A stretch of 64,000 nt of DNA from a virus: positions 1 to 64,000 of IMG/VR virus record IMGVR_UViG_3300003324_000440; one strand, written 5' to 3'. The notes beneath the pieces were generated by a model that had not been told where the DNA came from, ran no database searches, and saw only the letters and a program-made list of their open reading frames with translations. Every line of letters starts with the position of its first letter. The stretch's first letter is position 1. Positions 1 through 64,000 of this stretch are shown piece by piece. Both the position numbers and the translations under genes were made by a program.

Positions 1-99
1 CCCGCCATAGCCCGCCAGGGCCGCCGGGGTACGCCGGCAAGCGTCAAGGGCCGTCAGGGGCGTCACGGCCCTGCTAGGGCCGTCAAACGCGCGGTTCCG
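1..99. other. Left-edge noncoding DNA with phased CGTCA repeats
   Basis: No ORF is evident before the GTG at 100. The stretch holds four CGTCA copies at 42-46, 52-56, 61-65 and 81-85, spaced about one or two helical turns, and two near-identical GGGCCGTCA blocks. It lies just upstream of the terminase gene cluster, where cos/pac and TerS-binding sites usually sit, so a packaging site is possible. That is inference from position only. Confidence 0.35.
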
Positions 100-360
100 G
101 TGGAACCGACCCCCGTCGTCGACCTGGACGAGCGGCGCCGTCGCTACACCGGCCCGCTCCCCCACCCCGGCCAGTGGGCCACCGCCCCTTGCGGCTGCCG
201 CGGACCGGTCTGCCGCGCGCAGGGCGGCGAGTGGCCGGTCGTCGCCGTCCTGGTGCGGATGCCGTGCGCCATAGGCCACCCGGCCCGGGTGGGTGCCGGG
301 GTAATCGAACGGTGGCCGCCGCAGGCGCTCGCCTACGACGAGATGGCGGTGACGGCGTGA
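100..360 (+). CDS. Small hypothetical phage protein
   Basis: 86 residues from a GTG start. The middle carries Cys-Gly-Cys and a second Cys (about residues 31-38) and one more Cys near 56, which could bind a metal, but no family is recognised. The stop overlaps the next start as GTGA, so it is the first visible member of the rightward pre-terminase operon. Confidence 0.6.
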   Translation: MEPTPVVDLDERRRRYTGPLPHPGQWATAPCGCRGPVCRAQGGEWPVVAVLVRMPCAIGHPARVGAGVIERWPPQALAYDEMAVTA

Positions 361-779
361 GCGGCGACAGCGTGTGCGAAGCGCCAGGCCCGGTCGGAAC
401 CGGTGCGCTGATCGGTGGTCGCCCGTCCAGGGCTCGGTGCGCCTACCACATTGGTCACGAGGGTCCGCACTCGTGGAAAGCCTCGGCGAAAAGCGCCGGC
501 CCGATGCCGGCCCCACTCGACCCTGCAACCGTCGTCCTCGACATGGACGCGCTCACCGAGCGGCAGCGTGACGTCCTGTCGGCCATTGCGGTCGACGAGG
601 ACGGCGGCCACCCGTCCGCGGTGCTGCGGGTACTCGCCGAGAAGGGTCTGATCGTTGGCCGTGAGGTGCCTGTCGCGGGTTGGCCGCCGATGACCGTCAT
701 GCGGTGGCAGGTGCCGCTGCCGGTGCACATGCAGTGGGCCGCGTGGTGTTCGCGGCAGCCGGAGGTGGCTGATGACTAG
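357..779 (+). CDS. Hypothetical protein, winged-helix-like C-terminal half
   Basis: 140 residues. The GTG start is chosen because it overlaps the upstream stop as GTGA; longer in-frame forms would run through the upstream gene. The part after residue 60 (TERQRDVLSAIAVDEDGGH, then VLRVLAEKGLIVGRE) reads like a small winged-helix domain. An N-terminal Cys/His pair (RCAYHIGHEGPHSW) resembles the short zinc knuckles common in actinophage proteins. No specific function can be named. Confidence 0.65.
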   Translation: MSGDSVCEAPGPVGTGALIGGRPSRARCAYHIGHEGPHSWKASAKSAGPMPAPLDPATVVLDMDALTERQRDVLSAIAVDEDGGHPSAVLRVLAEKGLIVGREVPVAGWPPMTVMRWQVPLPVHMQWAAWCSRQPEVADD

Positions 780-993
780 CGCCGCAGTCGTTCGCCGCCC
801 TCCCGGCCGTGGCCAGGGTCTCGACGGTGCCGCCTGTCCGGAGCGTGCCGGGCTGGACCAGGGCTATACGTGGTCACCGCCGTGCCAGTCGATGTGCGTC
901 CGTTGCGGGCGGGTGACAGGTCGGCGGGACGGGGACGGGATGGCGTGGTGCGGAGGGGAACCGCCAGGGACAACGAAACCAGGGAGCACGTGA
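772..993 (+). CDS. Small zinc-ribbon-like protein
   Basis: 73 residues starting at an ATG that overlaps the upstream gene by 8 bases. Four cysteines (CQSMCVRCG followed by WCGG) make a probable treble-clef or zinc-ribbon fold. The stop at 991-993 overlaps the start of the terminase small subunit gene. Role unknown. Confidence 0.6.
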   Translation: MTSAAVVRRPPGRGQGLDGAACPERAGLDQGYTWSPPCQSMCVRCGRVTGRRDGDGMAWCGGEPPGTTKPGST

Positions 994-1544
994 TGGACGA
1001 GACGAGACCGCCCACCGGGGCAAACACTGGCCGGAGCAAGCGGGACGGCAAGGGCCGGTACACCCGGACCCAGGACTCTGCCGAACGGGACGCGAACGCT
1101 GCTCGCCTCCGAGCGGACGGCGCGAACTACGACGAGATCGCCCGCGAGATGGGCTACGGGAGCGCCGCGTCGGCATGGAAAGCCGTCGACCGTGCGCTGC
1201 GAGCGACGGTCGCCGAGCCGGCCGCACGGGTCCGGACGATCGAGCTGGCCCGACTGGACATCCTCCTGTGGGAGGCGTGGAAGGTGCTCCGTGCCCGGCA
1301 CATCGTGGTGAACCAGGGCCGTGTTGTTCTTGACCCGGACTCGGGGCAGCCGCTACATGACCACGGACCGGTGCTGCAGGCCATCGACCGCGTGTTGAAG
1401 ATCCAGGAGCGGCGGGCGCGGCTCCTCGGGCTGGACGCCCCGGTCAAGGTCGAGGCGATCACTGTGGACCAGATCGAGGCGGAGATCGCCCGGCTGGCGG
1501 CCGAGCTCGGCATGAACGACCCCCGGCCGTTGGTGGAGCCGTGA
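993..1544 (+). CDS. Terminase small subunit (TerS)
   Basis: 183 residues. Family knowledge: TerS binds the packaging site and loads the large terminase on DNA. The N-terminal region (about 25-70) contains a helix-turn-helix (LRADGANYDEIAREMGYGS) that would contact cos/pac. The C-terminal helical part carries RRARLLGLDAPVKVEA, typical of actinophage small terminases. I chose ATG 993 because it overlaps the upstream stop; a GTG lies immediately before it. The gene precedes TerL by about 4 kb, with accessory genes and a reversed resolvase between them. Confidence 0.8.
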   Translation: MDETRPPTGANTGRSKRDGKGRYTRTQDSAERDANAARLRADGANYDEIAREMGYGSAASAWKAVDRALRATVAEPAARVRTIELARLDILLWEAWKVLRARHIVVNQGRVVLDPDSGQPLHDHGPVLQAIDRVLKIQERRARLLGLDAPVKVEAITVDQIEAEIARLAAELGMNDPRPLVEP

Positions 1545-1801
1545 GCGTCCAGCATGCGCCGCTGTGTGACGCGGGCCGGTGTGCCCAGTTGGTGGAGGGG
1601 CTGGCGTTGGCGAAGCGGCGGATGGTCGACAGTCAGGGCGCCCAGTTGGCGGCGGTGTTGGCTGAGGTTGCCGAGGATGCGGAGTTGGGGTTGGACGGAC
1701 GGCAGCGCGAGGTGTGGCCCGCGGTGGTGACGCGGGCGGTCGGGCGGTTGTTTGGGTTGGCGGCGGAGCCGTCGAAGGTCATCGAAGGGAGTGCCGCATG
1801 A
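1541..1801 (+). CDS. Hypothetical helical protein
   Basis: 86 residues, GTG start in a GTGA overlap with the terminase small subunit gene, stop in an ATGA overlap with the next gene. Mostly helical by composition (KRRMVDSQGAQLAAVLAEV). It sits in the packaging operon; no family recognised. Confidence 0.6.
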   Translation: MSVQHAPLCDAGRCAQLVEGLALAKRRMVDSQGAQLAAVLAEVAEDAELGLDGRQREVWPAVVTRAVGRLFGLAAEPSKVIEGSAA

Positions 1802-2301
1802 GCGACGAGAGCCCACTGGACCGGTTGATCAACCACTACTCCGACGCGAACCTTGACGGTATCCGGTTCGAGCTGAGGACGCTGCGCCGTGAGTCGGAAT
1901 GGGCGCGGGCACAACTGCCGGTCCGTGAGGGTGACCGGGTCCGCATCGTCGTCGATGTGCCGGCTGGTCCGCCTCGTGCTCCTGGGTGGTACGCCTATCG
2001 GGAGGCGCTGCACGTAGGCGCTCTTGCGACCGTGAGGCGGGTCGCGCTCGGCGGCCGGGACGAACCACGGTGGTACGCCGATGTGGTGCTCGACCGTCAG
2101 TGGAGTGTCACCGAACCGTTGGGCGGCGGGGTCAAGCGGTACTGGCATGGTCCGTCCGCCGAGACGCCAGACGGGTACGAGATGCCGAGTAGTTACGACC
2201 AGGAGCACTACCCGGAGGGTCGCCGAGGCGTGTTTTCGCTGCGGCTGGAGTGGCTGGCTCGCGTCGAGTCGCAAGCAGGCCAGGGCGAGGCTGCGGCATG
2301 A
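1798..2301 (+). CDS. Hypothetical phage protein
   Basis: 167 residues. An N-terminal helix (residues 6-40) is followed by a beta-rich region with GDRVRIVVDVPAG and RWYADVVLDRQW, reminiscent of an SH3/OB-like barrel. It is translationally coupled on both sides by ATGA overlaps. Function unknown. Confidence 0.6.
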   Translation: MSDESPLDRLINHYSDANLDGIRFELRTLRRESEWARAQLPVREGDRVRIVVDVPAGPPRAPGWYAYREALHVGALATVRRVALGGRDEPRWYADVVLDRQWSVTEPLGGGVKRYWHGPSAETPDGYEMPSSYDQEHYPEGRRGVFSLRLEWLARVESQAGQGEAAA

Positions 2302-2459
2302 CCGGCGACGAGCTCGGCTGTATGGGTGACCCTCACTCGCCGTACCCGCACGACTGGCGCCGCGCTGGCACCTACGACGACGACATGACCCGGTACCGGT
2401 GCACGGACTGCGGTGCGGTGGAGGCGGTCGACGAGGACGAGTGGGGCGACGATGGCTGA
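2298..2459 (+). CDS. Tiny zinc-binding protein
   Basis: 53 residues. The start at ATG 2298 overlaps the upstream stop; a longer in-frame version would lie inside the upstream gene. It contains His-Asp-Trp followed by YRCTDCG, a pattern seen in many phage zinc-ribbon mini-proteins, and has a very acidic tail (VDEDEWGDDG). Role unknown. Confidence 0.55.
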   Translation: MTGDELGCMGDPHSPYPHDWRRAGTYDDDMTRYRCTDCGAVEAVDEDEWGDDG

Positions 2460-2796
2460 CCCGATGTCGGACGTGTTCGCGAACCTGCGGGCGGTCTTTC
2501 ATGCGGTCGACCGGGCGCCGTACCGGTACGAGCCGATGGTAGGTACGCCGCGGCAGATCGCGGCGGCCCGTGTGTTCCTGGCTCAGTCCGACCGCCGAGG
2601 TGAGTGGTCGGTCCGTTGGCCCGACGGGAACGGCGTCCAGCGCGAGCGCCGCTCCACGCTGACCGGCGTTCACCCGCTCGCCCGCGGTCTGGCTGCGCTG
2701 TGCGGCTGGGCTGAGGTGTGGCGCGACGGCTGGCAGGTCGCGACCTACAGCGAGAGCGTGCCGAGGGCGCTGGCGCGGGCGTCGCCTCAGACGTGA
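2452..2796 (+). CDS. Hypothetical phage protein
   Basis: 114 residues starting at an ATG that overlaps the preceding gene by 8 bases. It reads as a compact alpha/beta protein with a helix at TPRQIAAARVFLAQSDRRG. It is the last gene before a 99-base gap holding a GC-rich hairpin. Confidence 0.6.
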   Translation: MADPMSDVFANLRAVFHAVDRAPYRYEPMVGTPRQIAAARVFLAQSDRRGEWSVRWPDGNGVQRERRSTLTGVHPLARGLAALCGWAEVWRDGWQVATYSESVPRALARASPQT

Positions 2797-2798
2797 CA

Positions 2799-2828
2799 CG
2801 GCCCGGAGCCGCTCCCAGCCCCGGGCCG
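2799..2828. other. GC-rich hairpin in the gap after the first gene block
   Basis: CGGCCCGG (2799-2806) can pair with CCGGGCCG (2821-2828) around a 14-nt loop. No T-run follows, so it is at best a weak or Rho-assisted terminator, or an RNA-processing site, between two rightward gene blocks. Confidence 0.3.
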
Positions 2829-2895
2829 CCAACGCGGGCACCACACCGCTTCCTGGCAGTGATCATAGCGCCTGAACTGCGGAAACGGAGCCCCC

Positions 2896-3615
2896 ATGCC
2901 GGTACTCGACGACATCACGGAAGCCATCGAAGCCCTTTGCGACCCCCGCCAGCACAGCGAGCCCCGCTGGGAGTGGGACCACAACCGGCATCGGCAGCCA
3001 CTCAAGCCGTACAAGACCACCCAGCCCGGCCTGATCCAGCAGTTGCGCGACATGGCCGAGCCCGGCTGCGACGGCGAACCCGGCGGCAGGGGCGGCCCAG
3101 AGTCGGTGCCTGTTGCGATCGACGCCGTGAGCCTGCTCGCGGCGATCACGTTCGGTGCGAGGATGCGCGCCAGCCAGTGGGCTGTTGACCTCAGCCACCG
3201 CGTCACTGTCGAGGACTACCTTCGCGGCCTGGTCGGTGTGGTGGGGCGTCGGCCGTTCGACGACCAGCGGGTTCTGCGGTCCGAGCTCAGGTCGTGGACG
3301 TGGCAGGCGGAGATCATCACCGGGTGGCGGACCCCGCCGCGTGAACTGCCCGCGCCGTGCCCGCAGTGCGAGGGGCCGGTCGGCAGCCTGCTCGCCTACG
3401 CCGACCCGACGAACCCGCGTGCGAGGTGCCTGGCGTGCGGTGCGCGCTGGGCGGAGGTGCCGGAGCGGGACGAGGGGTCGATCCGGATCCTCGGTGAGCA
3501 CGTCAACGGGTACGCAGGCAAGTCGGTGGCGGAGCGGAAGCGGCTGCGCGCGGAGGCGGTCGCAGGCCGCCGTCGGCGCAACGGGGAGGTCGAGCCGGAA
3601 AGGTTGAGCGCGTGA
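2896..3615 (+). CDS. Phage protein with C-terminal zinc ribbon
   Basis: 239 residues from ATG 2896, about 99 bases after the previous gene. The N-terminal part begins MPVLDDITEAIEAL and contains a helical core. The second half has CPQCEGPV and RCLACGARW (about residues 155 and 176), a clear four-Cys zinc ribbon, then a basic tail (KRLRAEAVAGRRRRNG). Such proteins are common beside actinophage terminases and probably bind nucleic acid; the exact role is unknown. Confidence 0.7.
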   Translation: MPVLDDITEAIEALCDPRQHSEPRWEWDHNRHRQPLKPYKTTQPGLIQQLRDMAEPGCDGEPGGRGGPESVPVAIDAVSLLAAITFGARMRASQWAVDLSHRVTVEDYLRGLVGVVGRRPFDDQRVLRSELRSWTWQAEIITGWRTPPRELPAPCPQCEGPVGSLLAYADPTNPRARCLACGARWAEVPERDEGSIRILGEHVNGYAGKSVAERKRLRAEAVAGRRRRNGEVEPERLSA

Positions 3616-3971
3616 CGACCGCGATGCCTACGGATGTGCGGTGGCAGTACCAGGACGTGCCGCCCCGGACCCGCACCCGGCTGGCTGGCACGGACCTCGA
3701 GGTGGAGGTCCAGCCGGTCGCGGTCGTCGGGAACTGGGGCAGGCCGGGGTACCGGTTGTGTCGGGTCCGCTATGCCGTCGCGCGTTGGGTCGACCGCGGC
3801 CGGGGGTGGGCGTGGTTCCAGGTGCAGGTCGGGGAGACCGGGCCGATGGTGTCGCGGACGTGTTCGGTCGGCAAGCGAGACCCGTTCGGGGGTGGGCCGG
3901 TGGCGTCGACGGACGGGCGGGTGAAGGTGTGGCGGGTGGCTCAGGCGGGTATGGGCGCGTCCGCGAAGTAG
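3612..3971 (+). CDS. Hypothetical phage protein
   Basis: 119 residues, GTG start overlapping the upstream stop as GTGA. Beta-rich ([30 protein letters not shown]). Its last 31 bases overlap the 3' end of the oppositely oriented resolvase gene, so the two are convergent. Confidence 0.6.
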
Positions 3972-4537
3972 CGGTGCAGTGAGCCACGGGGGATGCCTGT
4001 CTTCGCCGTGATCTGGCTGAACGAGTGCCCCTGCCCCTTCAGCAGCCGGGCGTACTCGATCGCCGCGTCAGTGTGCGCGAGGGGGCGTCCGACGCGTCGT
4101 CCGTTCGCCAGTGCGACCGACCGGGCATGCGCCGCGCGTTCGGTGGTGAAGATGCGCTCCATTTCGGCGAACAACGCGAGCATGAGTACCGCGACCCGGC
4201 CCATGCCTTCGTCGGCGGTGTTGATGGGCAGCGGGTCGGCGATCGAGCGGACGTTGACGCCGCGCTCGTTCAGGTCGTGGACCAGGTTGAGTACCTCACG
4301 GAGGTTCCGGCCGAGCCGGTCGAGCGTGCAGACGACGACGGTGTCTCCGCTACGGACGTAGGCGAGGAGTTGGTTGAGGCCGTCGCGGTCGACGGTGGCG
4401 CCTGACTTCTTGTCGACGTACAGCCGGTCGTTGGGGATGCCGGCCTTGCTGAGGGCGTCGAGTTGGCGGTCGAGATGTTGCTGGGTGGTGGAGACGCGGG
4501 CGTAGCCGAGCTCCAGCCCGGTGGGTGTGGGGTTCAT
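3941..4537 (-). CDS. Small serine recombinase (resolvase/invertase)
   Basis: 198 residues, the normal size for the Tn3-resolvase/Hin group. The catalytic domain starts with YARVSTTQQ (nucleophile Ser16) and continues through [13 protein letters not shown] with the catalytic Arg residues, then the long E helix ([20 protein letters not shown]). Residues 165-192 form an HTH ([19 protein letters not shown]). Family knowledge: such enzymes resolve multimers or invert DNA. It is the only leftward gene among the first 29 kb, as if inserted. Multimer resolution of a circular prophage-plasmid is a reasonable inference. Confidence 0.88.
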
Positions 4538-4708
4538 GCATCCAAGCGTATCTGTTGTTTACGCTGTGACGTGGTTGCTGAACGGCGGTTGTGGAACAAG
4601 TACCGGAACGGATGACGAGCGCGGTGGGGCTTGCGGTCGCGATCATGGGCGCCTTGTTCCGGCTTGTTGAAACTGGAACAGGACGTCAAGACGGTTTGAG
4701 TGATCCGC

Positions 4709-4739
4709 TTGACGTACGTGGGGGTGATCATGCGATACT
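4709..4739 (+). promoter_or_regulatory. Candidate rightward promoter before the terminase/portal block
   Basis: TTGACG (4709-4714) lies 19 bases before GATACT (4734-4739), which is preceded by TGC (extended -10 type). It would drive the late operon beginning with the small gene at 5057 and TerL. The spacer is slightly long. Confidence 0.45.
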
Positions 4740-4775
4740 CCCGACCAATACAGAAGTCAGCAATAGCTGATCTTG

Positions 4776-4797
4776 AGCCCGGCCACCGCGCCGGGCT
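4776..4797 (+). other. Hairpin in the 5' leader of the late operon
   Basis: AGCCCGG (4776-4782) pairs with CCGGGCT (4791-4797) around an 8-nt loop, about 35 bases downstream of the candidate promoter. It could be an attenuator or transcript-stabilising hairpin. There is no T-run. Confidence 0.35.
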
Positions 4798-5056
4798 TCA
4801 CTGTCTCCGGCCTCTGTTGCCCCGGTCCCCACGACTGCGCGGGCTCGACGCCGGAAGGGCCCGGCAACGCGATGGGGGTGGCGCGGCCGGGCCCACAAAC
4901 TTCCCCGAGAGGCGGTGCACGGTGCGCTGCCACAACTGCGGCCACGACCTGGACCTTACGTCCGCCCTGGCCATCCTCGGCCGGGTCGTGACCATCCCGG
5001 TCCTCGACTGGCTCCGACACGCCGAACGCACGTCCACCTACCGACAGGAGATCATC

Positions 5057-5290
5057 ATGGCGAACTTCGAAGCGCTCAACGCGGCCGTGGCCGGGCTCGG
5101 CACCGCCATCGCCGAGGCCGTGGCCCGGATCGACGCCGACTTCCAGGCGCTCAAGGACATCCTCGCGAACGACTCGGCCGACCAGGCCGCGGTGGACGCG
5201 GCGACGGCCCAGGTCCAGGCGTCGATCGACGCGCTCAACGCGATCGACCCCGACCCAAGCAACCCGCCGTCGGTCGAGCCGACCCCGTAG
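5057..5290 (+). CDS. Small helical protein
   Basis: 77 residues. The ATG at 5057 is chosen because ACAGGAG stands 6 bases upstream. The body is one long amphipathic helix region (ALNAAVAGLGTAIAEAVARI, then FQALKDILAN) with a Pro-rich tail, like many small phage coiled-coil proteins. An in-frame extension from GTG 4922, with its own AGAGGCGG, would add a CHNCGHD motif. Function unknown. Confidence 0.6.
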   Translation: MANFEALNAAVAGLGTAIAEAVARIDADFQALKDILANDSADQAAVDAATAQVQASIDALNAIDPDPSNPPSVEPTP

Positions 5291-5441
5291 AGTCTCGGGC
5301 CGCCCGGTCAGCCTCCCCGCCCCGGGCGATCCGTCGAGCCACCGACCGTCCACACCGGTCGTTGTGGGTGGGGAAGATGCCTGGGGCGCGGCGTAGCTGA
5401 GGGGCCGCCGCGTCCCGGGCAACCTAACCTGAGGGGGAACC

Positions 5442-5507
5442 GTGCTGGCCATCAACATCTGCGTGAGCATCAGCGTGTACCTCGGCCACTGGTGCGGCTG
5501 GGGCTGA
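5442..5507 (+). CDS. Micro-ORF of 21 codons upstream of TerL
   Basis: GTG start preceded by GAGGGGGAACC, one of the strongest ribosome-binding sites in the window. The peptide is hydrophobic with two Cys and two Trp (ends LGHWCGWG). It ends 55 bases before the TerL start, so it could be a leader peptide or a genuine micro-protein. No homology is claimed. Confidence 0.4.
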   Translation: MLAINICVSISVYLGHWCGWG

Positions 5508-5562
5508 CCGGACCGGGGCCGGTGGTCGATCCCCGCTGGCCCCAACCTCCGGAGGTGACGCG

Positions 5563-7032
5563 GTGACGCTCGCCCCGGAGATGATGCCGACACCGGCTGA
5601 GCGGGCGGCGTGGGCCGCGTGCCTTCAGCGAATGCAGCCGCCTCGACCTAACCCGTACCTGACTGACCCGGTCGGTTGGGTCCGCGACAGGCTCGGCGAG
5701 TTCCTCTGGTCGAAGCAACGCGAGATCGCCGAGTCCGTCCGCGACAACCGCCGCACCGCCGTCAAGTCCTGCCACAACGCCGGCAAGAGCAGGGTCGCGT
5801 CCCGGCTGGCCGCGTGGTGGCTCGACGCGCACCCGCCCGGCGAGGCGTTCGTCGTCAGCACAGCCCCCTCGTACCCGCAGGTGCACGCGATCCTGTGGGA
5901 GGAGATCCGCGGCGCCGCGAAGGTCGCCACCGCGCGGGGCACACCGTTGCCCGGCAGGGTGCTGCTCAGCGACCAGTGGAAGCTCGATGACGGCACGCTA
6001 GTCGGGTGGGGCCGCAAGCCGGCTGACACTGACGAGCACGGCTTCCAGGGCATCCACCGCCGGTACGTGCTGGTGCTGCTGGACGAGGCGTGCGGCATCC
6101 CCCGCCAGTTGTGGACCGCCGTCGAGGCGATCACCACGAACCTAGACTGCCGTATCCTCGCGATCGGCAACCCAGACGACCCGAACACCGAGTTCGCCGA
6201 CGTCTGCAAGCCCGGGTCCGGGTGGAACGTGGTCAAGGTCTCGGCGTTCGACACCCCGAACTTCACCGACGAGCCTGTACCGGACGCGCTGCACGCGCTG
6301 ATGCTGGACCCGGGCTGGGTCGAGGACAAGAAACGCCGCTGGGGCGAGACGTCACCGCGGTACGTGTCGAAGGTGCTGGGCGAGTTCCCGGACATCGGCG
6401 AGGACGTGCTGATACCGCCGTCGCTGATCGAGGCGGCGCAGCAGCGGACGTTGGAGCCCGGTCCGTACGGCATCCTCGGCGTTGACGTGGCCCGGTTCGG
6501 GTCGGACCGGTCGACGATCTACCTGCGGCGTGGTCCGGTGGTTCGGCTGGTCGACGAGCACGCGAAGGCGTCGACGACGGAGACGACCGGCCGGGTCGTG
6601 GTTGCGCAGCGGGACGCCGGGGCGGACGAGATCCGTGTGGATGGCGTCGGCGTTGGTGGCGGTGTGGTCGACCAGCTTGTGGAGCAGGGCTTCGCGGTGG
6701 TCGACATGCAGGCCGGCGCGCGAGCGTCAGACCCGGAGCACTTCCTGAACGCGCGGGCCGAGTGGGCGTGGGCTGTCCGCCAGCGGCTCGAGGACGGGGA
6801 CCTGGACCTGGACCCTGCTGACGACGAGCTTGCCGCGCAGTTGGGTGCGATCAAGTACCGGTACACGTCCCGTGGGCAGGTCCAGATCGAGTCCAAAGAC
6901 GACATGAAGAAACGCGGCCTGCCGAGCCCCGACCGGGCTGACGCGGTGATCCTGACCGCCGCCGCGACGCCGTTGCCGGCGCAGGTTGTCGAGGACGAGG
7001 ACTGGGACGAGTACGTTATCTCGAGCGTTTGA
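5563..7032 (+). CDS. terL: Terminase large subunit (TerL)
   Basis: 489 residues, normal for the family. TerL is the ATP-driven packaging motor with a nuclease that cuts concatemeric DNA. The ATPase domain has Walker A KSCHNAGKS (68-76) and Walker B VLVLLDEA (about 169-176). The RNase-H-like nuclease domain starts at GILGVDVARFGSD (D308), with a second acidic motif DEIRVDGVGVG (about 355) and DRADAVILTAA near 460. The GTG start has GGAGGTGACGCG just upstream. The portal gene follows directly, as usual. Confidence 0.95.
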   Translation: MTLAPEMMPTPAERAAWAACLQRMQPPRPNPYLTDPVGWVRDRLGEFLWSKQREIAESVRDNRRTAVKSCHNAGKSRVASRLAAWWLDAHPPGEAFVVSTAPSYPQVHAILWEEIRGAAKVATARGTPLPGRVLLSDQWKLDDGTLVGWGRKPADTDEHGFQGIHRRYVLVLLDEACGIPRQLWTAVEAITTNLDCRILAIGNPDDPNTEFADVCKPGSGWNVVKVSAFDTPNFTDEPVPDALHALMLDPGWVEDKKRRWGETSPRYVSKVLGEFPDIGEDVLIPPSLIEAAQQRTLEPGPYGILGVDVARFGSDRSTIYLRRGPVVRLVDEHAKASTTETTGRVVVAQRDAGADEIRVDGVGVGGGVVDQLVEQGFAVVDMQAGARASDPEHFLNARAEWAWAVRQRLEDGDLDLDPADDELAAQLGAIKYRYTSRGQVQIESKDDMKKRGLPSPDRADAVILTAAATPLPAQVVEDEDWDEYVISSV

Positions 7033-7043
7033 GCGGGGGTCCG

Positions 7044-8708
7044 ATGTCCCGCTCCCGTAGCCGCCGCCCGCGTAGCGCGACCCCGGTCGCCGCGACAGGC
7101 GTGCTGGACCGTGACGACCTGTTGGCCCGGCTCGAGGCCGAGGCGAACAACGTCGAGATCCTCCGTGAGTCGATCGCTGAGCTCGAGCTCGCGATGGAGG
7201 ACGTCGGCTGGCAGCGGCTGGTTGCGCAGGGCGAGCAGGAGTTCACCCGCGACGGGCTGCGGCAGATCACCGCCGTGTGCCGCCTGTACGGCCTGAAGAA
7301 CCCGGTCATCAAGCGCGGCCTGACCTTGCGCCAGGTGTACGTGTTCGGGCAGGGCGTCGAGGTCACCGCGCGGGCGAACGGCAAAAGGCACAGCGGCGAG
7401 CAGGATGTCAACGCCGTGCTGCAGGCGTTCCTCGACGATGCGGGGAACCGGCGGGCGGTGTTCGGCGCGGAGGCGCAGTCGCGGCTCGAGCGGGCGTTGG
7501 GTACTGACGGGAACCTGTTCCTGTCGCTGTGGACGCGGCCCAAGAGCGGCCGGGTGCAGGTGCGGCTGTTGCCGTGGGACGAGGTCACTGACGTCATTTC
7601 GAACCCGGACGACTCGAGCGAGCCGTGGTTCTACCGGCGGCAGTGGACGGCGCAGGAGGTCGACCCGGCGACGGGGGTGCCACGGAGCACCGAGTTGCGG
7701 GTGGCGCTGTACCCGGCGGTCGGCTACCGGCCGACGTCGCGCCCTCGGACCGTCGGCGGGGTCGAGGTGCGGTGGGACGCGCCGGTCAGGCATGTGAAGG
7801 TCAACGACCTGGAAGGCTGGCGCTGGGGCGTCCCCGACGTGTACGCGGCCGTCGACTGGGCGAAGGCGTACAAGGATTTCCTCGAGGACTGGGCTCGGCT
7901 GGTCAAGTCGCTGAGCCGGTACGCGTGGCGGACGACCGCGAAGGGCGCGGGGCAGGCCGCCGCGATCCGCGCGAAGGTCGCCGCCGCACCGTCGACGAAC
8001 TCGACGACCGGGGCACCGAACGGGGTGGGTGCGACCGCGATCCTCGGCGCCGACCAGGTGTTGGAGGCGATCCCGAAGACCGGCGCGACGATCGACGCCG
8101 AGTCGGGCCGCCCCCTCGCGATGATGGGCGCCGCCGCGCTGGGCGTGCCGGTGACGATGCTGCTCGCCGACCCGGGGCAGACGGGCGCGCGGGCGACGGC
8201 GGAGACGCTCGACCAGCCAACCGAGCTCGAGATGGAGTCCCGCCGTTCACTGTGGACGGACGTGCTGCGGGACATGTGCGAGTACGTGGTCCGCGAGTCG
8301 GTGCGTGCGCCGCAGGGTGCGTTGAAGGGGACGTTGCGGGCGGACGACGACCGTGAGGTGCTCGCGCTGGCGGGCGACACCGAGGCGACCATTGATGTGG
8401 CGTGGCCGGACCTGAAAGACCTGGACCCGGCGGGCGTGGTGGCGTCGGTGGTGGCCGCCGCGTCGACGATGACGGTCCCGCCGGAGATCACGTTGCGGCT
8501 GCTGTTGCAGGCGCTCGGCGTCCGCAGCGTGGACGAGGTCGTGGACGCGATGGTCGACGAGGACGGCAACTTCATGTGGCCGGGCACCCCGCCGATCGCG
8601 GCCGCGCCGAACACGGACCCGGGGTCGATGCTGCCCGACGATATGCCTGACGAGCCGCCGGCGGACAACGTGGAGCCGGTCGACCAGACGAGCGGAGCAA
8701 CCCCCTGA
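7044..8708 (+). CDS. Portal protein
   Basis: 554 residues. The dodecameric portal forms the DNA entry vertex and the docking site for terminase and connectors. Position after TerL, length, an acidic C-terminus and the mixed alpha/beta core (NLFLSLWTRPKSGRVQVR, EVTDVISNPDD, VKSLSRYAWRTTAKG) fit actinophage portals. ATG 7044 has GAGCGGGGG before it; a TTG at 7029 overlapping the TerL stop is an alternative start. The stop overlaps the next ATG by one base. Confidence 0.9.
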   Translation: MSRSRSRRPRSATPVAATGVLDRDDLLARLEAEANNVEILRESIAELELAMEDVGWQRLVAQGEQEFTRDGLRQITAVCRLYGLKNPVIKRGLTLRQVYVFGQGVEVTARANGKRHSGEQDVNAVLQAFLDDAGNRRAVFGAEAQSRLERALGTDGNLFLSLWTRPKSGRVQVRLLPWDEVTDVISNPDDSSEPWFYRRQWTAQEVDPATGVPRSTELRVALYPAVGYRPTSRPRTVGGVEVRWDAPVRHVKVNDLEGWRWGVPDVYAAVDWAKAYKDFLEDWARLVKSLSRYAWRTTAKGAGQAAAIRAKVAAAPSTNSTTGAPNGVGATAILGADQVLEAIPKTGATIDAESGRPLAMMGAAALGVPVTMLLADPGQTGARATAETLDQPTELEMESRRSLWTDVLRDMCEYVVRESVRAPQGALKGTLRADDDREVLALAGDTEATIDVAWPDLKDLDPAGVVASVVAAASTMTVPPEITLRLLLQALGVRSVDEVVDAMVDEDGNFMWPGTPPIAAAPNTDPGSMLPDDMPDEPPADNVEPVDQTSGATP

Positions 8709-9019
8709 TGGCACGCCACACTGTTGAACTGGAAGGCCCGGGAATCGGTCCGTACCGGTTGCTCGTCGACGGCATTGACTTGTCGACCGTCGTCGCACAG
8801 GGCGGGTTGACGCTCGCCTGGGATGACGCCTTGCCGGTGGTCACGCTTCGACTGGTACCGAGCTTCGGTGTTCGGCTGAAGCTCGACGACGCGCAGGTGC
8901 GACTCATCGAGACGTTGCGCAGCGAGCCACCCGAGGTCGACAGCGAAGCGCCTGCGGTGCCTCGCATGACGGCGAAGCCGCCGGCCGACACGTCTTGGCT
9001 CGTGACGACCAGCACCTAA
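8708..9019 (+). CDS. Small hypothetical protein between portal and minor head protein
   Basis: 103 residues. The first 85 are beta-rich (ELEGPGIGPYRLLVDGIDLS, DDALPVVTLRLVPS), the rest Pro/Thr-rich. The start overlaps the portal stop (TGATG). A small gene at this place is common in actinophages; function unknown. Confidence 0.65.
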   Translation: MARHTVELEGPGIGPYRLLVDGIDLSTVVAQGGLTLAWDDALPVVTLRLVPSFGVRLKLDDAQVRLIETLRSEPPEVDSEAPAVPRMTAKPPADTSWLVTTST

Positions 9020-9022
9020 CCA

Positions 9023-10108
9023 ATGCCGGTCACCCGCGAGACGTTGTCGTTGGTTCGCCGGCTGCGTGTTGAGGTCGGGTCGGAGGCCGATGCCAGCGTC
9101 AGGGCGCTGGTGAAGGCGTGGGGCCGGGCGTGGGACGAGATCGCCGGGCAATGGCGCGACGGCGTGTCGGACCTCGTGGCGCTGCAGGCGCAGTTGCAAC
9201 GGTGGCCGCACGCATGGGAGGTCAGCCGCGTCGGCCGTCTCCGCCGCGCGCTGCAGGCCGCAGAGCAGTCGCTGACCGCCCTCGCCCAGCAGACTGGCGT
9301 CACCGTCTCCACGGCGGCGGGTGGGGTCATCGCCGCGACCGCCGCCGCTGAGCCAGCGGTCTTGGCCAGCCAGCTACCCGCCGCGTCGCGGGCCGCCGCC
9401 GCGGTCACGTTCGCCGACCGGTTGCCGAAGCTGGCGCTCGACGCGGTCGTGCACCGCACCACCCAACGGATCACCGCCGTGTCCCGGCCCCTGTCGGCCG
9501 CCGCGTACGAGGCGATGCAGCGGGAGCTCATCCGGGGTGTGGCGGTTGGGGACAACCCGCGTGAGACCGGGCGGCGGATGGTCGCGAGGGTGCGGGGCGC
9601 GTTCGATGGCGGGCTGGTCCGGGCGACGACGGTGGCGCGGACCGAGGTGCTCGATGCGTACCGGGAGGCGTCCCGTGCGTCGCACACGGCGAACAGCGAC
9701 GTCGTTTCCGGCTATCGCTGGCAGGCCACTTTGGACCGTCGGACCTGTGTCGCATGCCTTGCGATGAACGGTGAGACGTTCGGGGTGACCGAGTCCGGCC
9801 CGGCGGACCACCAGAACGGCCGGTGCGCCCGGGTGCCCGTGCTCCGTAGTTGGCGGCAGCTTGGCATCAGTCTCGACGAACCGCCCGACCGGTTCCCCGA
9901 CGCCCGTGCCTGGTTCGCGGGGCTCCCCGAAGACCAGCAGGTCGAGATGATGGGCGCCACGCGGCACGCGCTCTGGTCGTCCGGCCGGGTCGGCTGGGAC
10001 GACCTCGCCCCCCGCCGCAGCACCAGCGGATGGCGCGACTCGTACACCCCGACGTCGCTGCGGGACCTGCAACGGGCCGCCGACCGGCGCGCCTTCGCCA
10101 ACGTCTGA
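9023..10108 (+). CDS. Minor head protein, Mu gpF-like (MuF)
   Basis: 361 residues. MuF-family proteins are minor capsid components needed for head morphogenesis and are probably injected or bound near the portal. The diagnostic C-terminal part is ARTEVLDAYREASRAS (205-220), YRWQATLDRRTCVACLAMNG (231-250) and DHQNGRCARVP (262-272): paired Cys/His residues of the MuF fold. The N-terminal 200 residues are helical. Position between portal and capsid protease agrees. Confidence 0.88.
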   Translation: MPVTRETLSLVRRLRVEVGSEADASVRALVKAWGRAWDEIAGQWRDGVSDLVALQAQLQRWPHAWEVSRVGRLRRALQAAEQSLTALAQQTGVTVSTAAGGVIAATAAAEPAVLASQLPAASRAAAAVTFADRLPKLALDAVVHRTTQRITAVSRPLSAAAYEAMQRELIRGVAVGDNPRETGRRMVARVRGAFDGGLVRATTVARTEVLDAYREASRASHTANSDVVSGYRWQATLDRRTCVACLAMNGETFGVTESGPADHQNGRCARVPVLRSWRQLGISLDEPPDRFPDARAWFAGLPEDQQVEMMGATRHALWSSGRVGWDDLAPRRSTSGWRDSYTPTSLRDLQRAADRRAFANV

Positions 10109-10152
10109 CCGTCCACACGCGACATCCACAACCTGTTGACCGGAGGTGGCTC

Positions 10153-10302
10153 GTGCTGGTCGTGCTGCTCATCCTCGCCGGGATCGGGCTTCACATCGTT
10201 GCCGGGCTGAAGGTCAGTGGTCGGCACTTCGACCCGGCGTACTTCGGCTGGGCGTGCCTCGCCGCAGCGTTCTTCAGTGCCGTCCTCGCGAAAGCGTTCT
10301 AG
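10153..10302 (+). CDS. Small two-helix membrane protein
   Basis: 49 residues from GTG 10153, with CCGGAGGTG close upstream. Two hydrophobic segments (LVVLLILAGIGLHIVAGL and FGWACLAAAFFSAVLA) are joined by a short polar loop. It lies inside the head gene operon, 44 bases after MuF. Similar tiny membrane proteins occur here in other actinophages; role unknown. Confidence 0.6.
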   Translation: MLVVLLILAGIGLHIVAGLKVSGRHFDPAYFGWACLAAAFFSAVLAKAF

Positions 10303-10311
10303 GGAGCCCGC

Positions 10312-12525
10312 ATGTCGTACCGCCTCGGGCCGACCACCCGTACGGTGATGGCCGCTGCCGAGTCGGTCGGCACGTTGACCCGCACCTCGGTCGCGTCGGG
10401 TGGGCCGCTGTCGTCGACGTACACGCTGACGACGACCGGCAATGAGCCGCAGGCTGTCGAGGCGCTCGTTGCCGCAGTCGAGGCGAAGGTGTCCGACAAG
10501 CCGTGGTCCGACTTCGGCCAGGCCGACTACGACATGGGCCAGTGGCACCGCGCGTGCGTGCTGCACCGCCACGACGGCGACCCCATGGCGAAGACGGACT
10601 GTTCGCTGCCCATCCGCGAGCCGGACGGCACGCTGAACCGCAACGGGGTCCACGCCGCCGCGTCCCGCATCGGGTCCGTCAAGGGCGCGACCGCCGCGCA
10701 GAAGAAGGCCGCCGCGAAGGCGCTGGTCGCCGCGTACAAGATGATGAAGGAAGACCCGCCGGAGTCGTTGATGTCGATGGCCGGCATGGCGGGCGAGGCC
10801 GTAGCTGGCCAACCGTCGGGCGCGCGGACCGCAGTACGCGAGACACCAACGGTGGTCGGCCCCGTCGAGGGACATGCAGGTCACTACCTTGTGCAGCTCA
10901 TCCGCGCGGGCTGGTCGCTCAACTCCGTCTACTACAGCGCCGAGGTGCTCCGCCGCGACGGCGCGAAGGCATGGCCCAGGGGCACCCTCAACTATGTCGA
11001 CCACGACACCGACGCCGAGGAAGAGGCCCGCCCGGCGGGGAGCCTGCTGCGGCTCGCGTCGTACCAGACCACTGACGCCCGCTGGGACGAGCAACGGCAG
11101 GCGCTCGTCGCCGAGGTGCGCGTGTTCTCGCACTGGCGCGAGGCTGTCGCCGAGTGGGCCGCGAGCAACGCGATCGGCATGTCGATCCGGGCGTGGGTGT
11201 ACGCCGAGGACGGCGAGGCCGAAGGCCGCAAGGGGCTTGTGGTGACAGGTATCGCCGAAGGCCGGTCGTGCGACTACGTGACCGTCCCGGCGGCCGGTGG
11301 CGCCATCATCGCTGCCCTGGAGTCGGTGCGGCACCGCACGGTGGCCGAGGCGCGCAACGTAGGCGCCTGGCTGGAGTCCCGCCTGCATCTTGCCCTGACC
11401 CAGTTGGGCGACGACATGTACGGCGACGGCCGGCTCACCCGCGACGAGCGGATCACCCTGTCGTCGGCGATCGGCGACGCGCTCACCGCGTACACCGCCC
11501 GGGTCGAGGCGGACGCGCCGCAACTGTACGAGCGGGACCTGTGGTCGTACCCGGAGCCTGCCGCCACCTCCGCCGAGGAAGCCCGGCGGGCGGCAGAGGC
11601 GTCGTACGACCAGTTGCGCTCCCGGCTCGACTACGCGATCGGCGAACTGTACGGCGACGGCGCGTACACGTGGGTGCGGGACTTCGACCCTGACGCGGGC
11701 GTCGTCTGGTTCGACATCTGCCCGAAGGACTTGACGGCCACGACCTACCAGCAGTCGTACACGGCCGACGCCGACGGGGCTGTGTCGCTGGACGGCGACC
11801 GCGTCGAGGTGATCGCCCGCGTGGTGTACGAGCCCGTACCCGAGGCTGCGGCCGAAGCCATAGCAACCCCCGAACAAGACGTGACGGACGGCGCCCCGCC
11901 GACCGTACCGAACCCAACCATCGAGGAGGAGCCGACGATGTCGGAAACTCAGACCGGCGCACCGCCGGTACCGGCGGGGACGGCACCGGTCGTCGACACC
12001 CCGCCCGGCGTCACCACAACCACGGCCACCGAAGCGGCACCCAACGCGGCGATGGTGTCTGCGATGGAGTCGCTCACCGCGCGGCTCGCCGAACTCGCTG
12101 AGCAGAACGCGGCTCTGGCCGCGCGGCAGGACGAGCGGGACCGCGCCGACCGGACCCGCGCCAACCGCAAGCAGGCCCGCGAGGCTGTCGCTGCCGCGCT
12201 CGCCGCGCCCGAGGTGCCGGCCGGGCTGCGGCAGCAGATCGGCCCCCGCGTCACCGCCGCCGTGGTCGAGCACGTACCGACCACCGACACCGGCGACGTC
12301 GACACCGTCCGGCTCGCCGAGGCCATCCAGGCGGCGATCGCGAACGAGTCGACCTACGCCGCCGCGCTGCTCGAGTCGGCCGGCTACGGCCGCCCGTCCG
12401 GGCTCGGCGCGCACGTCCCGGCGCAGCAGACCACCGAGGACTTCGAGAAGGCGCTCGCCGAGGACTTCGCCGCGATCGGTATGAGCCCGGAACTGGCCGC
12501 TGTCGCGGCACGCGGAAGGGGCTGA
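10312..12525 (+). CDS. Capsid maturation protease fused in frame to scaffold
   Basis: 737 residues. Residues 50-145 have an all-helical cation-rich module (WSDFGQADYDMGQWHRACVL, AAQKKAAAKALVAAYKMMKE) seen at the front of actinophage proteases. Residues 175-345 form the protease-like domain (GHAGHYLVQLIRAGWSLNS through VVTGIAEGRSCDYVTVPAAG) with candidate catalytic His and Ser residues. The last 195 residues are an Ala/Glu/Arg-rich coiled coil, as in scaffolds. A strong internal start at 11938 suggests separate scaffold synthesis, like lambda C/Nu3. The catalytic assignment is tentative. Confidence 0.8.
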   Translation: MSYRLGPTTRTVMAAAESVGTLTRTSVASGGPLSSTYTLTTTGNEPQAVEALVAAVEAKVSDKPWSDFGQADYDMGQWHRACVLHRHDGDPMAKTDCSLPIREPDGTLNRNGVHAAASRIGSVKGATAAQKKAAAKALVAAYKMMKEDPPESLMSMAGMAGEAVAGQPSGARTAVRETPTVVGPVEGHAGHYLVQLIRAGWSLNSVYYSAEVLRRDGAKAWPRGTLNYVDHDTDAEEEARPAGSLLRLASYQTTDARWDEQRQALVAEVRVFSHWREAVAEWAASNAIGMSIRAWVYAEDGEAEGRKGLVVTGIAEGRSCDYVTVPAAGGAIIAALESVRHRTVAEARNVGAWLESRLHLALTQLGDDMYGDGRLTRDERITLSSAIGDALTAYTARVEADAPQLYERDLWSYPEPAATSAEEARRAAEASYDQLRSRLDYAIGELYGDGAYTWVRDFDPDAGVVWFDICPKDLTATTYQQSYTADADGAVSLDGDRVEVIARVVYEPVPEAAAEAIATPEQDVTDGAPPTVPNPTIEEEPTMSETQTGAPPVPAGTAPVVDTPPGVTTTTATEAAPNAAMVSAMESLTARLAELAEQNAALAARQDERDRADRTRANRKQAREAVAAALAAPEVPAGLRQQIGPRVTAAVVEHVPTTDTGDVDTVRLAEAIQAAIANESTYAAALLESAGYGRPSGLGAHVPAQQTTEDFEKALAEDFAAIGMSPELAAVAARGRG
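11938..12525 (+). CDS. Nested scaffold protein translated from an internal start
   Basis: 195 residues identical to the C-terminus of the protease gene, beginning at Met543. CGAGGAGGAG lies 5 bases before the ATG, far better than chance in this composition. The sequence has a Pro/Thr linker, a coiled coil (MESLTARLAELAEQNAALAA, then the Arg/Lys segment) and a C-terminal helix probably binding capsid protein. Separate scaffold expression is inferred from this site and the lambda precedent. Confidence 0.6.
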   Translation: MSETQTGAPPVPAGTAPVVDTPPGVTTTTATEAAPNAAMVSAMESLTARLAELAEQNAALAARQDERDRADRTRANRKQAREAVAAALAAPEVPAGLRQQIGPRVTAAVVEHVPTTDTGDVDTVRLAEAIQAAIANESTYAAALLESAGYGRPSGLGAHVPAQQTTEDFEKALAEDFAAIGMSPELAAVAARGRG

Positions 12526-12529
12526 CCTG

Positions 12530-12883
12530 ATGGCGAAGAACGCGGTCTACATGTGGACCAAGTCGCGTCCGCTCACCTGCTCGGACCCGGCAACCCCCGC
12601 ATCCGGGGACCCGGTGCTGTGCGGGCAGATCCCCGGCGTCGCGCTCGCCGCCGAGGATGCCGCCGGCGTGACCACGGTGGCGCTGAACGGGGCGTTCGAC
12701 CTGTCCGTCAAGGGCATCGACGGCTCCGGCAACTCCGCCGTCGCGCTCGGCGACAACATCTACTACGTCACCGGCGACACGCCGAAACTGTCGAAGAAGG
12801 CGACCGGGGTGTTCTTCGGCCGCGCGCTCGGCACGGTCTCCTCGTCGGCGACGGCCACGATCACCGTTGAGGTTGGTGCCTGA
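12530..12883 (+). CDS. Capsid decoration protein, DUF2190-like
   Basis: 117 residues, beta-rich. The pattern GQIPGVALAAEDAAGVTTVA, FDLSVKGID, GDNIYYV and VFFGRALGTVSSSATATITV matches the DUF2190 type of head decoration or stabilisation protein that usually sits just before the major capsid gene. The stop overlaps the capsid start (TGATG). Confidence 0.75.
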   Translation: MAKNAVYMWTKSRPLTCSDPATPASGDPVLCGQIPGVALAAEDAAGVTTVALNGAFDLSVKGIDGSGNSAVALGDNIYYVTGDTPKLSKKATGVFFGRALGTVSSSATATITVEVGA

Positions 12884-14115
12884 TGACGATCGCAACCATC
12901 GACAGCCCGACCTCGACGCTCGGGCAGCTCGGCATGTACGAGGGCGGCACGGCCGCGTCCGCCACCGACGCGATCTACGCGTACGAGGGTCAGCGGCTCA
13001 ACCGCCGCGCCCGCCGCAACGAGGACCGCGAGTACCAGCGGCGCCTCGGCGGGCTGGTGCGGCTGTACCGGGACGTGGTGGAGGGCGACCGGCGCGCGGC
13101 GATCGCGTTCCGTGAGGCCATGTCCACGTCGGACTTTTCATACCTGTTCGGCGACGTGATCGACCGGCAGTTGCTGGCGGCGTACCAGACACGGCCGGTG
13201 CAGTGGTCGTCGATCGCGAAGCGCGGCCGGGTGCGGGACTTCCGCACCGTCAAGCGGTTCACGCTCGACGGCGGCGAGGCTGTGCTCGACGCGGTGAAGG
13301 AGCTCGCGCCGTACAAGCTCCGCTCCGTCACCGACGGGTCGTACTCGTACGCGGTCGGCAAGTACGGCGACAAGATCGCCGTGTCGTGGGAGTCCATCGT
13401 GGACGACGACCTCGGCGCGCTCGCGGACCTGCCGACCCGGCTCGGCAACGCCGCCCGCCGCACCGAGGAGCGGTTCGTGACGGCGCTGTACGCGTCGTCG
13501 ACCGGGCCGAACGGCACGTTCTTCTCGACGGCGCACAAGAACGTCATCAACTCGACGGTGCTCGGCACGGGCACGCCGACCAACCCGGCGCTGACGATCC
13601 AGGGCCTGCAGTACGCGATGCAGGCGCTGGCGCAGCAGGTCGACGCCGACTCGTCGCCGATCTACGTCGAGGGTGTCGTGCTCGTGGTGCCTCCGGCGCT
13701 CGAGGTGGCGGCGATGAACATCGTCAACGCGACCGAGGTGCTCGCGGCGACCGGCGGTGGCGACGGGACGGGCAACGACCAGTTGCGGGTCAACAACTGG
13801 ATGGCACGGCGGATCACGGTGCAGGTGAACCCGTGGCTGCCGATCATCTCGACGACGAACGGGAACACGTCGTGGTACCTGTTCGCCGACCCGAACGTGG
13901 GCCGTCCGGCGATGGAGGTCGGTTTCCTCATCGGGCACGAGACGCCGGAGCTGTGGGTGAAGTCGCCGAACGCGCAGCGGGTCGGCGGCGGCACGGTGGC
14001 TCCGGAGGAGGGTGACTTCGACAACGACGCCGTTCAGTACCGGGTCCGCCACGTCCTCGGCGGCACCCTGATGGAGTACCGCAGCGCTGTCGGCAGCAAC
14101 GGAAGTGGCGCCTGA
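12883..14115 (+). CDS. Major capsid protein (HK97 fold, Mu gpT-like)
   Basis: 410 residues. This subunit builds the icosahedral shell. Order and content agree with gpT-like capsid proteins: a helical N-arm (to about 85), then SDFSYLFGDVIDRQLLAAYQ, KRFTLDGGEAVLDAVKE, SYSYAVGKYGDKIAVSWESI (E-loop/P-domain region) and ERFVTALYASSTGPNGTFFS, ending with WYLFADPNVGRPAMEVGFLI and the A-domain strands. It follows the decoration gene with a one-base overlap. Confidence 0.9.
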   Translation: MTIATIDSPTSTLGQLGMYEGGTAASATDAIYAYEGQRLNRRARRNEDREYQRRLGGLVRLYRDVVEGDRRAAIAFREAMSTSDFSYLFGDVIDRQLLAAYQTRPVQWSSIAKRGRVRDFRTVKRFTLDGGEAVLDAVKELAPYKLRSVTDGSYSYAVGKYGDKIAVSWESIVDDDLGALADLPTRLGNAARRTEERFVTALYASSTGPNGTFFSTAHKNVINSTVLGTGTPTNPALTIQGLQYAMQALAQQVDADSSPIYVEGVVLVVPPALEVAAMNIVNATEVLAATGGGDGTGNDQLRVNNWMARRITVQVNPWLPIISTTNGNTSWYLFADPNVGRPAMEVGFLIGHETPELWVKSPNAQRVGGGTVAPEEGDFDNDAVQYRVRHVLGGTLMEYRSAVGSNGSGA

Positions 14116-14117
14116 CT

Positions 14118-14363
14118 GTGCCTGACCGGCACCTGCCCGACCCGCCGATCGGGCCTGACGGCCCGTACCTCGCCGCGATCCTCGACTCCCTCGACCGGAT
14201 CACGGCGCTGCTGGACGACCGGCTCCCATTGCGGGGGCCGGTCGGCCCAGCCGAAACCGAGACACGAGAACCTGCCATCCCGCCAGCCCCCGACGACGCC
14301 ATCGCCGTGCGCGAGCCGGCGCCCGCACGTAACCGAACGAAGCGACCAGGAAGGGGCCGATGA
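14118..14363 (+). CDS. Small Pro-rich protein after the capsid gene
   Basis: 81 residues from a GTG three bases after the capsid stop. One helix (YLAAILDSLDRITALLDDRL) is followed by a Pro/Ala/Arg-rich tail ending KRPGRGR. It overlaps the next start. Role unknown; perhaps a small head component. Confidence 0.55.
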   Translation: MPDRHLPDPPIGPDGPYLAAILDSLDRITALLDDRLPLRGPVGPAETETREPAIPPAPDDAIAVREPAPARNRTKRPGRGR

Positions 14364-14767
14364 TGGCCGTCCTCACCAACAAGGGCGTGGCCGGCGGCCT
14401 CGCCACCCTGGACACCAACGCGAAGCTCCCCACGGCGCAGTCGAGCGCCGCGCCGTCGTTCTCCGGTGACGCGACAGTTGCTGGCGACCTGATCCTGTCC
14501 GCAGCGGGTAAGGGCGTCTCCGTCAAGGAGGGCACGAACGCGAAGATGGGCACGGCGACGCTCTCGTCCGGCACGGCGACGGTCGCGACAACCGCCGTGA
14601 AGACCACGTCCCGCATCATGCTGACCGTGCAGTCGCTGGGGACGGTGACGGCGCCGAAGGCGGTCGCGGTGACAGCGCGGACCGCCGACACCTCATTCGT
14701 GATCACCTCGGCGGACAACACTGACACGTCGGTGGTCGCGTGGGTGATCCTTACCCCGTCGGCCTGA
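14360..14767 (+). CDS. Fibre-type structural protein
   Basis: 135 residues. The N-terminus GGLATLDTNAKLPTAQ is a fibre-shaft or attachment motif common in phage fibres. The C-terminal domain (ATLSSGTATVATTAVKTTSR, ARTADTSFVITSADNTDTS) is the beta-strand module found in tail-spike and head-fibre tips. Placed directly behind the capsid gene, it may decorate the head. Confidence 0.65.
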   Translation: MMAVLTNKGVAGGLATLDTNAKLPTAQSSAAPSFSGDATVAGDLILSAAGKGVSVKEGTNAKMGTATLSSGTATVATTAVKTTSRIMLTVQSLGTVTAPKAVAVTARTADTSFVITSADNTDTSVVAWVILTPSA

Positions 14768-14808
14768 CCGGCGGCTGGTGCTCGTAACAACGGTGGCGGG
14801 GTGATCCG

Positions 14809-15945
14809 ATGTCCCGCCACCTCGACAAGACGGCGCACGACTATGTGACGCTCGCGCCGGGCGCGGTCCCGGTCGGCGGTCCGGTCACGGTCGTGCTGGT
14901 GTTCCGGCTCGACGCCGGCGGCACGCACGACCTGATGGCGTCACAGACAGCCGGGTCGTCGCAGGTCTGGGCGCTGAACTGGTCTGGCGGGCAGGCGTTC
15001 GCGACGTTCGGCGGTGGGTTCCGCAGTGGTCAGACCGGCATGTCCGCCACGACCTGGTACATGTACGCGTTCAGCAAGGCCGCCGGGTCCGCGCTGGTCC
15101 GGGACCACCTGTGCGCCATGACCGCTGCCGGGCCGGCGGACACGTGGACGCACGCGAACATGACCGGCGTCATCGCCGACGGCACCGGCCCTATCGACCA
15201 CATCTGGTTGGGCAGGGCGTTTGGTGACTACCTCGGCGGGAACATTGCGGCGGCTGCCGTGTTCGCCGCGGTCCTGTCGGACGGCGCGGTCGAGGCCCTG
15301 CGCCCCGGCATCCAGGAGTGGGTCGACGCGGGCGCTGTCGCGTTGTGGGTCGGCGACAACGCCCCGATCACCGACCTCGCCGGTGGCGGCGCGAACCAGA
15401 CCGCCATCGCCGGTACCACCGTCGACCTGTCCACCGAACCGCCGGCTTTCTCGTACACCTTGGGGGTTACGGTGACGGTCAACACCCGTATCGTCGGCTC
15501 GGGGCTGGGCGCGTGGGTGAACCCGCCCTCGGGCGGCACCCCGTCCGTGCCCGCCGTCGTGCTCGTCGACGGGTCCGGGAACATCGTCAAGACAGTCGAC
15601 AACTCTGACGGCACCGCCACCCTCTCATCGAACGTGTCTGTCGCGCTCGAACCGGCCGCGTCCACTGTGGCGGTCGCGTTGACCGGCGCCGACCAGGTGA
15701 TCGCGGCGACCGCGAAGGACTACCGCGGGTTCAGCGTGCGGGAGACGACGGGCACGGCGGCGGCCGTCATCCGGTTGTACGACAACGCATCCACGAACTC
15801 GGGCACCATTCTCGAGGAGATCGGGCTCGCGCCGGGTGAGTCGGCACGGGAGTTCTACGGCGACGGCGGCGTCAAGGTGAGCAACGGGATCTACTGCGAC
15901 ATCGTGTCCGGCACCGTCACCGGCTCCGTGCGGACGGGGCAGTAA
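14809..15945 (+). CDS. Fibre protein with LamG/concanavalin-like domain
   Basis: 378 residues. The N-terminal 200 residues look like a jelly-roll lectin domain (VTVVLVFRLDAGGTHDLMAS, WYMYAFSKAAG, DHIWLGRAFGDYLGGNIAAA), which typically binds glycans. The second half has repeated beta segments (GNIVKTVDNSDGTATLSSNV) and a C-terminal domain like those on phage capsid fibres. Start is ATG 14809, 42 bases after the previous gene. It belongs to a four-gene fibre block; adsorption is the likely job. Confidence 0.65.
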   Translation: MSRHLDKTAHDYVTLAPGAVPVGGPVTVVLVFRLDAGGTHDLMASQTAGSSQVWALNWSGGQAFATFGGGFRSGQTGMSATTWYMYAFSKAAGSALVRDHLCAMTAAGPADTWTHANMTGVIADGTGPIDHIWLGRAFGDYLGGNIAAAAVFAAVLSDGAVEALRPGIQEWVDAGAVALWVGDNAPITDLAGGGANQTAIAGTTVDLSTEPPAFSYTLGVTVTVNTRIVGSGLGAWVNPPSGGTPSVPAVVLVDGSGNIVKTVDNSDGTATLSSNVSVALEPAASTVAVALTGADQVIAATAKDYRGFSVRETTGTAAAVIRLYDNASTNSGTILEEIGLAPGESAREFYGDGGVKVSNGIYCDIVSGTVTGSVRTGQ

Positions 15946-15948
15946 GCC

Positions 15949-16665
15949 ATGGGCCGCTCCGGGGCGAACTACGTGTCGGTGGCCACCGTGGACGCCAAGG
16001 GCGACCTCGTCGTTGGCACCGCGGACAACGCGGTGGCGCGGGTCGCGGTCGGTACGAACGGGTACGCCCTCACGGGTGACTCGTCGCAGTCCTCTGGGGT
16101 CGGCTGGCAGCAACACATGCCGTCCCGAGCCGCGGTCGCCGCGTCGTACCTGGTCCTCACCTGCCGCCCGCTGATGACCGCGCAGGGCACGACCGCCCCG
16201 GCGAAGGACACGTGGCGGTACATGCCGCTCATGCTTCGCACCGCGCTGACCATCGACGGGTTCGCGGTCAACACGACCGCCGCCGCGACGGGCGGCACCG
16301 CCGCCATGATCTTCGGCCTGTTCGCGTGTGACTCGTCGATGCGCCCCGCCGCGCGGCAGGCTGACTACTCGTCGTACGGGTCGATCGACCTGACCGCCAC
16401 CGCCGGCCCGCAGACGCTCGCCGCCGCGAGCCTCGTCATTCCCGCCGGGGAGTGGTACCTCGGCTGCGGCTGGACCGGCACCGCCACGGGCGCGGCGACG
16501 TTCACGTCCCATGTCGGCTGCCACCCGTCGGTGTCCTACACCCCGGTCGCGGCGAACCTGGCCACCGCCTTCAGCCAGTCGGTGTCGGGTGGGTCGGTGC
16601 CGTCGTCGGCGACCCCCACGACCGCCGGCGCGTCAGGCGTCGTCATCTTCGGCCTCATCCACTGA
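15949..16665 (+). CDS. Fibre/appendage protein
   Basis: 238 residues. YVSVATVDAKGDLVVGTADN and RVAVGTNGYALTGDSS near the N-terminus form the repeat unit that attaches phage fibres to particles in many actinophages. The remainder is a beta-rich tip. No enzymatic motif is visible. Confidence 0.62.
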   Translation: MGRSGANYVSVATVDAKGDLVVGTADNAVARVAVGTNGYALTGDSSQSSGVGWQQHMPSRAAVAASYLVLTCRPLMTAQGTTAPAKDTWRYMPLMLRTALTIDGFAVNTTAAATGGTAAMIFGLFACDSSMRPAARQADYSSYGSIDLTATAGPQTLAAASLVIPAGEWYLGCGWTGTATGAATFTSHVGCHPSVSYTPVAANLATAFSQSVSGGSVPSSATPTTAGASGVVIFGLIH

Positions 16666-16680
16666 CGGGCGGTGTGACTG

Positions 16681-18522
16681 GTGGCGCGCCTGCTAGGCCC
16701 TGACGAGAACACCCGCCTCGCCTACATCTCCACCGCCGGCAGCACCCTGCGTTCGGCGGCCGGCAAGTCCGCGATCATCTACGCCGACTCGGCGGCGTCG
16801 ACCCTCGCGGACATCCTCACCGAGGCCGGCGGCGCGGTCAGCGGGTCGACGCTCACCATCGACGCCTACTCCCGGTTCCCGCTGTTCCAGTTTCCCGACG
16901 GCGTCGACACCGTGTACGCGGTCGTCAACGGCGGCCCGACCGTCGCCTTGTACGCGCGCACTGACGACCGGCTCGACGCGCTCGCCACCCGCATGACCGC
17001 TATCGAGGCGGGCGGTGCGGGGGACGCGCTCCTGTTGCACAAGGCCGGCGCCGAGACCGTGACCGGGGTCAAGACGTTCTCCGCCTCACCGGTCGTGCCC
17101 AGTCCGTTGGGCGGCACCGACGCGGCGAACAAGACCTATGCCGACACCACGGCCGCTGCGGCGGCAGCGTCCGCGCTAGCCTCTGCTGTCCACCTCACCG
17201 GCAACGAGACCATCGCCGGGACGAAGACGTTCTCGTCCGCGCCGTCCGTGCCGGACTCGTCGTTCGCCGAGGCGAAGGTCACCAACCTCGTCACCGACCT
17301 CGCCGCGAAGAACCCGCTCGCGTTCGGCGCGACCCGACCTGGCCGGCCGGCCATCTCGTCCTGGATCACAACGTTCCAGTCCGGCCACGGGTTCAGCGTC
17401 CTGTCGTCCACGCTCGCCTCGGCTGCCGACGACACGGCCGACTACGTCCTCGGTACCCAGTGCTACGCGGCCACCACGAAGACCGACAACACCGCCGGGT
17501 CGGTGCAGAAGACCGGCATCACCGCGTTCGACGCCACCGGCAAGAGCCTGGTGCTGGTCGCGAAGGTCACCGACATCACGAACCTGACCGAGCTCATCGT
17601 CTACGCCGGGGACAACACGTTCACCAACATCTACCAGTGGACTGTCCAAGATGGAGGGTTGGACGCACAGCGGTTCTTCAAGAGCGGCGAGTGGGCGTTC
17701 ATCACCCTCAGTTTCCAGGACGCCGCCGTCACCGGCTCTCCGACCCGGAACAGCCTCACCGCGGTCCGGCTGCGCTGCCGGTGCTCCAACACGTTCTCTA
17801 CCACTGTCCGTTGGCAGGGTGTCGGGCTGGCGGCCGAGCAGTCCACCTACCCCAACGGTGTCGTCTCCCTGTCCTTCGACGACACGTACGCGTCGCAGTA
17901 CTCACAGGCCCGCGTCGTCATGGACAGGTACGGCTACCCCGGCACCGCGTACACCATCGTCGACGCCGTCGGCACCGGCGGGTTCATGACCCTCGCCCAA
18001 CTGCACGCGCTGGAGGACGTCAACGGGTGGGACGTCGCTGGGCACGCCTACACGCTGGCCGACCACGGTACGGGCCTGAACAACCTGTCCAACCCGGCGC
18101 TCGTCGCTGACCTGTCGCAGATGCGGAACTGGTTGGAGAGTAACGGGTTCCGAGGTCGGCAGCACCTGGCATACCCGCTCGGCGCGTTCGACCCGACGAC
18201 GATCGCGACGTGCCGGCAGTACTTCTCCTCGTCACGGTCGATCATCTCCCGGACGAAGGCGGAGACGGTCAACCCGGCGGACCCGTTCAAGCTCCGCTCC
18301 GCGAGCCTCACCAACTCGAACATGCCCGCGTCGGTGTGGACCACTGCGATCGACAACGCGTACACCAACAAGGCATGGCTACACCTGACGTTCCACAACC
18401 TCGTCACGTCGGGACCCGGCGCGAACGACATCCTCGTCTCGGACTTCACGACGATCGTCGACTACATCGCCACCAAAGGCATGCCGGTCAAGACGGTCCG
18501 TGAGGTACTCAACGGCCTGTGA
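16681..18522 (+). CDS. Fibre with C-terminal polysaccharide deacetylase domain
   Basis: 613 residues, GTG start. Residues 1-110 are a head/tail-attachment domain. Two shaft repeats (TGVKTFSASPVVPSP near 125, AGTKTFSSAPSVPDS near 178) follow. From about 392 there is a NodB-type deacetylase: VSLSFDDTYASQY with the metal-binding Asp pair, GWDVAGHAYTLADH (about 450-463), LAYPLGAFD and HLTFHNL (about 567). Family knowledge: these enzymes remove N- or O-acetyl groups from cell-envelope polysaccharides. It probably modifies surface glycan during adsorption. The gene lies between capsid and connector genes, not in the tail-tip block. Confidence 0.8.
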   Translation: MARLLGPDENTRLAYISTAGSTLRSAAGKSAIIYADSAASTLADILTEAGGAVSGSTLTIDAYSRFPLFQFPDGVDTVYAVVNGGPTVALYARTDDRLDALATRMTAIEAGGAGDALLLHKAGAETVTGVKTFSASPVVPSPLGGTDAANKTYADTTAAAAAASALASAVHLTGNETIAGTKTFSSAPSVPDSSFAEAKVTNLVTDLAAKNPLAFGATRPGRPAISSWITTFQSGHGFSVLSSTLASAADDTADYVLGTQCYAATTKTDNTAGSVQKTGITAFDATGKSLVLVAKVTDITNLTELIVYAGDNTFTNIYQWTVQDGGLDAQRFFKSGEWAFITLSFQDAAVTGSPTRNSLTAVRLRCRCSNTFSTTVRWQGVGLAAEQSTYPNGVVSLSFDDTYASQYSQARVVMDRYGYPGTAYTIVDAVGTGGFMTLAQLHALEDVNGWDVAGHAYTLADHGTGLNNLSNPALVADLSQMRNWLESNGFRGRQHLAYPLGAFDPTTIATCRQYFSSSRSIISRTKAETVNPADPFKLRSASLTNSNMPASVWTTAIDNAYTNKAWLHLTFHNLVTSGPGANDILVSDFTTIVDYIATKGMPVKTVREVLNGL

Positions 18523-18531
18523 GGTGACGTC

Positions 18532-18918
18532 GTGCCGGTACCCGCAGGTGGGTCGATCACCACCGACACCGCCACCGACATCGGCATGGTTCGGCTGCTG
18601 TGCACCGACCTCGACGACGCGGCGCCGCTGTTCACCGACGACCAGATCCAGGCGTTCCTCACCCTCGAAGGGTCGGTGCGGCTCGCCGCCGCGCAGGCGT
18701 TGGAGACGATCGCGTCGTCCGAGGCCCTGGTTTCGAAGAAGATCCGCACCCTCGACCTGCAGACCGACGGCCCGGCCGTCGCCGCCGAGCTCCGCGCCCG
18801 CGCAAAGACCTTGCGCGAGCAGGCCGAGGCGGCGGGCGAAGGCAACGCGGCCGTCTTCGATGTGGTCGATTTCGACCCCGAGTCGTGGTGGACCGACGCT
18901 GACGGTGAGTTGGTGTAG
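18532..18918 (+). CDS. Head-tail connector protein
   Basis: 128 residues, GTG start. The helical layout (IGMVRLLCTDLDDAAPLFTD, DDQIQAFLTLEG, LAAAQALETIASSEALVSKK) is typical of gp6/gp15-type adaptors that bind the portal ring. Following genes are the stopper and tail-completion proteins in the usual order. Confidence 0.75.
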   Translation: MPVPAGGSITTDTATDIGMVRLLCTDLDDAAPLFTDDQIQAFLTLEGSVRLAAAQALETIASSEALVSKKIRTLDLQTDGPAVAAELRARAKTLREQAEAAGEGNAAVFDVVDFDPESWWTDADGELV

Positions 18919-18920
18919 CC

Positions 18921-19352
18921 GTGCCGCTGTCCAACACCCAGGTCATCTCGACGAGGTTCGAAGCCCACCACGCGCCGGTCGCCAACGCCGTCATGACCGC
19001 CACCTGTACCGTCACCCGGCAGACGGCGGCTACCGGCTACGACGACATCACCGGGCGCAGCACCTACCCCGCCGCCACGACCGTCTACACCGGACAGTGC
19101 CGCGTCCAGCGCGCGTCCACCCGCCGGCTCATCGCCCCCGAGGTGGGCGAACGGCACCTGCCGCAACGCCCCTACCAGGTGTCGATGCCGCTCACCGCGC
19201 CCGTGCTTCAGGTCGACGACATCATCGAGGTCACCGACGCGATCGACACGGACTTCATCGGCACCCGGATGGCCGTCACCGACGTCATGGGCGGGTCGGT
19301 CGTGTGGCAGCGCGACTACACCGCCGAGGAATGGTCCGAGATCACCAGGTGA
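18921..19352 (+). CDS. Head-tail stopper/adaptor protein
   Basis: 143 residues, GTG start 3 bases after the connector stop. Beta-rich barrel pattern (MTATCTVTRQT, GQCRVQRASTRR, YQVSMPLTAPVLQVDDIIEV) is like the head-closure proteins of actinophages. Assigned mostly from order and fold pattern. Confidence 0.7.
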   Translation: MPLSNTQVISTRFEAHHAPVANAVMTATCTVTRQTAATGYDDITGRSTYPAATTVYTGQCRVQRASTRRLIAPEVGERHLPQRPYQVSMPLTAPVLQVDDIIEVTDAIDTDFIGTRMAVTDVMGGSVVWQRDYTAEEWSEITR

Positions 19353-19361
19353 GGTGGGCGG

Positions 19362-19733
19362 GTGGCGACGGTCTGGTTCGACGGCATCGACGCCCTCAAC
19401 ACGCTCGCGCAGGACCTCGGCGACTCCGGCGCGAAAGCGGCCCGCGCGGGCTGGCAGGTGCTCCGCCGCACAGCGCTCGCGGTCGAAGGAACGGCGAAGC
19501 AGTTCGCCCCGGTCGACACGGGCGCGCTGCGGAACTCGATCGACACGGAGATGGTTGGCGGGCCGTGGTCGGCACAGGCTGAGGCAATCGTCGGGTCGAC
19601 GTTGACCTACGCCGGGTTCGTCGAGTACGGCACCGCACGGATGGCGCCGCGCGCCTACCTCGGGCCGGCGCTGGACCGCCACGCCCCCGACTACGTTGCC
19701 GGGCTCGCCGCCATCGCCAACCCGCTCGACTGA
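19362..19733 (+). CDS. Tail completion/neck protein, HK97 gp10-like
   Basis: 123 residues. VEGTAKQFAPVDTGALRNSI and STLTYAGFVEYGTARMAPRAY are signature strings of the HK97 gp10 family, which seals the tail-head interface. GTG start 10 bases after the stopper gene. Confidence 0.85.
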   Translation: MATVWFDGIDALNTLAQDLGDSGAKAARAGWQVLRRTALAVEGTAKQFAPVDTGALRNSIDTEMVGGPWSAQAEAIVGSTLTYAGFVEYGTARMAPRAYLGPALDRHAPDYVAGLAAIANPLD

Positions 19734-19745
19734 CCCGGGAGGCGC

Positions 19746-20189
19746 GTGGTGGCACCGGACCCCCGCGACCTCACCAACCCCCACGTCGACGCCATCGACA
19801 CTATGCTCGCCGGGGCCGGCTACCCCACGTACATCTCCGAGGTCACCGACCCCGAGGACACCATCACCTACCCGTACCTCGTCGTGCACCCCAACACCGG
19901 CGCCGCCCAGCGCACCACCCTCTCGCCGTCGTCACCTGTCCGCGCCTGGCGGTGGCAGGTCACCGCGGTAGGTCGCGACCGCGCCGAAACCGCCGCCGCG
20001 CTGGACCGCGCGAGGGCCGCGCTCGTCGACCGTGTCCCGGTTGTGCCCGGCCGCGCCTACGGCGTCATCGCCGAAGACTTCGTCGACCAGCCGATCCGGC
20101 AGGACCCCACCACCCGCGACCCGCGCACTCGGCGGCCCGTGTTCTTCGGGCTGGCGCAGTTCACCTGCCCGTCCGTACCCGCTACCTGA
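19746..20189 (+). CDS. Tail terminator protein
   Basis: 147 residues, GTG start (a second GTG is next in frame). The alpha/beta pattern DAIDTMLAGAGYPTYISEVT, YPYLVVHPNTGA and DRAETAAALDRARAALVDRV fits tail-terminator (gpU-like) proteins that cap the tail tube. The assignment rests on position between gp10-like and tail-tube genes. Confidence 0.7.
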   Translation: MVAPDPRDLTNPHVDAIDTMLAGAGYPTYISEVTDPEDTITYPYLVVHPNTGAAQRTTLSPSSPVRAWRWQVTAVGRDRAETAAALDRARAALVDRVPVVPGRAYGVIAEDFVDQPIRQDPTTRDPRTRRPVFFGLAQFTCPSVPAT

Positions 20190-20233
20190 CCACCTCCGCC
20201 GCGCGGCGGACCATCCACTGAGGAGGGCGCCGC

Positions 20234-20569
20234 ATGACGGCCCAGGTCACCCAGTCCGTCTCCAACGGTGCGCTCACCACACCGAGCGCGCTCACCCCGG
20301 CGTCGGTGGACACGATCGCCCGCGCGCAGTTCGGCCCGACGGGCGTCCTGTTGCGGATCATCACCACGGGGACGGCGACCACGCTGACGGTGTCCGACCC
20401 GGGTACGACCGCGATGGGCAACGCCGGCACGCTGCCGTCGCAGACGTGCCCGTCGACCGGCAGTCGCATGGCGTTCATACCGCTGTCGGCGATCAACTCG
20501 TCCGACGTGGCGACGCTCAACTTTTCGGGCGCCCTTACCGGGGTGACCTACGAGGCATATCGAATCTAA
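20234..20569 (+). CDS. Small structural protein near the tail tube gene
   Basis: 111 residues, beta-rich (LLRIITTGTATTLTVSDPGT). ATG preceded by GAGGAGGGC. Actinophages often have a protein of this kind just before the tail tube gene; it may be a tail or head decoration component. Confidence 0.6.
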   Translation: MTAQVTQSVSNGALTTPSALTPASVDTIARAQFGPTGVLLRIITTGTATTLTVSDPGTTAMGNAGTLPSQTCPSTGSRMAFIPLSAINSSDVATLNFSGALTGVTYEAYRI

Positions 20570-20588
20570 TCGATGGGATGACCTGACC

Positions 20589-20882
20589 ATGCGTTGGTGC
20601 GCCGTCTACCACCCCGACCTCGCCGCCTCGGCGGTCATCGCCGAGTCTGCCCTGCCCATCCACAAAGGCAAAGGCTGGTACCGCACCAGCGAATGGGGCG
20701 ACGACCCCGTAGCGATGCGTGAGGCGCTCGACCGCGACGCCCGCCAAGGCGTCCCGCAGGCCACCACGCCGAAGGACGAGCCCGAACCGGCGCCCGTGCC
20801 GTCAGGGCCGCCGGTCGACCTCGACGCGACCCCCGAGACCACGCCGGCCAGCCCGGCACCGACCGCCGAACCTGAGGAGTAG
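20589..20882 (+). CDS. Small tail-region protein with Pro-rich tail
   Basis: 97 residues. A 55-residue folded part (YHPDLAASAVIAESALPIHK, GWYRTSEWGDDP) is followed by a Pro/Glu/Thr-rich tail. Located two bases before the tail tube start. Function unknown. Confidence 0.6.
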   Translation: MRWCAVYHPDLAASAVIAESALPIHKGKGWYRTSEWGDDPVAMREALDRDARQGVPQATTPKDEPEPAPVPSGPPVDLDATPETTPASPAPTAEPEE

Positions 20883-20884
20883 CA

Positions 20885-21358
20885 ATGGCTGTCGTCATCA
20901 TCGACGGTCGGGTCCGCGTCACCTGGTGCACCTCGATCAGCAACATCGCCGCGCCGACCACCACCGAGCTCAACGCCGGCACCGCGTTGCAGACATACAT
21001 CACCCCCGACGGGCTGAACATCGCCGCGTCCACCAACGGGGTCGACATCTCCAACCTCGCCTCGACGTTCACCACGATGCGCGCCGGCCGCCGCTCCTTC
21101 GACATCTCCGTCGTGTTCCTCCACGACGGCAGCAGCGACGTCGCGTGGAACCTGTTCCCGTACCGCACCAACGGGTACCTCGTCGTCCGCCGCGGCATCG
21201 ACGTGGCCACCGCCTACGCCTCCACCCAGAAGGTCGAGACGTACCCGCTGGAGTGCGGTGAGGCGTCCGAGATGCCACCGAAGCCGGACGGGGTGTGGGC
21301 GTTCACGTCGCCGTTCTTCCTGACCACCGACCCGAACACGCGGGCGGTCATCGCGTGA
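20885..21358 (+). CDS. Major tail protein (tail tube subunit)
   Basis: 157 residues. Tail tube proteins form stacked hexameric rings. The pattern (RVTWCTSISNIAAPTTTELN, GLNIAASTNGVDISNL, RSFDISVVFLHDG, WAFTSPFFLTTDPNT) and the position directly before the chaperone pair support this. The stop overlaps the chaperone GTG (GTGA). Confidence 0.82.
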   Translation: MAVVIIDGRVRVTWCTSISNIAAPTTTELNAGTALQTYITPDGLNIAASTNGVDISNLASTFTTMRAGRRSFDISVVFLHDGSSDVAWNLFPYRTNGYLVVRRGIDVATAYASTQKVETYPLECGEASEMPPKPDGVWAFTSPFFLTTDPNTRAVIA

Positions 21359-21879
21359 CGACGTTCGACGAGATCCTCACCGCGGCACGCCGTCCGGAGA
21401 CGACGGTGTCGCTGTGCCTGCGCGGGGACCTCGTCGGCCCGTACCGGGAACTGGAACGCAAGCTACGTACCGCGTCCCGGACGCAGGTGAACCTCGCCGA
21501 ACCATCCGAGGCGTCGCTGCTGGCCGCGCAGATGCGCGACATCGAAGCTCAGATGGCCGCCGCTTCGCATACGTTCACGCTGCGGGCGATGACCGCGCAC
21601 GAGTGGTCCGACTTCCTCGTCACCCGACCCGAACGGGACCCGGAGACGAAAGAGGAGACGTTCCGGGCGGCGTGGTTCGACTGGACCTGCCAACTGGTCG
21701 CTGTGTCCTGCGTCGACCCGCAGATGACCGCCGAGCAGGTCGCCCAACTGTGCGACGTCCTGTCCGGCGGCCAGTGGGACGAGCTCTCCAACACCGCGTT
21801 CGGGCTGAACTCCCGCGAGGTGACCGTCCCTTTCTCCGTCGCCGCCTCCGCGCTGACCCAGGACGACGAGCAGAGGTAG
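21355..21879 (+). CDS. Tail assembly chaperone (gpG-like)
   Basis: 174 residues from a GTG overlapping the tail tube stop. These chaperones coat the tape measure before tube polymerisation. Helical content with HEWSDFLVTRPERDPETKEE and QMTAEQVAQLCDVLSGGQWD matches the actinophage family. About 5% of ribosomes in related phages shift frame near the 3' end to make the longer product; a slippery site is present at 21828. Confidence 0.85.
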   Translation: MTTFDEILTAARRPETTVSLCLRGDLVGPYRELERKLRTASRTQVNLAEPSEASLLAAQMRDIEAQMAAASHTFTLRAMTAHEWSDFLVTRPERDPETKEETFRAAWFDWTCQLVAVSCVDPQMTAEQVAQLCDVLSGGQWDELSNTAFGLNSREVTVPFSVAASALTQDDEQR

Positions 21880-22244
21880 CAGCGGCGCTCGCCGTCCACA
21901 CGTCACGCTCGAGGTGGCTTGGCCGGGAACCACGGGAGACCACCGAGTACGAGTACGACGACCGGGGCCGCATGGTCCGGTCCGTCACCACCCGCGAGCC
22001 GGAGTGGACCGACAAGGACCGCGCGTGGCTGCTCGCCTACCTCGCCGAGCAGGACGAGACGTGCAAGGGCTGTGGTAACCCGTTGGACGAGTGCCGCGAC
22101 CCGAAGACCGCCGGCCGGTGGCGGGTCGTGCACCAGACCTGCGAGGCGTGCCGCGTCGCCGAGGCCGACGCGGACAACCAGGCCGAGGCGGCACGCGCGG
22201 GCGGGAAACAGCGGGGCCTGTACTCGACCGTGGTGCTGGGCTGA
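21355..22244 (+). CDS. Frameshifted tail assembly chaperone (gpGT-like)
   Basis: Predicted 296-residue product: 160 codons of the gpG-like frame, then the -1 frame after CCCTTTC. The -1 extension carries WTDKDRAWLLAYLAEQDETC, CKGCGNPLDECRD and CEACRVAEADAD, i.e. a four-Cys zinc knuckle typical of actinophage gpT domains. That frame has no good independent start near 21879, which supports the frameshift. Confidence 0.8.
21828..21834 (+). promoter_or_regulatory. -1 ribosomal frameshift slippery heptamer
   Basis: C CCT TTC in the gpG-like frame fits X XXY YYZ. Shifting back one base gives CCC TTT then the open frame that encodes the gpT-like domain. The 0-frame stop follows at 21877-21879. Confidence 0.75.
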
Positions 22245-22259
22245 GCGGAGGCGAGGATC

Positions 22260-24977
22260 TTGGCCGACCGGACCGTGGCCGTCAGCCTCAAGCTCAGCAT
22301 CGCCGACTACCTTGCCAAGACACAGCAGGCGAAACGCGCCACCGGCGAGTTCTACGCCGAGCTCGGCAAGTCGAAGCAGGCGAGCGACAAACTGTCGTCC
22401 GGGATGCTCGTCGCGGGCGGGGCGCTCGCCGCCGGGTTCGGGCTCGCGGTCAAGGCCGCCGCCGACTTCGACCGGCAGATGTCCCACGTCAGCGCCGTCG
22501 CACAGGCCAACGCGAAAGACCTCGACGCGCTCCGCTCGTCCGCCATCAAGGCCGGCAAGGACACCCAGTTCTCCGCCACCCAGGCCGCACAGGCGGAGGA
22601 GGAGCTCGCCAAGGCGGGCATCTCCGCGAAGGACATCATCGGCGGCGGGCTACGCGGCGCGCTGGACCTCGCCGCCGCCGGCACCCTCGACCTCGCCGAG
22701 GCCGCCGACATCGCAGCCAAGGCGATGAACACCTTCGGGCTGTCTGGCAAGGACGTCCCGCACATCGCTGACGTGCTCGCCGCCGCCGCGAACAAGTCCG
22801 CCACCGACGTCCACGAGCTCGGCTTCGCGCTGAAGATGGGCGGCCTCGCTGCCCGCAACTCCGGCCTGTCGCTGGAAGAGACCACGGGCGTGCTGGCCGC
22901 GTTCGCCGACCGCGCGCTCGTAGGGTCCGACGCGGGCACGTCATTGAAGACGATGCTGCAGTTCCTCGCCAACCCGACCGAGAAGGCGTCGAACCTGATG
23001 GCCCGCCTCGGCATCGACGTGTACGACGCGCAGGGCAACTTCGTCGGCATCACCAAGACCGCCTCGATCCTGCAGACCCAGCTTGGGAAGCTCACCCAGG
23101 AAGAACGCAACGCCGCTCTCGCGACGATCTTCGGGTCGGACGCGACCCGCGCGGCAACGGTGCTGTACGAGCTCGGGTCTAGCGGCCTGCAGGATTACAT
23201 CAGCGCCGTCAATGACCAGGGCGCGGCGACCGAGACCGCCGCGAAGAAGACCGACAACCTCGCCGGGGACCTCGAGCGGCTGAAGGGTTCGCTGGAGACT
23301 GTCGCGATCGAGGCCGGGTCCGGCGCGAACGGTGGCCTCCGGGACCTTGTGAAGGTCGCGGGCGCGCTGGTCGACGAGTTCGGCGAGCTACCGGACGGTG
23401 TCCAGTCCACCCTCGTCGTCCTCGCTGGGGTCGCCGGGGTGAGCCTCCTCGCTGCAGGCGGGTTCGTGAAGGTCCGGTCCACCCTCAAGGACACCATGAC
23501 GGCGCTGTCCGAGATGGGCCCCGCCGGGGAGAAAGCGGCCACCGGCATCGGTAAGGTCGCCAGTGTTGCCGGCAAGGCCGCCGTCATCGGCACCGTCGCA
23601 CTCGTTGCCTATGAGGCTTTCGACGCGCTCGGCAACTGGATCGCATCATTCTCCGCCCCGACCGCCCGCGACATCGACAAGATGTCCGCCTCCCTGAAGG
23701 ACTTCGCCAACAGCGGCAAGGCCGCCGGCGAGTTCGCGAACGTCTTCGGCCACAACCTGGAGAGGCTCAGCGCCAACGTCCGTGCCGTGCAGGAGTTCAA
23801 CAAGGCCATGGCCGAGGCTCCTGAACGGACTCGCGAGCTCGCGAAGTCGTGGGAGAAGATGGGCGGCGTCGGGCCCGGCGCGTTGCAGGTCAAGAAGCTC
23901 CATGACATGAACGTCCAGCAGCGCACCGACATCGAGGCGCTCGACAAGGCGCTCGCGAACCTGGTGTCGTCGGGTGGCGCGACGCAGGCGAAGCTGGCCT
24001 TGGACCAGATGCGCGTGTCGGGGAACATGACGCACGCCGAGTTCGACGCGCTGGTGTCGTTGCTACCGCAGTACAACGCGGCGGTGGCGGACGCGGCGAC
24101 CGCGAACACCGGTTTGGCGAAGGGTTTTGGTGACGCTGCGGCAAACGCCCGGACGATGAAGGGGTCGCTCGACGACGCGATCCGCTCCGGCCAGTCATTG
24201 ATCGACGTGTTCAACCAGCTCAACGGCGCCGCGCTGGACGTGTCCGACGCGGAGATCGCCGCCGAGAACGCGGTACGCACGCTGAACGCCGCGCTGAAGG
24301 AGTCCCACGGCAGCCTGGACATCACCACCGAGAAGGGCGCTGCTGCGCGGCAGGCGCTCAACGACCTCGCCCGCAAGGGTGCCGAGGCCGCGCAGGCGGT
24401 GTACAACCAGACCGGGTCGGCGCAGGCCGCGTCAGCGGAGTTCGCCAGGTACCGGCAGAAGCTCATCGACGCGGCCGTTGCCGCCGGGTACGCCCGCGAC
24501 AAGGCCGCCGCGCTGGCCGACGAGCTCATGCAACTCCCTTCGTCCGTGCCGATCAGCATCAGCGTCACCACCCACTACAAGACCGTTGGCACGCCCGGCG
24601 CGCAGTACGAGGTGGGTCGTGGGCTGTCACGCGACCGTGCCGCCTACGGCGGGATTCGCGACTTCTACGCCGCAGGCGGCATGCGGGAGGACCACCGCCC
24701 GCAGGTGCTGCCCGCCGGGGCGTGGCGCACCTGGGCCGAACCCGAGACCGGCGGCGAAGCGTACATCCCGCTTGGCGCGGGCCGCCGCAACGCCGCGCTC
24801 GGCACCCTCCACGCCATCAACCGCCGCTTCGGCAACCCCTTCGGCGGCGGCGGTGGCGGCCCCGTCGCGGTGACCATGCACATCAACGGCGGCGGGTCCG
24901 GCGCCGAGGCGATGGTCGCGAAACTGCTCCAGAACATGCAACGCACCGGCCAGCTACAGCTCACCGCCAGCAGGTAG
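22260..24977 (+). CDS. Tape measure protein (TP901 type)
   Basis: 905 residues from a TTG start, 15 bases after the frameshifted gene. The tape measure sets tail length. Diagnostic segments: GMLVAGGALAAGFGLAVKAA (about 48-67), FSATQAAQAEEELAKAGISA, AMNTFGLSGKDVPHIADVLA, ANKSATDVHELGFALKMGG and FGSDATRAATVLYELGSSG. The middle is hydrophobic and helical. The C-terminus ends with a Gly-rich linker and a basic helix. Roughly 1.5 angstrom per residue predicts a tail of about 135 nm. Confidence 0.93.
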   Translation: MADRTVAVSLKLSIADYLAKTQQAKRATGEFYAELGKSKQASDKLSSGMLVAGGALAAGFGLAVKAAADFDRQMSHVSAVAQANAKDLDALRSSAIKAGKDTQFSATQAAQAEEELAKAGISAKDIIGGGLRGALDLAAAGTLDLAEAADIAAKAMNTFGLSGKDVPHIADVLAAAANKSATDVHELGFALKMGGLAARNSGLSLEETTGVLAAFADRALVGSDAGTSLKTMLQFLANPTEKASNLMARLGIDVYDAQGNFVGITKTASILQTQLGKLTQEERNAALATIFGSDATRAATVLYELGSSGLQDYISAVNDQGAATETAAKKTDNLAGDLERLKGSLETVAIEAGSGANGGLRDLVKVAGALVDEFGELPDGVQSTLVVLAGVAGVSLLAAGGFVKVRSTLKDTMTALSEMGPAGEKAATGIGKVASVAGKAAVIGTVALVAYEAFDALGNWIASFSAPTARDIDKMSASLKDFANSGKAAGEFANVFGHNLERLSANVRAVQEFNKAMAEAPERTRELAKSWEKMGGVGPGALQVKKLHDMNVQQRTDIEALDKALANLVSSGGATQAKLALDQMRVSGNMTHAEFDALVSLLPQYNAAVADAATANTGLAKGFGDAAANARTMKGSLDDAIRSGQSLIDVFNQLNGAALDVSDAEIAAENAVRTLNAALKESHGSLDITTEKGAAARQALNDLARKGAEAAQAVYNQTGSAQAASAEFARYRQKLIDAAVAAGYARDKAAALADELMQLPSSVPISISVTTHYKTVGTPGAQYEVGRGLSRDRAAYGGIRDFYAAGGMREDHRPQVLPAGAWRTWAEPETGGEAYIPLGAGRRNAALGTLHAINRRFGNPFGGGGGGPVAVTMHINGGGSGAEAMVAKLLQNMQRTGQLQLTASR

Positions 24978-24996
24978 ACGAGAGCGGGGGCGAGGC

Positions 24997-27900
24997 GTGG
25001 CGTTCCCTGACGACCCGCTCGCCATCGCCGTCGAGGTCGCGCTCGACGCGGACCTCACCAAACACCCCGGCGCGTGGGCGTGGACCGACGCCACCGCGCT
25101 CGGGCTGGTCCGCGCCCGCGACAAGGTGGTCATCACCCAGGGCAGGCAGGACACCTACTCCCAGGTGCCGCCCTCGCAGTGCCGCCTCACCGTCGACAAC
25201 ACCGGCGGACGGTGGGTCGCCCGCAACCCCACTGGCCCCTGGTACGGGCTCATCCGCCGCAACACCCCGATCCGGGTCCTCGTCGAAGACTGGGACACCG
25301 AGGTCTCCGACGCGTTCGGCCGGACCGTCACTGACGGCTGGGGCGCGGCGGACACCGGTCAGGCGTGGTCCAACGCCGGGTTCGGCGGCACCGTCGCGAA
25401 CTCCGACTTCGCCGTAGCCTCCGGCGTCGGCACGCACTCCGTACCGGTAGCCGCCGCCTACCGGCGCACCTACCTCGCCGACGTCGAGACCGTCGACCAG
25501 GACGTCACCGTCTCCGTCACCTGCCCGCAGGCGACCGGCGCGAACCTGGAGCCGGCCAACATCTACCTCCGCGCCACATCCAGCAGCGTCAACTACCTGT
25601 GCCGGGTCCAGGTCACCACCGGCAACGCCGTCCAGGTCGTCATCATCCGCAACGACGCGAGCGGCGCCACCACCCTCGTCTCGGCTACCACCGTCTCCGG
25701 GCTCACCCACTCGGCCGGCACCGCGCTCAAGGTGCGGGCCATGTGCAACGGCACCACCGTCCGGATGCGCGTCTGGCAAGGGACTGTCGAGCCGGAGGCG
25801 TGGCACGCCGAGGTCGTCGACACCGCCCCGCTCGACGCCCCCGGGTGGGTGTCCGTCCGGTCCGGCGTCGCGTCGGGCAACACGAACACCAAACCGGTCG
25901 TGTTCTCCTACGACAACTTCAGCGTGACCCGCCCGCCGGCCCGCTTCGAAGGGTTCATTGACGAGCTCCCGGTCCGGTGGGACCCGTCCGGCGCCGACCG
26001 GTACGTGCCGATCACCGCCTCCGGGGTCCTGCGCCGCATCCTGCAAGGCGACGCGCCGCTACGGTCCGCGCTCGTCCGCGCCCTCACCTCCGCCGACTAC
26101 CCCCAGCCGGTCGCCTACTGGCCCTGCGAGGACGAAGCCGGGTCGACCACCCTCGCCTCGGCGTTGCCCGGCGGCCAGGCCGCCACCTACACCGCCCTCA
26201 CGTTGGGCTCGTACACGGGTATCCCCGGCTCCGCGTCGCTGCCGGTCACCGACGTCAACGCGTTCATCTACGGCGCCGTGCCCACCTTCGCGGCAACACC
26301 CACCCAGTGGGCCGTCAGGTTCGTCGCCTACATCCCCAGCGCGCCCGCGTCCGAGGTGTTCCCGTTCGGCTGCTACACCACCGGCACACTCACGTGGGGT
26401 GTCGGCGTCACCGCCGGCGGGAACATCCGGCTCACCGCCCGCGACAGCACATGGACCGAGGTGCTCGGCGACCCTGGCGCGTCGCTGGCGACCTTCTTCG
26501 GCCGCCCCGTCTACATCATGCTCAACATCACCCAGTCCGGCGCCGACATCGCCTGGCTCCTCGAGACCGTCGACGTCATGTCGCTCGCCTACACCTACAC
26601 CTCCGGCATCGAACCCGGTCAGACCTGCGGCCAGCCCACCCGGATGCAAGCGTCGCTGCCGTACGCCGGATGGTCCGTCGGCCACTACGCCATCTACGAC
26701 GACACCGACGCCGGCCCGCCGACCGCTGCGGCGCGCGGCTGGTCCGGCACCACCGCCATCGCCCGCGTCAACGGGCTGTGCCACGAGGCGAACATCATCT
26801 CGTACGTCACCGAAGGCACCCCCGCCACCTACATGGGCGCCGCGTCCACCGCCGGTACCCCGCAACTCCTCTACGACACCGAAGCCGCCGACATCGGCAT
26901 CCTGTACGAACGCGGCTACGGCCTCGGCTATCTCGCCCGCTGGCAGCGCTACAACCGCGACGTCGACCTCACCATCGACCACGCCGCCGACCAGCTCGAC
27001 GACCTCCAACCGACCGACGACGACCAGGCCACCCGCAACGACGTCGAGGTCTCCCGCACCGGCGGGTCGAAGTACCGGCACACCGACGACGCCCACGTGG
27101 CCCTGTACGGACGCTACGACGACGCGGTCACCATCAACGTCGAAGCCGACACCGACTTGCCCTACCAGGCGCAGATGCGGGTCGCGCTCGGCACCATCGA
27201 CGACCTGCGGTATCCGGTGGTCGGGCTCAACCTGATGGCCGCGCCCGAGCTCGTCACCGACTGGAAACAGTGCCGCGTCGGCTCCCGCGTCCAGGTCGTC
27301 AACCCGCCCGACGAGCTCCCCCCGGACACCATCGACGTCCACCTCGAGGGCTGGACCGAGACCCTCGACGCGTTCACCTGGCTCGTCGAGGCCAACACCA
27401 GCCCCGCGCGGCCATGGCAGGTTTTCGAACTCGAGGACGACACCCTCGGCCGGCTCGACACCGAAGGCACCTACCTGCTCGCCGCGCTCACCGCCACCGC
27501 AACGACCGCGCTGCTCGCCACCGAGACGGGCCCGCAGTGGTCCACCACCGCCGAACCGTACGACCTCCACATCGCCGGTGAGCGGGTCACCGTCACCACG
27601 ATGAACACCAACCCGGGCAGCCTCGTCAATGCCGGCACCGCCGCACACGCCGACAACGCCGCCGTCAACCCCGGCATGCCCCCCTCGGTCGCTGCCGGGG
27701 ACTGCCTGCTCGTGTGGGCGGCCAGCCGCAACACCGCCGCCACGCTCGCCATCTCCGACGCTGGCTACGACCCGCTGCTCGTCGACGGCAACATCGCGGT
27801 GTGGGCAAAGACCCACACCGGCACTGAGACGGCACCCACGGTCACCCCGTCCGGAGGGTCGGCCGGTGACACCGTGTCCGCGCAGATGGCCGCCCTGCGG

Positions 27901-28332
27901 TACGTCCAACCCGTCGCCGTCTACACCGCCGTGCAGACCAACGGGTCCGCGCAGGACATCGCCGTACCCGCGGCACTCCCGGACCGCGCGAACACGGTCA
28001 TCCTCTGGCTCGGGCAGAAGGCCGACGACTGGACCTCCGTCGCCACGCTCGCCGCCGCAGACGGGGAGATCGGCGAACCCGACAGCACCACCGGGTCAGA
28101 CCAGGGCATCGTCTGGGACTACGCCGTGCAGACCACCCCCGCCGAGGTCGCCGCGACGTCGTTCGTGGTAACCGGCGGCGCCGCAGCCGTCAGTAAGGGC
28201 GCGGTGGTCATCCTCAAGGGCGACGTGCAGTCCGCCACCGTCACCCGTTCCGTCAACGGCGTCGCCAAGGCGCAGGCGGCCGGCGCAGCCGTCAGCCTGT
28301 GGCGGCCAGGACAGGGAGGGCTGGCGCTGTGA
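24997..28332 (+). CDS. Large minor tail protein (tail tip/baseplate)
   Basis: 1111 residues, GTG start. It follows the tape measure, where distal-tail and hub proteins lie. Residues 1-110 resemble a distal tail N-terminal domain (VVITQGRQDTYSQVPPSQC, NPTGPWYGLIRRNTPIRVLV). Residues 110-310 and 380-560 are LamG/jelly-roll-like inserts that may bind carbohydrate. Residues 590-860 read like a hub region (WQRYNRDVDLTIDHAADQLD, VTINVEADTDLPYQAQMRVA). The C-terminal 250 residues are a beta domain. Seemingly it merges several separate tail-tip proteins into one chain. Confidence 0.8.
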   Translation: MAFPDDPLAIAVEVALDADLTKHPGAWAWTDATALGLVRARDKVVITQGRQDTYSQVPPSQCRLTVDNTGGRWVARNPTGPWYGLIRRNTPIRVLVEDWDTEVSDAFGRTVTDGWGAADTGQAWSNAGFGGTVANSDFAVASGVGTHSVPVAAAYRRTYLADVETVDQDVTVSVTCPQATGANLEPANIYLRATSSSVNYLCRVQVTTGNAVQVVIIRNDASGATTLVSATTVSGLTHSAGTALKVRAMCNGTTVRMRVWQGTVEPEAWHAEVVDTAPLDAPGWVSVRSGVASGNTNTKPVVFSYDNFSVTRPPARFEGFIDELPVRWDPSGADRYVPITASGVLRRILQGDAPLRSALVRALTSADYPQPVAYWPCEDEAGSTTLASALPGGQAATYTALTLGSYTGIPGSASLPVTDVNAFIYGAVPTFAATPTQWAVRFVAYIPSAPASEVFPFGCYTTGTLTWGVGVTAGGNIRLTARDSTWTEVLGDPGASLATFFGRPVYIMLNITQSGADIAWLLETVDVMSLAYTYTSGIEPGQTCGQPTRMQASLPYAGWSVGHYAIYDDTDAGPPTAAARGWSGTTAIARVNGLCHEANIISYVTEGTPATYMGAASTAGTPQLLYDTEAADIGILYERGYGLGYLARWQRYNRDVDLTIDHAADQLDDLQPTDDDQATRNDVEVSRTGGSKYRHTDDAHVALYGRYDDAVTINVEADTDLPYQAQMRVALGTIDDLRYPVVGLNLMAAPELVTDWKQCRVGSRVQVVNPPDELPPDTIDVHLEGWTETLDAFTWLVEANTSPARPWQVFELEDDTLGRLDTEGTYLLAALTATATTALLATETGPQWSTTAEPYDLHIAGERVTVTTMNTNPGSLVNAGTAAHADNAAVNPGMPPSVAAGDCLLVWAASRNTAATLAISDAGYDPLLVDGNIAVWAKTHTGTETAPTVTPSGGSAGDTVSAQMAALRYVQPVAVYTAVQTNGSAQDIAVPAALPDRANTVILWLGQKADDWTSVATLAAADGEIGEPDSTTGSDQGIVWDYAVQTTPAEVAATSFVVTGGAAAVSKGAVVILKGDVQSATVTRSVNGVAKAQAAGAAVSLWRPGQGGLAL

Positions 28333-28808
28333 CCACCTTTGCCGCGGGGGACAAGCTCACCGCGTTGCAGGTCAACGACATGCAGACCAAGTGGGCCCGC
28401 CGCACCTCCGACGCCAGCCCGGTCAACAACTCCACCACGCTCGTCGCCGACGACACGCTTCTGTTCGTCGTCACCGCGAACTACACCTACCGCATCCGCG
28501 GCCGGATCCTGTTCCTGTCCAACAGCACCCCCGACCTGAAGATCGGCTGGTCGTACCCGACGAGCACCACCATGTCCTGGTCGCTGCTTGGCTATTCCGG
28601 CGGCACGTACGCCACGTACAGCGGTGACCAGACCTACACGCCGGAGATTGACGGCGCGGGCGTCGCCGACGAGGTCCTCATCGACGGTGAGGTGTTCGTG
28701 TCGTCCACCGCCGGGACGGTCAACCTGAAGTTCGCGCAGAACACCGCCAACGCGTCGAACTCGTACCTGATGGCGAACTCGTACCTCGAACTGCTACGGC
28801 AGTCCTGA
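28329..28808 (+). CDS. Minor tail/fibre-tip protein
   Basis: 159 residues. GTG 28329 overlaps the previous stop as GTGA. FAAGDKLTALQVNDMQTKWA at the N-terminus is an actinophage tail-fibre attachment motif; the rest is a beta-sandwich (YRIRGRILFLSNSTPDLKIG, DGEVFVSSTAGTVNLKFAQN). Receptor-binding or adaptor role likely. Confidence 0.65.
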   Translation: MTTFAAGDKLTALQVNDMQTKWARRTSDASPVNNSTTLVADDTLLFVVTANYTYRIRGRILFLSNSTPDLKIGWSYPTSTTMSWSLLGYSGGTYATYSGDQTYTPEIDGAGVADEVLIDGEVFVSSTAGTVNLKFAQNTANASNSYLMANSYLELLRQS

Positions 28809-28822
28809 AAGGACAGACCCCC

Positions 28823-29086
28823 GTGATCGAGCGCTACTACGTGCTGTCCTACGCCAGCGAGACCGGCGGCCCGTACCGGATCGCGCTGGCGTCGCTCGGG
28901 TCGTCCGGCGGGTTCGACGGCGACGGGTTGGAGTTCAACGGGGTCGCGAACCTCGTCGGGATCGCCGAGCGGATCGGCGAGGGCGTCAAGGCCGCGAACC
29001 CGCCGCACTTCGACGACATCCGGCTCGAGCGCGTCGAACAGGTCGGGCCGCGGAAGGTGCTGTGGCCGACAGAGGACGAAGGCTAG
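28823..29086 (+). CDS. Small hypothetical tail-region protein
   Basis: 87 residues, GTG start with AAAGGACAG upstream. Begins MIERYYVLSYASETGGPYRI; compact alpha/beta. It ends the tail block and overlaps the 3' end of a leftward gene by 4 bases. Confidence 0.6.
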   Translation: MIERYYVLSYASETGGPYRIALASLGSSGGFDGDGLEFNGVANLVGIAERIGEGVKAANPPHFDDIRLERVEQVGPRKVLWPTEDEG

Positions 29087-29613
29087 GCGGGTACGCTGAC
29101 CTTCGGGCGCCACGACATTGGCCCGCACCACACCATCGACGTCACTGTCACGCCCGCGCCGAACGACTCGGCGCGAACCACGTGACCCTCGCCAACCCCG
29201 AACCACACCCGGTCCGGTGTGGTCGCCACCACCGAGAACCGGCCCTGCGGAACCTTCGCCTGTACGGTCACCGTGAACGTTGTCCGCCCGGGGATCGTTC
29301 GGTGCGGGTCGTCGGCCAGCCGTTGTGGCTGGATTTCCTCGCCGCACAGGTCGCACTCTAGGTGCCACGGAACGTACTCGTCGTCGTAGTACTCCTCGGC
29401 AACACTGCGCGGGTTGTCGTCCCGGCGGACCAGCGTCGGCAGGTTCCCGTCGTTGTCGTACGCGTGGAAGTGGCCAGCGGCGTCGACGTACTCCCACCGC
29501 ATGTCCGGCCTACTCGCGGTCATCGTGGACACGTCGATCATCTCGGTTTCGACGGACACCTCGCCCGGGACCGGGTCGGCGCCGTTGATGGAGACCATGG
29601 CGGGGGTTCGCAT
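29083..29613 (-). CDS. Leftward hypothetical protein with Cys pair
   Basis: 176 residues. ATG 29613 is chosen because GAGAGG stands 9 bases upstream; ATG 29622 is an in-frame alternative. The sequence RPDMRWEYVDAAGHFHAYDN, ECDLCGEEIQPQ and GRFSVVATTPDRVWFGVGEG reads as a folded beta-rich protein with one CxxC. It is convergent with the tail block and divergent from the lysis block. Function unknown. Confidence 0.65.
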   Translation of the reverse strand: MRTPAMVSINGADPVPGEVSVETEMIDVSTMTASRPDMRWEYVDAAGHFHAYDNDGNLPTLVRRDDNPRSVAEEYYDDEYVPWHLECDLCGEEIQPQRLADDPHRTIPGRTTFTVTVQAKVPQGRFSVVATTPDRVWFGVGEGHVVRAESFGAGVTVTSMVWCGPMSWRPKVSVPA

Positions 29614-29648
29614 ACTCAACATCCTCTCATCCCCCAGCGAGGTTGACC

Positions 29649-30605
29649 ATGACGAACGCCCCCGCTGACCTGCTCGCCTTCCGCGCCCTGGTTCGCGCCA
29701 TCACCGGACTCCCGTCGACAGCTGTCGGTGTCGTGGGCGACGGCGTTCACCAGCGGACCGGCGGGTACCACGAAGGTCGATCCGTGCTCGCGGACATCGG
29801 CCGCTACCACGGCCCTCCGTCCGCGTACGTTGGCAGCACGGGTGAGGACTACTCGGCCCGCCAGTTCCGTGACCGGACCGGCCTCACCGACGACGCCTCG
29901 GCAGTCGACATCGGCGACGACTGGCCGGTTGGCGGGCGTGCCGGGTGGCTGCGGTTCAACGGGATGCTGGTCGATGAGATGCGCTACCGGCAGGGCAACC
30001 TTCCCGCGCTGCGCGCGGTCAACGTCTCGCTGGACGGCCGGACGCGGCAGCGGTTCGACCAGTTGCACCGTGACGCTGGCCTCATCGCGTCCACGGACAA
30101 CGTAGAGACCCACACCCATCTCGAGTTCTGGCGCGACACCGCGGGTACGAGGAAGACGACCCTCGACCGGATCGCGCAGCTCGTACAGGCCGCCGCGGGC
30201 GGCACCAACCCCCAAGGAGACGACATGAACGACATCACCGACGGTCCCAACGGCCGGTTCTTGGCGTACCGCAACCACGACTTCGCCGAGATGGTCGAGT
30301 CGGTCACCACCCCGCAGGGTGAGGTCGTCACACACAAGGGCGTCCGGGCAATCAAAGACCTTCAGGCCGACGTCACCGCGATCAGGGTCGCCGTCGCCGC
30401 CCTCGCCTCGGCTGGCGGGTCCGTCGACGGCGGCGCGATCCTCGGTCGGATGGACGCCCTCGCCGCCGAGGAGGCGAAGCGCGACACCGCCGCACAGCAG
30501 GAGATCGCCGCGCTCAAGGCCGAACTCGCCGCAGTGCGAGCAGCCGCTGAGGCGAACCTGTCCGATGCCGAGAAGAAGGCCCTGCAGAACGAGCCGGGAG
30601 CCTGA
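29649..30605 (+). CDS. Putative endolysin, M15-like peptidase domain plus coiled coil
   Basis: 318 residues. Residues 30-165 contain GVHQRTGGYHEGRSVL (34-46), DYSARQFRDRTGLTDDASAV (68-87) and ETHTHLEFW (153-161). The spaced His, Asp and HxH residues resemble D-Ala-D-Ala carboxypeptidase/VanY-like zinc peptidases of actinophage lysins. The C-terminal 125 residues are helical and coiled-coil. Membrane proteins of holin type follow. The catalytic assignment is inference from motif spacing; it could instead be a structural protein. Confidence 0.5.
   Translation: MTNAPADLLAFRALVRAITGLPSTAVGVVGDGVHQRTGGYHEGRSVLADIGRYHGPPSAYVGSTGEDYSARQFRDRTGLTDDASAVDIGDDWPVGGRAGWLRFNGMLVDEMRYRQGNLPALRAVNVSLDGRTRQRFDQLHRDAGLIASTDNVETHTHLEFWRDTAGTRKTTLDRIAQLVQAAAGGTNPQGDDMNDITDGPNGRFLAYRNHDFAEMVESVTTPQGEVVTHKGVRAIKDLQADVTAIRVAVAALASAGGSVDGGAILGRMDALAAEEAKRDTAAQQEIAALKAELAAVRAAAEANLSDAEKKALQNEPGA
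30225..30605 (+). CDS. Possible in-frame shorter product of the putative endolysin gene
   Basis: 126 residues starting at Met193 of the longer gene. AAGGAGACGAC precedes ATG 30225, a strong ribosome-binding site. The product would hold only the C-terminal domain (GPNGRFLAYRNHDFAEMVES) and coiled coil, giving two isoforms as in some phage lysins with a separately made cell-wall-binding part. Inferred from the site alone. Confidence 0.4.
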   Translation: MNDITDGPNGRFLAYRNHDFAEMVESVTTPQGEVVTHKGVRAIKDLQADVTAIRVAVAALASAGGSVDGGAILGRMDALAAEEAKRDTAAQQEIAALKAELAAVRAAAEANLSDAEKKALQNEPGA

Positions 30606-30675
30606 CCCCCGCCCATCCGGCCGGCTGCGCCGTGTCGGCGACGAGCCGACCACGCGACCCCCGGAAGGCCGCCCC

Positions 30676-31032
30676 ATGCCTCACTGGCTCATGTATCCCG
30701 ACTGGCTTGCTGAGACCGCCTCAGACCTCGGCACCGGCACCATCCTGCAGTACGGTGCGGTTGGCGCTATGTGCGTCATCCTCATCGTTTTCGCTCGGGT
30801 CCTGCTCGTCTTCGCCCGTGGCGCCTACACCCGTGAGCAGACCCGCGCCGACACCGCAGAGACCGAGGTCCGTCGACTCAACGCCATGATCCTCGAACGG
30901 GCGATTCCTGCGTTGCTCGCCGCCGCGAAAGCCGCCGAGGACTCCGCCGAGGTCATCGCCACCATGCAGCACGAGCGCGAGGTCAACCGTCAGGTCGAAG
31001 CGCTGCGCCGTACCGGAGGGGCCCCACCTTGA
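30676..31032 (+). CDS. Membrane protein of holin type
   Basis: 118 residues. One strong transmembrane segment (QYGAVGAMCVILIVFARVLL, residues 25-44) is followed by a charged helical tail (REQTRADTAETEVRRLNAMI). It starts 70 bases after the putative endolysin. A holin or spanin-like lysis role is plausible but unproved. Confidence 0.6.
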   Translation: MPHWLMYPDWLAETASDLGTGTILQYGAVGAMCVILIVFARVLLVFARGAYTREQTRADTAETEVRRLNAMILERAIPALLAAAKAAEDSAEVIATMQHEREVNRQVEALRRTGGAPP

Positions 31033-31214
31033 GCCAAACCCTACAGGCCAACAACGACCCGCTCATCGCGCAGCTCCTGGTTGCCGTTGGGATTCTCAAC
31101 AAGGCAGTCGACGAGGTCAACCGGGCGATCGACCAGGTGAACCGGGCTATCGACGCCTCGCGCCACGAACACCCCCCGACCGCCGAGGAGACCAAGGAAG
31201 ACGACCATGGCTGA
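31029..31214 (+). CDS. Small coiled-coil protein
   Basis: 61 residues from a TTG that overlaps the upstream stop (TTGA). Heptad-like repeat KAVDEVNRAIDQVNRAIDAS suggests a coiled coil. It overlaps the next ATG by 8 bases. Role unknown, probably with the adjacent membrane proteins. Confidence 0.6.
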   Translation: MSQTLQANNDPLIAQLLVAVGILNKAVDEVNRAIDQVNRAIDASRHEHPPTAEETKEDDHG

Positions 31215-31734
31215 CCAGGACCACCCCGACGCCGTGTCGAGCATGACCGCGCTGCGGCAGTCGCTCGCTGAGCTGGGCAAGGCGTTCACACAGAAGACGT
31301 CGGAGATCCACGAAGGCATTGGCACTGTCAACGAGTTCGTCGTCCGCGTCGAGAAGCTACGCCAGGAGGCCGCACGGCGGCAGAACTGGGTCATGCTCGG
31401 GCTCGCGGTGTTGCTGGTGCTGAGCCTGCTCGGGAACGTAGCGACCTTCCAGGCTGCCGCCGACGCTAAGGCGACCTCGGCGAAGGTGGCCGACTGCACG
31501 ACGGCTGGCGGTCGTTGCTACGAGGAAGGCAAGGTCCGAGGTGGCGGGTACGTGAACGCCATCAACCTAGCCATGGTGTACGGCATCGAGTGTGCTCGTG
31601 AGCTCGGCGCGGGCAGCGGACCTGAGTGGAACGCCAAGCTCGAGAAGTGCGTCAACGACAAGGTCCGGGCGCTGACCCAGCCGAAGCCGTCAACGCCTCC
31701 GTCGGACATGCCGTCGCCGAGTCCGGGCCACTAG
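31207..31734 (+). CDS. Single-pass membrane protein with coiled coil
   Basis: 175 residues. A helical N-terminus to about 57, a transmembrane helix (WVMLGLAVLLVLSLLGNVAT, about 60-79), then an outside domain with four cysteines and a Pro/Ser-rich end. It could be part of lysis or a surface exclusion factor. The 3' end meets a leftward gene. Confidence 0.6.
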   Translation: MADQDHPDAVSSMTALRQSLAELGKAFTQKTSEIHEGIGTVNEFVVRVEKLRQEAARRQNWVMLGLAVLLVLSLLGNVATFQAAADAKATSAKVADCTTAGGRCYEEGKVRGGGYVNAINLAMVYGIECARELGAGSGPEWNAKLEKCVNDKVRALTQPKPSTPPSDMPSPSPGH

Positions 31735-32099
31735 CGGTCCCGCTGGTTCGCCTGGTCGACGACCACCTGTAGGAACGTCCGCCCTTCGCTGCGCCGATGC
31801 TGGGCGACCTGCCGCGCGAGGTCCAGGTCCGCACCCGCCAGTACGAGCAGGTCCGTGCAGTCCCGCTGATACTGGTGCTCGCCGTCCACGTACATGGCCG
31901 CCGCGTGCGCGAGCGCTAGCCGGCGGTCCCGCTCGGTCAGCGGTTGCACGTACACCCCGATCGTGGCGAGCGCCTCAGCCTCGGTACATCGCGCGAACCG
32001 GGTCCGGTTCTCGGCGACGCCGGTCACCCGCGCGACCGCCATCCGGACCGCGTCGGACTGTCGACGGATGTCGAGCTCGTTCCGAGGGTCAGCGCTCAC
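31731..32099 (-). CDS. Small leftward hypothetical protein
   Basis: 122 residues; GTG 32099 gives a start in front of MSADPRNELDIRRQ. Helical throughout (EADALATIG-type segments, RDRRLALAHAAAMYVDGEHQ, VVVDQANQRDR). First of three leftward accessory genes between two rightward lysis blocks. Function unknown. Confidence 0.6.
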   Translation of the reverse strand: MSADPRNELDIRRQSDAVRMAVARVTGVAENRTRFARCTEAEALATIGVYVQPLTERDRRLALAHAAAMYVDGEHQYQRDCTDLLVLAGADLDLARQVAQHRRSEGRTFLQVVVDQANQRDR

Positions 32100-32143
32100 G
32101 GACGCGACGCTACGCCATGGGTCCGACAGAAACCTTCGACCAG

Positions 32144-32515
32144 TCAGCCGGCCCAGTACAGCGCACCCACGAGCAGCGTGCGCGTCTGGTCCTCCGCGAG
32201 GTACGCGAGCGCCTGGTCGACCGACGCGCGGCACTTGACGCAGTCCGGGCGGCCATGCATCCCGACCTCCTCGACCGTGGCCGGGTCGTCGGTGATCGTC
32301 CAGTCGGCGTGGTGCAACGTCTCACCGATGCTGCGGGCGAACTCCTCGGACACCTGCCGCAGCAGCCGGCCGAGCGCGCGGACGTCGAGCGCCGCTGGAC
32401 CGTCGCCGACCCGCACGTACAGCCTGTCGGGCACTGTGATGATTGCGGAGTCGGACCCGGTCACCGGCCGGTGTTCGACCGTCGTCCGTACGTGGTACGG
32501 CAGGGCTGGGGTCAT
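32144..32515 (-). CDS. Small leftward hypothetical protein
   Basis: 123 residues from ATG 32515. An N-terminal beta-rich part (HRPVTGSDSAIITVPDRLYV), then helices and CVKC. No family recognised. Confidence 0.58.
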   Translation of the reverse strand: MTPALPYHVRTTVEHRPVTGSDSAIITVPDRLYVRVGDGPAALDVRALGRLLRQVSEEFARSIGETLHHADWTITDDPATVEEVGMHGRPDCVKCRASVDQALAYLAEDQTRTLLVGALYWAG

Positions 32516-32540
32516 GCACGTGTCCAGTCGTCGCCGACGT

Positions 32541-32744
32541 TCACGGTCGCGCCGCCGTCCGGTCAGCCGCCCACGCGATCACTAGCAGCGCGCCGAGCAA
32601 CGCCACGGCGCCAATGAGGACCCCGGCAAGGTACGACGTCGAGTAGAACTCGACCGCCCCACCGGACAGCCAGCCGGCCAGGAAACATGTGAAGCCGAAC
32701 GCGAACAGCCGCCGCGCGGCCCGATGGTTGGGGGTTCGTGCCAC
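32541..32744 (-). CDS. Small two-helix membrane protein
   Basis: 67 residues: a basic N-terminus (RTPNHRAARRL), then two hydrophobic helices (LFAFGFTCFLAGWLSGGAVE and LAGVLIGAVALLGALLVIAW). Leftward, sharing a 66-base divergent region with the LPXTG gene. Could be an immunity or holin-like protein. Confidence 0.55.
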   Translation of the reverse strand: MARTPNHRAARRLFAFGFTCFLAGWLSGGAVEFYSTSYLAGVLIGAVALLGALLVIAWAADRTAARP

Positions 32745-32810
32745 ACCGGCACCCTACCCGCCAAGACCAACAACCCTGCCCACGGACACCGACCCGAACG
32801 AGGTACACCC

Positions 32811-33269
32811 TTGCGTCCGCACCTCCGCTACGGCCTCGCCGCCATCTGCGCTGGTCTGTTCCTGCTCATTGCCCCGATCGCCGCCGCCAACGCCGGTAGC
32901 GGGCACGGCTGCCGCTACCAGTGCCAGTACCCGCCGTCGTGTGGCGGGTACTGCCCGCAGCCGTCACCATCGGTCAGCCACAGCACGAGCCCATCGGCGA
33001 AGCCGTCCGGGTCACCGTCGACATCCGCGAGCCCGTCCCAGTCGCCCTCCGCCAGCCCTTCGACGTCGCCGAGCGAGAGTGCCGCGCCGTCGTCGTCGCC
33101 AGCCACGACCACCACCGCGCCCGCACCCGGCCAGCCAACCGGCGGCACCCTGCCACGTACCGGCGCGCCCGAGCTCCTCATCGCAGGCATCGGGCTCGCG
33201 ATCGCAGGCTTTGGCGCGTGGATGCTGTGGGCCAGCCACCGCAGGCCTGACGACGGGCAAGCCGCGTGA
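32811..33269 (+). CDS. Secreted Ser/Pro-rich protein with LPXTG sortase signal
   Basis: 152 residues from a TTG preceded by GAGG. Residues 1-28 are a signal peptide (GLAAICAGLFLLIAPIAAAN). A Cys-rich patch and a long Ser/Pro/Thr stretch follow. LPRTG at 114-118 is followed by a hydrophobic helix and an Arg-containing tail (SHRRPDD), the complete sortase sorting signal. Family knowledge: sortase would link it to peptidoglycan. In a phage this points to lysogenic surface alteration or superinfection exclusion. Confidence 0.75.
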   Translation: MRPHLRYGLAAICAGLFLLIAPIAAANAGSGHGCRYQCQYPPSCGGYCPQPSPSVSHSTSPSAKPSGSPSTSASPSQSPSASPSTSPSESAAPSSSPATTTTAPAPGQPTGGTLPRTGAPELLIAGIGLAIAGFGAWMLWASHRRPDDGQAA

Positions 33270-33505
33270 ACCCCGGCAGGCATCCCGCTACTGTCCACTT
33301 GCTGCGCTACTTCGTGTACGCGCACCTGCCGTCACACCTACAGGCCGTGTCCGCACCATGCGGGCAACTCGCCCAGCAGATGGTCAACACCCTGCCCGAC
33401 GGGCCCGAACTCACCGTCGCGCTACGGAAGTTGCTCGAGGCCAAGGATGCGTTCGTGCGAGCCGCCCTTGATGCCGAGTTCGGCGTCGACGACCCTACCG
33501 ACTAG
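33266..33505 (+). CDS. Small helical-hairpin protein, Acb2/Tad1-like candidate
   Basis: 79 residues, GTG start overlapping the LPXTG gene (GTGA). The pattern YFVYAHLPSHLQAVSAPCGQ then LTVALRKLLEAKDAFVRAAL recalls the actinophage branch of the two-helix Acb2/Tad1 family. Established knowledge: Acb2 and Tad1 sequester cyclic-nucleotide signals of CBASS and Thoeris defence. The assignment is from remembered pattern similarity only. A generic small helical protein is the alternative. Confidence 0.5.
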   Translation: MNPGRHPATVHLLRYFVYAHLPSHLQAVSAPCGQLAQQMVNTLPDGPELTVALRKLLEAKDAFVRAALDAEFGVDDPTD

Positions 33506-33509
33506 ACCG

Positions 33510-33701
33510 ATGTCCGACCCTGAACCGGATCTCAGCCGCTTCCGTGACGCCATCCGGCTCCGTGACCGGTGTCGCGAGGCAGCGATGGTGCACCACGAGC
33601 GGTGCGGTCTCACGCCGTCGTTCGTGTACGCCAACGCAACCTACGACGCGGTCGCTGACCTGATCCGCGAAGACGAGCGCCGTTGCCAGGACGCGGACTA
33701 G
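33510..33701 (+). CDS. Small helical hypothetical protein
   Basis: 63 residues from ATG 33510, four bases after the previous stop. Helical (RFRDAIRLRDRCREAAMVHH) with a few Cys/His residues. The 3' end overlaps a leftward mini-gene. Confidence 0.55.
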   Translation: MSDPEPDLSRFRDAIRLRDRCREAAMVHHERCGLTPSFVYANATYDAVADLIREDERRCQDAD

Positions 33702-33880
33702 GCCCGCCACGCCCTTGGCGCTTCCGGCGCCGCATCCGCCTCCGGTTCGTCGCACGTTTCGTCGAGCCGTACCGGCCACGTCACACCGAGCCTGGTCCGG
33801 TGCTCGACGTCCCGGCCGTGGCCCTGCGGCTGCATGCACCGGCCACGGAACACCGGATGCAGCACGCCGCAGATCTCCAC
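33698..33880 (-). CDS. Leftward zinc-knuckle mini-protein
   Basis: 60 residues from GTG 33880. The N-terminus EICGVLHPVFRGRCMQPQGH followed by EHRTRLGVTWP has the Cys/His spacing found in many actinophage mini-proteins. It fills the otherwise empty gap between 33701 and the holin and overlaps its neighbour by four bases tail to tail. Confidence 0.5.
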   Translation of the reverse strand: MEICGVLHPVFRGRCMQPQGHGRDVEHRTRLGVTWPVRLDETCDEPEADAAPEAPRAWRA

Positions 33881-33910
33881 GATTCCACGATAAAGATCGG
33901 AGCCGCCCCC

Positions 33911-34222
33911 ATGGCCGACCTTCCCGACATCCCACCACCCGGCGCACCCTCGGAGCCGCTGCTCACCGTCGGCACCATCACCGCCGCCGTTACCGCGATC
34001 CTCGGTGTGCTCACTGCCTGGGGTGTCCACCTGACCGACGACCAACGGTCCGCCATCCTGGCAACCCTCGCTGTCGTCGCGCCGATCGTTGTGGCCGTAT
34101 GGGGCCGCCGGTTGGTCTGGGCGCCCAGGACGGTCCGCCTCGTTGTGAAGGCCACGCAAGGCGGGGTGGCATCCGAGAAGGCCCGGCTAAACGACATGCT
34201 CAAGCCGGACGACGACCGGTGA
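33911..34222 (+). CDS. Holin
   Basis: 103 residues. Two hydrophobic helices, TVGTITAAVTAILGVLTAWG (about 19-38) and RSAILATLAVVAPIVVAVWG (about 46-65), plus a basic C-terminus, match actinophage holins that permeabilise the membrane to release endolysin. Start ATG 33911. It overlaps the next GTG. Confidence 0.7.
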   Translation: MADLPDIPPPGAPSEPLLTVGTITAAVTAILGVLTAWGVHLTDDQRSAILATLAVVAPIVVAVWGRRLVWAPRTVRLVVKATQGGVASEKARLNDMLKPDDDR

Positions 34223-34407
34223 GGACCCTCGTCGCCGCCGCCGAGCCGCCCGAGCGTCGTGAGCCCGCCCACCCGTGGCCGTACGCCACGAGCACGGTCA
34301 ATGCGACCGTGACGGCTTCGGCGCCGCTGTGGGGCGGCACCTGCACGCTCGCGTCGTCCACGACGACCCTTGTGACCTTCGAACCGATGGCGCACCATCA
34401 GACGTAG
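34219..34407 (+). CDS. Small protein after the holin
   Basis: 62 residues, GTG start overlapping the holin stop as GTGA. Thr/Ala-rich beta-like sequence (STVNATVTASAPLWGGTCTL). Last gene before the late-region terminator. Function unknown. Confidence 0.45.
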   Translation: MRTLVAAAEPPERREPAHPWPYATSTVNATVTASAPLWGGTCTLASSTTTLVTFEPMAHHQT

Positions 34408-34472
34408 CGGCCCGACGGCCGCGGTGCCCCTCACATAGCCGCGACCCTCCCTCACGGGCGGGCCGCACCAGC

Positions 34473-34532
34473 AAAGACCGGACCCTGTCCGAGCGCTGTC
34501 CCCAGGCAGCCTCGGCGGGGTCCGGTCTTTTT
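34473..34532 (+). terminator. Strong intrinsic terminator ending the late region
   Basis: AAAGACCGGACCC (34473-34485) pairs perfectly with GGGTCCGGTCTTT (34518-34530), followed by TT. The loop is about 32 nt with internal pairing possible. The flanking A-run means it could also work leftward for the genes beyond 34655. Confidence 0.8.
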
Positions 34533-34654
34533 CGTCGTCTACTTGGCCGGCTGTCCCGACCCTGGACACCTCCCCCGCGAACCCTCAGCCTGATGCAACG
34601 GCGTCGGTTCACCGGGGGCCGCTGACGTCCTAGCACCACACACCGGACACATGG

Positions 34655-35206
34655 CTACATCCACTCCTTCGGCACGTAGTGCACCGCATGCGCAAGATCG
34701 GTCGACCCCGGTGCGGAGAACCCGGCAACGAACCCAACCACCGTTGCATCGTCGACGAACCTGACCCGCAACGCTGGCCGGAACCTGCCCAGTTTCAGGT
34801 CGGGTTTCGAGATCTGTACTTCGGTGACCTGCGGGTGGTCGGCACGCTTGACCACGTCTACTAGTAGGTTCAGCACGTCCTGTACCCGCAGAGTCGGCTT
34901 AGCGTCGCGCGGCGCGGTCGGCACGGCACGGTTTTCCACGTCCGCTGTTCCGCGTGCCTGTCGGTAAGCGGGGTCGTCCTTCCAGTCCCCTGCAGGCACC
35001 GCGGGGGTAGGGCTGGTGCGTGGTTGAGGCGGCGCGGTGCCGACCATCTGGACGAACACCTTCCATCCGTCGTCGAGGGTCAGCTTGACCCCGACCGGAT
35101 GTTCCCACCGACCAACCTCGGCGCAGGTCTGGACACGGCTGACGCCGGGATGCGCAGCGTCGGTCAACCACTGCTTGACGAGGTCAGAGAACGGCTGAGG
35201 GTACAT
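34655..35206 (-). CDS. Leftward hypothetical protein
   Basis: 183 residues; ATG 35206 has CCGAGGAGCG upstream on its strand. Two similar alpha/beta halves may exist: FSDLVKQWLTDAAHPGVSRV and LNLLVDVVKRADHPQVTEVQ each lead into a beta pattern. A Pro-rich linker joins them. Last gene of the leftward accessory operon. Function unknown. Confidence 0.65.
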   Translation of the reverse strand: MYPQPFSDLVKQWLTDAAHPGVSRVQTCAEVGRWEHPVGVKLTLDDGWKVFVQMVGTAPPQPRTSPTPAVPAGDWKDDPAYRQARGTADVENRAVPTAPRDAKPTLRVQDVLNLLVDVVKRADHPQVTEVQISKPDLKLGRFRPALRVRFVDDATVVGFVAGFSAPGSTDLAHAVHYVPKEWM

Positions 35207-35295
35207 GAGCGCTCCTCGGGTCGGGGTGGGTGACCTACTGCTGATCGTGCCACACCACGTGTCGGGTCGTGTGTCATCGCTGGCCAGTGGGCGGG

Positions 35296-36030
35296 TCATG
35301 GCTTCACCATCGTCGACCCGGCGGCCAACGGCGGCGCGAGCAGCCACAGCGCGCCGACCACCGCCGCGATCGCGCCGAGCGCGACCACCGTAGTGCGACG
35401 GCGACGTGGTGACCGTGCCCACCACACCAGCAGCCCGACGGGTAGCCCCACAGCCCCGTACAGCCGTCCTTGCGGCGGAACGGTGGTCAGGTGGCCGGAC
35501 GTCCACCACAGCACCGCTCCGAGCGCCAGCCACGCCGTGAGATACCCGACGGACGCGTTCCTGCGGCGCCGCCACCTCGGCGACAGGCGCGGCGCCCGAC
35601 GGCGACGCTGCACCGCCTCGACACCTCGCGCCGTCCGTGGTCTCGGCCGCTCCACATACCCTGCCGCGTCGAACGGCTGCGGGTACAGGTCCGGACGGTA
35701 CGGCGTCCCGTCCACATGCCGCATGGTGTGCGGGTCCACCCGGTCCGGGTTGCCCTCGTTGCACTGGATGTTGAACCGTGGTCGCAGGGTGCGGATCGCG
35801 TGCTCCTCGGCGGCCAGCACCTCCGCCTCGGTCGCGAACGTGGCGACCTGAAGGTGGTCGCGGATCTCCTGTCGCCATGGCTGGTCTTTCAGGTGCTCGA
35901 CCAGCCGGCGTAGCCCGTCGTTCGACTTGCCGACGTAGATGAGCGCGTCGTCGAACCCGATGAGGTGGTAGAGCACCCAGCCGCCGGACGCTGCCGACGG
36001 CTGGGGCATGGAGCGGGTGGCACGGGTCAC
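35296..36030 (-). CDS. GIY-YIG nuclease-like protein with membrane segments
   Basis: 244 residues; GTG 36030 overlaps the upstream stop. Residues 18-92 are a GIY-YIG domain (WVLYHLIGFDDALIYVGKSN, a basic helix RRLVEHLKDQPW, AAEEHAIRTLRPRFN). After a basic linker come three hydrophobic segments (YLTAWLALGAVLWWTSG, LYGAVGLPVGLLVWWA, VVALGAIAAVVGALWLLAPP). Family knowledge: GIY-YIG enzymes nick or cut DNA. A membrane-tethered version is unusual and could attack incoming DNA. Confidence 0.7.
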   Translation of the reverse strand: MTRATRSMPQPSAASGGWVLYHLIGFDDALIYVGKSNDGLRRLVEHLKDQPWRQEIRDHLQVATFATEAEVLAAEEHAIRTLRPRFNIQCNEGNPDRVDPHTMRHVDGTPYRPDLYPQPFDAAGYVERPRPRTARGVEAVQRRRRAPRLSPRWRRRRNASVGYLTAWLALGAVLWWTSGHLTTVPPQGRLYGAVGLPVGLLVWWARSPRRRRTTVVALGAIAAVVGALWLLAPPLAAGSTMVKP

Positions 36031-36296
36031 TGAAGCGGCTCCACCCGGTACCGCGACCACTCCTTGGTCACTCCGTCGCTGGCCTCGACGAGCGTCCCGC
36101 ATGGCGTGAACCCGAACTGCACGATGGCCGCCCAGATCAGGTGTGGACCCGCCTTCGACTGGCCCCACCCGGGCACGTTGGCCACCTCGGGCACCGGCCC
36201 TTCCGCGACCACCCGCCCCGCCTCGTCGGTGACCGTCACCGTGGAGTCGGCGGTCACCCGGCCGTCGGTCAACGTAACCGTAGCGACGTAGGTCAT
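36027..36296 (-). CDS. Small beta-rich protein
   Basis: 89 residues from ATG 36296 with GAGGAGCGAG before it. TYVATVTLTDGRVTADSTVT and WSRYRVEPLQ suggest a small beta-sandwich. Overlaps both neighbours by 4 bases. Confidence 0.6.
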   Translation of the reverse strand: MTYVATVTLTDGRVTADSTVTVTDEAGRVVAEGPVPEVANVPGWGQSKAGPHLIWAAIVQFGFTPCGTLVEASDGVTKEWSRYRVEPLQ

Positions 36297-36457
36297 GCCG
36301 CTCGCTCCTCGATCTCGTCGTGGTCCATCCACTGCACCTGCTGGTCGTCCCATCTCACGTGCCGGTCCGCCCACCACCGTGGGCGCCATAGCTCCTCGTA
36401 GGTGCCGGCCGGGTCGGGGCCGTACTCGTTTCGGGTCGCGTCGCGGTCGGCGGTCAC
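36293..36457 (-). CDS. Tiny Trp-rich acidic protein
   Basis: 54 residues, GTG 36457 to TGA 36293. Reads TYEELWRPRWWADRHVRWDD and ends in an acidic helix (MDHDEIEERAA). GTGA/ATGA overlaps at both ends make it a convincing operon member despite its size. Confidence 0.55.
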   Translation of the reverse strand: MTADRDATRNEYGPDPAGTYEELWRPRWWADRHVRWDDQQVQWMDHDEIEERAA

Positions 36458-36723
36458 AGCGCACCAATCCGAGTCAGTGCGTAGGTCAACGCATCATGCA
36501 ACGACTTATGTGACGTCGTCGTTGACTGTGCCCAAGCCTCTGCTCCCTCGCGGTTACGAAGGTTCGCACGGCGCGACGACTGGCTACCAATCGCTGGGCC
36601 GGCGGTCCACTCGCCAAGGTTTCGCTCGTCCGTAGCAACGTCGTACGTGTCCGCCGAGCCTTCGACGACGAAGAGGTAGTCGTGGACTCTCCGAACGCGT
36701 GGGTCATGCAACGGGTCGTTCAT
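36454..36723 (-). CDS. Small hypothetical protein
   Basis: 89 residues from ATG 36723. VRRVHDYLFVVEGSADTYDV then a helical C-terminus (HKSLHDALTYALTRIGAL). Overlaps both neighbours. Function unknown. Confidence 0.58.
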   Translation of the reverse strand: MNDPLHDPRVRRVHDYLFVVEGSADTYDVATDERNLGEWTAGPAIGSQSSRRANLRNREGAEAWAQSTTTSHKSLHDALTYALTRIGAL

Positions 36724-36896
36724 GCCGCCGCCTTTCGTTCGATGAGCCGGACCTGGTTCGGCGAAATACAGTCTTCGATCTCGATCCCGTCCCACTGCAC
36801 AAACACATCACTACCTTCGACGGACGTCACCCAACCGACGCACCGGCCGTCCCAGCACACGTCCTGGACCCGGTCGCCCGGCTCGAACTCGTTCAT
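36720..36896 (-). CDS. Tiny SH3-like barrel protein
   Basis: 58 residues. FEPGDRVQDVCWDGRCVGWV followed by EGSDVFVQWDGIEIE has the strand pattern of an SH3/KOW-like barrel. ATG 36896 overlaps the upstream stop (ATGA). Confidence 0.55.
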   Translation of the reverse strand: MNEFEPGDRVQDVCWDGRCVGWVTSVEGSDVFVQWDGIEIEDCISPNQVRLIERKAAA

Positions 36897-37072
36897 CGGG
36901 CCACCTCGATCCGCTCGATGTCTTCGGCGTGAACCTCAGTTCCGTCGACCCAGAACGAGGCGTGGCTCAAACCCCAGATCAGCGCCTTGACAAGCTCGAC
37001 GACCGGGTAGCTGCCGACATTGAACTGTTCGCGGAGCTTCTGGCCGTTGGCCAGCGTCACGGTGAGGATCAT
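36893..37072 (-). CDS. Tiny hypothetical protein
   Basis: 59 residues from ATG 37072. Beta-helix-beta pattern (ILTVTLANGQKLREQFNVGS, VVELVKALIWGLSHASFWVD). Overlaps both neighbours by four bases. Confidence 0.55.
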   Translation of the reverse strand: MILTVTLANGQKLREQFNVGSYPVVELVKALIWGLSHASFWVDGTEVHAEDIERIEVAR

Positions 37073-37215
37073 TGCCGCCCTCCCGCCACGACGCACTCCA
37101 ACTGCGTGCCGCACCGCGTGCACTTCGGCGGATGCTCTGGGCACGACCGCAGGTTGCGCACCTTGCCGTCGACCGGGCACTCGAACACCCAGGCGGCGTC
37201 ATGCGGGCGGCTCAC
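37069..37215 (-). CDS. Zinc-ribbon mini-protein
   Basis: 48 residues from GTG 37215. WVFECPVDGKVRNLRSCPEH and KCTRCGTQLECV contain enough Cys for a zinc ribbon. GTGA overlap upstream and ATGA overlap downstream. Confidence 0.55.
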   Translation of the reverse strand: MSRPHDAAWVFECPVDGKVRNLRSCPEHPPKCTRCGTQLECVVAGGRQ

Positions 37216-37421
37216 CGCGCACCGCCCTGCTTCTCGCCGACGGTCCGGGTGATCGTGACGACCCGGTACGGCACCTCGCCGCCGTACATGCTGCGGCCAC
37301 GGTCGTGAACGTCGGCCTTGTCGGTGTACTCGGTCCCGTCGTGCCAGTTCCAGTCGCCGTGGCGGCCCTCGAGCTGGATCGCGTACGTCGTGCCGAGCTC
37401 GGTCGTGTCTGCCTGTGCCAT
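37212..37421 (-). CDS. Small hypothetical protein at the head of a sub-operon
   Basis: 69 residues; ATG 37421 has AAGGGAG upstream. Contains TYAIQLEGRHGDWNWHDGTE, a beta-rich fold. First gene of the overlapping set 35.3-37.4 kb. No family recognised. Confidence 0.6.
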   Translation of the reverse strand: MAQADTTELGTTYAIQLEGRHGDWNWHDGTEYTDKADVHDRGRSMYGGEVPYRVVTITRTVGEKQGGAR

Positions 37422-37457
37422 GATCTCCCTTGCTCCTTCGTATAGGTGGGGCGTCGC

Positions 37458-37491
37458 GGGCCGGTCCGGTTGTGGAAGGCGGGACCGGCCC
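37458..37491. other. Perfect hairpin between leftward genes
   Basis: GGGCCGGTCC (37458-37467) pairs with GGACCGGCCC (37482-37491). No T-run follows on either strand. The same GGACCGGCCC string recurs after the next gene (37818-37827), each time just past a stop codon, suggesting an mRNA-processing or stability element. Confidence 0.45.
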
Positions 37492-37501
37492 AGCGGCGTC
37501 G

Positions 37502-37747
37502 TTACTCGCTGGCGGGCGGGTACGGCTCCCACTCGCCGATCTCGACCGTGCGACGGACCAGGCGAGCGGTAGCGGTCGAGCGCGCGCCCTTCTCCGGGTC
37601 CGGGTTGTTGTAGTGCGCTACCCGCCCCTCGGCGAGCGCTCGGTCGATGAACGCGCCCGAGTCGACCTCAACCTGGCCGTCCGGCCACGTCAGCTCGCTA
37701 CCCCACTGGACATGGGACCCGGCGCTCGCGTCGTCATGGAACCTCAT
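37502..37747 (-). CDS. Small hypothetical protein
   Basis: 81 residues, ATG 37747 with GAAGGAGGAG upstream. RFHDDASAGSHVQWGSELTW and ARLVRRTVEIGEWEPYPPAS; beta-rich. Single gene flanked by hairpin-like spacers. Confidence 0.6.
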   Translation of the reverse strand: MRFHDDASAGSHVQWGSELTWPDGQVEVDSGAFIDRALAEGRVAHYNNPDPEKGARSTATARLVRRTVEIGEWEPYPPASE

Positions 37748-37834
37748 TGCTACTCCTCCTTCGTTACTGAGTTCTTCCCCAGCTATTGGGTTCTGGATAT
37801 TGCTACTTGCCGCAACAGGACCGGCCCGGCGGCG

Positions 37835-38098
37835 TCAGTGGACGAACGTTCGGACAACCTCGGCGACGGACTGCACCGGGTACCCGCTCTCCCGCCAGTC
37901 GGCATGGTTCGCAACCGCCCACTCGCCGGCCGCGCGTACCGCGTCCGGGTCGTCGACCGGGAACCGGTGCACGATCTCGAACCCGCCCAACCAGTAGTCC
38001 CAGCAGTTGATGACCCACTGGCCGGTCGTCGCGAGCACAGCGACGCTGATCTCGTGGCGGACAAAGTCGGGGTTGGCGGGGCGCGGGTCGCCGCTCAT
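37835..38098 (-). CDS. Small hypothetical protein
   Basis: 87 residues from ATG 38098. RHEISVAVLATTGQWVINCW, then a helical end. Overlaps the upstream gene by four bases. Confidence 0.6.
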   Translation of the reverse strand: MSGDPRPANPDFVRHEISVAVLATTGQWVINCWDYWLGGFEIVHRFPVDDPDAVRAAGEWAVANHADWRESGYPVQSVAEVVRTFVH

Positions 38099-38292
38099 GA
38101 CGCCACCTCCCCGGTCATGTCGGTCAGCGGCCCACGTGGCAGCAGTTCATGCCACCGCTTGTTCTTCTCGTAGCCGTGGCCCATGTCGCCCCACCAGAAC
38201 CCGTCATCGGCGCGGCGCCACACGACCTTGAACCGGTCACGCACATGAGACACCTCGAAACCAGGCTCGTTGGGCATAGTCCACGTGGTCAC
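38095..38292 (-). CDS. Small Trp-rich hypothetical protein
   Basis: 65 residues. GTG 38292 is preferred over a longer form because it overlaps the upstream stop (GTGA). RFKVVWRRADDGFWWGDMGH is the core. Confidence 0.58.
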   Translation of the reverse strand: MTTWTMPNEPGFEVSHVRDRFKVVWRRADDGFWWGDMGHGYEKNKRWHELLPRGPLTDMTGEVAS

Positions 38293-38525
38293 GACGTCAC
38301 CACCTCGGCGTGCGGCGAACCCCATGACTCAAGCGAGCCATACAGACCGACGTCCTTCCACAACCGCACCACGATCCCGGGCGGCGCGTCGGACGCTGAG
38401 GCGAGGTCGTCCGCGATGTACTGCGCGTCCTCTTTCGCACTCGTGTTCTCGGGGAACGACAGCATCCCATTGTCGACGAGCATCTCGCCAGAAGGGTGCA
38501 CGATCTGGAACCGGACGGCGGTCAT
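38289..38525 (-). CDS. Small hypothetical protein
   Basis: 78 residues. ATG 38525 overlaps the stop of an upstream micro-ORF (ATGA); GTG 38537 is an in-frame alternative. Beta-rich start (VRFQIVHPSGEMLVDNGMLS), helix in the middle. Function unknown. Confidence 0.58.
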   Translation of the reverse strand: MTAVRFQIVHPSGEMLVDNGMLSFPENTSAKEDAQYIADDLASASDAPPGIVVRLWKDVGLYGSLESWGSPHAEVVTS

Positions 38526-38587
38526 CGCGACCCCCACGAGCGCCAGTCACGAAGCACCACACGCGAGTCGTTGACGTACCTCGACAT
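38522..38587 (-). CDS. 21-codon micro-ORF heading the leftward operon
   Basis: ATG 38587 is preceded by GAGGTAGAGGGAG and the frame ends in an ATGA overlap with the next gene. The peptide is basic with two Trp (VVLRDWRSWGSR). It is either a translated leader that couples to the downstream gene or a micro-protein. Confidence 0.4.
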   Translation of the reverse strand: MSRYVNDSRVVLRDWRSWGSR

Positions 38588-38673
38588 TCGTTGCTCCCTC
38601 TACCTCGGTCGCACGGCACCGCGCCGCGCGCACGTCACTCCCCCGACGACACTGACCGCGCTACCCTCAACGC

Positions 38674-38880
38674 ATGGCCTTCGGACTCGACGCCACCCAG
38701 GAACGCGAACTTGCCCGCGTCGTCGACGAGGCGGCGCGCGTCGTCATCGACCACTGCGAGAACGCCAACAAGCGCAACGACGCGGTCGTCCGCGTCCACG
38801 AGACCGGATGGAAGCTCGTTGCCCAGGCCCTCGAGCGCGGACTCCGCGACATCGCCGACGCCATCCGCGCCTACCGCTGA
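38674..38880 (+). CDS. Small helical protein, probably from a leaderless mRNA
   Basis: 68 residues, all helical (ATQERELARVVDEAARVVID, GWKLVAQALERGLRDIADAI). A TACCCT -10-like box ends exactly 6 bases before the ATG and no ribosome site is visible, suggesting a leaderless transcript. It is convergent with the TraB gene and divergent from the small-gene operon. Confidence 0.6.
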   Translation: MAFGLDATQERELARVVDEAARVVIDHCENANKRNDAVVRVHETGWKLVAQALERGLRDIADAIRAYR

Positions 38881-38882
38881 CC

Positions 38883-41258
38883 TCACGCCGCACCACCATC
38901 GGCTGTGGCCAGCTCCTGAGCGGCTAGCACCTTCGCCTCGTGGTCGATCCGCGTCTGCGCCGTCAACTCGTGCCGGCCGTTCGCCGACTGCACCTGACCC
39001 TGGTCCCGCAGCCGCTTCACCGCGTCCCGGATCGTCTTCGTCGCGTACCGGTGTCCCAACCGAACGAGCTCGCCATTGAGCGTGTCCATGTCCAACGAGC
39101 CACGCGCCGCCGCTAACACCGAGAACACCGCGTCCACGGACACCACCGCTTCCGACGGGGAAGCTTTCGCGGTAGACCCTGCGCCTGCATCCCATGGCGT
39201 CGCGTTCGGGTCCGCCATGTGCGCCACCCACGCCGCGTACTCCTTGCCGAACGCCGCCACCGTCTCCGGCGGCAACGTGGCCGGGTACCCGACCGGCTCG
39301 TCCTGGTCATCACGGACCCAGTCGTAGAAGTCCGGCTCCCACATCGACCGCACAAGCATCGGCTTCGGCGCCAACCCCGACAGCAGAAACGCCATCCCCG
39401 GCACCTCCGGGATCGTCCGTGGGTCCACCTGCAACCGGCCGTTGAACGCCACCGGCCCCGACAGCGAGTTCGCCGTCCGCCCCACCCACACGAACCCGCC
39501 CGTCAGCATGTCCCGCAGCGCCATCGACCCACCCAGGTCTGACAGCAGCGGCGTGTGCGTCGCCACCCGGATCCGGATTCCGCACTTGCGGTACATCCGC
39601 GCCCCTGACGTCACGAGCGCGGCGAACGGCTTGTGTGCCAGGTACTCGTGCGCCTCGTCGATGTTCAGCGTGATGATCGGGCCGTCAACGAGTGGGTTCC
39701 ACCACTTGCGGCCCTTCCGCATGACCGGCGACCCGTCCCGCTTCCTGCGCCTCGGGTCCGGCCACTCCACCCGCGCCAGGTACCGGTTGCGGCGGAACAT
39801 CTCTTGCCGCAACGCCTGCACGAGCAGCATCGCCTCGTCGAGCGTGCACGCCATCGGCGCGGCGAGGTCGTCAACAAACGGCCCGTACGACTGGCCCTGC
39901 TGTGGGTCGATGAGCAGGTCCGCGACCAGCCCTCGCCGGACACCGTTCACGTCGACGTAGCTCGCCCACCGGTCAATGGTCAACAGGAGCGAGAGCGTAT
40001 CCGACTTACCGGCGCCGGTAGTTCCACACAGGAAGTCATGCGGGGTGCCCCAGTCGGGCCGGTACAGTTCGTAGTAGGCGAGCGTCCCGTCCTTGTACTG
40101 CGCGATCGGCGCCCGGCATGCGGCCACGTCAACTGAGTCCGGACCGGCCCACCGGACCGTGTCCCTGATCGCGGTGGTCCGTTGCGTCGACACCAGCGCG
40201 CGGCTCTCGTCGTCCTCGTCGGGGATGACGGTCACCATCGACGCCTTCATGTTGAACGTCGACGCGATCGCACCCCGCGCCGCCAGGAACGATTCCGACG
40301 TATACGCGCCGGGCGGGCCGACTGCGGTCGCCGCCCAGCCACCCTCCACCCGATGCCAGCCTTCGAGCCATGTACCGGCGAGCTTCCCGGCTCGCTTCGT
40401 CTTCACCGGCTGTCCGTGCGCGTCGACACCGGCTGTCTCGCCCTGTTCGACAGCGAGGATGGCCGTCCACTTGCGACGGACCTCTACCTCGAGCGGGTCC
40501 ACCTGCACGCCGGGTGGCGGTTGCTCGGCGATCACCGACGTAGGCCGGTTCCGCTGTCCGGCGAGCCAGCGCCACCACGGCACCGCCGATGCAGCCGTGA
40601 CCAGCGGCCATGCCGCCAGCGACACAGCACTGCCGAACATGTGCGGGTCCACCCCGGTCGCTGTCGCCAACGCCAGCCACTCCGCACCGGCCAGCGTCCC
40701 GTACGCAGCGACCCGGGACCGCTTCGCCAGCGTCGCCCGGTGTCGCCTTTCACCGTCCGGGTCATCGTCGGAGATACGACCCTTCTTCTTCGCCTGCTGC
40801 ACCAGACGGGCCGCCACGACGCGGCGGACCGCCTCGGCGAGCACCAGGCCTGTGGCGGACAACGCCCACGCTGGCATGGATGCCGCCTCGTGCAGCGCCA
40901 CTGCGGCGGGCAACGCTGCCGCGAACGGCCACACCGGACGCAACGGCGGCTCCACCGCCCGCCACAGGTCCAACCACGGCAGCAGCGGCGCGGACCGCAA
41001 CGGCTGCACCACCATCTGCCGGTCGTGCACCTCGCATACCGGGGCCGCCTTCAGCCCAGACGGGAACCAGCGGCCTACCTCGCACTTGCGGCACTTGAAC
41101 TGCTGCCCGACCACCCGCCCGTACTGGTCCACCGGAACCTTGTGCCGTGACATCCGCTGGCGCCCGCTCTCGTCGAAGTACACCTGCGACCAGCGCGACG
41201 TACCCGCACCGGGCATGCCCCTGCTTCCGGGTTGCGACACGCTGGTGTCGGGTTGCAT
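38883..41258 (-). CDS. traB: FtsK/SpoIIIE-type conjugal DNA translocase (TraB-like)
   Basis: 791 residues. N-terminal zinc motif CRKC...CEVH (56-78), then membrane-spanning hydrophobic segments (about 105-230), then a motor domain with Walker A CGTTGAGKS (411-419) and Walker B IITLNIDEAHEYL (528-540). The C-terminus has a winged helix (about 735-775: LVRLGHRYATKTIRDAVKRL), like the DNA-recognition end of TraB/FtsK-gamma. Established knowledge: one TraB hexamer moves double-stranded plasmid DNA between actinomycete hyphae. SpdB-like and membrane genes upstream and a GntR repressor support conjugation rather than cell-division FtsK. Confidence 0.85.
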   Translation of the reverse strand: MQPDTSVSQPGSRGMPGAGTSRWSQVYFDESGRQRMSRHKVPVDQYGRVVGQQFKCRKCEVGRWFPSGLKAAPVCEVHDRQMVVQPLRSAPLLPWLDLWRAVEPPLRPVWPFAAALPAAVALHEAASMPAWALSATGLVLAEAVRRVVAARLVQQAKKKGRISDDDPDGERRHRATLAKRSRVAAYGTLAGAEWLALATATGVDPHMFGSAVSLAAWPLVTAASAVPWWRWLAGQRNRPTSVIAEQPPPGVQVDPLEVEVRRKWTAILAVEQGETAGVDAHGQPVKTKRAGKLAGTWLEGWHRVEGGWAATAVGPPGAYTSESFLAARGAIASTFNMKASMVTVIPDEDDESRALVSTQRTTAIRDTVRWAGPDSVDVAACRAPIAQYKDGTLAYYELYRPDWGTPHDFLCGTTGAGKSDTLSLLLTIDRWASYVDVNGVRRGLVADLLIDPQQGQSYGPFVDDLAAPMACTLDEAMLLVQALRQEMFRRNRYLARVEWPDPRRRKRDGSPVMRKGRKWWNPLVDGPIITLNIDEAHEYLAHKPFAALVTSGARMYRKCGIRIRVATHTPLLSDLGGSMALRDMLTGGFVWVGRTANSLSGPVAFNGRLQVDPRTIPEVPGMAFLLSGLAPKPMLVRSMWEPDFYDWVRDDQDEPVGYPATLPPETVAAFGKEYAAWVAHMADPNATPWDAGAGSTAKASPSEAVVSVDAVFSVLAAARGSLDMDTLNGELVRLGHRYATKTIRDAVKRLRDQGQVQSANGRHELTAQTRIDHEAKVLAAQELATADGGAA

Positions 41259-41293
41259 GGCGGTTCGACCTCCTGAACGCGCGTGATGGCTGG

Positions 41294-42556
41294 CTAGCTA
41301 GTGGCGTTGTCTGCGGCGCCGTGCAGCCGGTTGTTTACCGCGTCGATGTCATTCGCGCCACGCATCGCTCCCACGCGAGACTGGGACCCCGCTGGGGCCG
41401 CTGTACCCGCAGACGCGGTCGGCGAGTAGTTGGCTCCTTGCGCGTACGGCGAGTTGTTCCGAACCTCGCCACCCGAGCCGACCCCGGTGGCACCAACCCC
41501 CGAGTCCAGGAACCGGGAGTCGCCGGACAGGTTCCCGGCGACCGTCTCGTGCGCGTCGCCGTACGTCTTGCGAAGGTGGTCGATCGCCGCCTCCGTCTCA
41601 GCCAGCGCGACCTCAGCAGCCTCGCGGCGCTCCTTCGCGACGGCCTCGATGTCCTCGACGTTGTCGAACATCGCATCGACCCGTCCGGCGGGCAGCGCGT
41701 CCGCGGTTGTGCCGGTGTGCGCCAGCGTCGTCCCGTCGAGGTTCATCCCCGACAGTTGGTCGTGCGTCGACGAGGCGGTGTCCGACGAGTGCTGGTAGGT
41801 CTGCTGCATCTGGTCGACCGCTTCCTTCAACGCGGCAGCGGCGGCCTCGGCGGCGATCGCGGCGTCAAGCTCGGCGCGCTGGTCCACGGCGAGCGCCTCC
41901 AGGGTGGCGATCGCGGTCTCGTAGTTGGCGGCCTCGCCGGTCGGTGCGGCGGTAGGTGCGGTCACGACAGGTTCCTTTCTGGTCGGTGCCCGGTGTCGCC
42001 CTGCGGCAGGCTCCGGAGTTGGTTCTGGTTTAGGTTCGGGCGCGGGCCGCCAGTGGGAGCCGTCCCATTCCTCCCAGCCACGGTCGGTAAGCCGTCGGGT
42101 ACCAACCGGGGTGTCCATGGGCGTCTCATCCACGTCAGGCTGGTCAACCCGGGCGAGTTCGTCCTGCCGCTGGTGCGGCGGCACCGGGTCCACCAGCCGA
42201 CGAACGGGGCCACTCGCCACAACCTGTTGCACGCCACCGACGATGGCGTCCCGGCCCGCAGTGAGACGGTCCCGGAACCGCACCCTCGGTTCGCCAGACG
42301 CTTTCGCCTCGGCCTTCGCGTCGCGGGACGCGATCAGCGAGTCCGTCGCCCGCGCCCACGAGTCCCGGTACGAGTCCCGCAGGTAGTCGAAAAACCCGTA
42401 CTTCGCGACCTTCGCTGCCGCCTCGCGGTCGCCGTACTTCGCTTGCATCCGCGGAGACACGAGACCCTGCTTGGCGTAGTTGTTGTCGACGACCGCGTCT
42501 CCGATAGCCTTCTTCCCTGCCCACATCAGCAGCAGGATCGCCAGCAGCATCTCCAC
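41294..42556 (-). CDS. Transfer-module protein with N-terminal membrane anchor and coiled coil
   Basis: 420 residues from a GTG. A hydrophobic N-terminus (LLAILLLMWAGKKAIGDAVV) is followed by a charged helix, a Pro-rich linker (residues 165-195), and a long coiled coil (about 205-340: VDQRAELDAAIAAEAAAAAL). The end is low complexity. Proteins like this lie beside traB in actinomycete integrative and plasmid elements. Role probably in transfer or spread; no catalytic motif. Confidence 0.65.
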   Translation of the reverse strand: MEMLLAILLLMWAGKKAIGDAVVDNNYAKQGLVSPRMQAKYGDREAAAKVAKYGFFDYLRDSYRDSWARATDSLIASRDAKAEAKASGEPRVRFRDRLTAGRDAIVGGVQQVVASGPVRRLVDPVPPHQRQDELARVDQPDVDETPMDTPVGTRRLTDRGWEEWDGSHWRPAPEPKPEPTPEPAAGRHRAPTRKEPVVTAPTAAPTGEAANYETAIATLEALAVDQRAELDAAIAAEAAAAALKEAVDQMQQTYQHSSDTASSTHDQLSGMNLDGTTLAHTGTTADALPAGRVDAMFDNVEDIEAVAKERREAAEVALAETEAAIDHLRKTYGDAHETVAGNLSGDSRFLDSGVGATGVGSGGEVRNNSPYAQGANYSPTASAGTAAPAGSQSRVGAMRGANDIDAVNNRLHGAADNATS

Positions 42557-42562
42557 GGTGGG

Positions 42563-42964
42563 CTACCGCCCGACCTGCGTCGAGATGTTGGTGGTGGACT
42601 TCTGGAACCCGCTGCTCGCCTGCTGGAACAAAGCCGGCATCGCCGTGAGGCCAGCGACGAGGAAGATCGGCAGGAGGAAGAACGCGAACAACGCCGGCCG
42701 GTCCGCCCCCTTCTTCTTACCCTTGACGTCCGCCACAATGACCGCACCGAGGACGATCACGCCGATTGCCGCCACGATGCCGACCTGAGCCGCGATCCCG
42801 TTGACCCACGACCCGATCACCGCCGCATAGGTCATGAACCCGGCGAGGGCCGCGAGGACGCACGCGAACCGGCTCAGTCGGAGCCTTTGGTGGATCCAGT
42901 ACGCAGCACCGAACAACGGCAGTCCGCCGAGCGTGGCCAGCCACGCCCCGATCTGGTGGGACAT
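42563..42964 (-). CDS. Four-helix membrane protein of the transfer operon
   Basis: 133 residues: four hydrophobic stretches (WLATLGGLPLFGAAYWI, ACVLAALAGFMTYAAVIGSW, VGIVAAIGVIVLGAVIVADV, LFAFFLLPIFLVAGLTAMPA). Small polytopic proteins are typical of Spd-type spread loci. Six bases upstream of the next gene. Confidence 0.65.
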   Translation of the reverse strand: MSHQIGAWLATLGGLPLFGAAYWIHQRLRLSRFACVLAALAGFMTYAAVIGSWVNGIAAQVGIVAAIGVIVLGAVIVADVKGKKKGADRPALFAFFLLPIFLVAGLTAMPALFQQASSGFQKSTTNISTQVGR

Positions 42965-42973
42965 CTCAGCCTC

Positions 42974-43402
42974 CTAGCTGAAGATCACAAACATGAAGGG
43001 GGAGCACAGCAGCAGCGCCAGCCCGAGCCGGGCCGGGTGGTGCAGCAGCCACAGTGCGGGCGCGACCACCGCCGTCACGACGAGCGCGACGTGGTTGAAC
43101 ACCACCCAGCCGAGCCACAGCGGGCGGTTGTTGCCGGGCACCCGGTCCAGCGCAGGGATTCGCGCCAGCCACAGTTCCCGCAACGTCGGGGCCGACCCGC
43201 GCCACGGCCACGCACCGGCCACATCGGCACGCACCGTAGACCACGCCCGATGCACCTTGCCGAACACAGACAGTGATCGGTACCCTCGCGCGCGCATGAG
43301 CTCAGGAGCCCGCGGCGCGTCAGCCGCCGCGATAGGGCCCGACACCCTGCCGCCGCCGGCCACAGGTGCAGCGAAAGCCTCACTCGCCGTAGTCATCGTC
43401 AC
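42974..43402 (-). CDS. Membrane protein of the transfer operon
   Basis: 142 residues from GTG 43402 overlapping the upstream stop. A soluble N-terminus of about 85 residues, then two hydrophobic segments at the end (WLGWVVFNHVALVVTAVVAP, LGLALLLCSPFMFVIF). Spd-like by size, topology and context only. Confidence 0.62.
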   Translation of the reverse strand: MTMTTASEAFAAPVAGGGRVSGPIAAADAPRAPELMRARGYRSLSVFGKVHRAWSTVRADVAGAWPWRGSAPTLRELWLARIPALDRVPGNNRPLWLGWVVFNHVALVVTAVVAPALWLLHHPARLGLALLLCSPFMFVIFS

Positions 43403-43632
43403 CGGTTCCTCTCGTCCGCCAACTGCGCCACCTGCTCGGCCAGCGCCCGTTCCTCGTCGTCCGGCAGGTTCTTCCCGACCGCCAGCACGTAGTTACAGGC
43501 GACGACGAGACGACGGTGCGCCGACTGAGCCGCAGCAGCTTGCCGCCGCACCAGCGCCGCCAACCTCTCCCGGCGCCGCCTGTCGCGCGCCTCACGGCGC
43601 TCCTCGACGGTTGCGCCCTTGACCGCAGTCAC
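43399..43632 (-). CDS. Small basic helical protein of the transfer operon
   Basis: 77 residues; GTG 43632 overlaps the upstream stop. Highly charged helix EERREARDRRRRERLAALVR then a second helix. Could bind DNA or act as an adaptor. Function unknown. Confidence 0.58.
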   Translation of the reverse strand: MTAVKGATVEERREARDRRRRERLAALVRRQAAAAQSAHRRLVVACNYVLAVGKNLPDDEERALAEQVAQLADERNR

Positions 43633-43835
43633 AACCACCACCCGAACCAGCCCGCCACGAACGACACCAGTAGTAGCGCAAGCAAGGTCCACATGAACCG
43701 ACGCACCACGTAGCCATCGCGGGACCGGTGCGCCACCCACGTGCGGTTCGTCGCATCCGGGTGCGGCAGCGACGTGATGGTGTGCACCCGAAACTCGGAA
43801 CGGGGCAGGTCGACGACGCGGACAGAGGTGCTCAC
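43629..43835 (-). CDS. Small single-pass membrane protein
   Basis: 68 residues, GTG start in an overlap with the spdB-like stop. A beta-like N-terminus, then one membrane helix (FMWTLLALLLVSFVAGWFGW). Part of the transfer operon. Confidence 0.58.
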   Translation of the reverse strand: MSTSVRVVDLPRSEFRVHTITSLPHPDATNRTWVAHRSRDGYVVRRFMWTLLALLLVSFVAGWFGWWL

Positions 43836-45121
43836 TTGGATGCTCCTTCGGGGGTCAGGTCAGCGCCGGCCAGGTAGGCGGCGCGGGCGTCGGTAGCCTT
43901 CGGGCCGTTCCAGTTCTGCTGCCGGGCGATCTCGTTCCGACCCGGTAGGTCGGCGTCCGAGAGGGTGCCGTGGAGGGCGCGAAGGTGGGCGGCGTCGCGG
44001 ATGGCTACCGGCTTCCACTTGGCGGCGGTAGGCGCCTCGGTCGGCGCGGTGGTAGTCGTGTTCGCTACCGGGGTGGTAGCCGCCTTCGCGGTACCGATGG
44101 AAGCCACGGTGCGGCGGGTTCGCTTCTTGGGGGTAGCCGCCCGCTGAGAACGGGCAGTAGGCGCCTGAGAAACTGCGGTGGTAGGTGCGGCTACCCCCCG
44201 GGTGGTAGCCATCCCACGGCGGGCCGCACGACGCGCGTCCCGCTCGATGTTGTAGCCCCGCCACGCCGCCTTCGGGTCACGCACGTTGTGGTCGATCGAC
44301 CAACGCCGAGCCCGCCACGCCCGCACCGGGAACGCCCGGCGGCGGGACGGCGAGAACACCGCCCCCGCGTCGTCGACCAGATGCTCCTTGACCAACTGGA
44401 CGTGCTGGGCGCGACGGGTGTGCAGCCCCCACAACCATGGACTGACCAGCGACAACAGGCCGAAGATGACCGCCGCGCCCGTTGGACGGAACCCCCCGTT
44501 TGCGAAGTGTGTGTAGTTCACCGCGGCAACGACTGCCGCGATCAGGTACGACGCGCGGCGGAGGTGCCCGGCCGTCGCGTAGTTCTTGTTGATCAGTGAG
44601 TCGTGGGCGTGCCAGCCGACATAGAGAGCGATCGCCTCGGCCGCGGCGGCGACCATGACCGCCAGGATGACCCGCGCGGCTACCGGCCAGACGCCGGGCG
44701 CGATGTGGTCGTAGGCGTAGGCGCCCTGCCCGTACACGGCGAGCCCGTTGACGAGCAGCAGCGGCGCGACGAGACGCAAGGTGTCCCGGGTACTGGCGAG
44801 GCTACCGGTAGGCGCCGTGGTGAAGTGGTAGGTGGTAGCCGTTTCGGTGGCTACCACCTCGGCTACCACCTTGCCTACCACCCCGGCGGCGCGAGCCGCG
44901 GCGAGGTCGCCTACCACCCTGCCGTCCGGGTAGATGGTGATCTCCCAGTTGGCGGGATGGGGTCCCGACCGGCCACCGTCTCCGATGCCGCTGACCGGTC
45001 GGGGGTCGGGGCCCGGACCGGCTAGGGGGGCGGCCGGTCCGGGCGTCTTGCCGGCTGGTGCCGGCGCGCCGTTGACCCGCCCTGTAGGGGTGGGGTGGTC
45101 GACGGCGGTGGGGGTCTGCAT
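43832..45121 (-). CDS. SpdB-like spread protein, DUF2637 family
   Basis: 429 residues. A Pro/Ala-rich start and a TIYPDGRVVGDL strand region come first. About residues 115-245 hold four or five hydrophobic helices (VAPLLLVNGLAVYGQGAYAY, VARVILAVMVAAAAEAIALY, AGHLRRASYLIAAVVAAVNY, GAAVIFGLLSLVSPWLWGLH), the DUF2637 pattern of actinomycete Spd proteins. A basic, Thr/Ala-rich C-terminus follows. Established role: Spd proteins help plasmids spread along hyphae after TraB transfer. Start is ATG 45121. Confidence 0.75.
   Translation of the reverse strand: MQTPTAVDHPTPTGRVNGAPAPAGKTPGPAAPLAGPGPDPRPVSGIGDGGRSGPHPANWEITIYPDGRVVGDLAAARAAGVVGKVVAEVVATETATTYHFTTAPTGSLASTRDTLRLVAPLLLVNGLAVYGQGAYAYDHIAPGVWPVAARVILAVMVAAAAEAIALYVGWHAHDSLINKNYATAGHLRRASYLIAAVVAAVNYTHFANGGFRPTGAAVIFGLLSLVSPWLWGLHTRRAQHVQLVKEHLVDDAGAVFSPSRRRAFPVRAWRARRWSIDHNVRDPKAAWRGYNIERDARRAARRGMATTRGVAAPTTAVSQAPTARSQRAATPKKRTRRTVASIGTAKAATTPVANTTTTAPTEAPTAAKWKPVAIRDAAHLRALHGTLSDADLPGRNEIARQQNWNGPKATDARAAYLAGADLTPEGASK
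43872..44923. repeat. Cluster of GGTAGSC / GSCTACC motifs inside the spdB-like gene
   Basis: About twenty copies of GGTAG or its complement CTACC occur in two groups, 43872-44213 and 44810-44923, often as GGTGGTAGCC or GGCTACCACC. The pair GGTGGTAGCC and GGCTACCACC around 44832-44859 forms an inverted repeat. Such density is unlike the rest of the window. It may reflect a DNA-binding site array (for example TraB recognition) or simple Ala-Thr codon repetition. Confidence 0.45.
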
Positions 45122-45123
45122 GG

Positions 45124-45495
45124 CTACGCGGCCACCAGCGCGAGGCGGTTCGGGTCGTCGTCCCAGCCGTTGACCGCGGCGTGACGCGCCCACACCTGCT
45201 TCGGGGTCTCCCACAGGTCGTTGTCGGCCACCCAACGCTGCAGGTCCGCGAGCATGCCGGTCGCCCCGGCGATCGTGGTCGAGGCGTGCATCGCGACGTG
45301 CAGCCCCCGCTCGCTCGCCGCGACCTCGAGCCCCTGCAGGGTGGCGAACAGCAGCGCGCCGGCCGCCTCGACGTGCTTCGCGAGCTCGGCGCGGTGGGCC
45401 GGGTCGAACACGCGAAGGGCGTGGTGCCGGGCGGTCACCTCGGAGGCGGCCGGGTCGGCGGGGGTGAGGGTCTGGGGCTGTACGGCGGTGGTCAT
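45124..45495 (-). CDS. Transfer-operon helical protein
   Basis: 123 residues from ATG 45495. Long helices (HRAELAKHVEAAGALLFATL, AGATGMLADLQRWVADNDLW). Lies between the HTH protein and the SpdB-like gene. No family recognised. Confidence 0.6.
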   Translation of the reverse strand: MTTAVQPQTLTPADPAASEVTARHHALRVFDPAHRAELAKHVEAAGALLFATLQGLEVAASERGLHVAMHASTTIAGATGMLADLQRWVADNDLWETPKQVWARHAAVNGWDDDPNRLALVAA

Positions 45496-45809
45496 GACGT
45501 GGCTCCTTCGGCTGTGGGGGCCGCACGAAGGGCCCCACCGAGACGCTTCGAGACGATCTGCCACACCCGGGAGGAATGCACCCCGACCCGCTCGCCGAGC
45601 TTCACGTACGTGTACGGCCGGGCCGTGTCGGGGTCGATGCGCTGTCGCGCCTGCCGCAGTGCCGCACGACGCACGGCAGCGTGCTCCCGCGGGAACCGGT
45701 GGCCCATGTCGTCGGCAAGCCGCGACAGCGCGGCGGCCCGGTCGATCGGGTCCTCGATCGCCTCGAAGTCGGCTACCGGCGGTGCAGTGGCCGTCGTCGT
45801 GGTTGGCAC
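45492..45809 (-). CDS. HTH protein, first gene of the transfer operon
   Basis: 105 residues from GTG 45809, with GGAGGGAG upstream. The C-terminal half has YTYVKLGERVGVHSSRVWQI, an HTH like sigma-factor region 4 or Trp-repressor types. Probably a DNA-binding regulator or accessory factor for the transfer operon. It is read from the operator-containing promoter at 45854. Confidence 0.65.
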   Translation of the reverse strand: MPTTTTATAPPVADFEAIEDPIDRAAALSRLADDMGHRFPREHAAVRRAALRQARQRIDPDTARPYTYVKLGERVGVHSSRVWQIVSKRLGGALRAAPTAEGATS

Positions 45810-45841
45810 TCGGCGTCTCCCTCCGGGGGCGTTGAGATCTC

Positions 45842-45882
45842 GTAACTCTGCTCATAGTGCACTCTGCGCAGAGTTACGTCAA
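45842..45882 (-). promoter_or_regulatory. Leftward transfer promoter with operator in its spacer
   Basis: On the minus strand TTGACG (45877-45882) and CACTAT (45854-45859) are 17 bases apart. The spacer contains the perfect palindrome ACTCTGCGCAGAGT (45861-45874); an outer pair GTAACTCTG (45842-45850) and CAGAGTTAC (45869-45877) adds a further half-site. Binding by the neighbouring GntR protein would block transcription of the transfer genes. Confidence 0.65.
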
Positions 45883-45928
45883 GCCCGACACCCGACCCGA
45901 TCTCGCACGGACGGGGCAAGATGTGGTG

Positions 45929-45954
45929 CACTGTGTGCACAGTGACACACAGTG
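45929..45954 (+). promoter_or_regulatory. Second operator upstream of the GntR gene
   Basis: CACTGTG TG CACAGTG (45929-45944) is a near-perfect palindrome, with another CACAGTG at 45948-45954. It ends 15 bases before the GntR start, so it is suited to autoregulation. Confidence 0.55.
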
Positions 45955-45969
45955 GAAGGAGTCCAACAC

Positions 45970-46392
45970 GTGACGGACTGGTCAGGTGAGCCGGCATACC
46001 GGCAGGTTGCCGAACACATCCGCGACCGGATCCGCGGTGGCGAGTTCACGGTCGACGACCAGTTGCCGTCGATCCCCTCCCTGATGGACGAGTACACCGT
46101 GTCAACCACAGTGGTCCGGGGCGCGCTGGCCGAGCTTCGCGCCCAAGGAGTTATCTCCACGCACCAGGGCAAGGGTGTGTTCGTACGGAAGGTCCCGCCG
46201 GCGGCAGCGTCAAGAATCCCGGCCGAGGTGTCTAAGCGGCTCGTCGACCTCGAGTCCGCAGTCGAATCCCTTCGCCAAGAGTTCCGGCGGGAGCTCGGTG
46301 CGCTCCAGTCCCAGGTGCTCGACCTCTACGCCCGCACCGGGCAGCCCCGCCCCCGCCAGCAGAACAGGACTCGAAGGACGGCAAACGGATGA
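45970..46392 (+). CDS. GntR-family repressor (KorSA-like)
   Basis: 140 residues. GTG 45970 has GAAGGAG 8 bases upstream. The winged helix fills residues 5-70 (YRQVAEHIRDRIRGGEFTVD, LPSIPSLMDEYTVSTTVVRG, AQGVISTHQGKGVFV); a coiled coil replaces the usual ligand domain (LVDLESAVESLRQEFRRELG). Established knowledge: GntR-type KorSA represses transfer and excision functions in pSAM2. Divergent placement from the transfer operon with palindromes between them suggests the same role here. Confidence 0.8.
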   Translation: MTDWSGEPAYRQVAEHIRDRIRGGEFTVDDQLPSIPSLMDEYTVSTTVVRGALAELRAQGVISTHQGKGVFVRKVPPAAASRIPAEVSKRLVDLESAVESLRQEFRRELGALQSQVLDLYARTGQPRPRQQNRTRRTANG

Positions 46393-47183
46393 GCGAAGTC
46401 ATCGAGCTGCGCGGCCGGCGCGGCTACCACCCGGACCTGACTACCATCGCCTGCCGCCGCATGGCCGACGCCCGACGCCGGTCCGGCCTCACCGTCGACG
46501 ACTTTGCCGACGCTCTTTCCGACTCCCTCGACTGGGACGTCACCCCCCAGACCGTCCGCGCGTGGGAGACGACCACCTCGCCGCCAGGTGACGTGCTCCT
46601 CGCCGCCGACCTGGCGGCCGGGGCAAAGCCTCCCGATGTGGGAACCGATGACCTGCTGTCGTCGCCCGGTCCGAGCCTGCTCGCGGACACGTTGGCCGGC
46701 ATGTGGCTGACGACCTACCAGTTCACTCCCGGTCGCGACAGCGGACCCAGCGTCAAGGTTCACGTCGACATCGCCCACGTCGCAGCAGCACCGTCCGGGC
46801 GGCACATCATCGCTCGTAACTACCCGCCCGACCCGCGGACCGAGAGCCGCGCCGTGCCGTTCCGGAACGAGATCCGCGCCGAACTGGTGACTCGTCACCT
46901 CGTCGGCCAGTGGAAGAACACCAGCGACGCCCGGTACTTCGGGTCACTCCACCTCGCCGCACTGCCGGGCGAAACCGTCATGGACGGCTACTACACGGGG
47001 CTTGCCAGCGACGTGGAGGTCATCTTCGGGCGGTGGCGCTGGATTCGGCTAGACCTAGGCGACGAGCCAGTTGACCTCGGTGCCGTGACGTTACGAGACC
47101 CCCAAGACCTGCACGCCATCGTCATGAACCACACACGATACGACCGGCCGCTTTCGTTGGCCGCCGTCATGGAAGGAGCCTAG
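46389..47183 (+). CDS. HTH protein with C-terminal sensor-like domain
   Basis: 264 residues. Residues 20-65 form an XRE-like HTH (MADARRRSGLTVDDFADALS, TPQTVRAWETT). From about 95 a conserved-looking beta/alpha domain follows (LADTLAGMWLTTYQFTPGRD, LVGQWKNTSDARYFGSLHLA), found behind HTH domains in actinobacterial regulators. Start overlaps the GntR stop. Ligand and targets unknown. Confidence 0.65.
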   Translation: MSEVIELRGRRGYHPDLTTIACRRMADARRRSGLTVDDFADALSDSLDWDVTPQTVRAWETTTSPPGDVLLAADLAAGAKPPDVGTDDLLSSPGPSLLADTLAGMWLTTYQFTPGRDSGPSVKVHVDIAHVAAAPSGRHIIARNYPPDPRTESRAVPFRNEIRAELVTRHLVGQWKNTSDARYFGSLHLAALPGETVMDGYYTGLASDVEVIFGRWRWIRLDLGDEPVDLGAVTLRDPQDLHAIVMNHTRYDRPLSLAAVMEGA

Positions 47184-47187
47184 GCCG

Positions 47188-47604
47188 GTGCTGACCAAGC
47201 GCGAAGTCCTCGCCGTCATCGAGGTGTACATGAAGGCGTGGGCGGAGCAGGACCCCAACCTCATCACGACGATCTTCACGCCGACAGCGACCTACTACGA
47301 GCGGGTTCTCACAGACGCGCCGATGGCAGGCCGCGACGGGATCCGGGCGTACTGGCAGGCGAAGGTGGTCGGCGCGCAGGCGAACATCGAGTGCCGGCTG
47401 CTGCACCTGTACCTCGACGGCGAGACAGCGGTTGCGGAGTGGGAGGCACTCTTCGACGACTTGGCGCAGGGCACCCGGAAGCGGATGCGCGAGGTGGCGA
47501 TCCTCGACTTCGACGGCGGTCTGATCTCGCGGCTGCGGGAGTACTGGGCGTCGCAGGAGGTCGCGAAGCTGGCTACCGCGGACTCGGCGAAAAAGGCTTC
47601 GTAA
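47188..47604 (+). CDS. NTF2-like (SnoaL-type) protein
   Basis: 138 residues, GTG start. The cone-fold pattern EVLAVIEVYMKAWAEQDPNL, IFTPTATYYER, GRDGIRAYWQAKV and VAEWEALFDD is typical of NTF2/SnoaL domains, which bind small molecules or act as lyases or isomerases. Last gene of the rightward GntR operon, followed by a strong terminator. Unusual cargo for a phage; role unknown. Confidence 0.7.
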   Translation: MLTKREVLAVIEVYMKAWAEQDPNLITTIFTPTATYYERVLTDAPMAGRDGIRAYWQAKVVGAQANIECRLLHLYLDGETAVAEWEALFDDLAQGTRKRMREVAILDFDGGLISRLREYWASQEVAKLATADSAKKAS

Positions 47605-47615
47605 GCGGGTCTTTG

Positions 47616-47660
47616 AAACCTGTCCCCGACCCTAGGGTGTCGGTCGGGGACAGGTTTTTT
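47616..47660 (+). terminator. Intrinsic terminator of the GntR operon
   Basis: AAACCTGTCCCCGACC (47616-47631) pairs with GGTCGGGGACAGGTTT (47642-47657) around a 10-nt loop and is followed by a T-run to 47660. The stem itself contains two CCTGTCC/GGACAGG repeat units of the adjacent array. Confidence 0.9.
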
Positions 47661-47785
47661 CTTGACCTGTCCTGACCTGTCCTGACACCTGTCCGGGACA
47701 GGTCTGACCTGCGGAAACGCGGGCACCTGTCCTGACCTTGGGGACAGCTTAACAAGTAAACCTGTCCCGCGATCTTGAGGACAGG
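47619..47785. repeat. CCTGTCC/GGACAGG iteron-like array (candidate replication origin)
   Basis: Nine perfect copies: 47619, 47648, 47666, 47676, 47688, 47696, 47726, 47761, 47779 (start positions, both orientations), plus one imperfect copy at 47742. Several are about 10 bases apart, so they face the same side of the helix. The array lies in noncoding DNA just beyond the 3' end of the RepA-like gene. Iterons next to a rep gene mark many plasmid origins; regulator binding is the alternative. Confidence 0.65.
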
Positions 47786-47800
47786 ATGAGCGTCGATGCC

Positions 47801-48835
47801 TCAGGCCGCCTTGCGGTACTTCACGACCTGCGACCACAGCGCGTTGGACACACCGGTGATCCCGGAGCCGATCGCCGCCGCAGCCAGCCGATCGCGACCA
47901 TAGCTAGCGGGGATGCCCGCAGCGTCACATGCCGCCGCGATCTCCTTTACCTTCTCCTCGGCCAGCCACTTGGCCTTCTCTCCAAGCTCAACCGTCGCGG
48001 ACTCCCCCGCTATGGCCAACCGGATCGGGATCGGGTCGGACAGTTCCCCATCCTTGATCTTCCGATGCTCCAAGGTGCGCGGGTTCTTCGCGGACCGGTC
48101 CTCGTTGTCGCCACCAAGCTTGATGACCCACGAGTTGTCGAAGTCGTCCTCGATCGCCGACGCGCCGCGCCCACGGGCGCCGGAGTGCCCAGTGTGATGG
48201 TTGACCAACTGCGTACAGCGGTGGCGCTCGCGCACACGATCCAAGGCGTTGATGACGGCGCCCATCTCGGTGTTGCTGTTCTCCTCGACGCCCGGCGCGC
48301 AACGGTGCAACGTGTCCCAGACGACCATCTTCGGCGTTACCTCGTTGCAGAGTTCACTGACCGCATCCATGTCGCCGCCGTGTCGAAGGTTCACGACACC
48401 GCCAACTACGATGAGCCGCTCATCGGGAACCTTCGCGCCACGGTTGTAAACGCTCTCCCACGCCTCGATCCTGGCGCGCAACCCGGATGCGCCCTCAGCG
48501 GCAATGTAGACCACCGGTCCGGGCTCCGGGATGTCATGGTCGAGCCATGGGCGGCCGGTTGCGACCGAGCAGGCCAGCGCGACGGACACAAACGACTTGT
48601 AGGTGCCGAACTTCCCGGCGAGCAGAGCGAGCGCATTGTCGTTCAGGACGCTTTCAACGAGGTACCGGGGCGGTGGGATCGTGTCCAGCTGTGAGCGCCG
48701 GTAGGTTAGTGCGCGGATGCGGGCTGCACGGGCGCCGTCATCGGTTGCGAGTGTGGCGTCGAGCCCTCGGTCCACCTGAGCGTCGTACGTTCCCCACAAC
48801 TCAGGGTTCCATCGGCCTTGTGCGACTTCGGTCAC
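47801..48835 (-). CDS. RepA-like hexameric replicative helicase/ATPase
   Basis: 344 residues; GTG 48835 overlaps the upstream stop. RecA-fold ATPase: Walker A AGKFGTYKSF (73-82), IAAEGASGLRARI (112-), Walker B KMVVWDTLHR (169-178), sensor region LVNHHTGHSGARGRGASAIE (210-229). This is the AAA_25/RepA(RSF1010)-like pattern. A small helical C-terminal domain may bind partner or DNA. Replication helicase of the element is the likely role, next to the iteron-like array. Confidence 0.78.
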   Translation of the reverse strand: MTEVAQGRWNPELWGTYDAQVDRGLDATLATDDGARAARIRALTYRRSQLDTIPPPRYLVESVLNDNALALLAGKFGTYKSFVSVALACSVATGRPWLDHDIPEPGPVVYIAAEGASGLRARIEAWESVYNRGAKVPDERLIVVGGVVNLRHGGDMDAVSELCNEVTPKMVVWDTLHRCAPGVEENSNTEMGAVINALDRVRERHRCTQLVNHHTGHSGARGRGASAIEDDFDNSWVIKLGGDNEDRSAKNPRTLEHRKIKDGELSDPIPIRLAIAGESATVELGEKAKWLAEEKVKEIAAACDAAGIPASYGRDRLAAAAIGSGITGVSNALWSQVVKYRKAA

Positions 48836-49119
48836 GCCGCTCTCCCCCGTTGCGCGCGGTCCCACCGTCGGCGCCGGTCGAGCGCCTCGGCGGCGCGGAT
48901 GTGGGCGAGGATCGCGGCCTCGACGTCGGTGCAGCCTGGCCCGCCGAACGCCAGCGCAAGTGCGGCCATCCAGCCGGCGTACTCCGCGGCGCGACCCTGT
49001 TCGAACCCGAGGGGGACACCGTCGGCGAGTCCGGCGGCGTACGCGAGGCGGGGGTCGAGCCACCAGTCGGCTCCGTCACGCCAGTCGCCGGTTTCTGTTG
49101 TTTCTGGTACCGTTTGCAT
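48832..49119 (-). CDS. Small helical protein upstream of the RepA-like gene
   Basis: 95 residues from ATG 49119. Helical segment RLAYAAGLADGVPLGFEQGR and a basic end (ALDRRRRWDRAQRG). It overlaps the RepA-like start, so the two are co-translated; a replication accessory role is possible. Confidence 0.6.
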   Translation of the reverse strand: MQTVPETTETGDWRDGADWWLDPRLAYAAGLADGVPLGFEQGRAAEYAGWMAALALAFGGPGCTDVEAAILAHIRAAEALDRRRRWDRAQRGRAA

Positions 49120-49149
49120 GGACGCAAACAGCCCCTCTCGGGCCTCAGG

Positions 49150-49188
49150 GGACCGCCGCCAGCGATTGGTGAGTCGACGCGGCGGTCC
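49150..49188. other. Hairpin between the HTH regulator and the rep operon
   Basis: GGACCGCCGC (49150-49159) pairs with GCGGCGGTCC (49179-49188) with a 19-nt loop. There is no T-run. It lies in the 84-base gap and could attenuate transcription entering the rep genes. Confidence 0.4.
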
Positions 49189-49203
49189 TGCTGCGTAACG
49201 GGG

Positions 49204-49464
49204 CTATGGCGCCGGGCTGGCGTCCACTTCGAACAGCGCCTCGAACGGCTCGCCGAGGACGTGCAGCATGGTGGCGATCTGTCCCGTGTACGGCTGTCGC
49301 AGGCCACGCAGAAGCTCGCTGAAGTTCCCGGGCGCGATCCTGAGTGCTGCCGCGAGTGCGTAGTCAGTGTCGACGCCGAACCGTTGGTAGCCAAGGCGCC
49401 GGACCTCGTCTCGGCGCATCCTGATCTGGTACTGGCGATGCCGTCTGGCTAACATGCAAGTCAT
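49204..49464 (-). CDS. Cro-like HTH regulator
   Basis: 86 residues from ATG 49464; ATG 49455 and ATG 49419 are in-frame alternatives. GVDTDYALAAALRIAPGNFS with ELLRGLRQPYTGQIATMLHV is an XRE-type HTH. It is divergent from another HTH gene across a 78-base operator region and upstream of the rep genes, a typical lysogeny/replication switch layout. Confidence 0.65.
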   Translation of the reverse strand: MTCMLARRHRQYQIRMRRDEVRRLGYQRFGVDTDYALAAALRIAPGNFSELLRGLRQPYTGQIATMLHVLGEPFEALFEVDASPAP

Positions 49465-49487
49465 GATACACGGGTTAGCTAACGTGC
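49448..49487. promoter_or_regulatory. Operator region of the divergent HTH switch
   Basis: GCTAACATGC (49448-49457) and GCTAACGTGC (49478-49487) are direct repeats exactly 30 bases apart. The second overlaps the palindrome GTTAGCTAAC (49474-49483). The first lies within the start of the leftward gene. Probable repressor/Cro binding sites. Confidence 0.6.
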
Positions 49488-49542
49488 GAACAGCCTACAG
49501 GCCGGCAAGTCGATCAAAATTCGGTACGCCTACCATTTGCTC

Positions 49543-49956
49543 GTGAGCAAAGATGGCGTGCCGGAGCCGAGCGGCTTCCCAAGCTACATTGAGCAGGCGA
49601 TCGAACGGGCCGGCTACTCTTCGCCGACCGCGTTCGCCAAGGCCGCTGGACTACAGCCGTCCGTGGTGCTGCGCTGGGTGGGCGGCGAGACGCGACCGAC
49701 CGCCGCGACGGCCCAGCACGCCGCGCCGCTGCTCGGGATGACCGTTACGGAGATGATGGAGGCCGCATATCCGCCGGACGCTGACGCGGCAACGCTGCGC
49801 GTTCTGCATCCGCGGGCGATGCAGGTCGACAGGTTGCTCGGTGATGGCTCACCGTTGCCTGAGGCGGACCGGATGATATTGGAGCGTTTGCTCGGTCACG
49901 TGCTCGACCCGTGGCTTACCACGGTCCGCAAGCGGGCGCGGAGAAACCCGCCCTGA
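49543..49956 (+). CDS. HTH repressor candidate, probably leaderless
   Basis: 137 residues from GTG 49543 (TTG 49537 is in frame). The HTH is SPTAFAKAAGLQPSVVLRWV (about 22-41), followed by a helical dimerisation region (DRLLGDGSPLPEADRMILER). A TACCAT box ends exactly 6 bases before the GTG and no ribosome site exists, which suggests a leaderless mRNA, common for phage repressors in actinobacteria. Confidence 0.68.
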   Translation: MSKDGVPEPSGFPSYIEQAIERAGYSSPTAFAKAAGLQPSVVLRWVGGETRPTAATAQHAAPLLGMTVTEMMEAAYPPDADAATLRVLHPRAMQVDRLLGDGSPLPEADRMILERLLGHVLDPWLTTVRKRARRNPP

Positions 49957-49998
49957 CCGACCCCCCACGATCACGCCCTGTTGCGCCATGATGACCGG

Positions 49999-50232
49999 AT
50001 GGACCGATCCACGCATGTCACTCTTGCGGGGTTCCTGGCCGGTTGGGTCGTCGGCATGGGCTGCGGCTGGCTGTGGGCCGTGATGCGTCGCGCCTGGCGG
50101 GACCACGCCGGCGCGAGGTCGGCGACCGCCGCGGTTGGCCGGGCGAAGTGGCTGCGGACGTGGGAGCTGGTCGCGCTCGGGTTCCTGCTGCTGGCCGTGG
50201 GCGCGTGGGCGCTGGGAAACAACGCGCGGTGA
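49999..50232 (+). CDS. Small two-helix membrane protein
   Basis: 77 residues from ATG 49999. Hydrophobic segments HVTLAGFLAGWVVGMGCGWL and ELVALGFLLLAVGAWALGN flank a basic loop. Downstream of the repressor candidate, so expressed in lysogeny; superinfection exclusion is a guess. Confidence 0.55.
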   Translation: MDRSTHVTLAGFLAGWVVGMGCGWLWAVMRRAWRDHAGARSATAAVGRAKWLRTWELVALGFLLLAVGAWALGNNAR

Positions 50233-50255
50233 GTGAACGCCCGTTCAGCCTGTCG

Positions 50256-50276
50256 TCACCGCCCGCCCGGCGGTGA
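50256..50276. other. Hairpin between convergent genes
   Basis: TCACCGCC (50256-50263) pairs with GGCGGTGA (50269-50276) with a 5-nt loop, in the 118-base gap between convergent genes. A GC-rich second hairpin follows near 50287-50340. No T-run, so termination is uncertain. Confidence 0.4.
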
Positions 50277-50350
50277 TACTGGGGCACGGGCCCGCGCTGG
50301 GCCGTACTGCCAGGCCCCCGGGTGCGCGGCGCGGCCGGGCCCGGCCAGCC

Positions 50351-50830
50351 TCAGTCGTCGATCACACCCGTGACGACCGCGACCAGCTCCGCCTTCGCCG
50401 ACGGTGTCTGCGCGAGCTCCTGTGCCGGCACGGTCACCTGCGAGCCGACCATCCGGAACGACCCCTGCTGCGGGTCGTCCCCACCCGACACGGTGTAGAG
50501 GACCCGGAACGGGTGGTCACTGTCGGGGACCCGGTCGCCGAGGTACGCGACGTCGAGCCGGTAGGTGACGTTGCAACCAGCCGACCCGAAGCACTTCCGG
50601 GACAGCACGATGATGGCGAGCTGGAAGTCGGCCGGCTTGGGCCGGTACAGCGGCGGCTTGGCTACCACGGGCGGGATGATTGCGGCGACCGCCTTCTCGA
50701 GTACCGGGTCGGTGATGACGCCGTAGGCGAGGACCCCGGCGAACGAGACGACCACCCAGGCTGCGACGAGGGCGAGGACGACGGCGGGGTTGAGGCGGCG
50801 GGTTCGGGGCACGGTGGCACGGTACGACAT
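50351..50830 (-). CDS. Membrane-anchored extracellular protein
   Basis: 159 residues from ATG 50830. A basic N-terminus, one membrane helix (VVLALVAAWVVVSFAGVLAY), then an outside beta-rich domain with two Cys (VLSRKCFGSAGCNVTYRLDV) that may form a disulfide. Last gene of a leftward set. Possibly surface or superinfection-related. Confidence 0.62.
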   Translation of the reverse strand: MSYRATVPRTRRLNPAVVLALVAAWVVVSFAGVLAYGVITDPVLEKAVAAIIPPVVAKPPLYRPKPADFQLAIIVLSRKCFGSAGCNVTYRLDVAYLGDRVPDSDHPFRVLYTVSGGDDPQQGSFRMVGSQVTVPAQELAQTPSAKAELVAVVTGVIDD

Positions 50831-50924
50831 CGGGGCTGGCGCGACGCGGGTTGTCACCCGGCCGTGGCGCGCCCGTCTGTGGCGGGATTGCTGTTGGGCT
50901 GGCGTTGGGGCAGGTCGCCAAGCG

Positions 50925-51173
50925 CTAGGCTCGGTCGAGCCGAGCAAGGACCGCGTCGAGCCGCGCGGTCAAGTCAGCCGCGAGCGCGTCGATCCGGTCG
51001 TTCACCTGGGCGAACCCCTCGGTGGTCTCCCGCCGCAGTTCGGCCACCTGGTCCTGCACGAGCGACAGCCCGAACGCCAAACCAGCAGGACCAGACGAGT
51101 GGCGCAGCTCCTGCACCTCGGCCTCAAGCCGGGCGACACGGGCGGGCAGGTCATCGGGGGTCATGGGCGTCAC
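50925..51173 (-). CDS. Small coiled-coil protein
   Basis: 82 residues from GTG 51173 (ATG 51164 in frame). Heptads RVARLEAEVQELRHS and FAQVNDRIDALAADLTARLD predict a coiled coil. The start overlaps the upstream stop (GTGA). Such proteins often oligomerise with membrane partners. Confidence 0.6.
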   Translation of the reverse strand: MTPMTPDDLPARVARLEAEVQELRHSSGPAGLAFGLSLVQDQVAELRRETTEGFAQVNDRIDALAADLTARLDAVLARLDRA

Positions 51174-51364
51174 GGTAGCGCACCGTGCGTCGGCGGGCCG
51201 GGAGCGGCAGGCGGGTGTCCCTCGTCGTTGCCGAAGTCGACCGGCCCGATCCGCACCTCCGCCGGGTCGACGCCTTCCCGTTCGGCGAGCACTACGGCGA
51301 TATCGGCCATGAGGGTCGCGAGCGGGACCGCGGCGGCGGGGTCGACGTCAGCGCGGCACACCAT
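51170..51364 (-). CDS. Tiny hypothetical protein
   Basis: 64 residues from ATG 51364. Helix PLATLMADIAVVLAEREGVD then a Pro-rich end. It overlaps the upstream gene by 17 bases and the downstream one by 4. Confidence 0.55.
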   Translation of the reverse strand: MVCRADVDPAAAVPLATLMADIAVVLAEREGVDPAEVRIGPVDFGNDEGHPPAAPGPPTHGALP

Positions 51365-51605
51365 CGGCCGCCAGCCGGTACATCGGGTGCAGCCAGCAGT
51401 CGCCGAGGTGGTCGACGGTCAGCCCGCACGGGTATCCGGCCACCATGTCACGTTCGGCCGCACGAGGTACCCGTACCATCCACCCGCACCGCCGAGGGCA
51501 GCCTGAGGTGTGCAGTTGCGGGCCGCCCTTCGCGTCGGACGCGTAGGCGTCCTGGCAGCAGTAGCCGGGTTTCGGGTCGATCAGGTCCCATAATTCGGAG
51601 GTCAC
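51348..51605 (-). CDS. Small Cys-rich protein
   Basis: 85 residues; GTG 51605 overlaps the upstream stop. Six or more Cys/His (GYCCQDAY, SGCPRRCGW, YPCGLTVDHLGDCWLH) suggest a metal-binding fold of the type frequent in actinophages. Role unknown. Confidence 0.6.
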   Translation of the reverse strand: MTSELWDLIDPKPGYCCQDAYASDAKGGPQLHTSGCPRRCGWMVRVPRAAERDMVAGYPCGLTVDHLGDCWLHPMYRLAADGVPR

Positions 51606-51796
51606 CGCGTACCCTCCCCGTGCTCGGGACAGCCTGGGTCGTCGTTCATCCGCACCCAGCCCTTGCCCATGCTGACGCCGTACAGCCGGCCTAACCCCTT
51701 CCACTGGTACTCGCAGGTGCAGTCGGCACCGAGGAACGCCAGCCAGCGACGTAGCGGTTCCGGGCGCGGTTGGGCGGTGGCCGTCACGCGGGCCAT
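51602..51796 (-). CDS. Tiny Cys-containing protein
   Basis: 64 residues from ATG 51796. CTCEYQ and CPEHG are candidate zinc ligands. Overlaps the upstream gene by 13 bases. Confidence 0.58.
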   Translation of the reverse strand: MARVTATAQPRPEPLRRWLAFLGADCTCEYQWKGLGRLYGVSMGKGWVRMNDDPGCPEHGEGTR

Positions 51797-52002
51797 CGCG
51801 CATCCGCCTTCCGCCAACATGGACACAAGCTCAGGTCGTAGTCGCTGCCACGGCCGACGAGATGGCACGCAAGGTTCTCGGCGACCGCCTTGGCGCACAG
51901 CGCGGCCGTGCAGCACTCGCAGTCCGGGCAAGGCGGGGACTCCGGGCGTACCCAGGTGTGGTAGTCACCGACGGGCGCGCCGTGAGCGAACGGGTCAGCC
52001 AT
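51784..52002 (-). CDS. Small Cys-rich protein
   Basis: 72 residues from ATG 52002. CPDCECCTAALCAK, CHLVG and LCPCW give at least seven cysteines. Probable metal-binding mini-protein, coupled to both neighbours. Confidence 0.58.
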   Translation of the reverse strand: MADPFAHGAPVGDYHTWVRPESPPCPDCECCTAALCAKAVAENLACHLVGRGSDYDLSLCPCWRKADARWPA

Positions 52003-52303
52003 CGGAGCCGCCTCCGTCGAGCACCTCGCCAAGCCGCCGCACCAGCCAGTCGCCCGAGTAGCCAAGCCCGGTCCGCGTACGGCGCTCCATGGCCTTGACG
52101 TACAGGGCGCGAACCGCCTCGAGCGCTTCATGGTCCGCCTTCAGCCTGCGCAGCATCGGCATCATGTCCTTGGCCTCTTCGGAGCGGACTTCGTCCTGCA
52201 CGGCATCCTGGAACGCCAACAGGTTTTCGGCCATCCACTGCCAGTCGTCGCACTGGAACAGGTTGCGGCGGACCGGTAGACCGGCGTAGGTATCGGCAGT
52301 CAT
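51995..52303 (-). CDS. Small helical protein
   Basis: 102 residues from ATG 52303. Helices WQWMAENLLAFQDAVQDEVR and MLRRLKADHEALEAVRALYV. It overlaps the preceding stop by one base. Function unknown. Confidence 0.6.
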   Translation of the reverse strand: MTADTYAGLPVRRNLFQCDDWQWMAENLLAFQDAVQDEVRSEEAKDMMPMLRRLKADHEALEAVRALYVKAMERRTRTGLGYSGDWLVRRLGEVLDGGGSDG

Positions 52304-52692
52304 CACCCGCCGACCTTCCGTAGCTCGTCGCGGTACAGCGCCTCGGCGCACACCTCGCAACGGGTCGTCCCGTCCTCGCAACGGCGGAACTCATCGCCAT
52401 CCACGAGTGGAGTCAACAACGCCGTCGCGGTCTCCTCGTCGGGGAAGTGAACGACGCTGCCGGTGTCACGGTCCTCGTACCGGCAACCGCAGCCGTCGCA
52501 AACGATCTCGCAGCAGTGGAGGTCGAACTCGCGGGCCGTCAGCCCAAGTTCGGTCAACTCCTCAACACCGAACGCTTCGGCCACCTTGGCGGGGCTGATG
52601 AAGTGAGGAGTGGCGCCTTCGTCGAACGGGTCGTAGTCGATGCCGTCATGGCTGACAAGTCGCCAGCACCGCGCGGGCAGGGTTGTGATCAT
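52303..52692 (-). CDS. Cys-rich hypothetical protein
   Basis: 129 residues from ATG 52692 with GAAAGGAG upstream. HCCEIVCDGCGCRYEDRDTG and CEDGTTRCEVCAEALYRDEL form a zinc-binding region after an N-terminal HTH-like helix pair (PAKVAEAFGVEELTELGL). Possible nucleic-acid binding. Confidence 0.62.
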   Translation of the reverse strand: MITTLPARCWRLVSHDGIDYDPFDEGATPHFISPAKVAEAFGVEELTELGLTAREFDLHCCEIVCDGCGCRYEDRDTGSVVHFPDEETATALLTPLVDGDEFRRCEDGTTRCEVCAEALYRDELRKVGG

Positions 52693-52931
52693 CGGGGGCT
52701 CTCCTTTCGCGGCTCCCACCGCAGTTCTTCGACCCGGCCGCTCCACCCGTCCGGGTAGATCGTCTCGTAGTCAGGGCACTGTCCACGGTGCGCGCCAGCG
52801 TCGTTACGAAGACAGCCGCAGGGTTGCAGGTGAGCGGGGGTCAACCGGGCACGGACACCCCATGGAAGGCTCGCCATGGTCTCGACACTTTTGGCGACCT
52901 GCCGTTGCAGCCAACCAGGCTCCAGGGCCAT
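52689..52931 (-). CDS. Small hypothetical protein with Cys cluster
   Basis: 80 residues from ATG 52931. Basic helical start (LEPGWLQRQVAKSVETMASL) then LQPCGCLRNDAGAHRGQCPD. Widespread type in actinophages; role unknown. Confidence 0.6.
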   Translation of the reverse strand: MALEPGWLQRQVAKSVETMASLPWGVRARLTPAHLQPCGCLRNDAGAHRGQCPDYETIYPDGWSGRVEELRWEPRKESPR

Positions 52932-53332
52932 CACGTCTCCTCCGTCCCGCCGTCCACGAACGGCACGCTGGCCACCGTCCGAACCTCCGCGCGTTGTAGC
53001 TCGACCCGCCACACGTCGCCCATCCGGCTGACGGTCTCGTACGCGCGGCGCGCTTGGTCTTCGTTGTCGAACCGGTGCAGCTCGTCCTTCCGCTCGACAC
53101 CATCTGGCGTCCGGTAGTACCACTGCACCCGCCACTCAACGGACGACAACTCCTCCACCGCCGCCAGCCGCCGCACCTCGTACCGGTCGGCCCACCTGTG
53201 CTCCGCAGCCGTCTTGCGCCGCTCGTCCACCCGCGCATGTGCCACGGCCGGGTCGGTGTAAGTGACCGTGCCGAGCGTGTAGGTTGCGCCGTCCGGCTCG
53301 GTGTGGACGACGACGAACAGAGGGGCGGTCAC
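52931..53332 (-). CDS. Hypothetical protein, beta-rich repeats
   Basis: 133 residues; GTG 53332 overlaps the upstream stop. Two related units (APLFVVVHTEPDGATYTLGT and SVEWRVQWYYRTPDGVERKD) each followed by a helix (AVAHARVDERRKTAAEH-like, NEDQARRAYETVSRM), suggesting internal duplication. Function unknown. Confidence 0.6.
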   Translation of the reverse strand: MTAPLFVVVHTEPDGATYTLGTVTYTDPAVAHARVDERRKTAAEHRWADRYEVRRLAAVEELSSVEWRVQWYYRTPDGVERKDELHRFDNEDQARRAYETVSRMGDVWRVELQRAEVRTVASVPFVDGGTEET

Positions 53333-53538
53333 CGGGACGCCTCCGCCTTGACCGCAGCCCACCGCTTCAGCACGGCGTGGATGCCGAACACGACCGCGTC
53401 CGCGATGTCCTTCGAAGCGTGGTCCTCGATGCCCATCTTCCTGCCCTCCTCCCTGGCTGCGGCCTCGGCCGCGTCGAAGATCTCGCTCCATGCCGCTGCC
53501 AACCCGACGAGGTTGCGGCCGAGCCGGTAGCGGGTCAT
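53329..53538 (-). CDS. Small helical protein
   Basis: 69 residues from ATG 53538. RLGRNLVGLAAAWSEIFDAA then DIADAVVFGIHAVLKRWAAV. Overlaps both neighbours by four bases. Confidence 0.58.
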   Translation of the reverse strand: MTRYRLGRNLVGLAAAWSEIFDAAEAAAREEGRKMGIEDHASKDIADAVVFGIHAVLKRWAAVKAEASR

Positions 53539-54086
53539 CGCGGCACCAGCCCGGCACTCGGCGCGTCGTGGTAGCCGTTCTCGTAGAACGCGCAGCATAT
53601 GTTGTTGATTGCCGTCCAGAACGCCGACCGTTCAGGGTCCAGGCCGACGACCTGGCCGAAGTGGCGGGCCATATCGGCAGCCGCGCCGATCGACAGCACG
53701 ACCGGGTACCGGTCCGGCGCGACCGCGATGGTGAACGGCAGGTCGAAGCTTGCGCGGACCCGTGTAGCAACCTTCTCGTCGACTAGCAGGTGCAGCGTTG
53801 CCGGGTTCTCGTGCTCGTCGAAGTCGACCCGTGTCATCTGTGCGAACGGCTCCAGTGCTCGGCCTTCCGGTGTGTGGCACGGGCACTTGCACCGTTCCCC
53901 GTCCGGGTCGGAGCACTCGTCGTGCCAGCCGATCGAGCACTGACGGTTGCGGGGGTGGTCGTATGGCCGACGGTCGGTTCCGTCGGCGCCGATGAGCCGG
54001 TCGGTGTACTGGTCGGCGGTCTCGCCAGGTAATGCGGGCGGCATCTCCGGATACCAGCGACCACGTTCGATAATGTCGGTGCTCAC
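53535..54086 (-). CDS. Hypothetical protein with Cys/His cluster
   Basis: 183 residues, GTG start. N-terminal half has NRQCSIGWHDECSDPDGERC and CPCHTPEG, a small metal-binding region often seen in phage proteins; the second half is alpha/beta (TIAVAPDRYPVVLSIGAAAD). Translationally coupled to both neighbours. Confidence 0.62.
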   Translation of the reverse strand: MSTDIIERGRWYPEMPPALPGETADQYTDRLIGADGTDRRPYDHPRNRQCSIGWHDECSDPDGERCKCPCHTPEGRALEPFAQMTRVDFDEHENPATLHLLVDEKVATRVRASFDLPFTIAVAPDRYPVVLSIGAAADMARHFGQVVGLDPERSAFWTAINNICCAFYENGYHDAPSAGLVPR

Positions 54087-54337
54087 GTGCTCTCCTCGGT
54101 GTCGTTACGGCGGCCCGCGCGGGGTCGGTTAGCGTGCGCGGCACGGACTGCAGCGGCGGGGTACAGGTTCTCGCCCGTACGGCCCGGCTTGCGTCCGGTC
54201 GCCTCGATGCCCCAGCGGGATAGTTGGCGCCGGGTCGATGCTCGGCGCACCTCGGGCGTGCTGCCCGTGCCGAGGTGGAGGAAGTCGGCCACCTGCTCGG
54301 TGGTCCACTCCTCCGACTCCGGCTTACGGCGCGGCAT
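54083..54337 (-). CDS. Excisionase-like HTH protein
   Basis: 84 residues from ATG 54337. EEWTTEQVADFLHLGTGSTP and RRQLSRWGIEATGRKPGRTG, then NLYPAAAVRAAHAN, have the order of MerR/excisionase-type winged helices. No integrase is visible, so it may instead be a regulator. Confidence 0.6.
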   Translation of the reverse strand: MPRRKPESEEWTTEQVADFLHLGTGSTPEVRRASTRRQLSRWGIEATGRKPGRTGENLYPAAAVRAAHANRPRAGRRNDTEEST

Positions 54338-54519
54338 CAGACGGACCACTCGCGTCGCTCGCAACGGTCCACGAGGTCCCGGTTCATGTCGTGCGCGGCC
54401 TTCGCGGCACGCGCGTGGGCGTCGCGACCAACGAAGAGGTCCACCGTATGGGCGTTGGTCTCGTTGTCCCAGACGGAGGCCGTATAAGGGCCGGTAGTAC
54501 GGACGCTGTAGCGGATCAT
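54337..54519 (-). CDS. First gene of a long leftward operon, leaderless
   Basis: 60 residues from ATG 54519. Small alpha/beta protein (IRYSVRTTGPYTASVWDNET, VGRDAHARAAKAAHDMNRDL). A CATAAT box ends 6 bases before the ATG. It heads an overlapping run that continues to 50.9 kb. Confidence 0.6.
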   Translation of the reverse strand: MIRYSVRTTGPYTASVWDNETNAHTVDLFVGRDAHARAAKAAHDMNRDLVDRCERREWSV

Positions 54520-54525
54520 GCCTCC

Positions 54526-54555
54526 ATTATGCCTCGCAGCGAGGCACTCGGGCAA
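54526..54555 (-). promoter_or_regulatory. Leftward early promoter with perfect operator palindrome
   Basis: Minus strand TTGCCC (54550-54555), 18-base spacer, CATAAT (54526-54531), then 6 bases to the ATG. The spacer holds the perfect 17-bp palindrome TGCCTCGCAGCGAGGCA (54530-54546), placed to block RNA polymerase. Confidence 0.65.
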
Positions 54556-54633
54556 GCGGAACACCCGATCGTGCAACGCCTCCACGCAACCGGCAGCCCC
54601 CGAACCCGAAGGCCGGGGGCCGCAGCGAAGGGG

Positions 54634-54867
54634 CTAGGCGTAGAGCGCGATTTTCCCGGCGACGGTTGTCAACAGCGGACGCTGAAACCCGACGCGCTCG
54701 CCTGGACGGATCAGGTCAAGGTCGAACAACCGGCTTACGGTCGATGGCTGGACCGTCGTGGCGGAGCCTTCGATGTAGTGCCGATGAGGGTACTTCCGTT
54801 CGTCACGGAACAGCTTGCCGTCGTCGGCGGCTCGTAACGCATCGCGCTGGGAGCGGGTAAGGCTCAT
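54634..54867 (-). CDS. Small winged-helix-like protein
   Basis: 77 residues from ATG 54867 with GAAGGAG upstream (a longer frame from 54924 exists). SLTRSQRDALRAADDGKLFR and QPSTVSRLFDLDLIRPGERV look like a winged helix. A GC-rich hairpin (54596-54620) lies beyond its stop. Probably a regulator. Confidence 0.6.
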   Translation of the reverse strand: MSLTRSQRDALRAADDGKLFRDERKYPHRHYIEGSATTVQPSTVSRLFDLDLIRPGERVGFQRPLLTTVAGKIALYA

Positions 54868-54967
54868 GGTGGGGCTCCTTCGCTGTTCAGGTATTTCTTC
54901 TTTATGGGCGTCGGGTCTTCGCATCCCCGGTGGCGGCTTGGCTATCGCACGCCCTCCTCTGTTGTCG

Positions 54968-55660
54968 CTAGCCGACCGGCGCGGGGCTCACCGGCGCCTC
55001 GGCCAGCTCGCCGCGGACCATCGCCTCGAGCTCGACCGCGAGCGCGTCCATCGGGTCCGGCCTACGGGTGCGGGGCCTGCGCTGCGCGGGGACCTTGGCC
55101 TTTGGCTTCGCAGTCCGGTTACGGGCGTGCCGCTTGCACGGGCAGTCGTCGGCGCACTTACGCGGCTCCGGCTTCACGTCCTCGACCGGCGCGGCCAGTG
55201 TCGCGGCCTGGGTCTCCTGTGCTTCGAGCTCGGCGAAGTCCGGCTTGATCCTCGCGGTGACCAGCTTCAGCCCGACCACGATCGCGACGAGCACCCCGAA
55301 GATGACCCGTGCGAGCAGCGTGCCCGGCGCGGCCACGTTCACCGCCGCCGACAGGCCGCCGCACACGCCGAGCATCCACCCGGCGCCGCGCTTGGCGCTT
55401 CTCGACAGGGCCGGCGTCTGCAACAGCTCGACCATGGTGAGCATGGCGAGGTCGTTGATGCCGGGGATCGCCCAGCCGAGCACGCCGATCGACGGGTCGG
55501 CGGTGAGGAACGTGGCCTGGTGCTGGTAGGTGACGGCGAACACGCCGGTCATGATGGCGCGGGTCTTCCACTTGCTGTTCTTGATGGTCTTCAGTACCGC
55601 CGGTACGACGTTCTTGGCGTACTCGGCGGCGAACTGCTGCGTGAGGGACTGGGTGGTCAT
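54968..55660 (-). CDS. Second DUF2637/Spd-like membrane protein
   Basis: 230 residues. Four hydrophobic helices between about 30 and 135 (RAIMTGVFAVTYQHQATFLT, GWAIPGINDLAMLTMVELLQ, GWMLGVCGGLSAAVNVAAPG, RVIFGVLVAIVVGLKLVTAR) follow the DUF2637 arrangement. A basic Cys-containing tail (CADDCPCKRHARNRTAKPKA) follows. Family context: plasmid spread proteins of actinomycetes. Located 9 kb from the main transfer operon. Confidence 0.6.
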   Translation of the reverse strand: MTTQSLTQQFAAEYAKNVVPAVLKTIKNSKWKTRAIMTGVFAVTYQHQATFLTADPSIGVLGWAIPGINDLAMLTMVELLQTPALSRSAKRGAGWMLGVCGGLSAAVNVAAPGTLLARVIFGVLVAIVVGLKLVTARIKPDFAELEAQETQAATLAAPVEDVKPEPRKCADDCPCKRHARNRTAKPKAKVPAQRRPRTRRPDPMDALAVELEAMVRGELAEAPVSPAPVG

Positions 55661-55789
55661 GGCGTCCTCCCTGGCCGTTGGGCGGGGCGCTGCCGTTGCG
55701 GCGCTGCACCCGCTCGGGGGTTTGTGGCTGTTGGGCTGAGCGCCCAGAGGGCGGGGATCCCGGCTGCCCGGAACCCCGCTCTGAACCGC

Positions 55790-56146
55790 TCAGGAACGGC
55801 AGCCGCACGAGTAGAGGTGATCGACGACCGCGTACCCGCCTGGCTGCTTGCGGTACGAGTCGCGAGTCTCGAAGGTGTCGCCGTAGCGACACGCGCCTTC
55901 GACGACGGCCACATCGTAGCCGCAGAACTCGTGCATGTCGCCGGGGCCGATGCGCTCACCATGCCACAGGACCACGCCGTCGCGGATCGTCTCGCGAACC
56001 ACGTACCCAACGATCATGTCGGTCGAGTGGCTGTGGCCGGGGTACGTGCGGATCGGCTTGTAGTCGGCCAGGTTGCGGCCGGCAACGACGGTGTCGGTGG
56101 TAACGGTGACGATGGTCATGTGTCGCTCGTTGCGGCTCTGTGTCAT
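55790..56146 (-). CDS. Hypothetical early protein, leaderless
   Basis: 118 residues. ATG 56146 is preferred because the -10 box TAATGT ends 6 bases upstream, matching a twin promoter at 57.0 kb; ATG 56119 is an alternative with weak GAG upstream. Beta-rich (IVTVTTDTVVAGRNLADYKP, MIVGYVVRETIRDGVVLWHG), ending in CGCRS. Function unknown. Confidence 0.6.
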   Translation of the reverse strand: MTQSRNERHMTIVTVTTDTVVAGRNLADYKPIRTYPGHSHSTDMIVGYVVRETIRDGVVLWHGERIGPGDMHEFCGYDVAVVEGACRYGDTFETRDSYRKQPGGYAVVDHLYSCGCRS

Positions 56147-56148
56147 AG

Positions 56149-56190
56149 GGGAACATTATCTCACCCGCGAAGGTGTGTCAAGTGGGAACA
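56149..56190 (-). promoter_or_regulatory. Early promoter flanked by TGTTCCC boxes (leftward copy)
   Basis: Minus strand: TGTTCCC (56184-56190), TTGACA (56176-56181), 17-base spacer, TAATGT (56153-56158), and a second TGTTCCC (56149-56155) before the ATG at 56146. Matches the rightward copy at 57000-57041 in every spacing. Confidence 0.68.
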
Positions 56191-56199
56191 CAAAACTCG

Positions 56200-56712
56200 T
56201 CAGCGGGATGCTGGCCGACCGACCCTCGGGCTTCCGTACCGGTCATGGAGCAGCGTGATGCTGGCCAGTTCCTCTCGGAGCATCGGCCGCAGGTCGTTCT
56301 CCGCGATGTACCGCCGCACTAGTTCAGCGGCGATCCGGTTGGCCTCCCGTCGCGTGCGGGTACGGTTCTCGACCGGTTGAGGCATCGGCCGACCGGGGAC
56401 TGTCAGGTACCAGGCGTTACGCAGGTACTCATCCCGCTTCGGGCCAGCAAACGCTACGTCGTCAAACCGGGCGTTGCAGTCGACGCACAGCATCCCTCGA
56501 ACGGCCGACTTGTCCAGGTCTGGATCGTGGTCGATGTAGTTCGGTGAACTGGGCCACTCTCGGCGACCACACATCTCGCAGTGACCTTGCGAGCGTTGCC
56601 AGAGATCCTCGAACTCAGCACAAGTCATCTTGTACTGGCGGTGCCGGCAGTAGGTCTTAGCACGCTCCCGGTCGCGACAGTTGGTCTTGTCGATAACAAG
56701 GGCCGTGGTCAC
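56200..56712 (-). CDS. HNH nuclease, recombination endonuclease VII-like
   Basis: 170 residues; GTG 56712 overlaps the upstream stop. Zinc ligands CEMC (45-48) and CVDC (76-79) surround the catalytic segment YIDHDPD (59-65) and end in N80, matching the endonuclease VII (T4 gp49) group that cleaves branched DNA. A basic helical tail follows. Likely Holliday-junction or packaging-related cleavage. Confidence 0.8.
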   Translation of the reverse strand: MTTALVIDKTNCRDRERAKTYCRHRQYKMTCAEFEDLWQRSQGHCEMCGRREWPSSPNYIDHDPDLDKSAVRGMLCVDCNARFDDVAFAGPKRDEYLRNAWYLTVPGRPMPQPVENRTRTRREANRIAAELVRRYIAENDLRPMLREELASITLLHDRYGSPRVGRPASR

Positions 56713-56951
56713 GTCATCGACCGGCCGAGGTTGCGATATACGGTCTTACGTTCGACACCGATCTCGTTGGCGATGTGCAGGATCGGGATCTCAGCCGCAG
56801 CCGCGTCCGCGAGCGCTTTCTTGTACTCTGCGTCGACCTGCGCCTTCTTGGCGTGGGCACGCTTGACGGCTACGAGCAAGCGCCGTTGGTCAGCGTTCGG
56901 GCTCCACGGAGGTCGCGACATACGACGAGGGTACTTGGTTACCGTTTCCAT
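56709..56951 (-). CDS. Small HTH protein
   Basis: 80 residues from ATG 56951 (ATG 56921 in frame). Residues 50-78 form an HTH (IPILHIANEIGVERKTVYRN), the Hin/resolvase-tail type, preceded by a basic helix. Coupled to the nuclease gene; probably a DNA-binding partner or regulator. Confidence 0.62.
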   Translation of the reverse strand: METVTKYPRRMSRPPWSPNADQRRLLVAVKRAHAKKAQVDAEYKKALADAAAAEIPILHIANEIGVERKTVYRNLGRSMT

Positions 56952-56999
56952 CCGACACAGGCTCCCGTCTCATTTGAGTTACTGGGTCGATCGTATACA

Positions 57000-57041
57000 T
57001 GTTCCCGGTTGACACGCAATCCCTGAGTTGATACTGTTCCC
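57000..57041 (+). promoter_or_regulatory. Early promoter flanked by TGTTCCC boxes (rightward copy)
   Basis: TGTTCCC (57000-57006), TTGACA (57009-57014), 17-base spacer, TACTGT (57032-57037), a second TGTTCCC (57035-57041), then ATG at 57044, six bases after the -10. Same architecture as the leftward promoter at 56149-56190, implying one shared repressor. Confidence 0.7.
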
Positions 57042-57043
57042 TC

Positions 57044-57433
57044 ATGACACACCGCACCGCCGCAGTCGACCCGCACACCGGCGTCACCCGCCGCGCCGGC
57101 AGCGTCAACGTCCGGGTACACCTCACCGACACCGGCCTCTATCGGGTCGAGACGACAGACTCGCGCGGTGTGCTCGACGACTGGACCCGCACGCTGCCCA
57201 ACCGCGCGGAAGCCGTCGCCGCGTTCACCCACGTCCGCGCCGCGTTCGAGGTGCACGGCACCGCGCAGGCGGTCGAGGCCCGCCACAAGGCGCTCACGTT
57301 CAAGGTGCGGGACCTGCTCAACGCCCGCCGCGACACCACCCGCGAGCTCGCCGCCATCGAAGCTGAGCTCGACTCCATCGCCACCTTGTCCAACCGTGCC
57401 GCATACGCTGCAGCACTTGGTTACGCAGCCTGA
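57044..57433 (+). CDS. Hypothetical early protein, leaderless
   Basis: 129 residues, ATG at the predicted transcription start. N-terminal beta part (SVNVRVHLTDTGLYRVETTD), then two long helices (EVHGTAQAVEARHKALTFKV, ARRDTTRELAAIEAELDSIA). Function unknown. Confidence 0.62.
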   Translation: MTHRTAAVDPHTGVTRRAGSVNVRVHLTDTGLYRVETTDSRGVLDDWTRTLPNRAEAVAAFTHVRAAFEVHGTAQAVEARHKALTFKVRDLLNARRDTTRELAAIEAELDSIATLSNRAAYAAALGYAA

Positions 57434-57500
57434 AACCGGCTCGCCGTAAGGCCGCACACCGTCTTAGTCTGCAATGTTGCCCACACGAAAGGAACGGACA

Positions 57501-57872
57501 ATGACCAGCCGCACCCAGTACACCGAAGACGACAAGGACGCGATCAAGGATCTCCTGGTCGGCCACGCCGTGGTCAAGGTCTCCGACGACACCCTCGTCC
57601 TCGACGACGGGCGGCACCTGCGGTTCGTCGGCCACGAAGGTGGATGTTCCTGCGGCGCGGGCGACTACGACCTCACCGAGCTCAACGGCGTCGACAACGT
57701 CATCACCAACGTCACGTTCATCGACGACCCGAGCGGCGACGACTACCCGGACGGCAAGGGCTACTACCGGATTTTCGTGTTCGCGGACAACAAGATGGTC
57801 AACCTCGCCACGTTCGAAGGTACGGACGGGAACGGCTACTACGGCACCGGGTACTCGATCCACCTAGCCTGA
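57501..57872 (+). CDS. Hypothetical protein, actinophage DUF7448-like
   Basis: 123 residues from ATG 57501 with GAAAGGAAC upstream. DAIKDLLVGHAVVKVSDDTL, RFVGHEGGCSCGAGDYDLTE and YYRIFVFADNKMVNLATFEG form the recurrent actinophage pattern. Two Cys sit in GGCSCGAG. No known biochemical role. Confidence 0.68.
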   Translation: MTSRTQYTEDDKDAIKDLLVGHAVVKVSDDTLVLDDGRHLRFVGHEGGCSCGAGDYDLTELNGVDNVITNVTFIDDPSGDDYPDGKGYYRIFVFADNKMVNLATFEGTDGNGYYGTGYSIHLA

Positions 57873-58082
57873 GCCCCGTACGGCGTGTCACTCACCCCGC
57901 CGCAACCCTGACCACGCACGCTGACCGAAGAACCTGGGCCAAGGACGGCCGACAACTCCATCCACTGCCCGGGTTCCTGGACCGCTTCAGCGGTTTGAAC
58001 GGCCAACGGCTACCAGGATGCGTGTGAGTACTCCGGGCTTATCCGAGGACATCCCATCACCGCACGCCGTACCACCGCAGCC

Positions 58083-58691
58083 GTGACCGCCATCCTGCTC
58101 GCCACCGACCTCACCCCACCTGTAGCCGCCCTCGCCGCACCCGATCCGGTGCCGGTGTGGGCGGCTTCCTCGTTCGACCTGCCGACCCCGCCGTTGCGAG
58201 AACCGCCCGACGCGGTCCGCGTGGCAGTACTGCCTGCGCCCATCGCGCCGTCACCTGCGCACGTCCAGTCGTACGTGGGGCGGCACAGACGGGAGGTGGC
58301 CGCGTCGAGGTCTGCACCGCGCGTCGAGTCTGAGCACCAACCGCCAGCGGCGTCAGGGTCGGCCGCCGCGGTCGTGGCGTTCGCGCTCGCGCAGCTCGGC
58401 GACCCCTACGTCTTCGGCGCGGCCGGCCCCGGGGCGTTCGACTGCTCGGGCCTCACCATGGCCGCGTACGCCCGCGTCGGCGTCCGGCTGCCGCACGACG
58501 CGGACGCTCAGCGCCACTACGGCCGGGCCGTCACCCGCGCGCAGGCCCAACCGGGTGACCTAGTGACCTGGCCCGGCCATGTCGGGATCTACGCCGGCGG
58601 CGGCATGGTGGTGCACGCGCCGCACCCCGGCGACCACGTCCGGATGGCACCGCTCTGGGGTAGCCCGACGTTCCGGCGGATGGTCGGCTAA
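58083..58691 (+). CDS. NlpC/P60 peptidoglycan hydrolase (secreted)
   Basis: 202 residues from GTG 58083, which overlaps the stop of a 22-codon ORF at 58018 as GTGA. After a secretion-like start and a Pro-rich spacer, residues 95-200 are an NlpC/P60 domain: FALAQLGDPYVFGAAGPGAF, catalytic Cys in DCSGL (about 120), His in WPGHVGIYAG (about 167) and a third polar site VVHAPHPGDH. It cleaves peptide cross-links. Similar enzymes occur in actinomycete conjugative elements and as lysins. Confidence 0.8.
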   Translation: MTAILLATDLTPPVAALAAPDPVPVWAASSFDLPTPPLREPPDAVRVAVLPAPIAPSPAHVQSYVGRHRREVAASRSAPRVESEHQPPAASGSAAAVVAFALAQLGDPYVFGAAGPGAFDCSGLTMAAYARVGVRLPHDADAQRHYGRAVTRAQAQPGDLVTWPGHVGIYAGGGMVVHAPHPGDHVRMAPLWGSPTFRRMVG

Positions 58692-59443
58692 AGCTCCGCG
58701 AGGTCGATGACCCGTACGTTCGCGGCCAGGTCGGTGCCATCACAGTCCAGCCCCAGCACGCGTACCGGCCCGTACCCGAGGTCGGCAGTCGCCTCGTAGG
58801 CCCGGTGGTAGTGGCCATGCCAGATGAACCGGGGGCGGGTGGCGTCCACGACGCGGCGTAACACGTCGCGGTGCTCGTTCGCGCGCAGGATCTCCAACGG
58901 CGGCCAGCTTCCGCCGTTCAGCCCCGGAACGGTCACCCCGGACGGGCAGTCGTGCGCGACGAGCACGTCCACCGGGTCCGTGCCGCAGGCGGTCACGTCG
59001 TCGTCTGTGATGGCCTCCCCCGCCCACCACGAGACACCCGGTGTCCGTCGCTGCCGGTCCACCGAGTGCGCGCCGCCGCAGGCGAGGAACCGCACCCCGT
59101 CCCATTCCCAGCGGAACCCGCGCGGCAGGTGCCAGATGTGTCCGCTGACCTGCCGTAGCCCGTTCGGCCCGACCGGGGTGGCGGCGATGCGGCTGTGGTC
59201 GTCGTGGTTCCCGTCGACCCACAGCAGCGGCGTCCCGACCGCCGCGAGCGCGTCCTCGACGCCTGCGACGAACTCGGACGGGAAGTCGTAGGCGAAGTCG
59301 CCGAGATGCACGACCACGTCCGCACCTTCGTCGTCGGCGTGCTGGATGGCGTAGCGAGCCCACCTAGTGTTGGCGTGCCAGTCCCCCGCGACGGCGATGC
59401 GGGTTGGTGTGGCGAGCGGGTCGGTCGCCCTGCTGTTCGGCAT
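58688..59443 (-). CDS. Metallophosphoesterase
   Basis: 251 residues. ATG 59443 overlaps the upstream stop; GTG 59446 is also possible. All calcineurin-type motifs are present: GDWHANT (about 20), HLGDFAYD, GNHDDHSR, a later AHDCPSG and the terminal WHGHYHRAYE. Such enzymes cleave phosphomono/diesters, including cyclic nucleotides or DNA ends. Substrate unknown; convergent with the NlpC/P60 gene by 4 bases. Confidence 0.85.
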   Translation of the reverse strand: MPNSRATDPLATPTRIAVAGDWHANTRWARYAIQHADDEGADVVVHLGDFAYDFPSEFVAGVEDALAAVGTPLLWVDGNHDDHSRIAATPVGPNGLRQVSGHIWHLPRGFRWEWDGVRFLACGGAHSVDRQRRTPGVSWWAGEAITDDDVTACGTDPVDVLVAHDCPSGVTVPGLNGGSWPPLEILRANEHRDVLRRVVDATRPRFIWHGHYHRAYEATADLGYGPVRVLGLDCDGTDLAANVRVIDLAEL

Positions 59444-59925
59444 CACGCCGCCTCCCTCGTCTGGTCGCGCATCTCGAACACCGCGTGCAGCAGCTCCGCC
59501 ACCACGTCATCGTGCCCGTCACCTCGGCGGTGCGCGTCAGCGGCGGCCGTGGCGTGCCGGTGCACGACCCGGACGACCGGCGCGAGCGGCCCGTCGTCGC
59601 GCGGTGAGGCCACCACCCCGAATGTGGTCGCGAGGTACAGCACCCCCGGGTCGACCGGCCCGTCCGGCTCTACCCGCGCGGCACCCGAGGCGAGGCGGGC
59701 AAGATCGGCCCGTCCGGTGCCGGTGAGCCGCCAGCTTCTGCCGCCCGCGGTGCGTTCGCCGAGCGCGACCAGCCCGGCCCGTTCGGCTGCGCGCACCTCG
59801 GCGGTGACGTCGACCTGCTCGTCCCCGACGTCCACATGCGACGGCCCGTTGTCGACGGCCCGCCAGACGTGGCCGGCGTCGACCGCGGCGAGGAGCGCAT
59901 GCGGGGACAGGGCGGGGGTGGGCAT
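59443..59925 (-). CDS. Hypothetical protein with winged-helix-like part
   Basis: 160 residues from ATG 59925. The first 80 residues (QVDVTAEVRAAERAGLVALG, GRSWRLTGTGRADLARLAS) look like a winged helix; the second half is alpha/beta with several His residues. Upstream of the phosphoesterase and co-translated. Confidence 0.6.
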   Translation of the reverse strand: MPTPALSPHALLAAVDAGHVWRAVDNGPSHVDVGDEQVDVTAEVRAAERAGLVALGERTAGGRSWRLTGTGRADLARLASGAARVEPDGPVDPGVLYLATTFGVVASPRDDGPLAPVVRVVHRHATAAADAHRRGDGHDDVVAELLHAVFEMRDQTREAA

Positions 59926-59928
59926 CGG

Positions 59929-60192
59929 TCAGCCTCGGACCGTGTCGTCGCCGTACATGGCGAGCATCTCGTCGAACGGCGGCCAGTCACGCTTCGGCGC
60001 TTGGCGTTCGTACTCGCGACCAGACAACCACCGCCATGCAGCGCGGGCGTCAGGGTCATGGCCGAGGAAGTCCCTGTTGTAACCGGACACCCGGTCGTAG
60101 GCGCTGCCGCACAAAGGGCAGACCAACGCCGCGCCTCGGAACGCTGGATGAGTGGCAAGGTTGCCGATGCGGTGGTAACGGTTACCAGGCAT
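59929..60192 (-). CDS. Small zinc-motif protein
   Basis: 87 residues from ATG 60192. VCPLCGSAYDRVSGYNRDFL carries CxxC; other ligands may be His residues near the N-terminus. Helical C-terminus. Function unknown. Confidence 0.6.
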   Translation of the reverse strand: MPGNRYHRIGNLATHPAFRGAALVCPLCGSAYDRVSGYNRDFLGHDPDARAAWRWLSGREYERQAPKRDWPPFDEMLAMYGDDTVRG

Positions 60193-60389
60193 CACGCCTC
60201 TCCTTCCCCTACGCGTACCACCCACGCGCCATTGTCGAGCGCGTCCTGGACCTCGTCGTCGGTCCAGCGCAGCCCGCCCATCGACAGCCACGGCGGGGTG
60301 TACGGGCCGACCGGGCGGCGCTCGAGTACCACATCGCCAACCTGGACCTGGGAACGGTCAGGCAGGTCGGCGGCGCGCGGCGCGATCAT
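60192..60389 (-). CDS. Small hypothetical protein
   Basis: 65 residues from ATG 60389. VQVGDVVLERRPVGPYTPPW then RWTDDEVQDALDNGAWVVRV. Overlaps neighbours by 1 and 4 bases. Confidence 0.57.
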   Translation of the reverse strand: MIAPRAADLPDRSQVQVGDVVLERRPVGPYTPPWLSMGGLRWTDDEVQDALDNGAWVVRVGEGEA

Positions 60390-60664
60390 CGCTGGGCCGC
60401 CAGCCGAACCATCGAGGCCGCTATCGCCAACCCTGCCTTCGCGTCCTGGCTGCCAATTTCCGTGACACGCGCCTCGATCCGCTCCGCGATCTCGTCGAGC
60501 CGCTCGTCCGTCAGCAGTAGGCCCGCTGCGTCGAGACCGTCGAGCAGTGCGTTGAGTATGATCCCGTCCGGCCCATACGGTCGCGCGTGGCCATAGATCC
60601 CAGCCTTGGCGCAACCGTCGTCGACTGCCTTCGCAAACGGGGTGCCCCGCCAGTCCTTGCCCAT
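60386..60664 (-). CDS. Small helical hypothetical protein
   Basis: 92 residues from ATG 60664. DWRGTPFAKAVDDGCAKAGI and ERLDEIAERIEARVTEIGSQ. Overlaps the upstream stop by one base. Function unknown. Confidence 0.58.
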   Translation of the reverse strand: MGKDWRGTPFAKAVDDGCAKAGIYGHARPYGPDGIILNALLDGLDAAGLLLTDERLDEIAERIEARVTEIGSQDAKAGLAIAASMVRLAAQR

Positions 60665-60882
60665 CACACGTCTCCTTCCGGGGCCAGCCGGCCCGCTTCC
60701 AACTCCGCCGCGACCCACCGCGCGCCTGCCGCGACCGCCTCGTACCGCTCGGCCGCGCGGAGGTCATCCAGGCCGCCACGGGCACGCTTCGACACCGCCC
60801 ACGCGTCGCAACGGCGAGCCGCGTCACGGCAACCAGCGGGCGTAGTGAGGTCCAGGGCGGTGAGGTCGAGCGAGGTGGCCAT
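60664..60882 (-). CDS. Small helical hypothetical protein
   Basis: 72 residues from ATG 60882. Mostly helix (AGCRDAARRCDAWAVSKRAR, ERYEAVAAGARWVAAELEAG). No family recognised. Confidence 0.57.
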   Translation of the reverse strand: MATSLDLTALDLTTPAGCRDAARRCDAWAVSKRARGGLDDLRAAERYEAVAAGARWVAAELEAGRLAPEGDV

Positions 60883-60884
60883 GG

Positions 60885-61172
60885 CTAGAAGCCCTTGTTG
60901 AGCAACGGTTGTGCCCAGTCGGGCACCTGGTCTGCGTGCCAGAAGCGCTCGTCGTGTCGAGTAGCGCCAGCCGTACCGTCGGCGCGTACCCGGCAACCGG
61001 TGATCGTCATGCGTGAGAACTCCCCGTTGACGAAGTTGACCGTTACCGAGTCCGGGACGATCGACAGCGAACGGAACTGCACAACCATGGCGGGGACGCC
61101 CGTTACCTTGTAGTAGCGATCGACGGTAACAACCGTCTCAACTGGCGTGATGTTCATGTTGTCGGTGCTCAT
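60885..61172 (-). CDS. Small beta-rich hypothetical protein
   Basis: 95 residues from ATG 61172. VETVVTVDRYYKVTGVPAMV and VPDSVTVNFVNGEFSRMTIT predict a beta-sandwich. Overlaps the upstream stop by one base. Confidence 0.58.
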   Translation of the reverse strand: MSTDNMNITPVETVVTVDRYYKVTGVPAMVVQFRSLSIVPDSVTVNFVNGEFSRMTITGCRVRADGTAGATRHDERFWHADQVPDWAQPLLNKGF

Positions 61173-61420
61173 CAGAACTCCAAGACGTTGACGTAGACGT
61201 GCCTGTACCGGTACCAGCCCTCCGCCACCCGCAGGTACGCGAACGGCGGTGCGATGCGCACCTCCAACACCCGACGCCGGTCGCCACGGGCGAACCCGGA
61301 CGCGAACACGGTGTCGCCCTCGCGAAGCTCGCGGGTGTCGATGCACGGACGGACACCGGCAGAAGGGGCGTGCGGCTGAAGGTCACCGAGGACGGTGAGG
61401 GTTTTGGTGGTGGCGGTCAT
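61172..61420 (-). CDS. Small beta-rich hypothetical protein
   Basis: 82 residues from ATG 61420. ELREGDTVFASGFARGDRRR and FAYLRVAEGWYRYRHVYVNV suggest a barrel such as SH3/OB. Second gene of the operator-controlled leftward operon. Confidence 0.58.
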   Translation of the reverse strand: MTATTKTLTVLGDLQPHAPSAGVRPCIDTRELREGDTVFASGFARGDRRRVLEVRIAPPFAYLRVAEGWYRYRHVYVNVLEF

Positions 61421-61430
61421 GGCGTGACCC

Positions 61431-61928
61431 CTATACCTCGGTCGGGACGCGCTCGCCCAACCACCGCACCAAGGCGTAGCCGGTCGCGCCTTGCCAGATG
61501 CCATAGTCGGTGACGTAGTCCCCGTCGTACCAGCGCCCTTCCTCGAGTGGCCCGCCAAGAGCGCCCTCGGCGATCGTGGTCAGCCAGGCTCGGAACTCCG
61601 GTGAGAGATCTCGGTGAACCGGGATGAAGTCGGCGCCGAAGTGTACGGACTCGACGTTGCCGTCCGGGCCGGCGAGCAGCGTGTCGTGGTAGCTCATGCT
61701 GTCGGTCATGCCGTCGAAGTCGGCGCCGCGGTACCGGGCGGTGACCTGCTCGACCTGGTCCGGCGTCGGGCCGTCGGTCCAGTACACGTCGATCGACGCG
61801 CCGCCGGCGTACTTGTCAGAGCGGACCGAGAACCTGATGCCGGGGAACGCCTCTTTCAGCGCGGCCCGCAGGAGCTTCGCGGTCTCAGCGACGGTCAGGT
61901 AGCGGATGGGGCTGGTGCTGTCGGTCAT
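61431..61928 (-). CDS. LPD29-like polyvalent-protein-associated domain protein
   Basis: 165 residues, leaderless ATG 61928. TVAETAKLLRAALKEAFPGI with FSVRSDKYAGGASIDVYWTD, then QVEQVTARYRGADFDGMTDS, reads like the LPD29 domain. Family knowledge: such domains occur in large polyvalent proteins that phages and conjugative elements deliver with their DNA; here the domain stands alone. It is the first gene of the leftward operon 58.7-61.9 kb. Confidence 0.68.
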   Translation of the reverse strand: MTDSTSPIRYLTVAETAKLLRAALKEAFPGIRFSVRSDKYAGGASIDVYWTDGPTPDQVEQVTARYRGADFDGMTDSMSYHDTLLAGPDGNVESVHFGADFIPVHRDLSPEFRAWLTTIAEGALGGPLEEGRWYDGDYVTDYGIWQGATGYALVRWLGERVPTEV

Positions 61929-61934
61929 GGCTCC

Positions 61935-61963
61935 ATAGTAGCCAAGTGCACTTGGCGCGTCAA
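61935..61963 (-). promoter_or_regulatory. Leftward promoter with operator filling the spacer
   Basis: Minus strand TTGACG (61958-61963), 17-base spacer, TACTAT (61935-61940), 6 bases to ATG 61928. The spacer is almost entirely the perfect palindrome GCCAAGTGCACTTGGC (61941-61956). Confidence 0.75.
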
Positions 61964-61967
61964 GTCA

Positions 61968-62002
61968 ACTTGGCAAAGGAGGCTTGGCATCCTAGACTTG
62001 GC
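61968..62002 (+). promoter_or_regulatory. Rightward promoter overlapped by ACTTGGC repeats
   Basis: TTGGCA (61970-61975), 17-base spacer, TAGACT (61993-61998). Three direct repeats (ACTTGGC at 61968 and 61996, GCTTGGC at 61982) are 14 bases apart, covering the -35 and -10. They match the arms of the palindrome at 61941-61956, so one protein should control both directions. Confidence 0.7.
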
Positions 62003-62019
62003 TGAGGAGGTGAGAGATC

Positions 62020-62316
62020 ATGCCCGTCATGCCGTCTGTCGACGATGTTGTGAGCGCCTACCACGCCATTGGGGAGGCGTGGGAGACCTACCGTGCCACC
62101 TTGCGCGCCTGCATCGAAGAAGGCGGGGCCGAGGGGAGGACCGGCCGCCAAGCCGAAATCTCTCGACGTATCGGCCGAACCCGCGAGACGCTGCGGCAGG
62201 ACGCCATGACGCCCGAACAGCGCGAACAGTTGAGGCGCGCGGAGGCCGACCGGCGAAAGAAGTCAGGCTTGACAAGCCGTACGTCCAAGAAACCCGCCAG
62301 GAAGGCCGCGCGATGA
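62020..62316 (+). CDS. Small DNA-binding regulator candidate
   Basis: 98 residues, GAGGAGGTG before the ATG. An HTH-like segment AEISRRIGRTRETLRQDAMT (about 45-64) follows a helical region; the tail is very basic (KKSGLTSRTSKKPARKAAR). It lies next to the GCCAAGTGCACTTGGC operators, so it is the best candidate for their binder. The stop overlaps the ATPase start. Confidence 0.62.
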   Translation: MPVMPSVDDVVSAYHAIGEAWETYRATLRACIEEGGAEGRTGRQAEISRRIGRTRETLRQDAMTPEQREQLRRAEADRRKKSGLTSRTSKKPARKAAR

Positions 62317-64000
62317 CCCCGCCCGCGCTCCGCATCGCCGACGACTTTACCCTCCCCCTCGAAGCGGCTACCGAGACGTTCGCCATCCTTGCCCGTCGTG
62401 GCATGGGAAAGTCGTTCGCCGCTGCGGTCCTCGCCGAGGAGATGGTCGGCGCCGGTCTGCCGGTGTGCATCATCGACCCGACCGGCGCGCACTGGGGGCT
62501 CCGCTCATCCGCAGACGGCAAGGCCGCCGGCCTACCGGTGGTCATATTCGGCGGCGACCACGCCGACCTCCCGCTCGACGCGCACGGCGGCGCGATGGTC
62601 GCCGAGATCCTCAAGGACGGCCGGTTCCCCGCGATCCTGGACCTGTCGCTGCTCTCCAAGTCCGACGCCCGCCGGTTCGTCGCCGACTTCGCCGAGACGC
62701 TGTACCGAGTCAACCGGGAGCCGCTGCACATCGTCATCGATGAATGCGACCTGTTCATGCCGCAACGCGTGTTCAGCGGCATGGAGCGGCTCGTCGGCGC
62801 CATGGACGACGTTGTCCGGCGCGGGCGCATCCGGGGGCTCGGCGTCACCCTGATCTCGCAACGTCCAGCGGTCGTCAACAAGGACGTCCTCTCCCAGGTT
62901 GGCGCGCTCATCGTCCTCGGCATGACCGGCCGGCACGACATCGGCGCCATCGACGACTGGGTGTCGTTGCACGCCGACCCCGACGAGGCCCGCACAGTCA
63001 AGAGCAGCCTCGCCGCGCTGAAAGTCGGCGAGGCGTGGGTGTGGTCACCCGGCTGGCTCGGCGTCCTTCAGCGGATCCGCATCCGCCGCCGCCGAACGTT
63101 CGACAGTTCCGCCACCCCGAAGCCCGGCATGCGGAGGGTCGAGCCGAAGGAGTGGGCCAAGGTCGACCTGGACACCCTGCGTACCCGACTAGCTTCGCTC
63201 GGCGCCGAGGTCGAGGAGGTGGGTACCTCCGACCCGAAGCGGCTGCGCGCCGAGGTGGTCCGGCTGCGCCGCGCACTGACCGAGGCGCGCACCGCGACCC
63301 ATGCCGCATCGCGAACGGTCGAGGTGCCCGTCGAGGTCAAGGTCGAGGTGCCGGTGCTCGAATCCGGGATGGCGGACCATCTGCGGTCGTTGACCCGGCA
63401 GTTGGACATCCTCGGTGTCGCCGTCAACGCGGTCCTGGACCGGTATGCCGGCCCCAACGGGGCAGTGCAGCCGGCTGCGTCGACTGCTGCGCCGACCCCC
63501 ACGCGACAACCGAAGTCTGCCCCGCAGCCGACTACCTCCTCCCATGCGTCCGGTGACGTGAAGCTCGGCAAGGCGGAGCGTGCCATCCTCACCGTCCTCG
63601 CCCAGCACGGTCGGTCCACTATCACGCAGGTCGCGCTCCTGACCGGGTACAGCAGCAAGGGCGGCGGGTTCTCCAACGCGCTCTCCCGGCTCCGCACGCT
63701 CGGGTTCATGACCGGCCGCGGCGAGTTCGAAGCCACACCTGAAGGGCTCGCTGCACTCGGCGCTTGGGAGCCGTTGCCGACCGGTACGGACCTGGTCGCG
63801 TGGTGGCAGCGGAAGGTGGGCAAGGCGGCTGGGCTGGCGCTCGGTGTGCTCGTCGAGGCGTGGCCCCACGAGGTGCCGGTCGACGAGATCGCCAGCCGAA
63901 CCGGGTATGCGGCCAGTGGTGGCGGGTTCTCCAACGCTCTGTCGCGGTTGCGCTCGCTGGACCTGGCCAGTGGACGTGGCGCGCTTCGGGTGGCGGACCC
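62313..64000 (+). CDS. HerA/FtsK-like ATPase with tandem winged helices (partial)
   Basis: More than 560 residues, open at the right edge. Walker A LARRGMGKSF (26-35), CIIDPTGAHWG strand, Walker B LHIVIDECDLFMP (138-150), and sensor VTLISQRPAVVNKDVLSQVG fit the HerA/DUF87 DNA-translocase group. A coiled-coil and Pro-rich linker (about 270-410) leads to two homologous winged helices: GYSSKGGGFSNALSRLRTLG and GYAASGGGFSNALSRLRSLD. Likely moves or loads DNA; it is distinct from the TraB-like protein. Confidence 0.78.
   Translation, partial: MTPPALRIADDFTLPLEAATETFAILARRGMGKSFAAAVLAEEMVGAGLPVCIIDPTGAHWGLRSSADGKAAGLPVVIFGGDHADLPLDAHGGAMVAEILKDGRFPAILDLSLLSKSDARRFVADFAETLYRVNREPLHIVIDECDLFMPQRVFSGMERLVGAMDDVVRRGRIRGLGVTLISQRPAVVNKDVLSQVGALIVLGMTGRHDIGAIDDWVSLHADPDEARTVKSSLAALKVGEAWVWSPGWLGVLQRIRIRRRRTFDSSATPKPGMRRVEPKEWAKVDLDTLRTRLASLGAEVEEVGTSDPKRLRAEVVRLRRALTEARTATHAASRTVEVPVEVKVEVPVLESGMADHLRSLTRQLDILGVAVNAVLDRYAGPNGAVQPAASTAAPTPTRQPKSAPQPTTSSHASGDVKLGKAERAILTVLAQHGRSTITQVALLTGYSSKGGGFSNALSRLRTLGFMTGRGEFEATPEGLAALGAWEPLPTGTDLVAWWQRKVGKAAGLALGVLVEAWPHEVPVDEIASRTGYAASGGGFSNALSRLRSLDLASGRGALRVAD

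Follow-up and report, generated by a model that had tools for sequence, protein, structure and literature searches.

The stretch of DNA analysed here, hereafter the window, comprises bases 1-64000 of the 73,169-base virus record IMGVR_UViG_3300003324_000440 and belongs to a temperate siphovirus of soil actinobacteria. Gene calls over the whole record place head and tail genes on the plus strand at approximately 1 to 29 kb, lysis-type genes at 29.6-34 kb, a minus-strand block at 35-46 kb and replication and early genes beyond it, with exonuclease/RecT-like genes at the record end. Matches to PHROGs were obtained for the terminase, portal, capsid, major tail, tape measure, integrase and exonuclease, the serine integrase lying at record positions 65445-66989 (5e-70). 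The portal, capsid and tape measure matches bear out an earlier note on this DNA, in which head and tail genes were said to share a contig with a conjugation-type cassette. A phage megablast with the window returned zero matches. The phage also carries a resolvase-family recombinase gene (3941-4537, 1e-36) upstream of the large terminase gene (compare plasmid multimer resolution) and, as its second DNA-pump-like gene, a HerA-like P-loop ATPase gene (window 62313-64025), which matches defence-system HerA models. The main features are listed below; identities are to a prophage of Dactylosporangium roseum unless stated otherwise.

5563-7032, plus strand: terminase large subunit (PHROG 2, 3.5e-30)
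7101-8708, plus strand: portal protein (PHROG 10963, 3e-123)
12883-14115, plus strand: major capsid protein (PHROG 133/4523, 9e-52)
22260-24977, plus strand: tape measure protein (PHROG 1533, 4e-104)
35296-36030, minus strand: GIY-YIG-like nuclease with hydrophobic C-terminus (PF01541 E=0.0015, below cut-off)
38883-41258, minus strand: FtsK-type DNA motor, 791 aa, or 777 aa if the start is at 41216 (PHROG 24831, tblastn, tree)
41294-42556, minus strand: 420-aa protein, N-terminus hydrophobic, C-terminus helix-rich (48% identity)
42563-42964, minus strand: 133-aa protein with three hydrophobic helices (58%)
42974-43402, minus strand: 142-aa protein with two hydrophobic helices near the C-terminus (45%)
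43399-43641, minus strand: small basic protein, 80 aa, ORF open to 43740 (38%)
43629-43835, minus strand: 68-aa membrane protein with a single helix (D. roseum has a membrane protein of 78 aa in this position)
43832-45121, minus strand: DUF2637-like membrane protein (58%; 59% in loci L147 and L165)
45124-45495, minus strand: 123-aa protein without clear membrane helix (ORF calls)
45492-45809, minus strand: HTH-like first operon gene, 105 aa (weak PHROG 836 match, E=0.004)
45841-45878: 38-bp near-perfect palindrome, candidate GntR operator of the operon (palindrome search)
45926-45946: second, related palindrome, candidate autoregulatory site just upstream of the GntR gene
45952-46392, plus strand: GntR-family regulator, start at 45952 or 45970, divergent from the operon (PF00392 E=1e-18)
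47605-47800: intergenic cluster of ACCTGTCC copies, candidate replication origin or cis-acting transfer site
47801-48835, minus strand: AAA_25 helicase-like ATPase adjoining the repeat cluster (PF13481 E=4e-38)

The operon on the minus strand (38883-45809) is intact, with all reading frames open, and the gene calls recovered every ORF named in the earlier note as present and open. From the promoter side it encodes the 105-aa HTH-like protein, the 123-aa protein, the DUF2637-like protein and the 68-aa membrane protein, followed by the basic protein of approximately 80 aa, the proteins of 142, 133 and 420 aa and finally the 791-aa motor. The 133-aa protein is 51-53% identical to its homologs in two Micromonosporaceae loci. 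In the phage and plasmid cassettes compared, a counterpart of the 420-aa protein lies directly upstream of the motor; tblastn of this protein against plasmids gave zero matches, and its N-terminus has a profile match (probability 85) to the plasmid equivalents. The presence of a DUF2637 protein in the cassette, as previously suggested, found partial support: the product of 43832-45121 is weakly matched by tblastn with a plasmid-borne DUF2637 protein (E=5e-4) and its positional equivalent in relative G711 matches DUF2637 (8.7e-6), but Pfam gave no DUF2637 match for the product itself and membership was unsupported by profile-profile comparison with plasmid DUF2637 proteins. The same product possibly has a C-terminal helix-turn-helix. 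Outside the cassette, window positions 54968-55660 encode a further membrane protein, which weakly matches DUF2637 (E=7e-4). The label of Spd-like proteins fits the topology and position of the small membrane proteins, but these have no sequence link to the tested Spd proteins, a group that is highly diverse (PMC4170104). A divergent GntR gene was recovered as proposed, with the two operator-like palindromes lying between it and the operon. This is a KorA/KorSA-type arrangement, KorSA being the GntR repressor of transfer in actinomycete ICEs (AICEs; PMC3218068).

The motor protein carries a Walker A motif (GTTGAGKS) at residue 412 and a Walker B motif (ITLNIDEAH) at residue 529, as well as an N-terminal Cys/His zinc-ribbon-like motif (residues 56-78) and a membrane-anchor region of long predicted helices with modest hydropathy (residues 110-236). 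The C-terminal winged helix attributed to it earlier is indeed predicted, at residues ~707-765 (local pLDDT mostly 65-89), and resembles MarR/BlaI-type winged helices (Z 9-10) in an AlphaFold model that, at a mean pLDDT of 52, is usable for this part and the N-terminal beta domain only; the modelled ATPase part weakly matches the FtsK motor 6t8b (Z 8.7, rmsd 8.2). The Pfam match to FtsK_SpoIIIE that had been expected stayed below the cut-off (E=0.028), but the family assignment itself holds, since tblastn reveals homology to plasmid motors (E down to 6e-28) and the tree agrees. PHROG 24831 also matches the motor (E=2.5e-9). A single-protein search of IMG/VR yielded zero close motor relatives, a scan of genome contigs with a plasmid-based motor alignment gave 48 pattern matches of which zero were confirmed, and a sequence search of solved structures produced no relevant match.

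A tree of 32 motors, including those of the window, D. roseum, PhiNon1 and plasmids as well as pIJ101 Tra and chromosomal FtsK-type proteins, pairs the motors of the window and D. roseum at 100/100, with that of an Actinomadura element adjoining. These belong to a clade of 11 members (99/98) that includes the PhiNon1 motor, that of viral relative G012 and six plasmid motors. Actinomadura sp. WMMA1423 has a same-clade cassette (L087:5635-13800) in its chromosome, ~260 kb from that strain's related prophage. The identification of the motor as TraB, made in the earlier note, did not survive at the level of sequence: pIJ101 Tra, like the chromosomal FtsK-type proteins, falls outside the clade, and it scores with the motor family profile no higher than chromosomal FtsK/EccC-type proteins. 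Because this clade test failed, we have kept the motor out of TraB. The system of the window most likely works like a TraB/Spd/Kor system.

Downstream of the GntR gene, ACCTGTCC occurs in eight copies within 47605-47800, six of them in direct and two in inverted orientation; across 40 simulated sequences of 73 kb the top 8-mer count per 200 bp was 3 or 4. Five relatives have clustered 8-mers, mostly different ones, in the corresponding position immediately 3' of the helicase-like gene (L144:2207-2473, L145:16927-17230, L147:1964-2250, L152:18514-18777 and L153:2036-2282). The region has the appearance of a conserved functional site, and of the two candidates, a replication origin and a clt-like site, we prefer the origin because the helicase gene adjoins it. 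Neither the TRS motif of pSVH1 nor the sps motif forms a cluster in the window, sps being below chance. TraB is known to recognise 8-bp repeats and to move double-stranded DNA (PMC4170104). The AAA_25 helicase and the repeat cluster would be compatible with extrachromosomal replication; the serine integrase points to integration.

The co-occurrence of virion genes and a transfer-type cassette could in principle reflect an assembly artefact in which plasmid and phage contigs were joined. End repeats are lacking in the record and the last ORF is open past the record end, as might be expected of such a join, but GC is even along the sequence and the complete chromosomes of D. roseum and D. fulvum, as well as contigs from isolates and metagenomes, show the same arrangement. 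The complete chromosome of D. roseum contains a prophage with the cassette from membrane protein to motor, with identities to the window of 59% for the motor, 68% for the terminase and 56% for the portal and with the same distance between operon and terminase. A chimeric join near the cassette, which the earlier note had named among the findings that would undo its proposal, is refuted by this independent chromosome, and an artefact has next to no probability. In the D. roseum copy no GntR gene was called alongside the operon; there is an XRE-type regulator gene instead.

The cassette occupies a fixed place in relatives of the phage. In 351 Micromonosporaceae genomes, with thresholds of E up to 1e-12 for the motor and up to 1e-60 for the terminase, the motor was found in 15, the terminase in 8 and both in 6 (Fisher p = 5e-8, which is indicative, the genomes being related). 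All six genomes with both have the motor on the terminase contig, on the opposite strand and within a span of 31-39 kb. D. fulvum is the seventh terminase-bearing genome, and the contig of the eighth ends before the slot. In the D. fulvum prophage the slot (L109:3792-14946) holds a secretion-type version of the module: a canonical 741-aa FtsK (FtsK alpha domain, 2e-60) is accompanied by a multi-TM protein of 558 aa, an M23 peptidase (2.5e-22) and a VirB4-like AAA_10 ATPase (1.5e-21), which two small proteins precede. Searches with the terminase of the window yielded 29 relatives in IMG/VR and six among isolate genomes. In four of the IMG/VR relatives (G002, G006, G012 and G019) the corresponding position is taken by a motor operon whose GntR gene is divergent or lies close by; the more distant G022, G023 and G025 have no motor in the stretch examined, and the records of several others stop short of the slot. 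Eleven further IMG/VR contigs carry the motor. A 700-aa protein near the slot of G014 (L100:6653-8755) was considered as a motor and rejected, as it has a weak match to DUF3631 and none to FtsK models; DUF3631 is a family that serves AICEs as replication initiator (PMC3218068). Downstream of the motor, the GIY-YIG-like gene is a recurrent neighbour, with homologs in L143-L147, L149, L150, L154, L162 and L164.

The slot motors of the phage lineage are spread over several clades and the tree forces at least three changes, from which we infer that the slot has been refilled, although several branches are long and single placements tentative. The motor of G019, for example, groups with gp071 of pZL12 (99/90, a join of long branches). 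It is conceivable, and we put this forward tentatively, that the lineage keeps a dedicated conjugation slot between lysis and early genes into which machines have been swapped, dual dispersal by virions and by cell contact being a lasting trait rather than an accident of hybrid formation; these machines would comprise motors of several plasmid-type dsDNA clades and, in D. fulvum, the VirB4/M23/FtsK secretion-type set.

Plasmid-phages with transfer functions are already known. The Streptomyces plasmid-phage pZL12/phiZL12 (NC_013420) resembles the window in combining virion genes with an operon of small and membrane proteins that ends in an FtsK-type motor and has a divergent GntR gene, but its motor falls outside the clade of the window and it has annotated ParAB, whereas none was noticed in the record studied here. 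PMC3583192 reports that the transfer genes of pZL12 were tested. PhiNon1 of Nonomuraea gerenzanensis (NZ_LT559120.1) is portrayed in PMC5431353 as a plasmid-phage reminiscent of pZL12, and the passages searched in that paper leave a transfer module undescribed. Its motor belongs to the clade of the window (27% identity), its DUF2637 gene and motor-upstream gene are in the same order and it has capsid, portal, terminase and tail genes, as the window has its virion set; yet it represents a different phage lineage, the terminase and portal of the window being without a match there. The cassettes of the Streptomyces/Kitasatospora plasmids pPZG101, NZ_CP108210, NZ_CP108855 and NZ_CP108405 resemble the window in gene order and share its motor clade (28-35% motor identity over the matched part), but have no virion genes in the stretches examined. 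The Tra/SpdB/KorA system of pIJ101 and AICEs like pSAM2 also have an FtsK-type winged-helix motor, small membrane proteins and a divergent GntR gene (PMC3218068), but differ in the clade of the motor, in the lack of any Spd similarity found and in having no virion genes. With a virion gene set and an FtsK-type cassette on the same molecule, the window fits the plasmid-phages with transfer functions on two counts. Taking AICEs as elements with an integrase, RepSA, RepAM or Prim-Pol and an FtsK/SpoIIIE Tra and without virion genes, AICE identity was rejected: virion genes are present and Tra is below the Pfam cut-off. What is new here is that the slot extends across the lineage, that motor families have been exchanged within it and that one prophage has a T4SS-like version. 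In its main text, a survey of prophages and plasmid prophages from actinobacteria (PMC10023795) mentions neither conjugation nor FtsK.

We consider it probable that the operon is a self-contained, TraB-like dsDNA transfer module of a temperate phage, located in a lineage-conserved slot, and spread both by virions and by dsDNA transfer would then be the best-supported reading of the cassette. The motor would form a membrane-anchored ring and use its winged helix to hold the DNA of the phage itself, in circular or excised form, at a cis site, pumping it unprocessed into an adjacent cell or compartment of the hypha. Spd-like channel and spreading factors may be provided by the small membrane proteins together with the DUF2637-like protein, while the divergent GntR protein would silence a potentially harmful operon, following kil-kor logic. 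Support comes from the nearest non-phage motors, which reside on actinomycete plasmids in cassettes of similar order, from the clade that unites the motors of the window, D. roseum, PhiNon1 and the six plasmids, from the VirB4-like AAA_10/M23/multi-TM/FtsK set in the same slot of D. fulvum and from the grouping, on long branches, of the G019 motor with that of pZL12, whose transfer genes were tested. The likeness of the GntR gene and palindromes to the KorA/KorSA arrangement supports it, as do the intact reading frames, Walker motifs and predicted winged helix. Against it stand the position of the motor outside the clade of the experimentally proven Tra, its Pfam FtsK score, the putative Spd-like proteins unlinked by sequence to tested ones and the lack of clustering of the known cis motifs, pSVH1 TRS and sps; the repeat cluster beside the helicase gene may, moreover, be a replication origin. 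Relaxases of the families PF08751 and PF03432 are absent from the viral records and both Dactylosporangium genomes, which fits dsDNA transfer but would suit the rival explanations as well.

FtsK/SpoIIIE motors segregate DNA at septa, and the motor could likewise carry phage DNA through septa, vegetative or sporulation, and thereby supply every compartment or spore with a copy, no transfer to other strains being involved. The cassette sits in the slot in every informative Micromonosporaceae prophage of the lineage, as a maintenance function would, and plasmid Spd proteins do spread DNA within the mycelium (PMC4170104). A phage with a serine integrase, whose D. roseum copy is chromosomal, would however have little need of extra segregation, and both the GntR-controlled transfer-type organisation and the VirB4/M23 version of D. 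fulvum point to export, so that we regard such a role in septal segregation or intramycelial spread as unlikely. In at least 11 of the 15 motor-bearing Micromonosporaceae genomes the cassette adjoins lysis or tail genes of a phage or is separated from the terminase by 31-39 kb; as it is thus mostly a phage module in this family, it may serve a phage function. It could then be a membrane machine specific to the phage, serving for instance superinfection exclusion, envelope change or DNA handling in infection, its likeness to plasmid cassettes reflecting shared ancestry of parts only. The constant location in relatives, where the cassette converges on the lysis genes, and the linked GIY-YIG-like nuclease gene agree with this, but plasmids without virion genes in the stretches examined carry the same multi-gene set and the cassette matches no known defence family beyond generic ATPases, which makes such a machine quite improbable. 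An anti-phage defence system in particular was rejected, PADLOC having given nothing on the cassette beyond those generic matches.

Phages and conjugative elements are usually treated as separate routes of gene flow. If the operon is indeed a transfer module, the phage lineage could spread where virion infection fails, e.g., inside mycelia, and host genes could be carried by either route. As the prophages of D. roseum and D. fulvum reside in complete genomes of culturable strains, the question of whether a phage conjugates can be tested directly.

The motor gene of the D. roseum prophage (L082:8798-12259) contains a 366-aa intein-like insert with a LAGLIDADG-type match, situated exactly at Walker A (GTTGSGK|ALALD...VPTHN|S).
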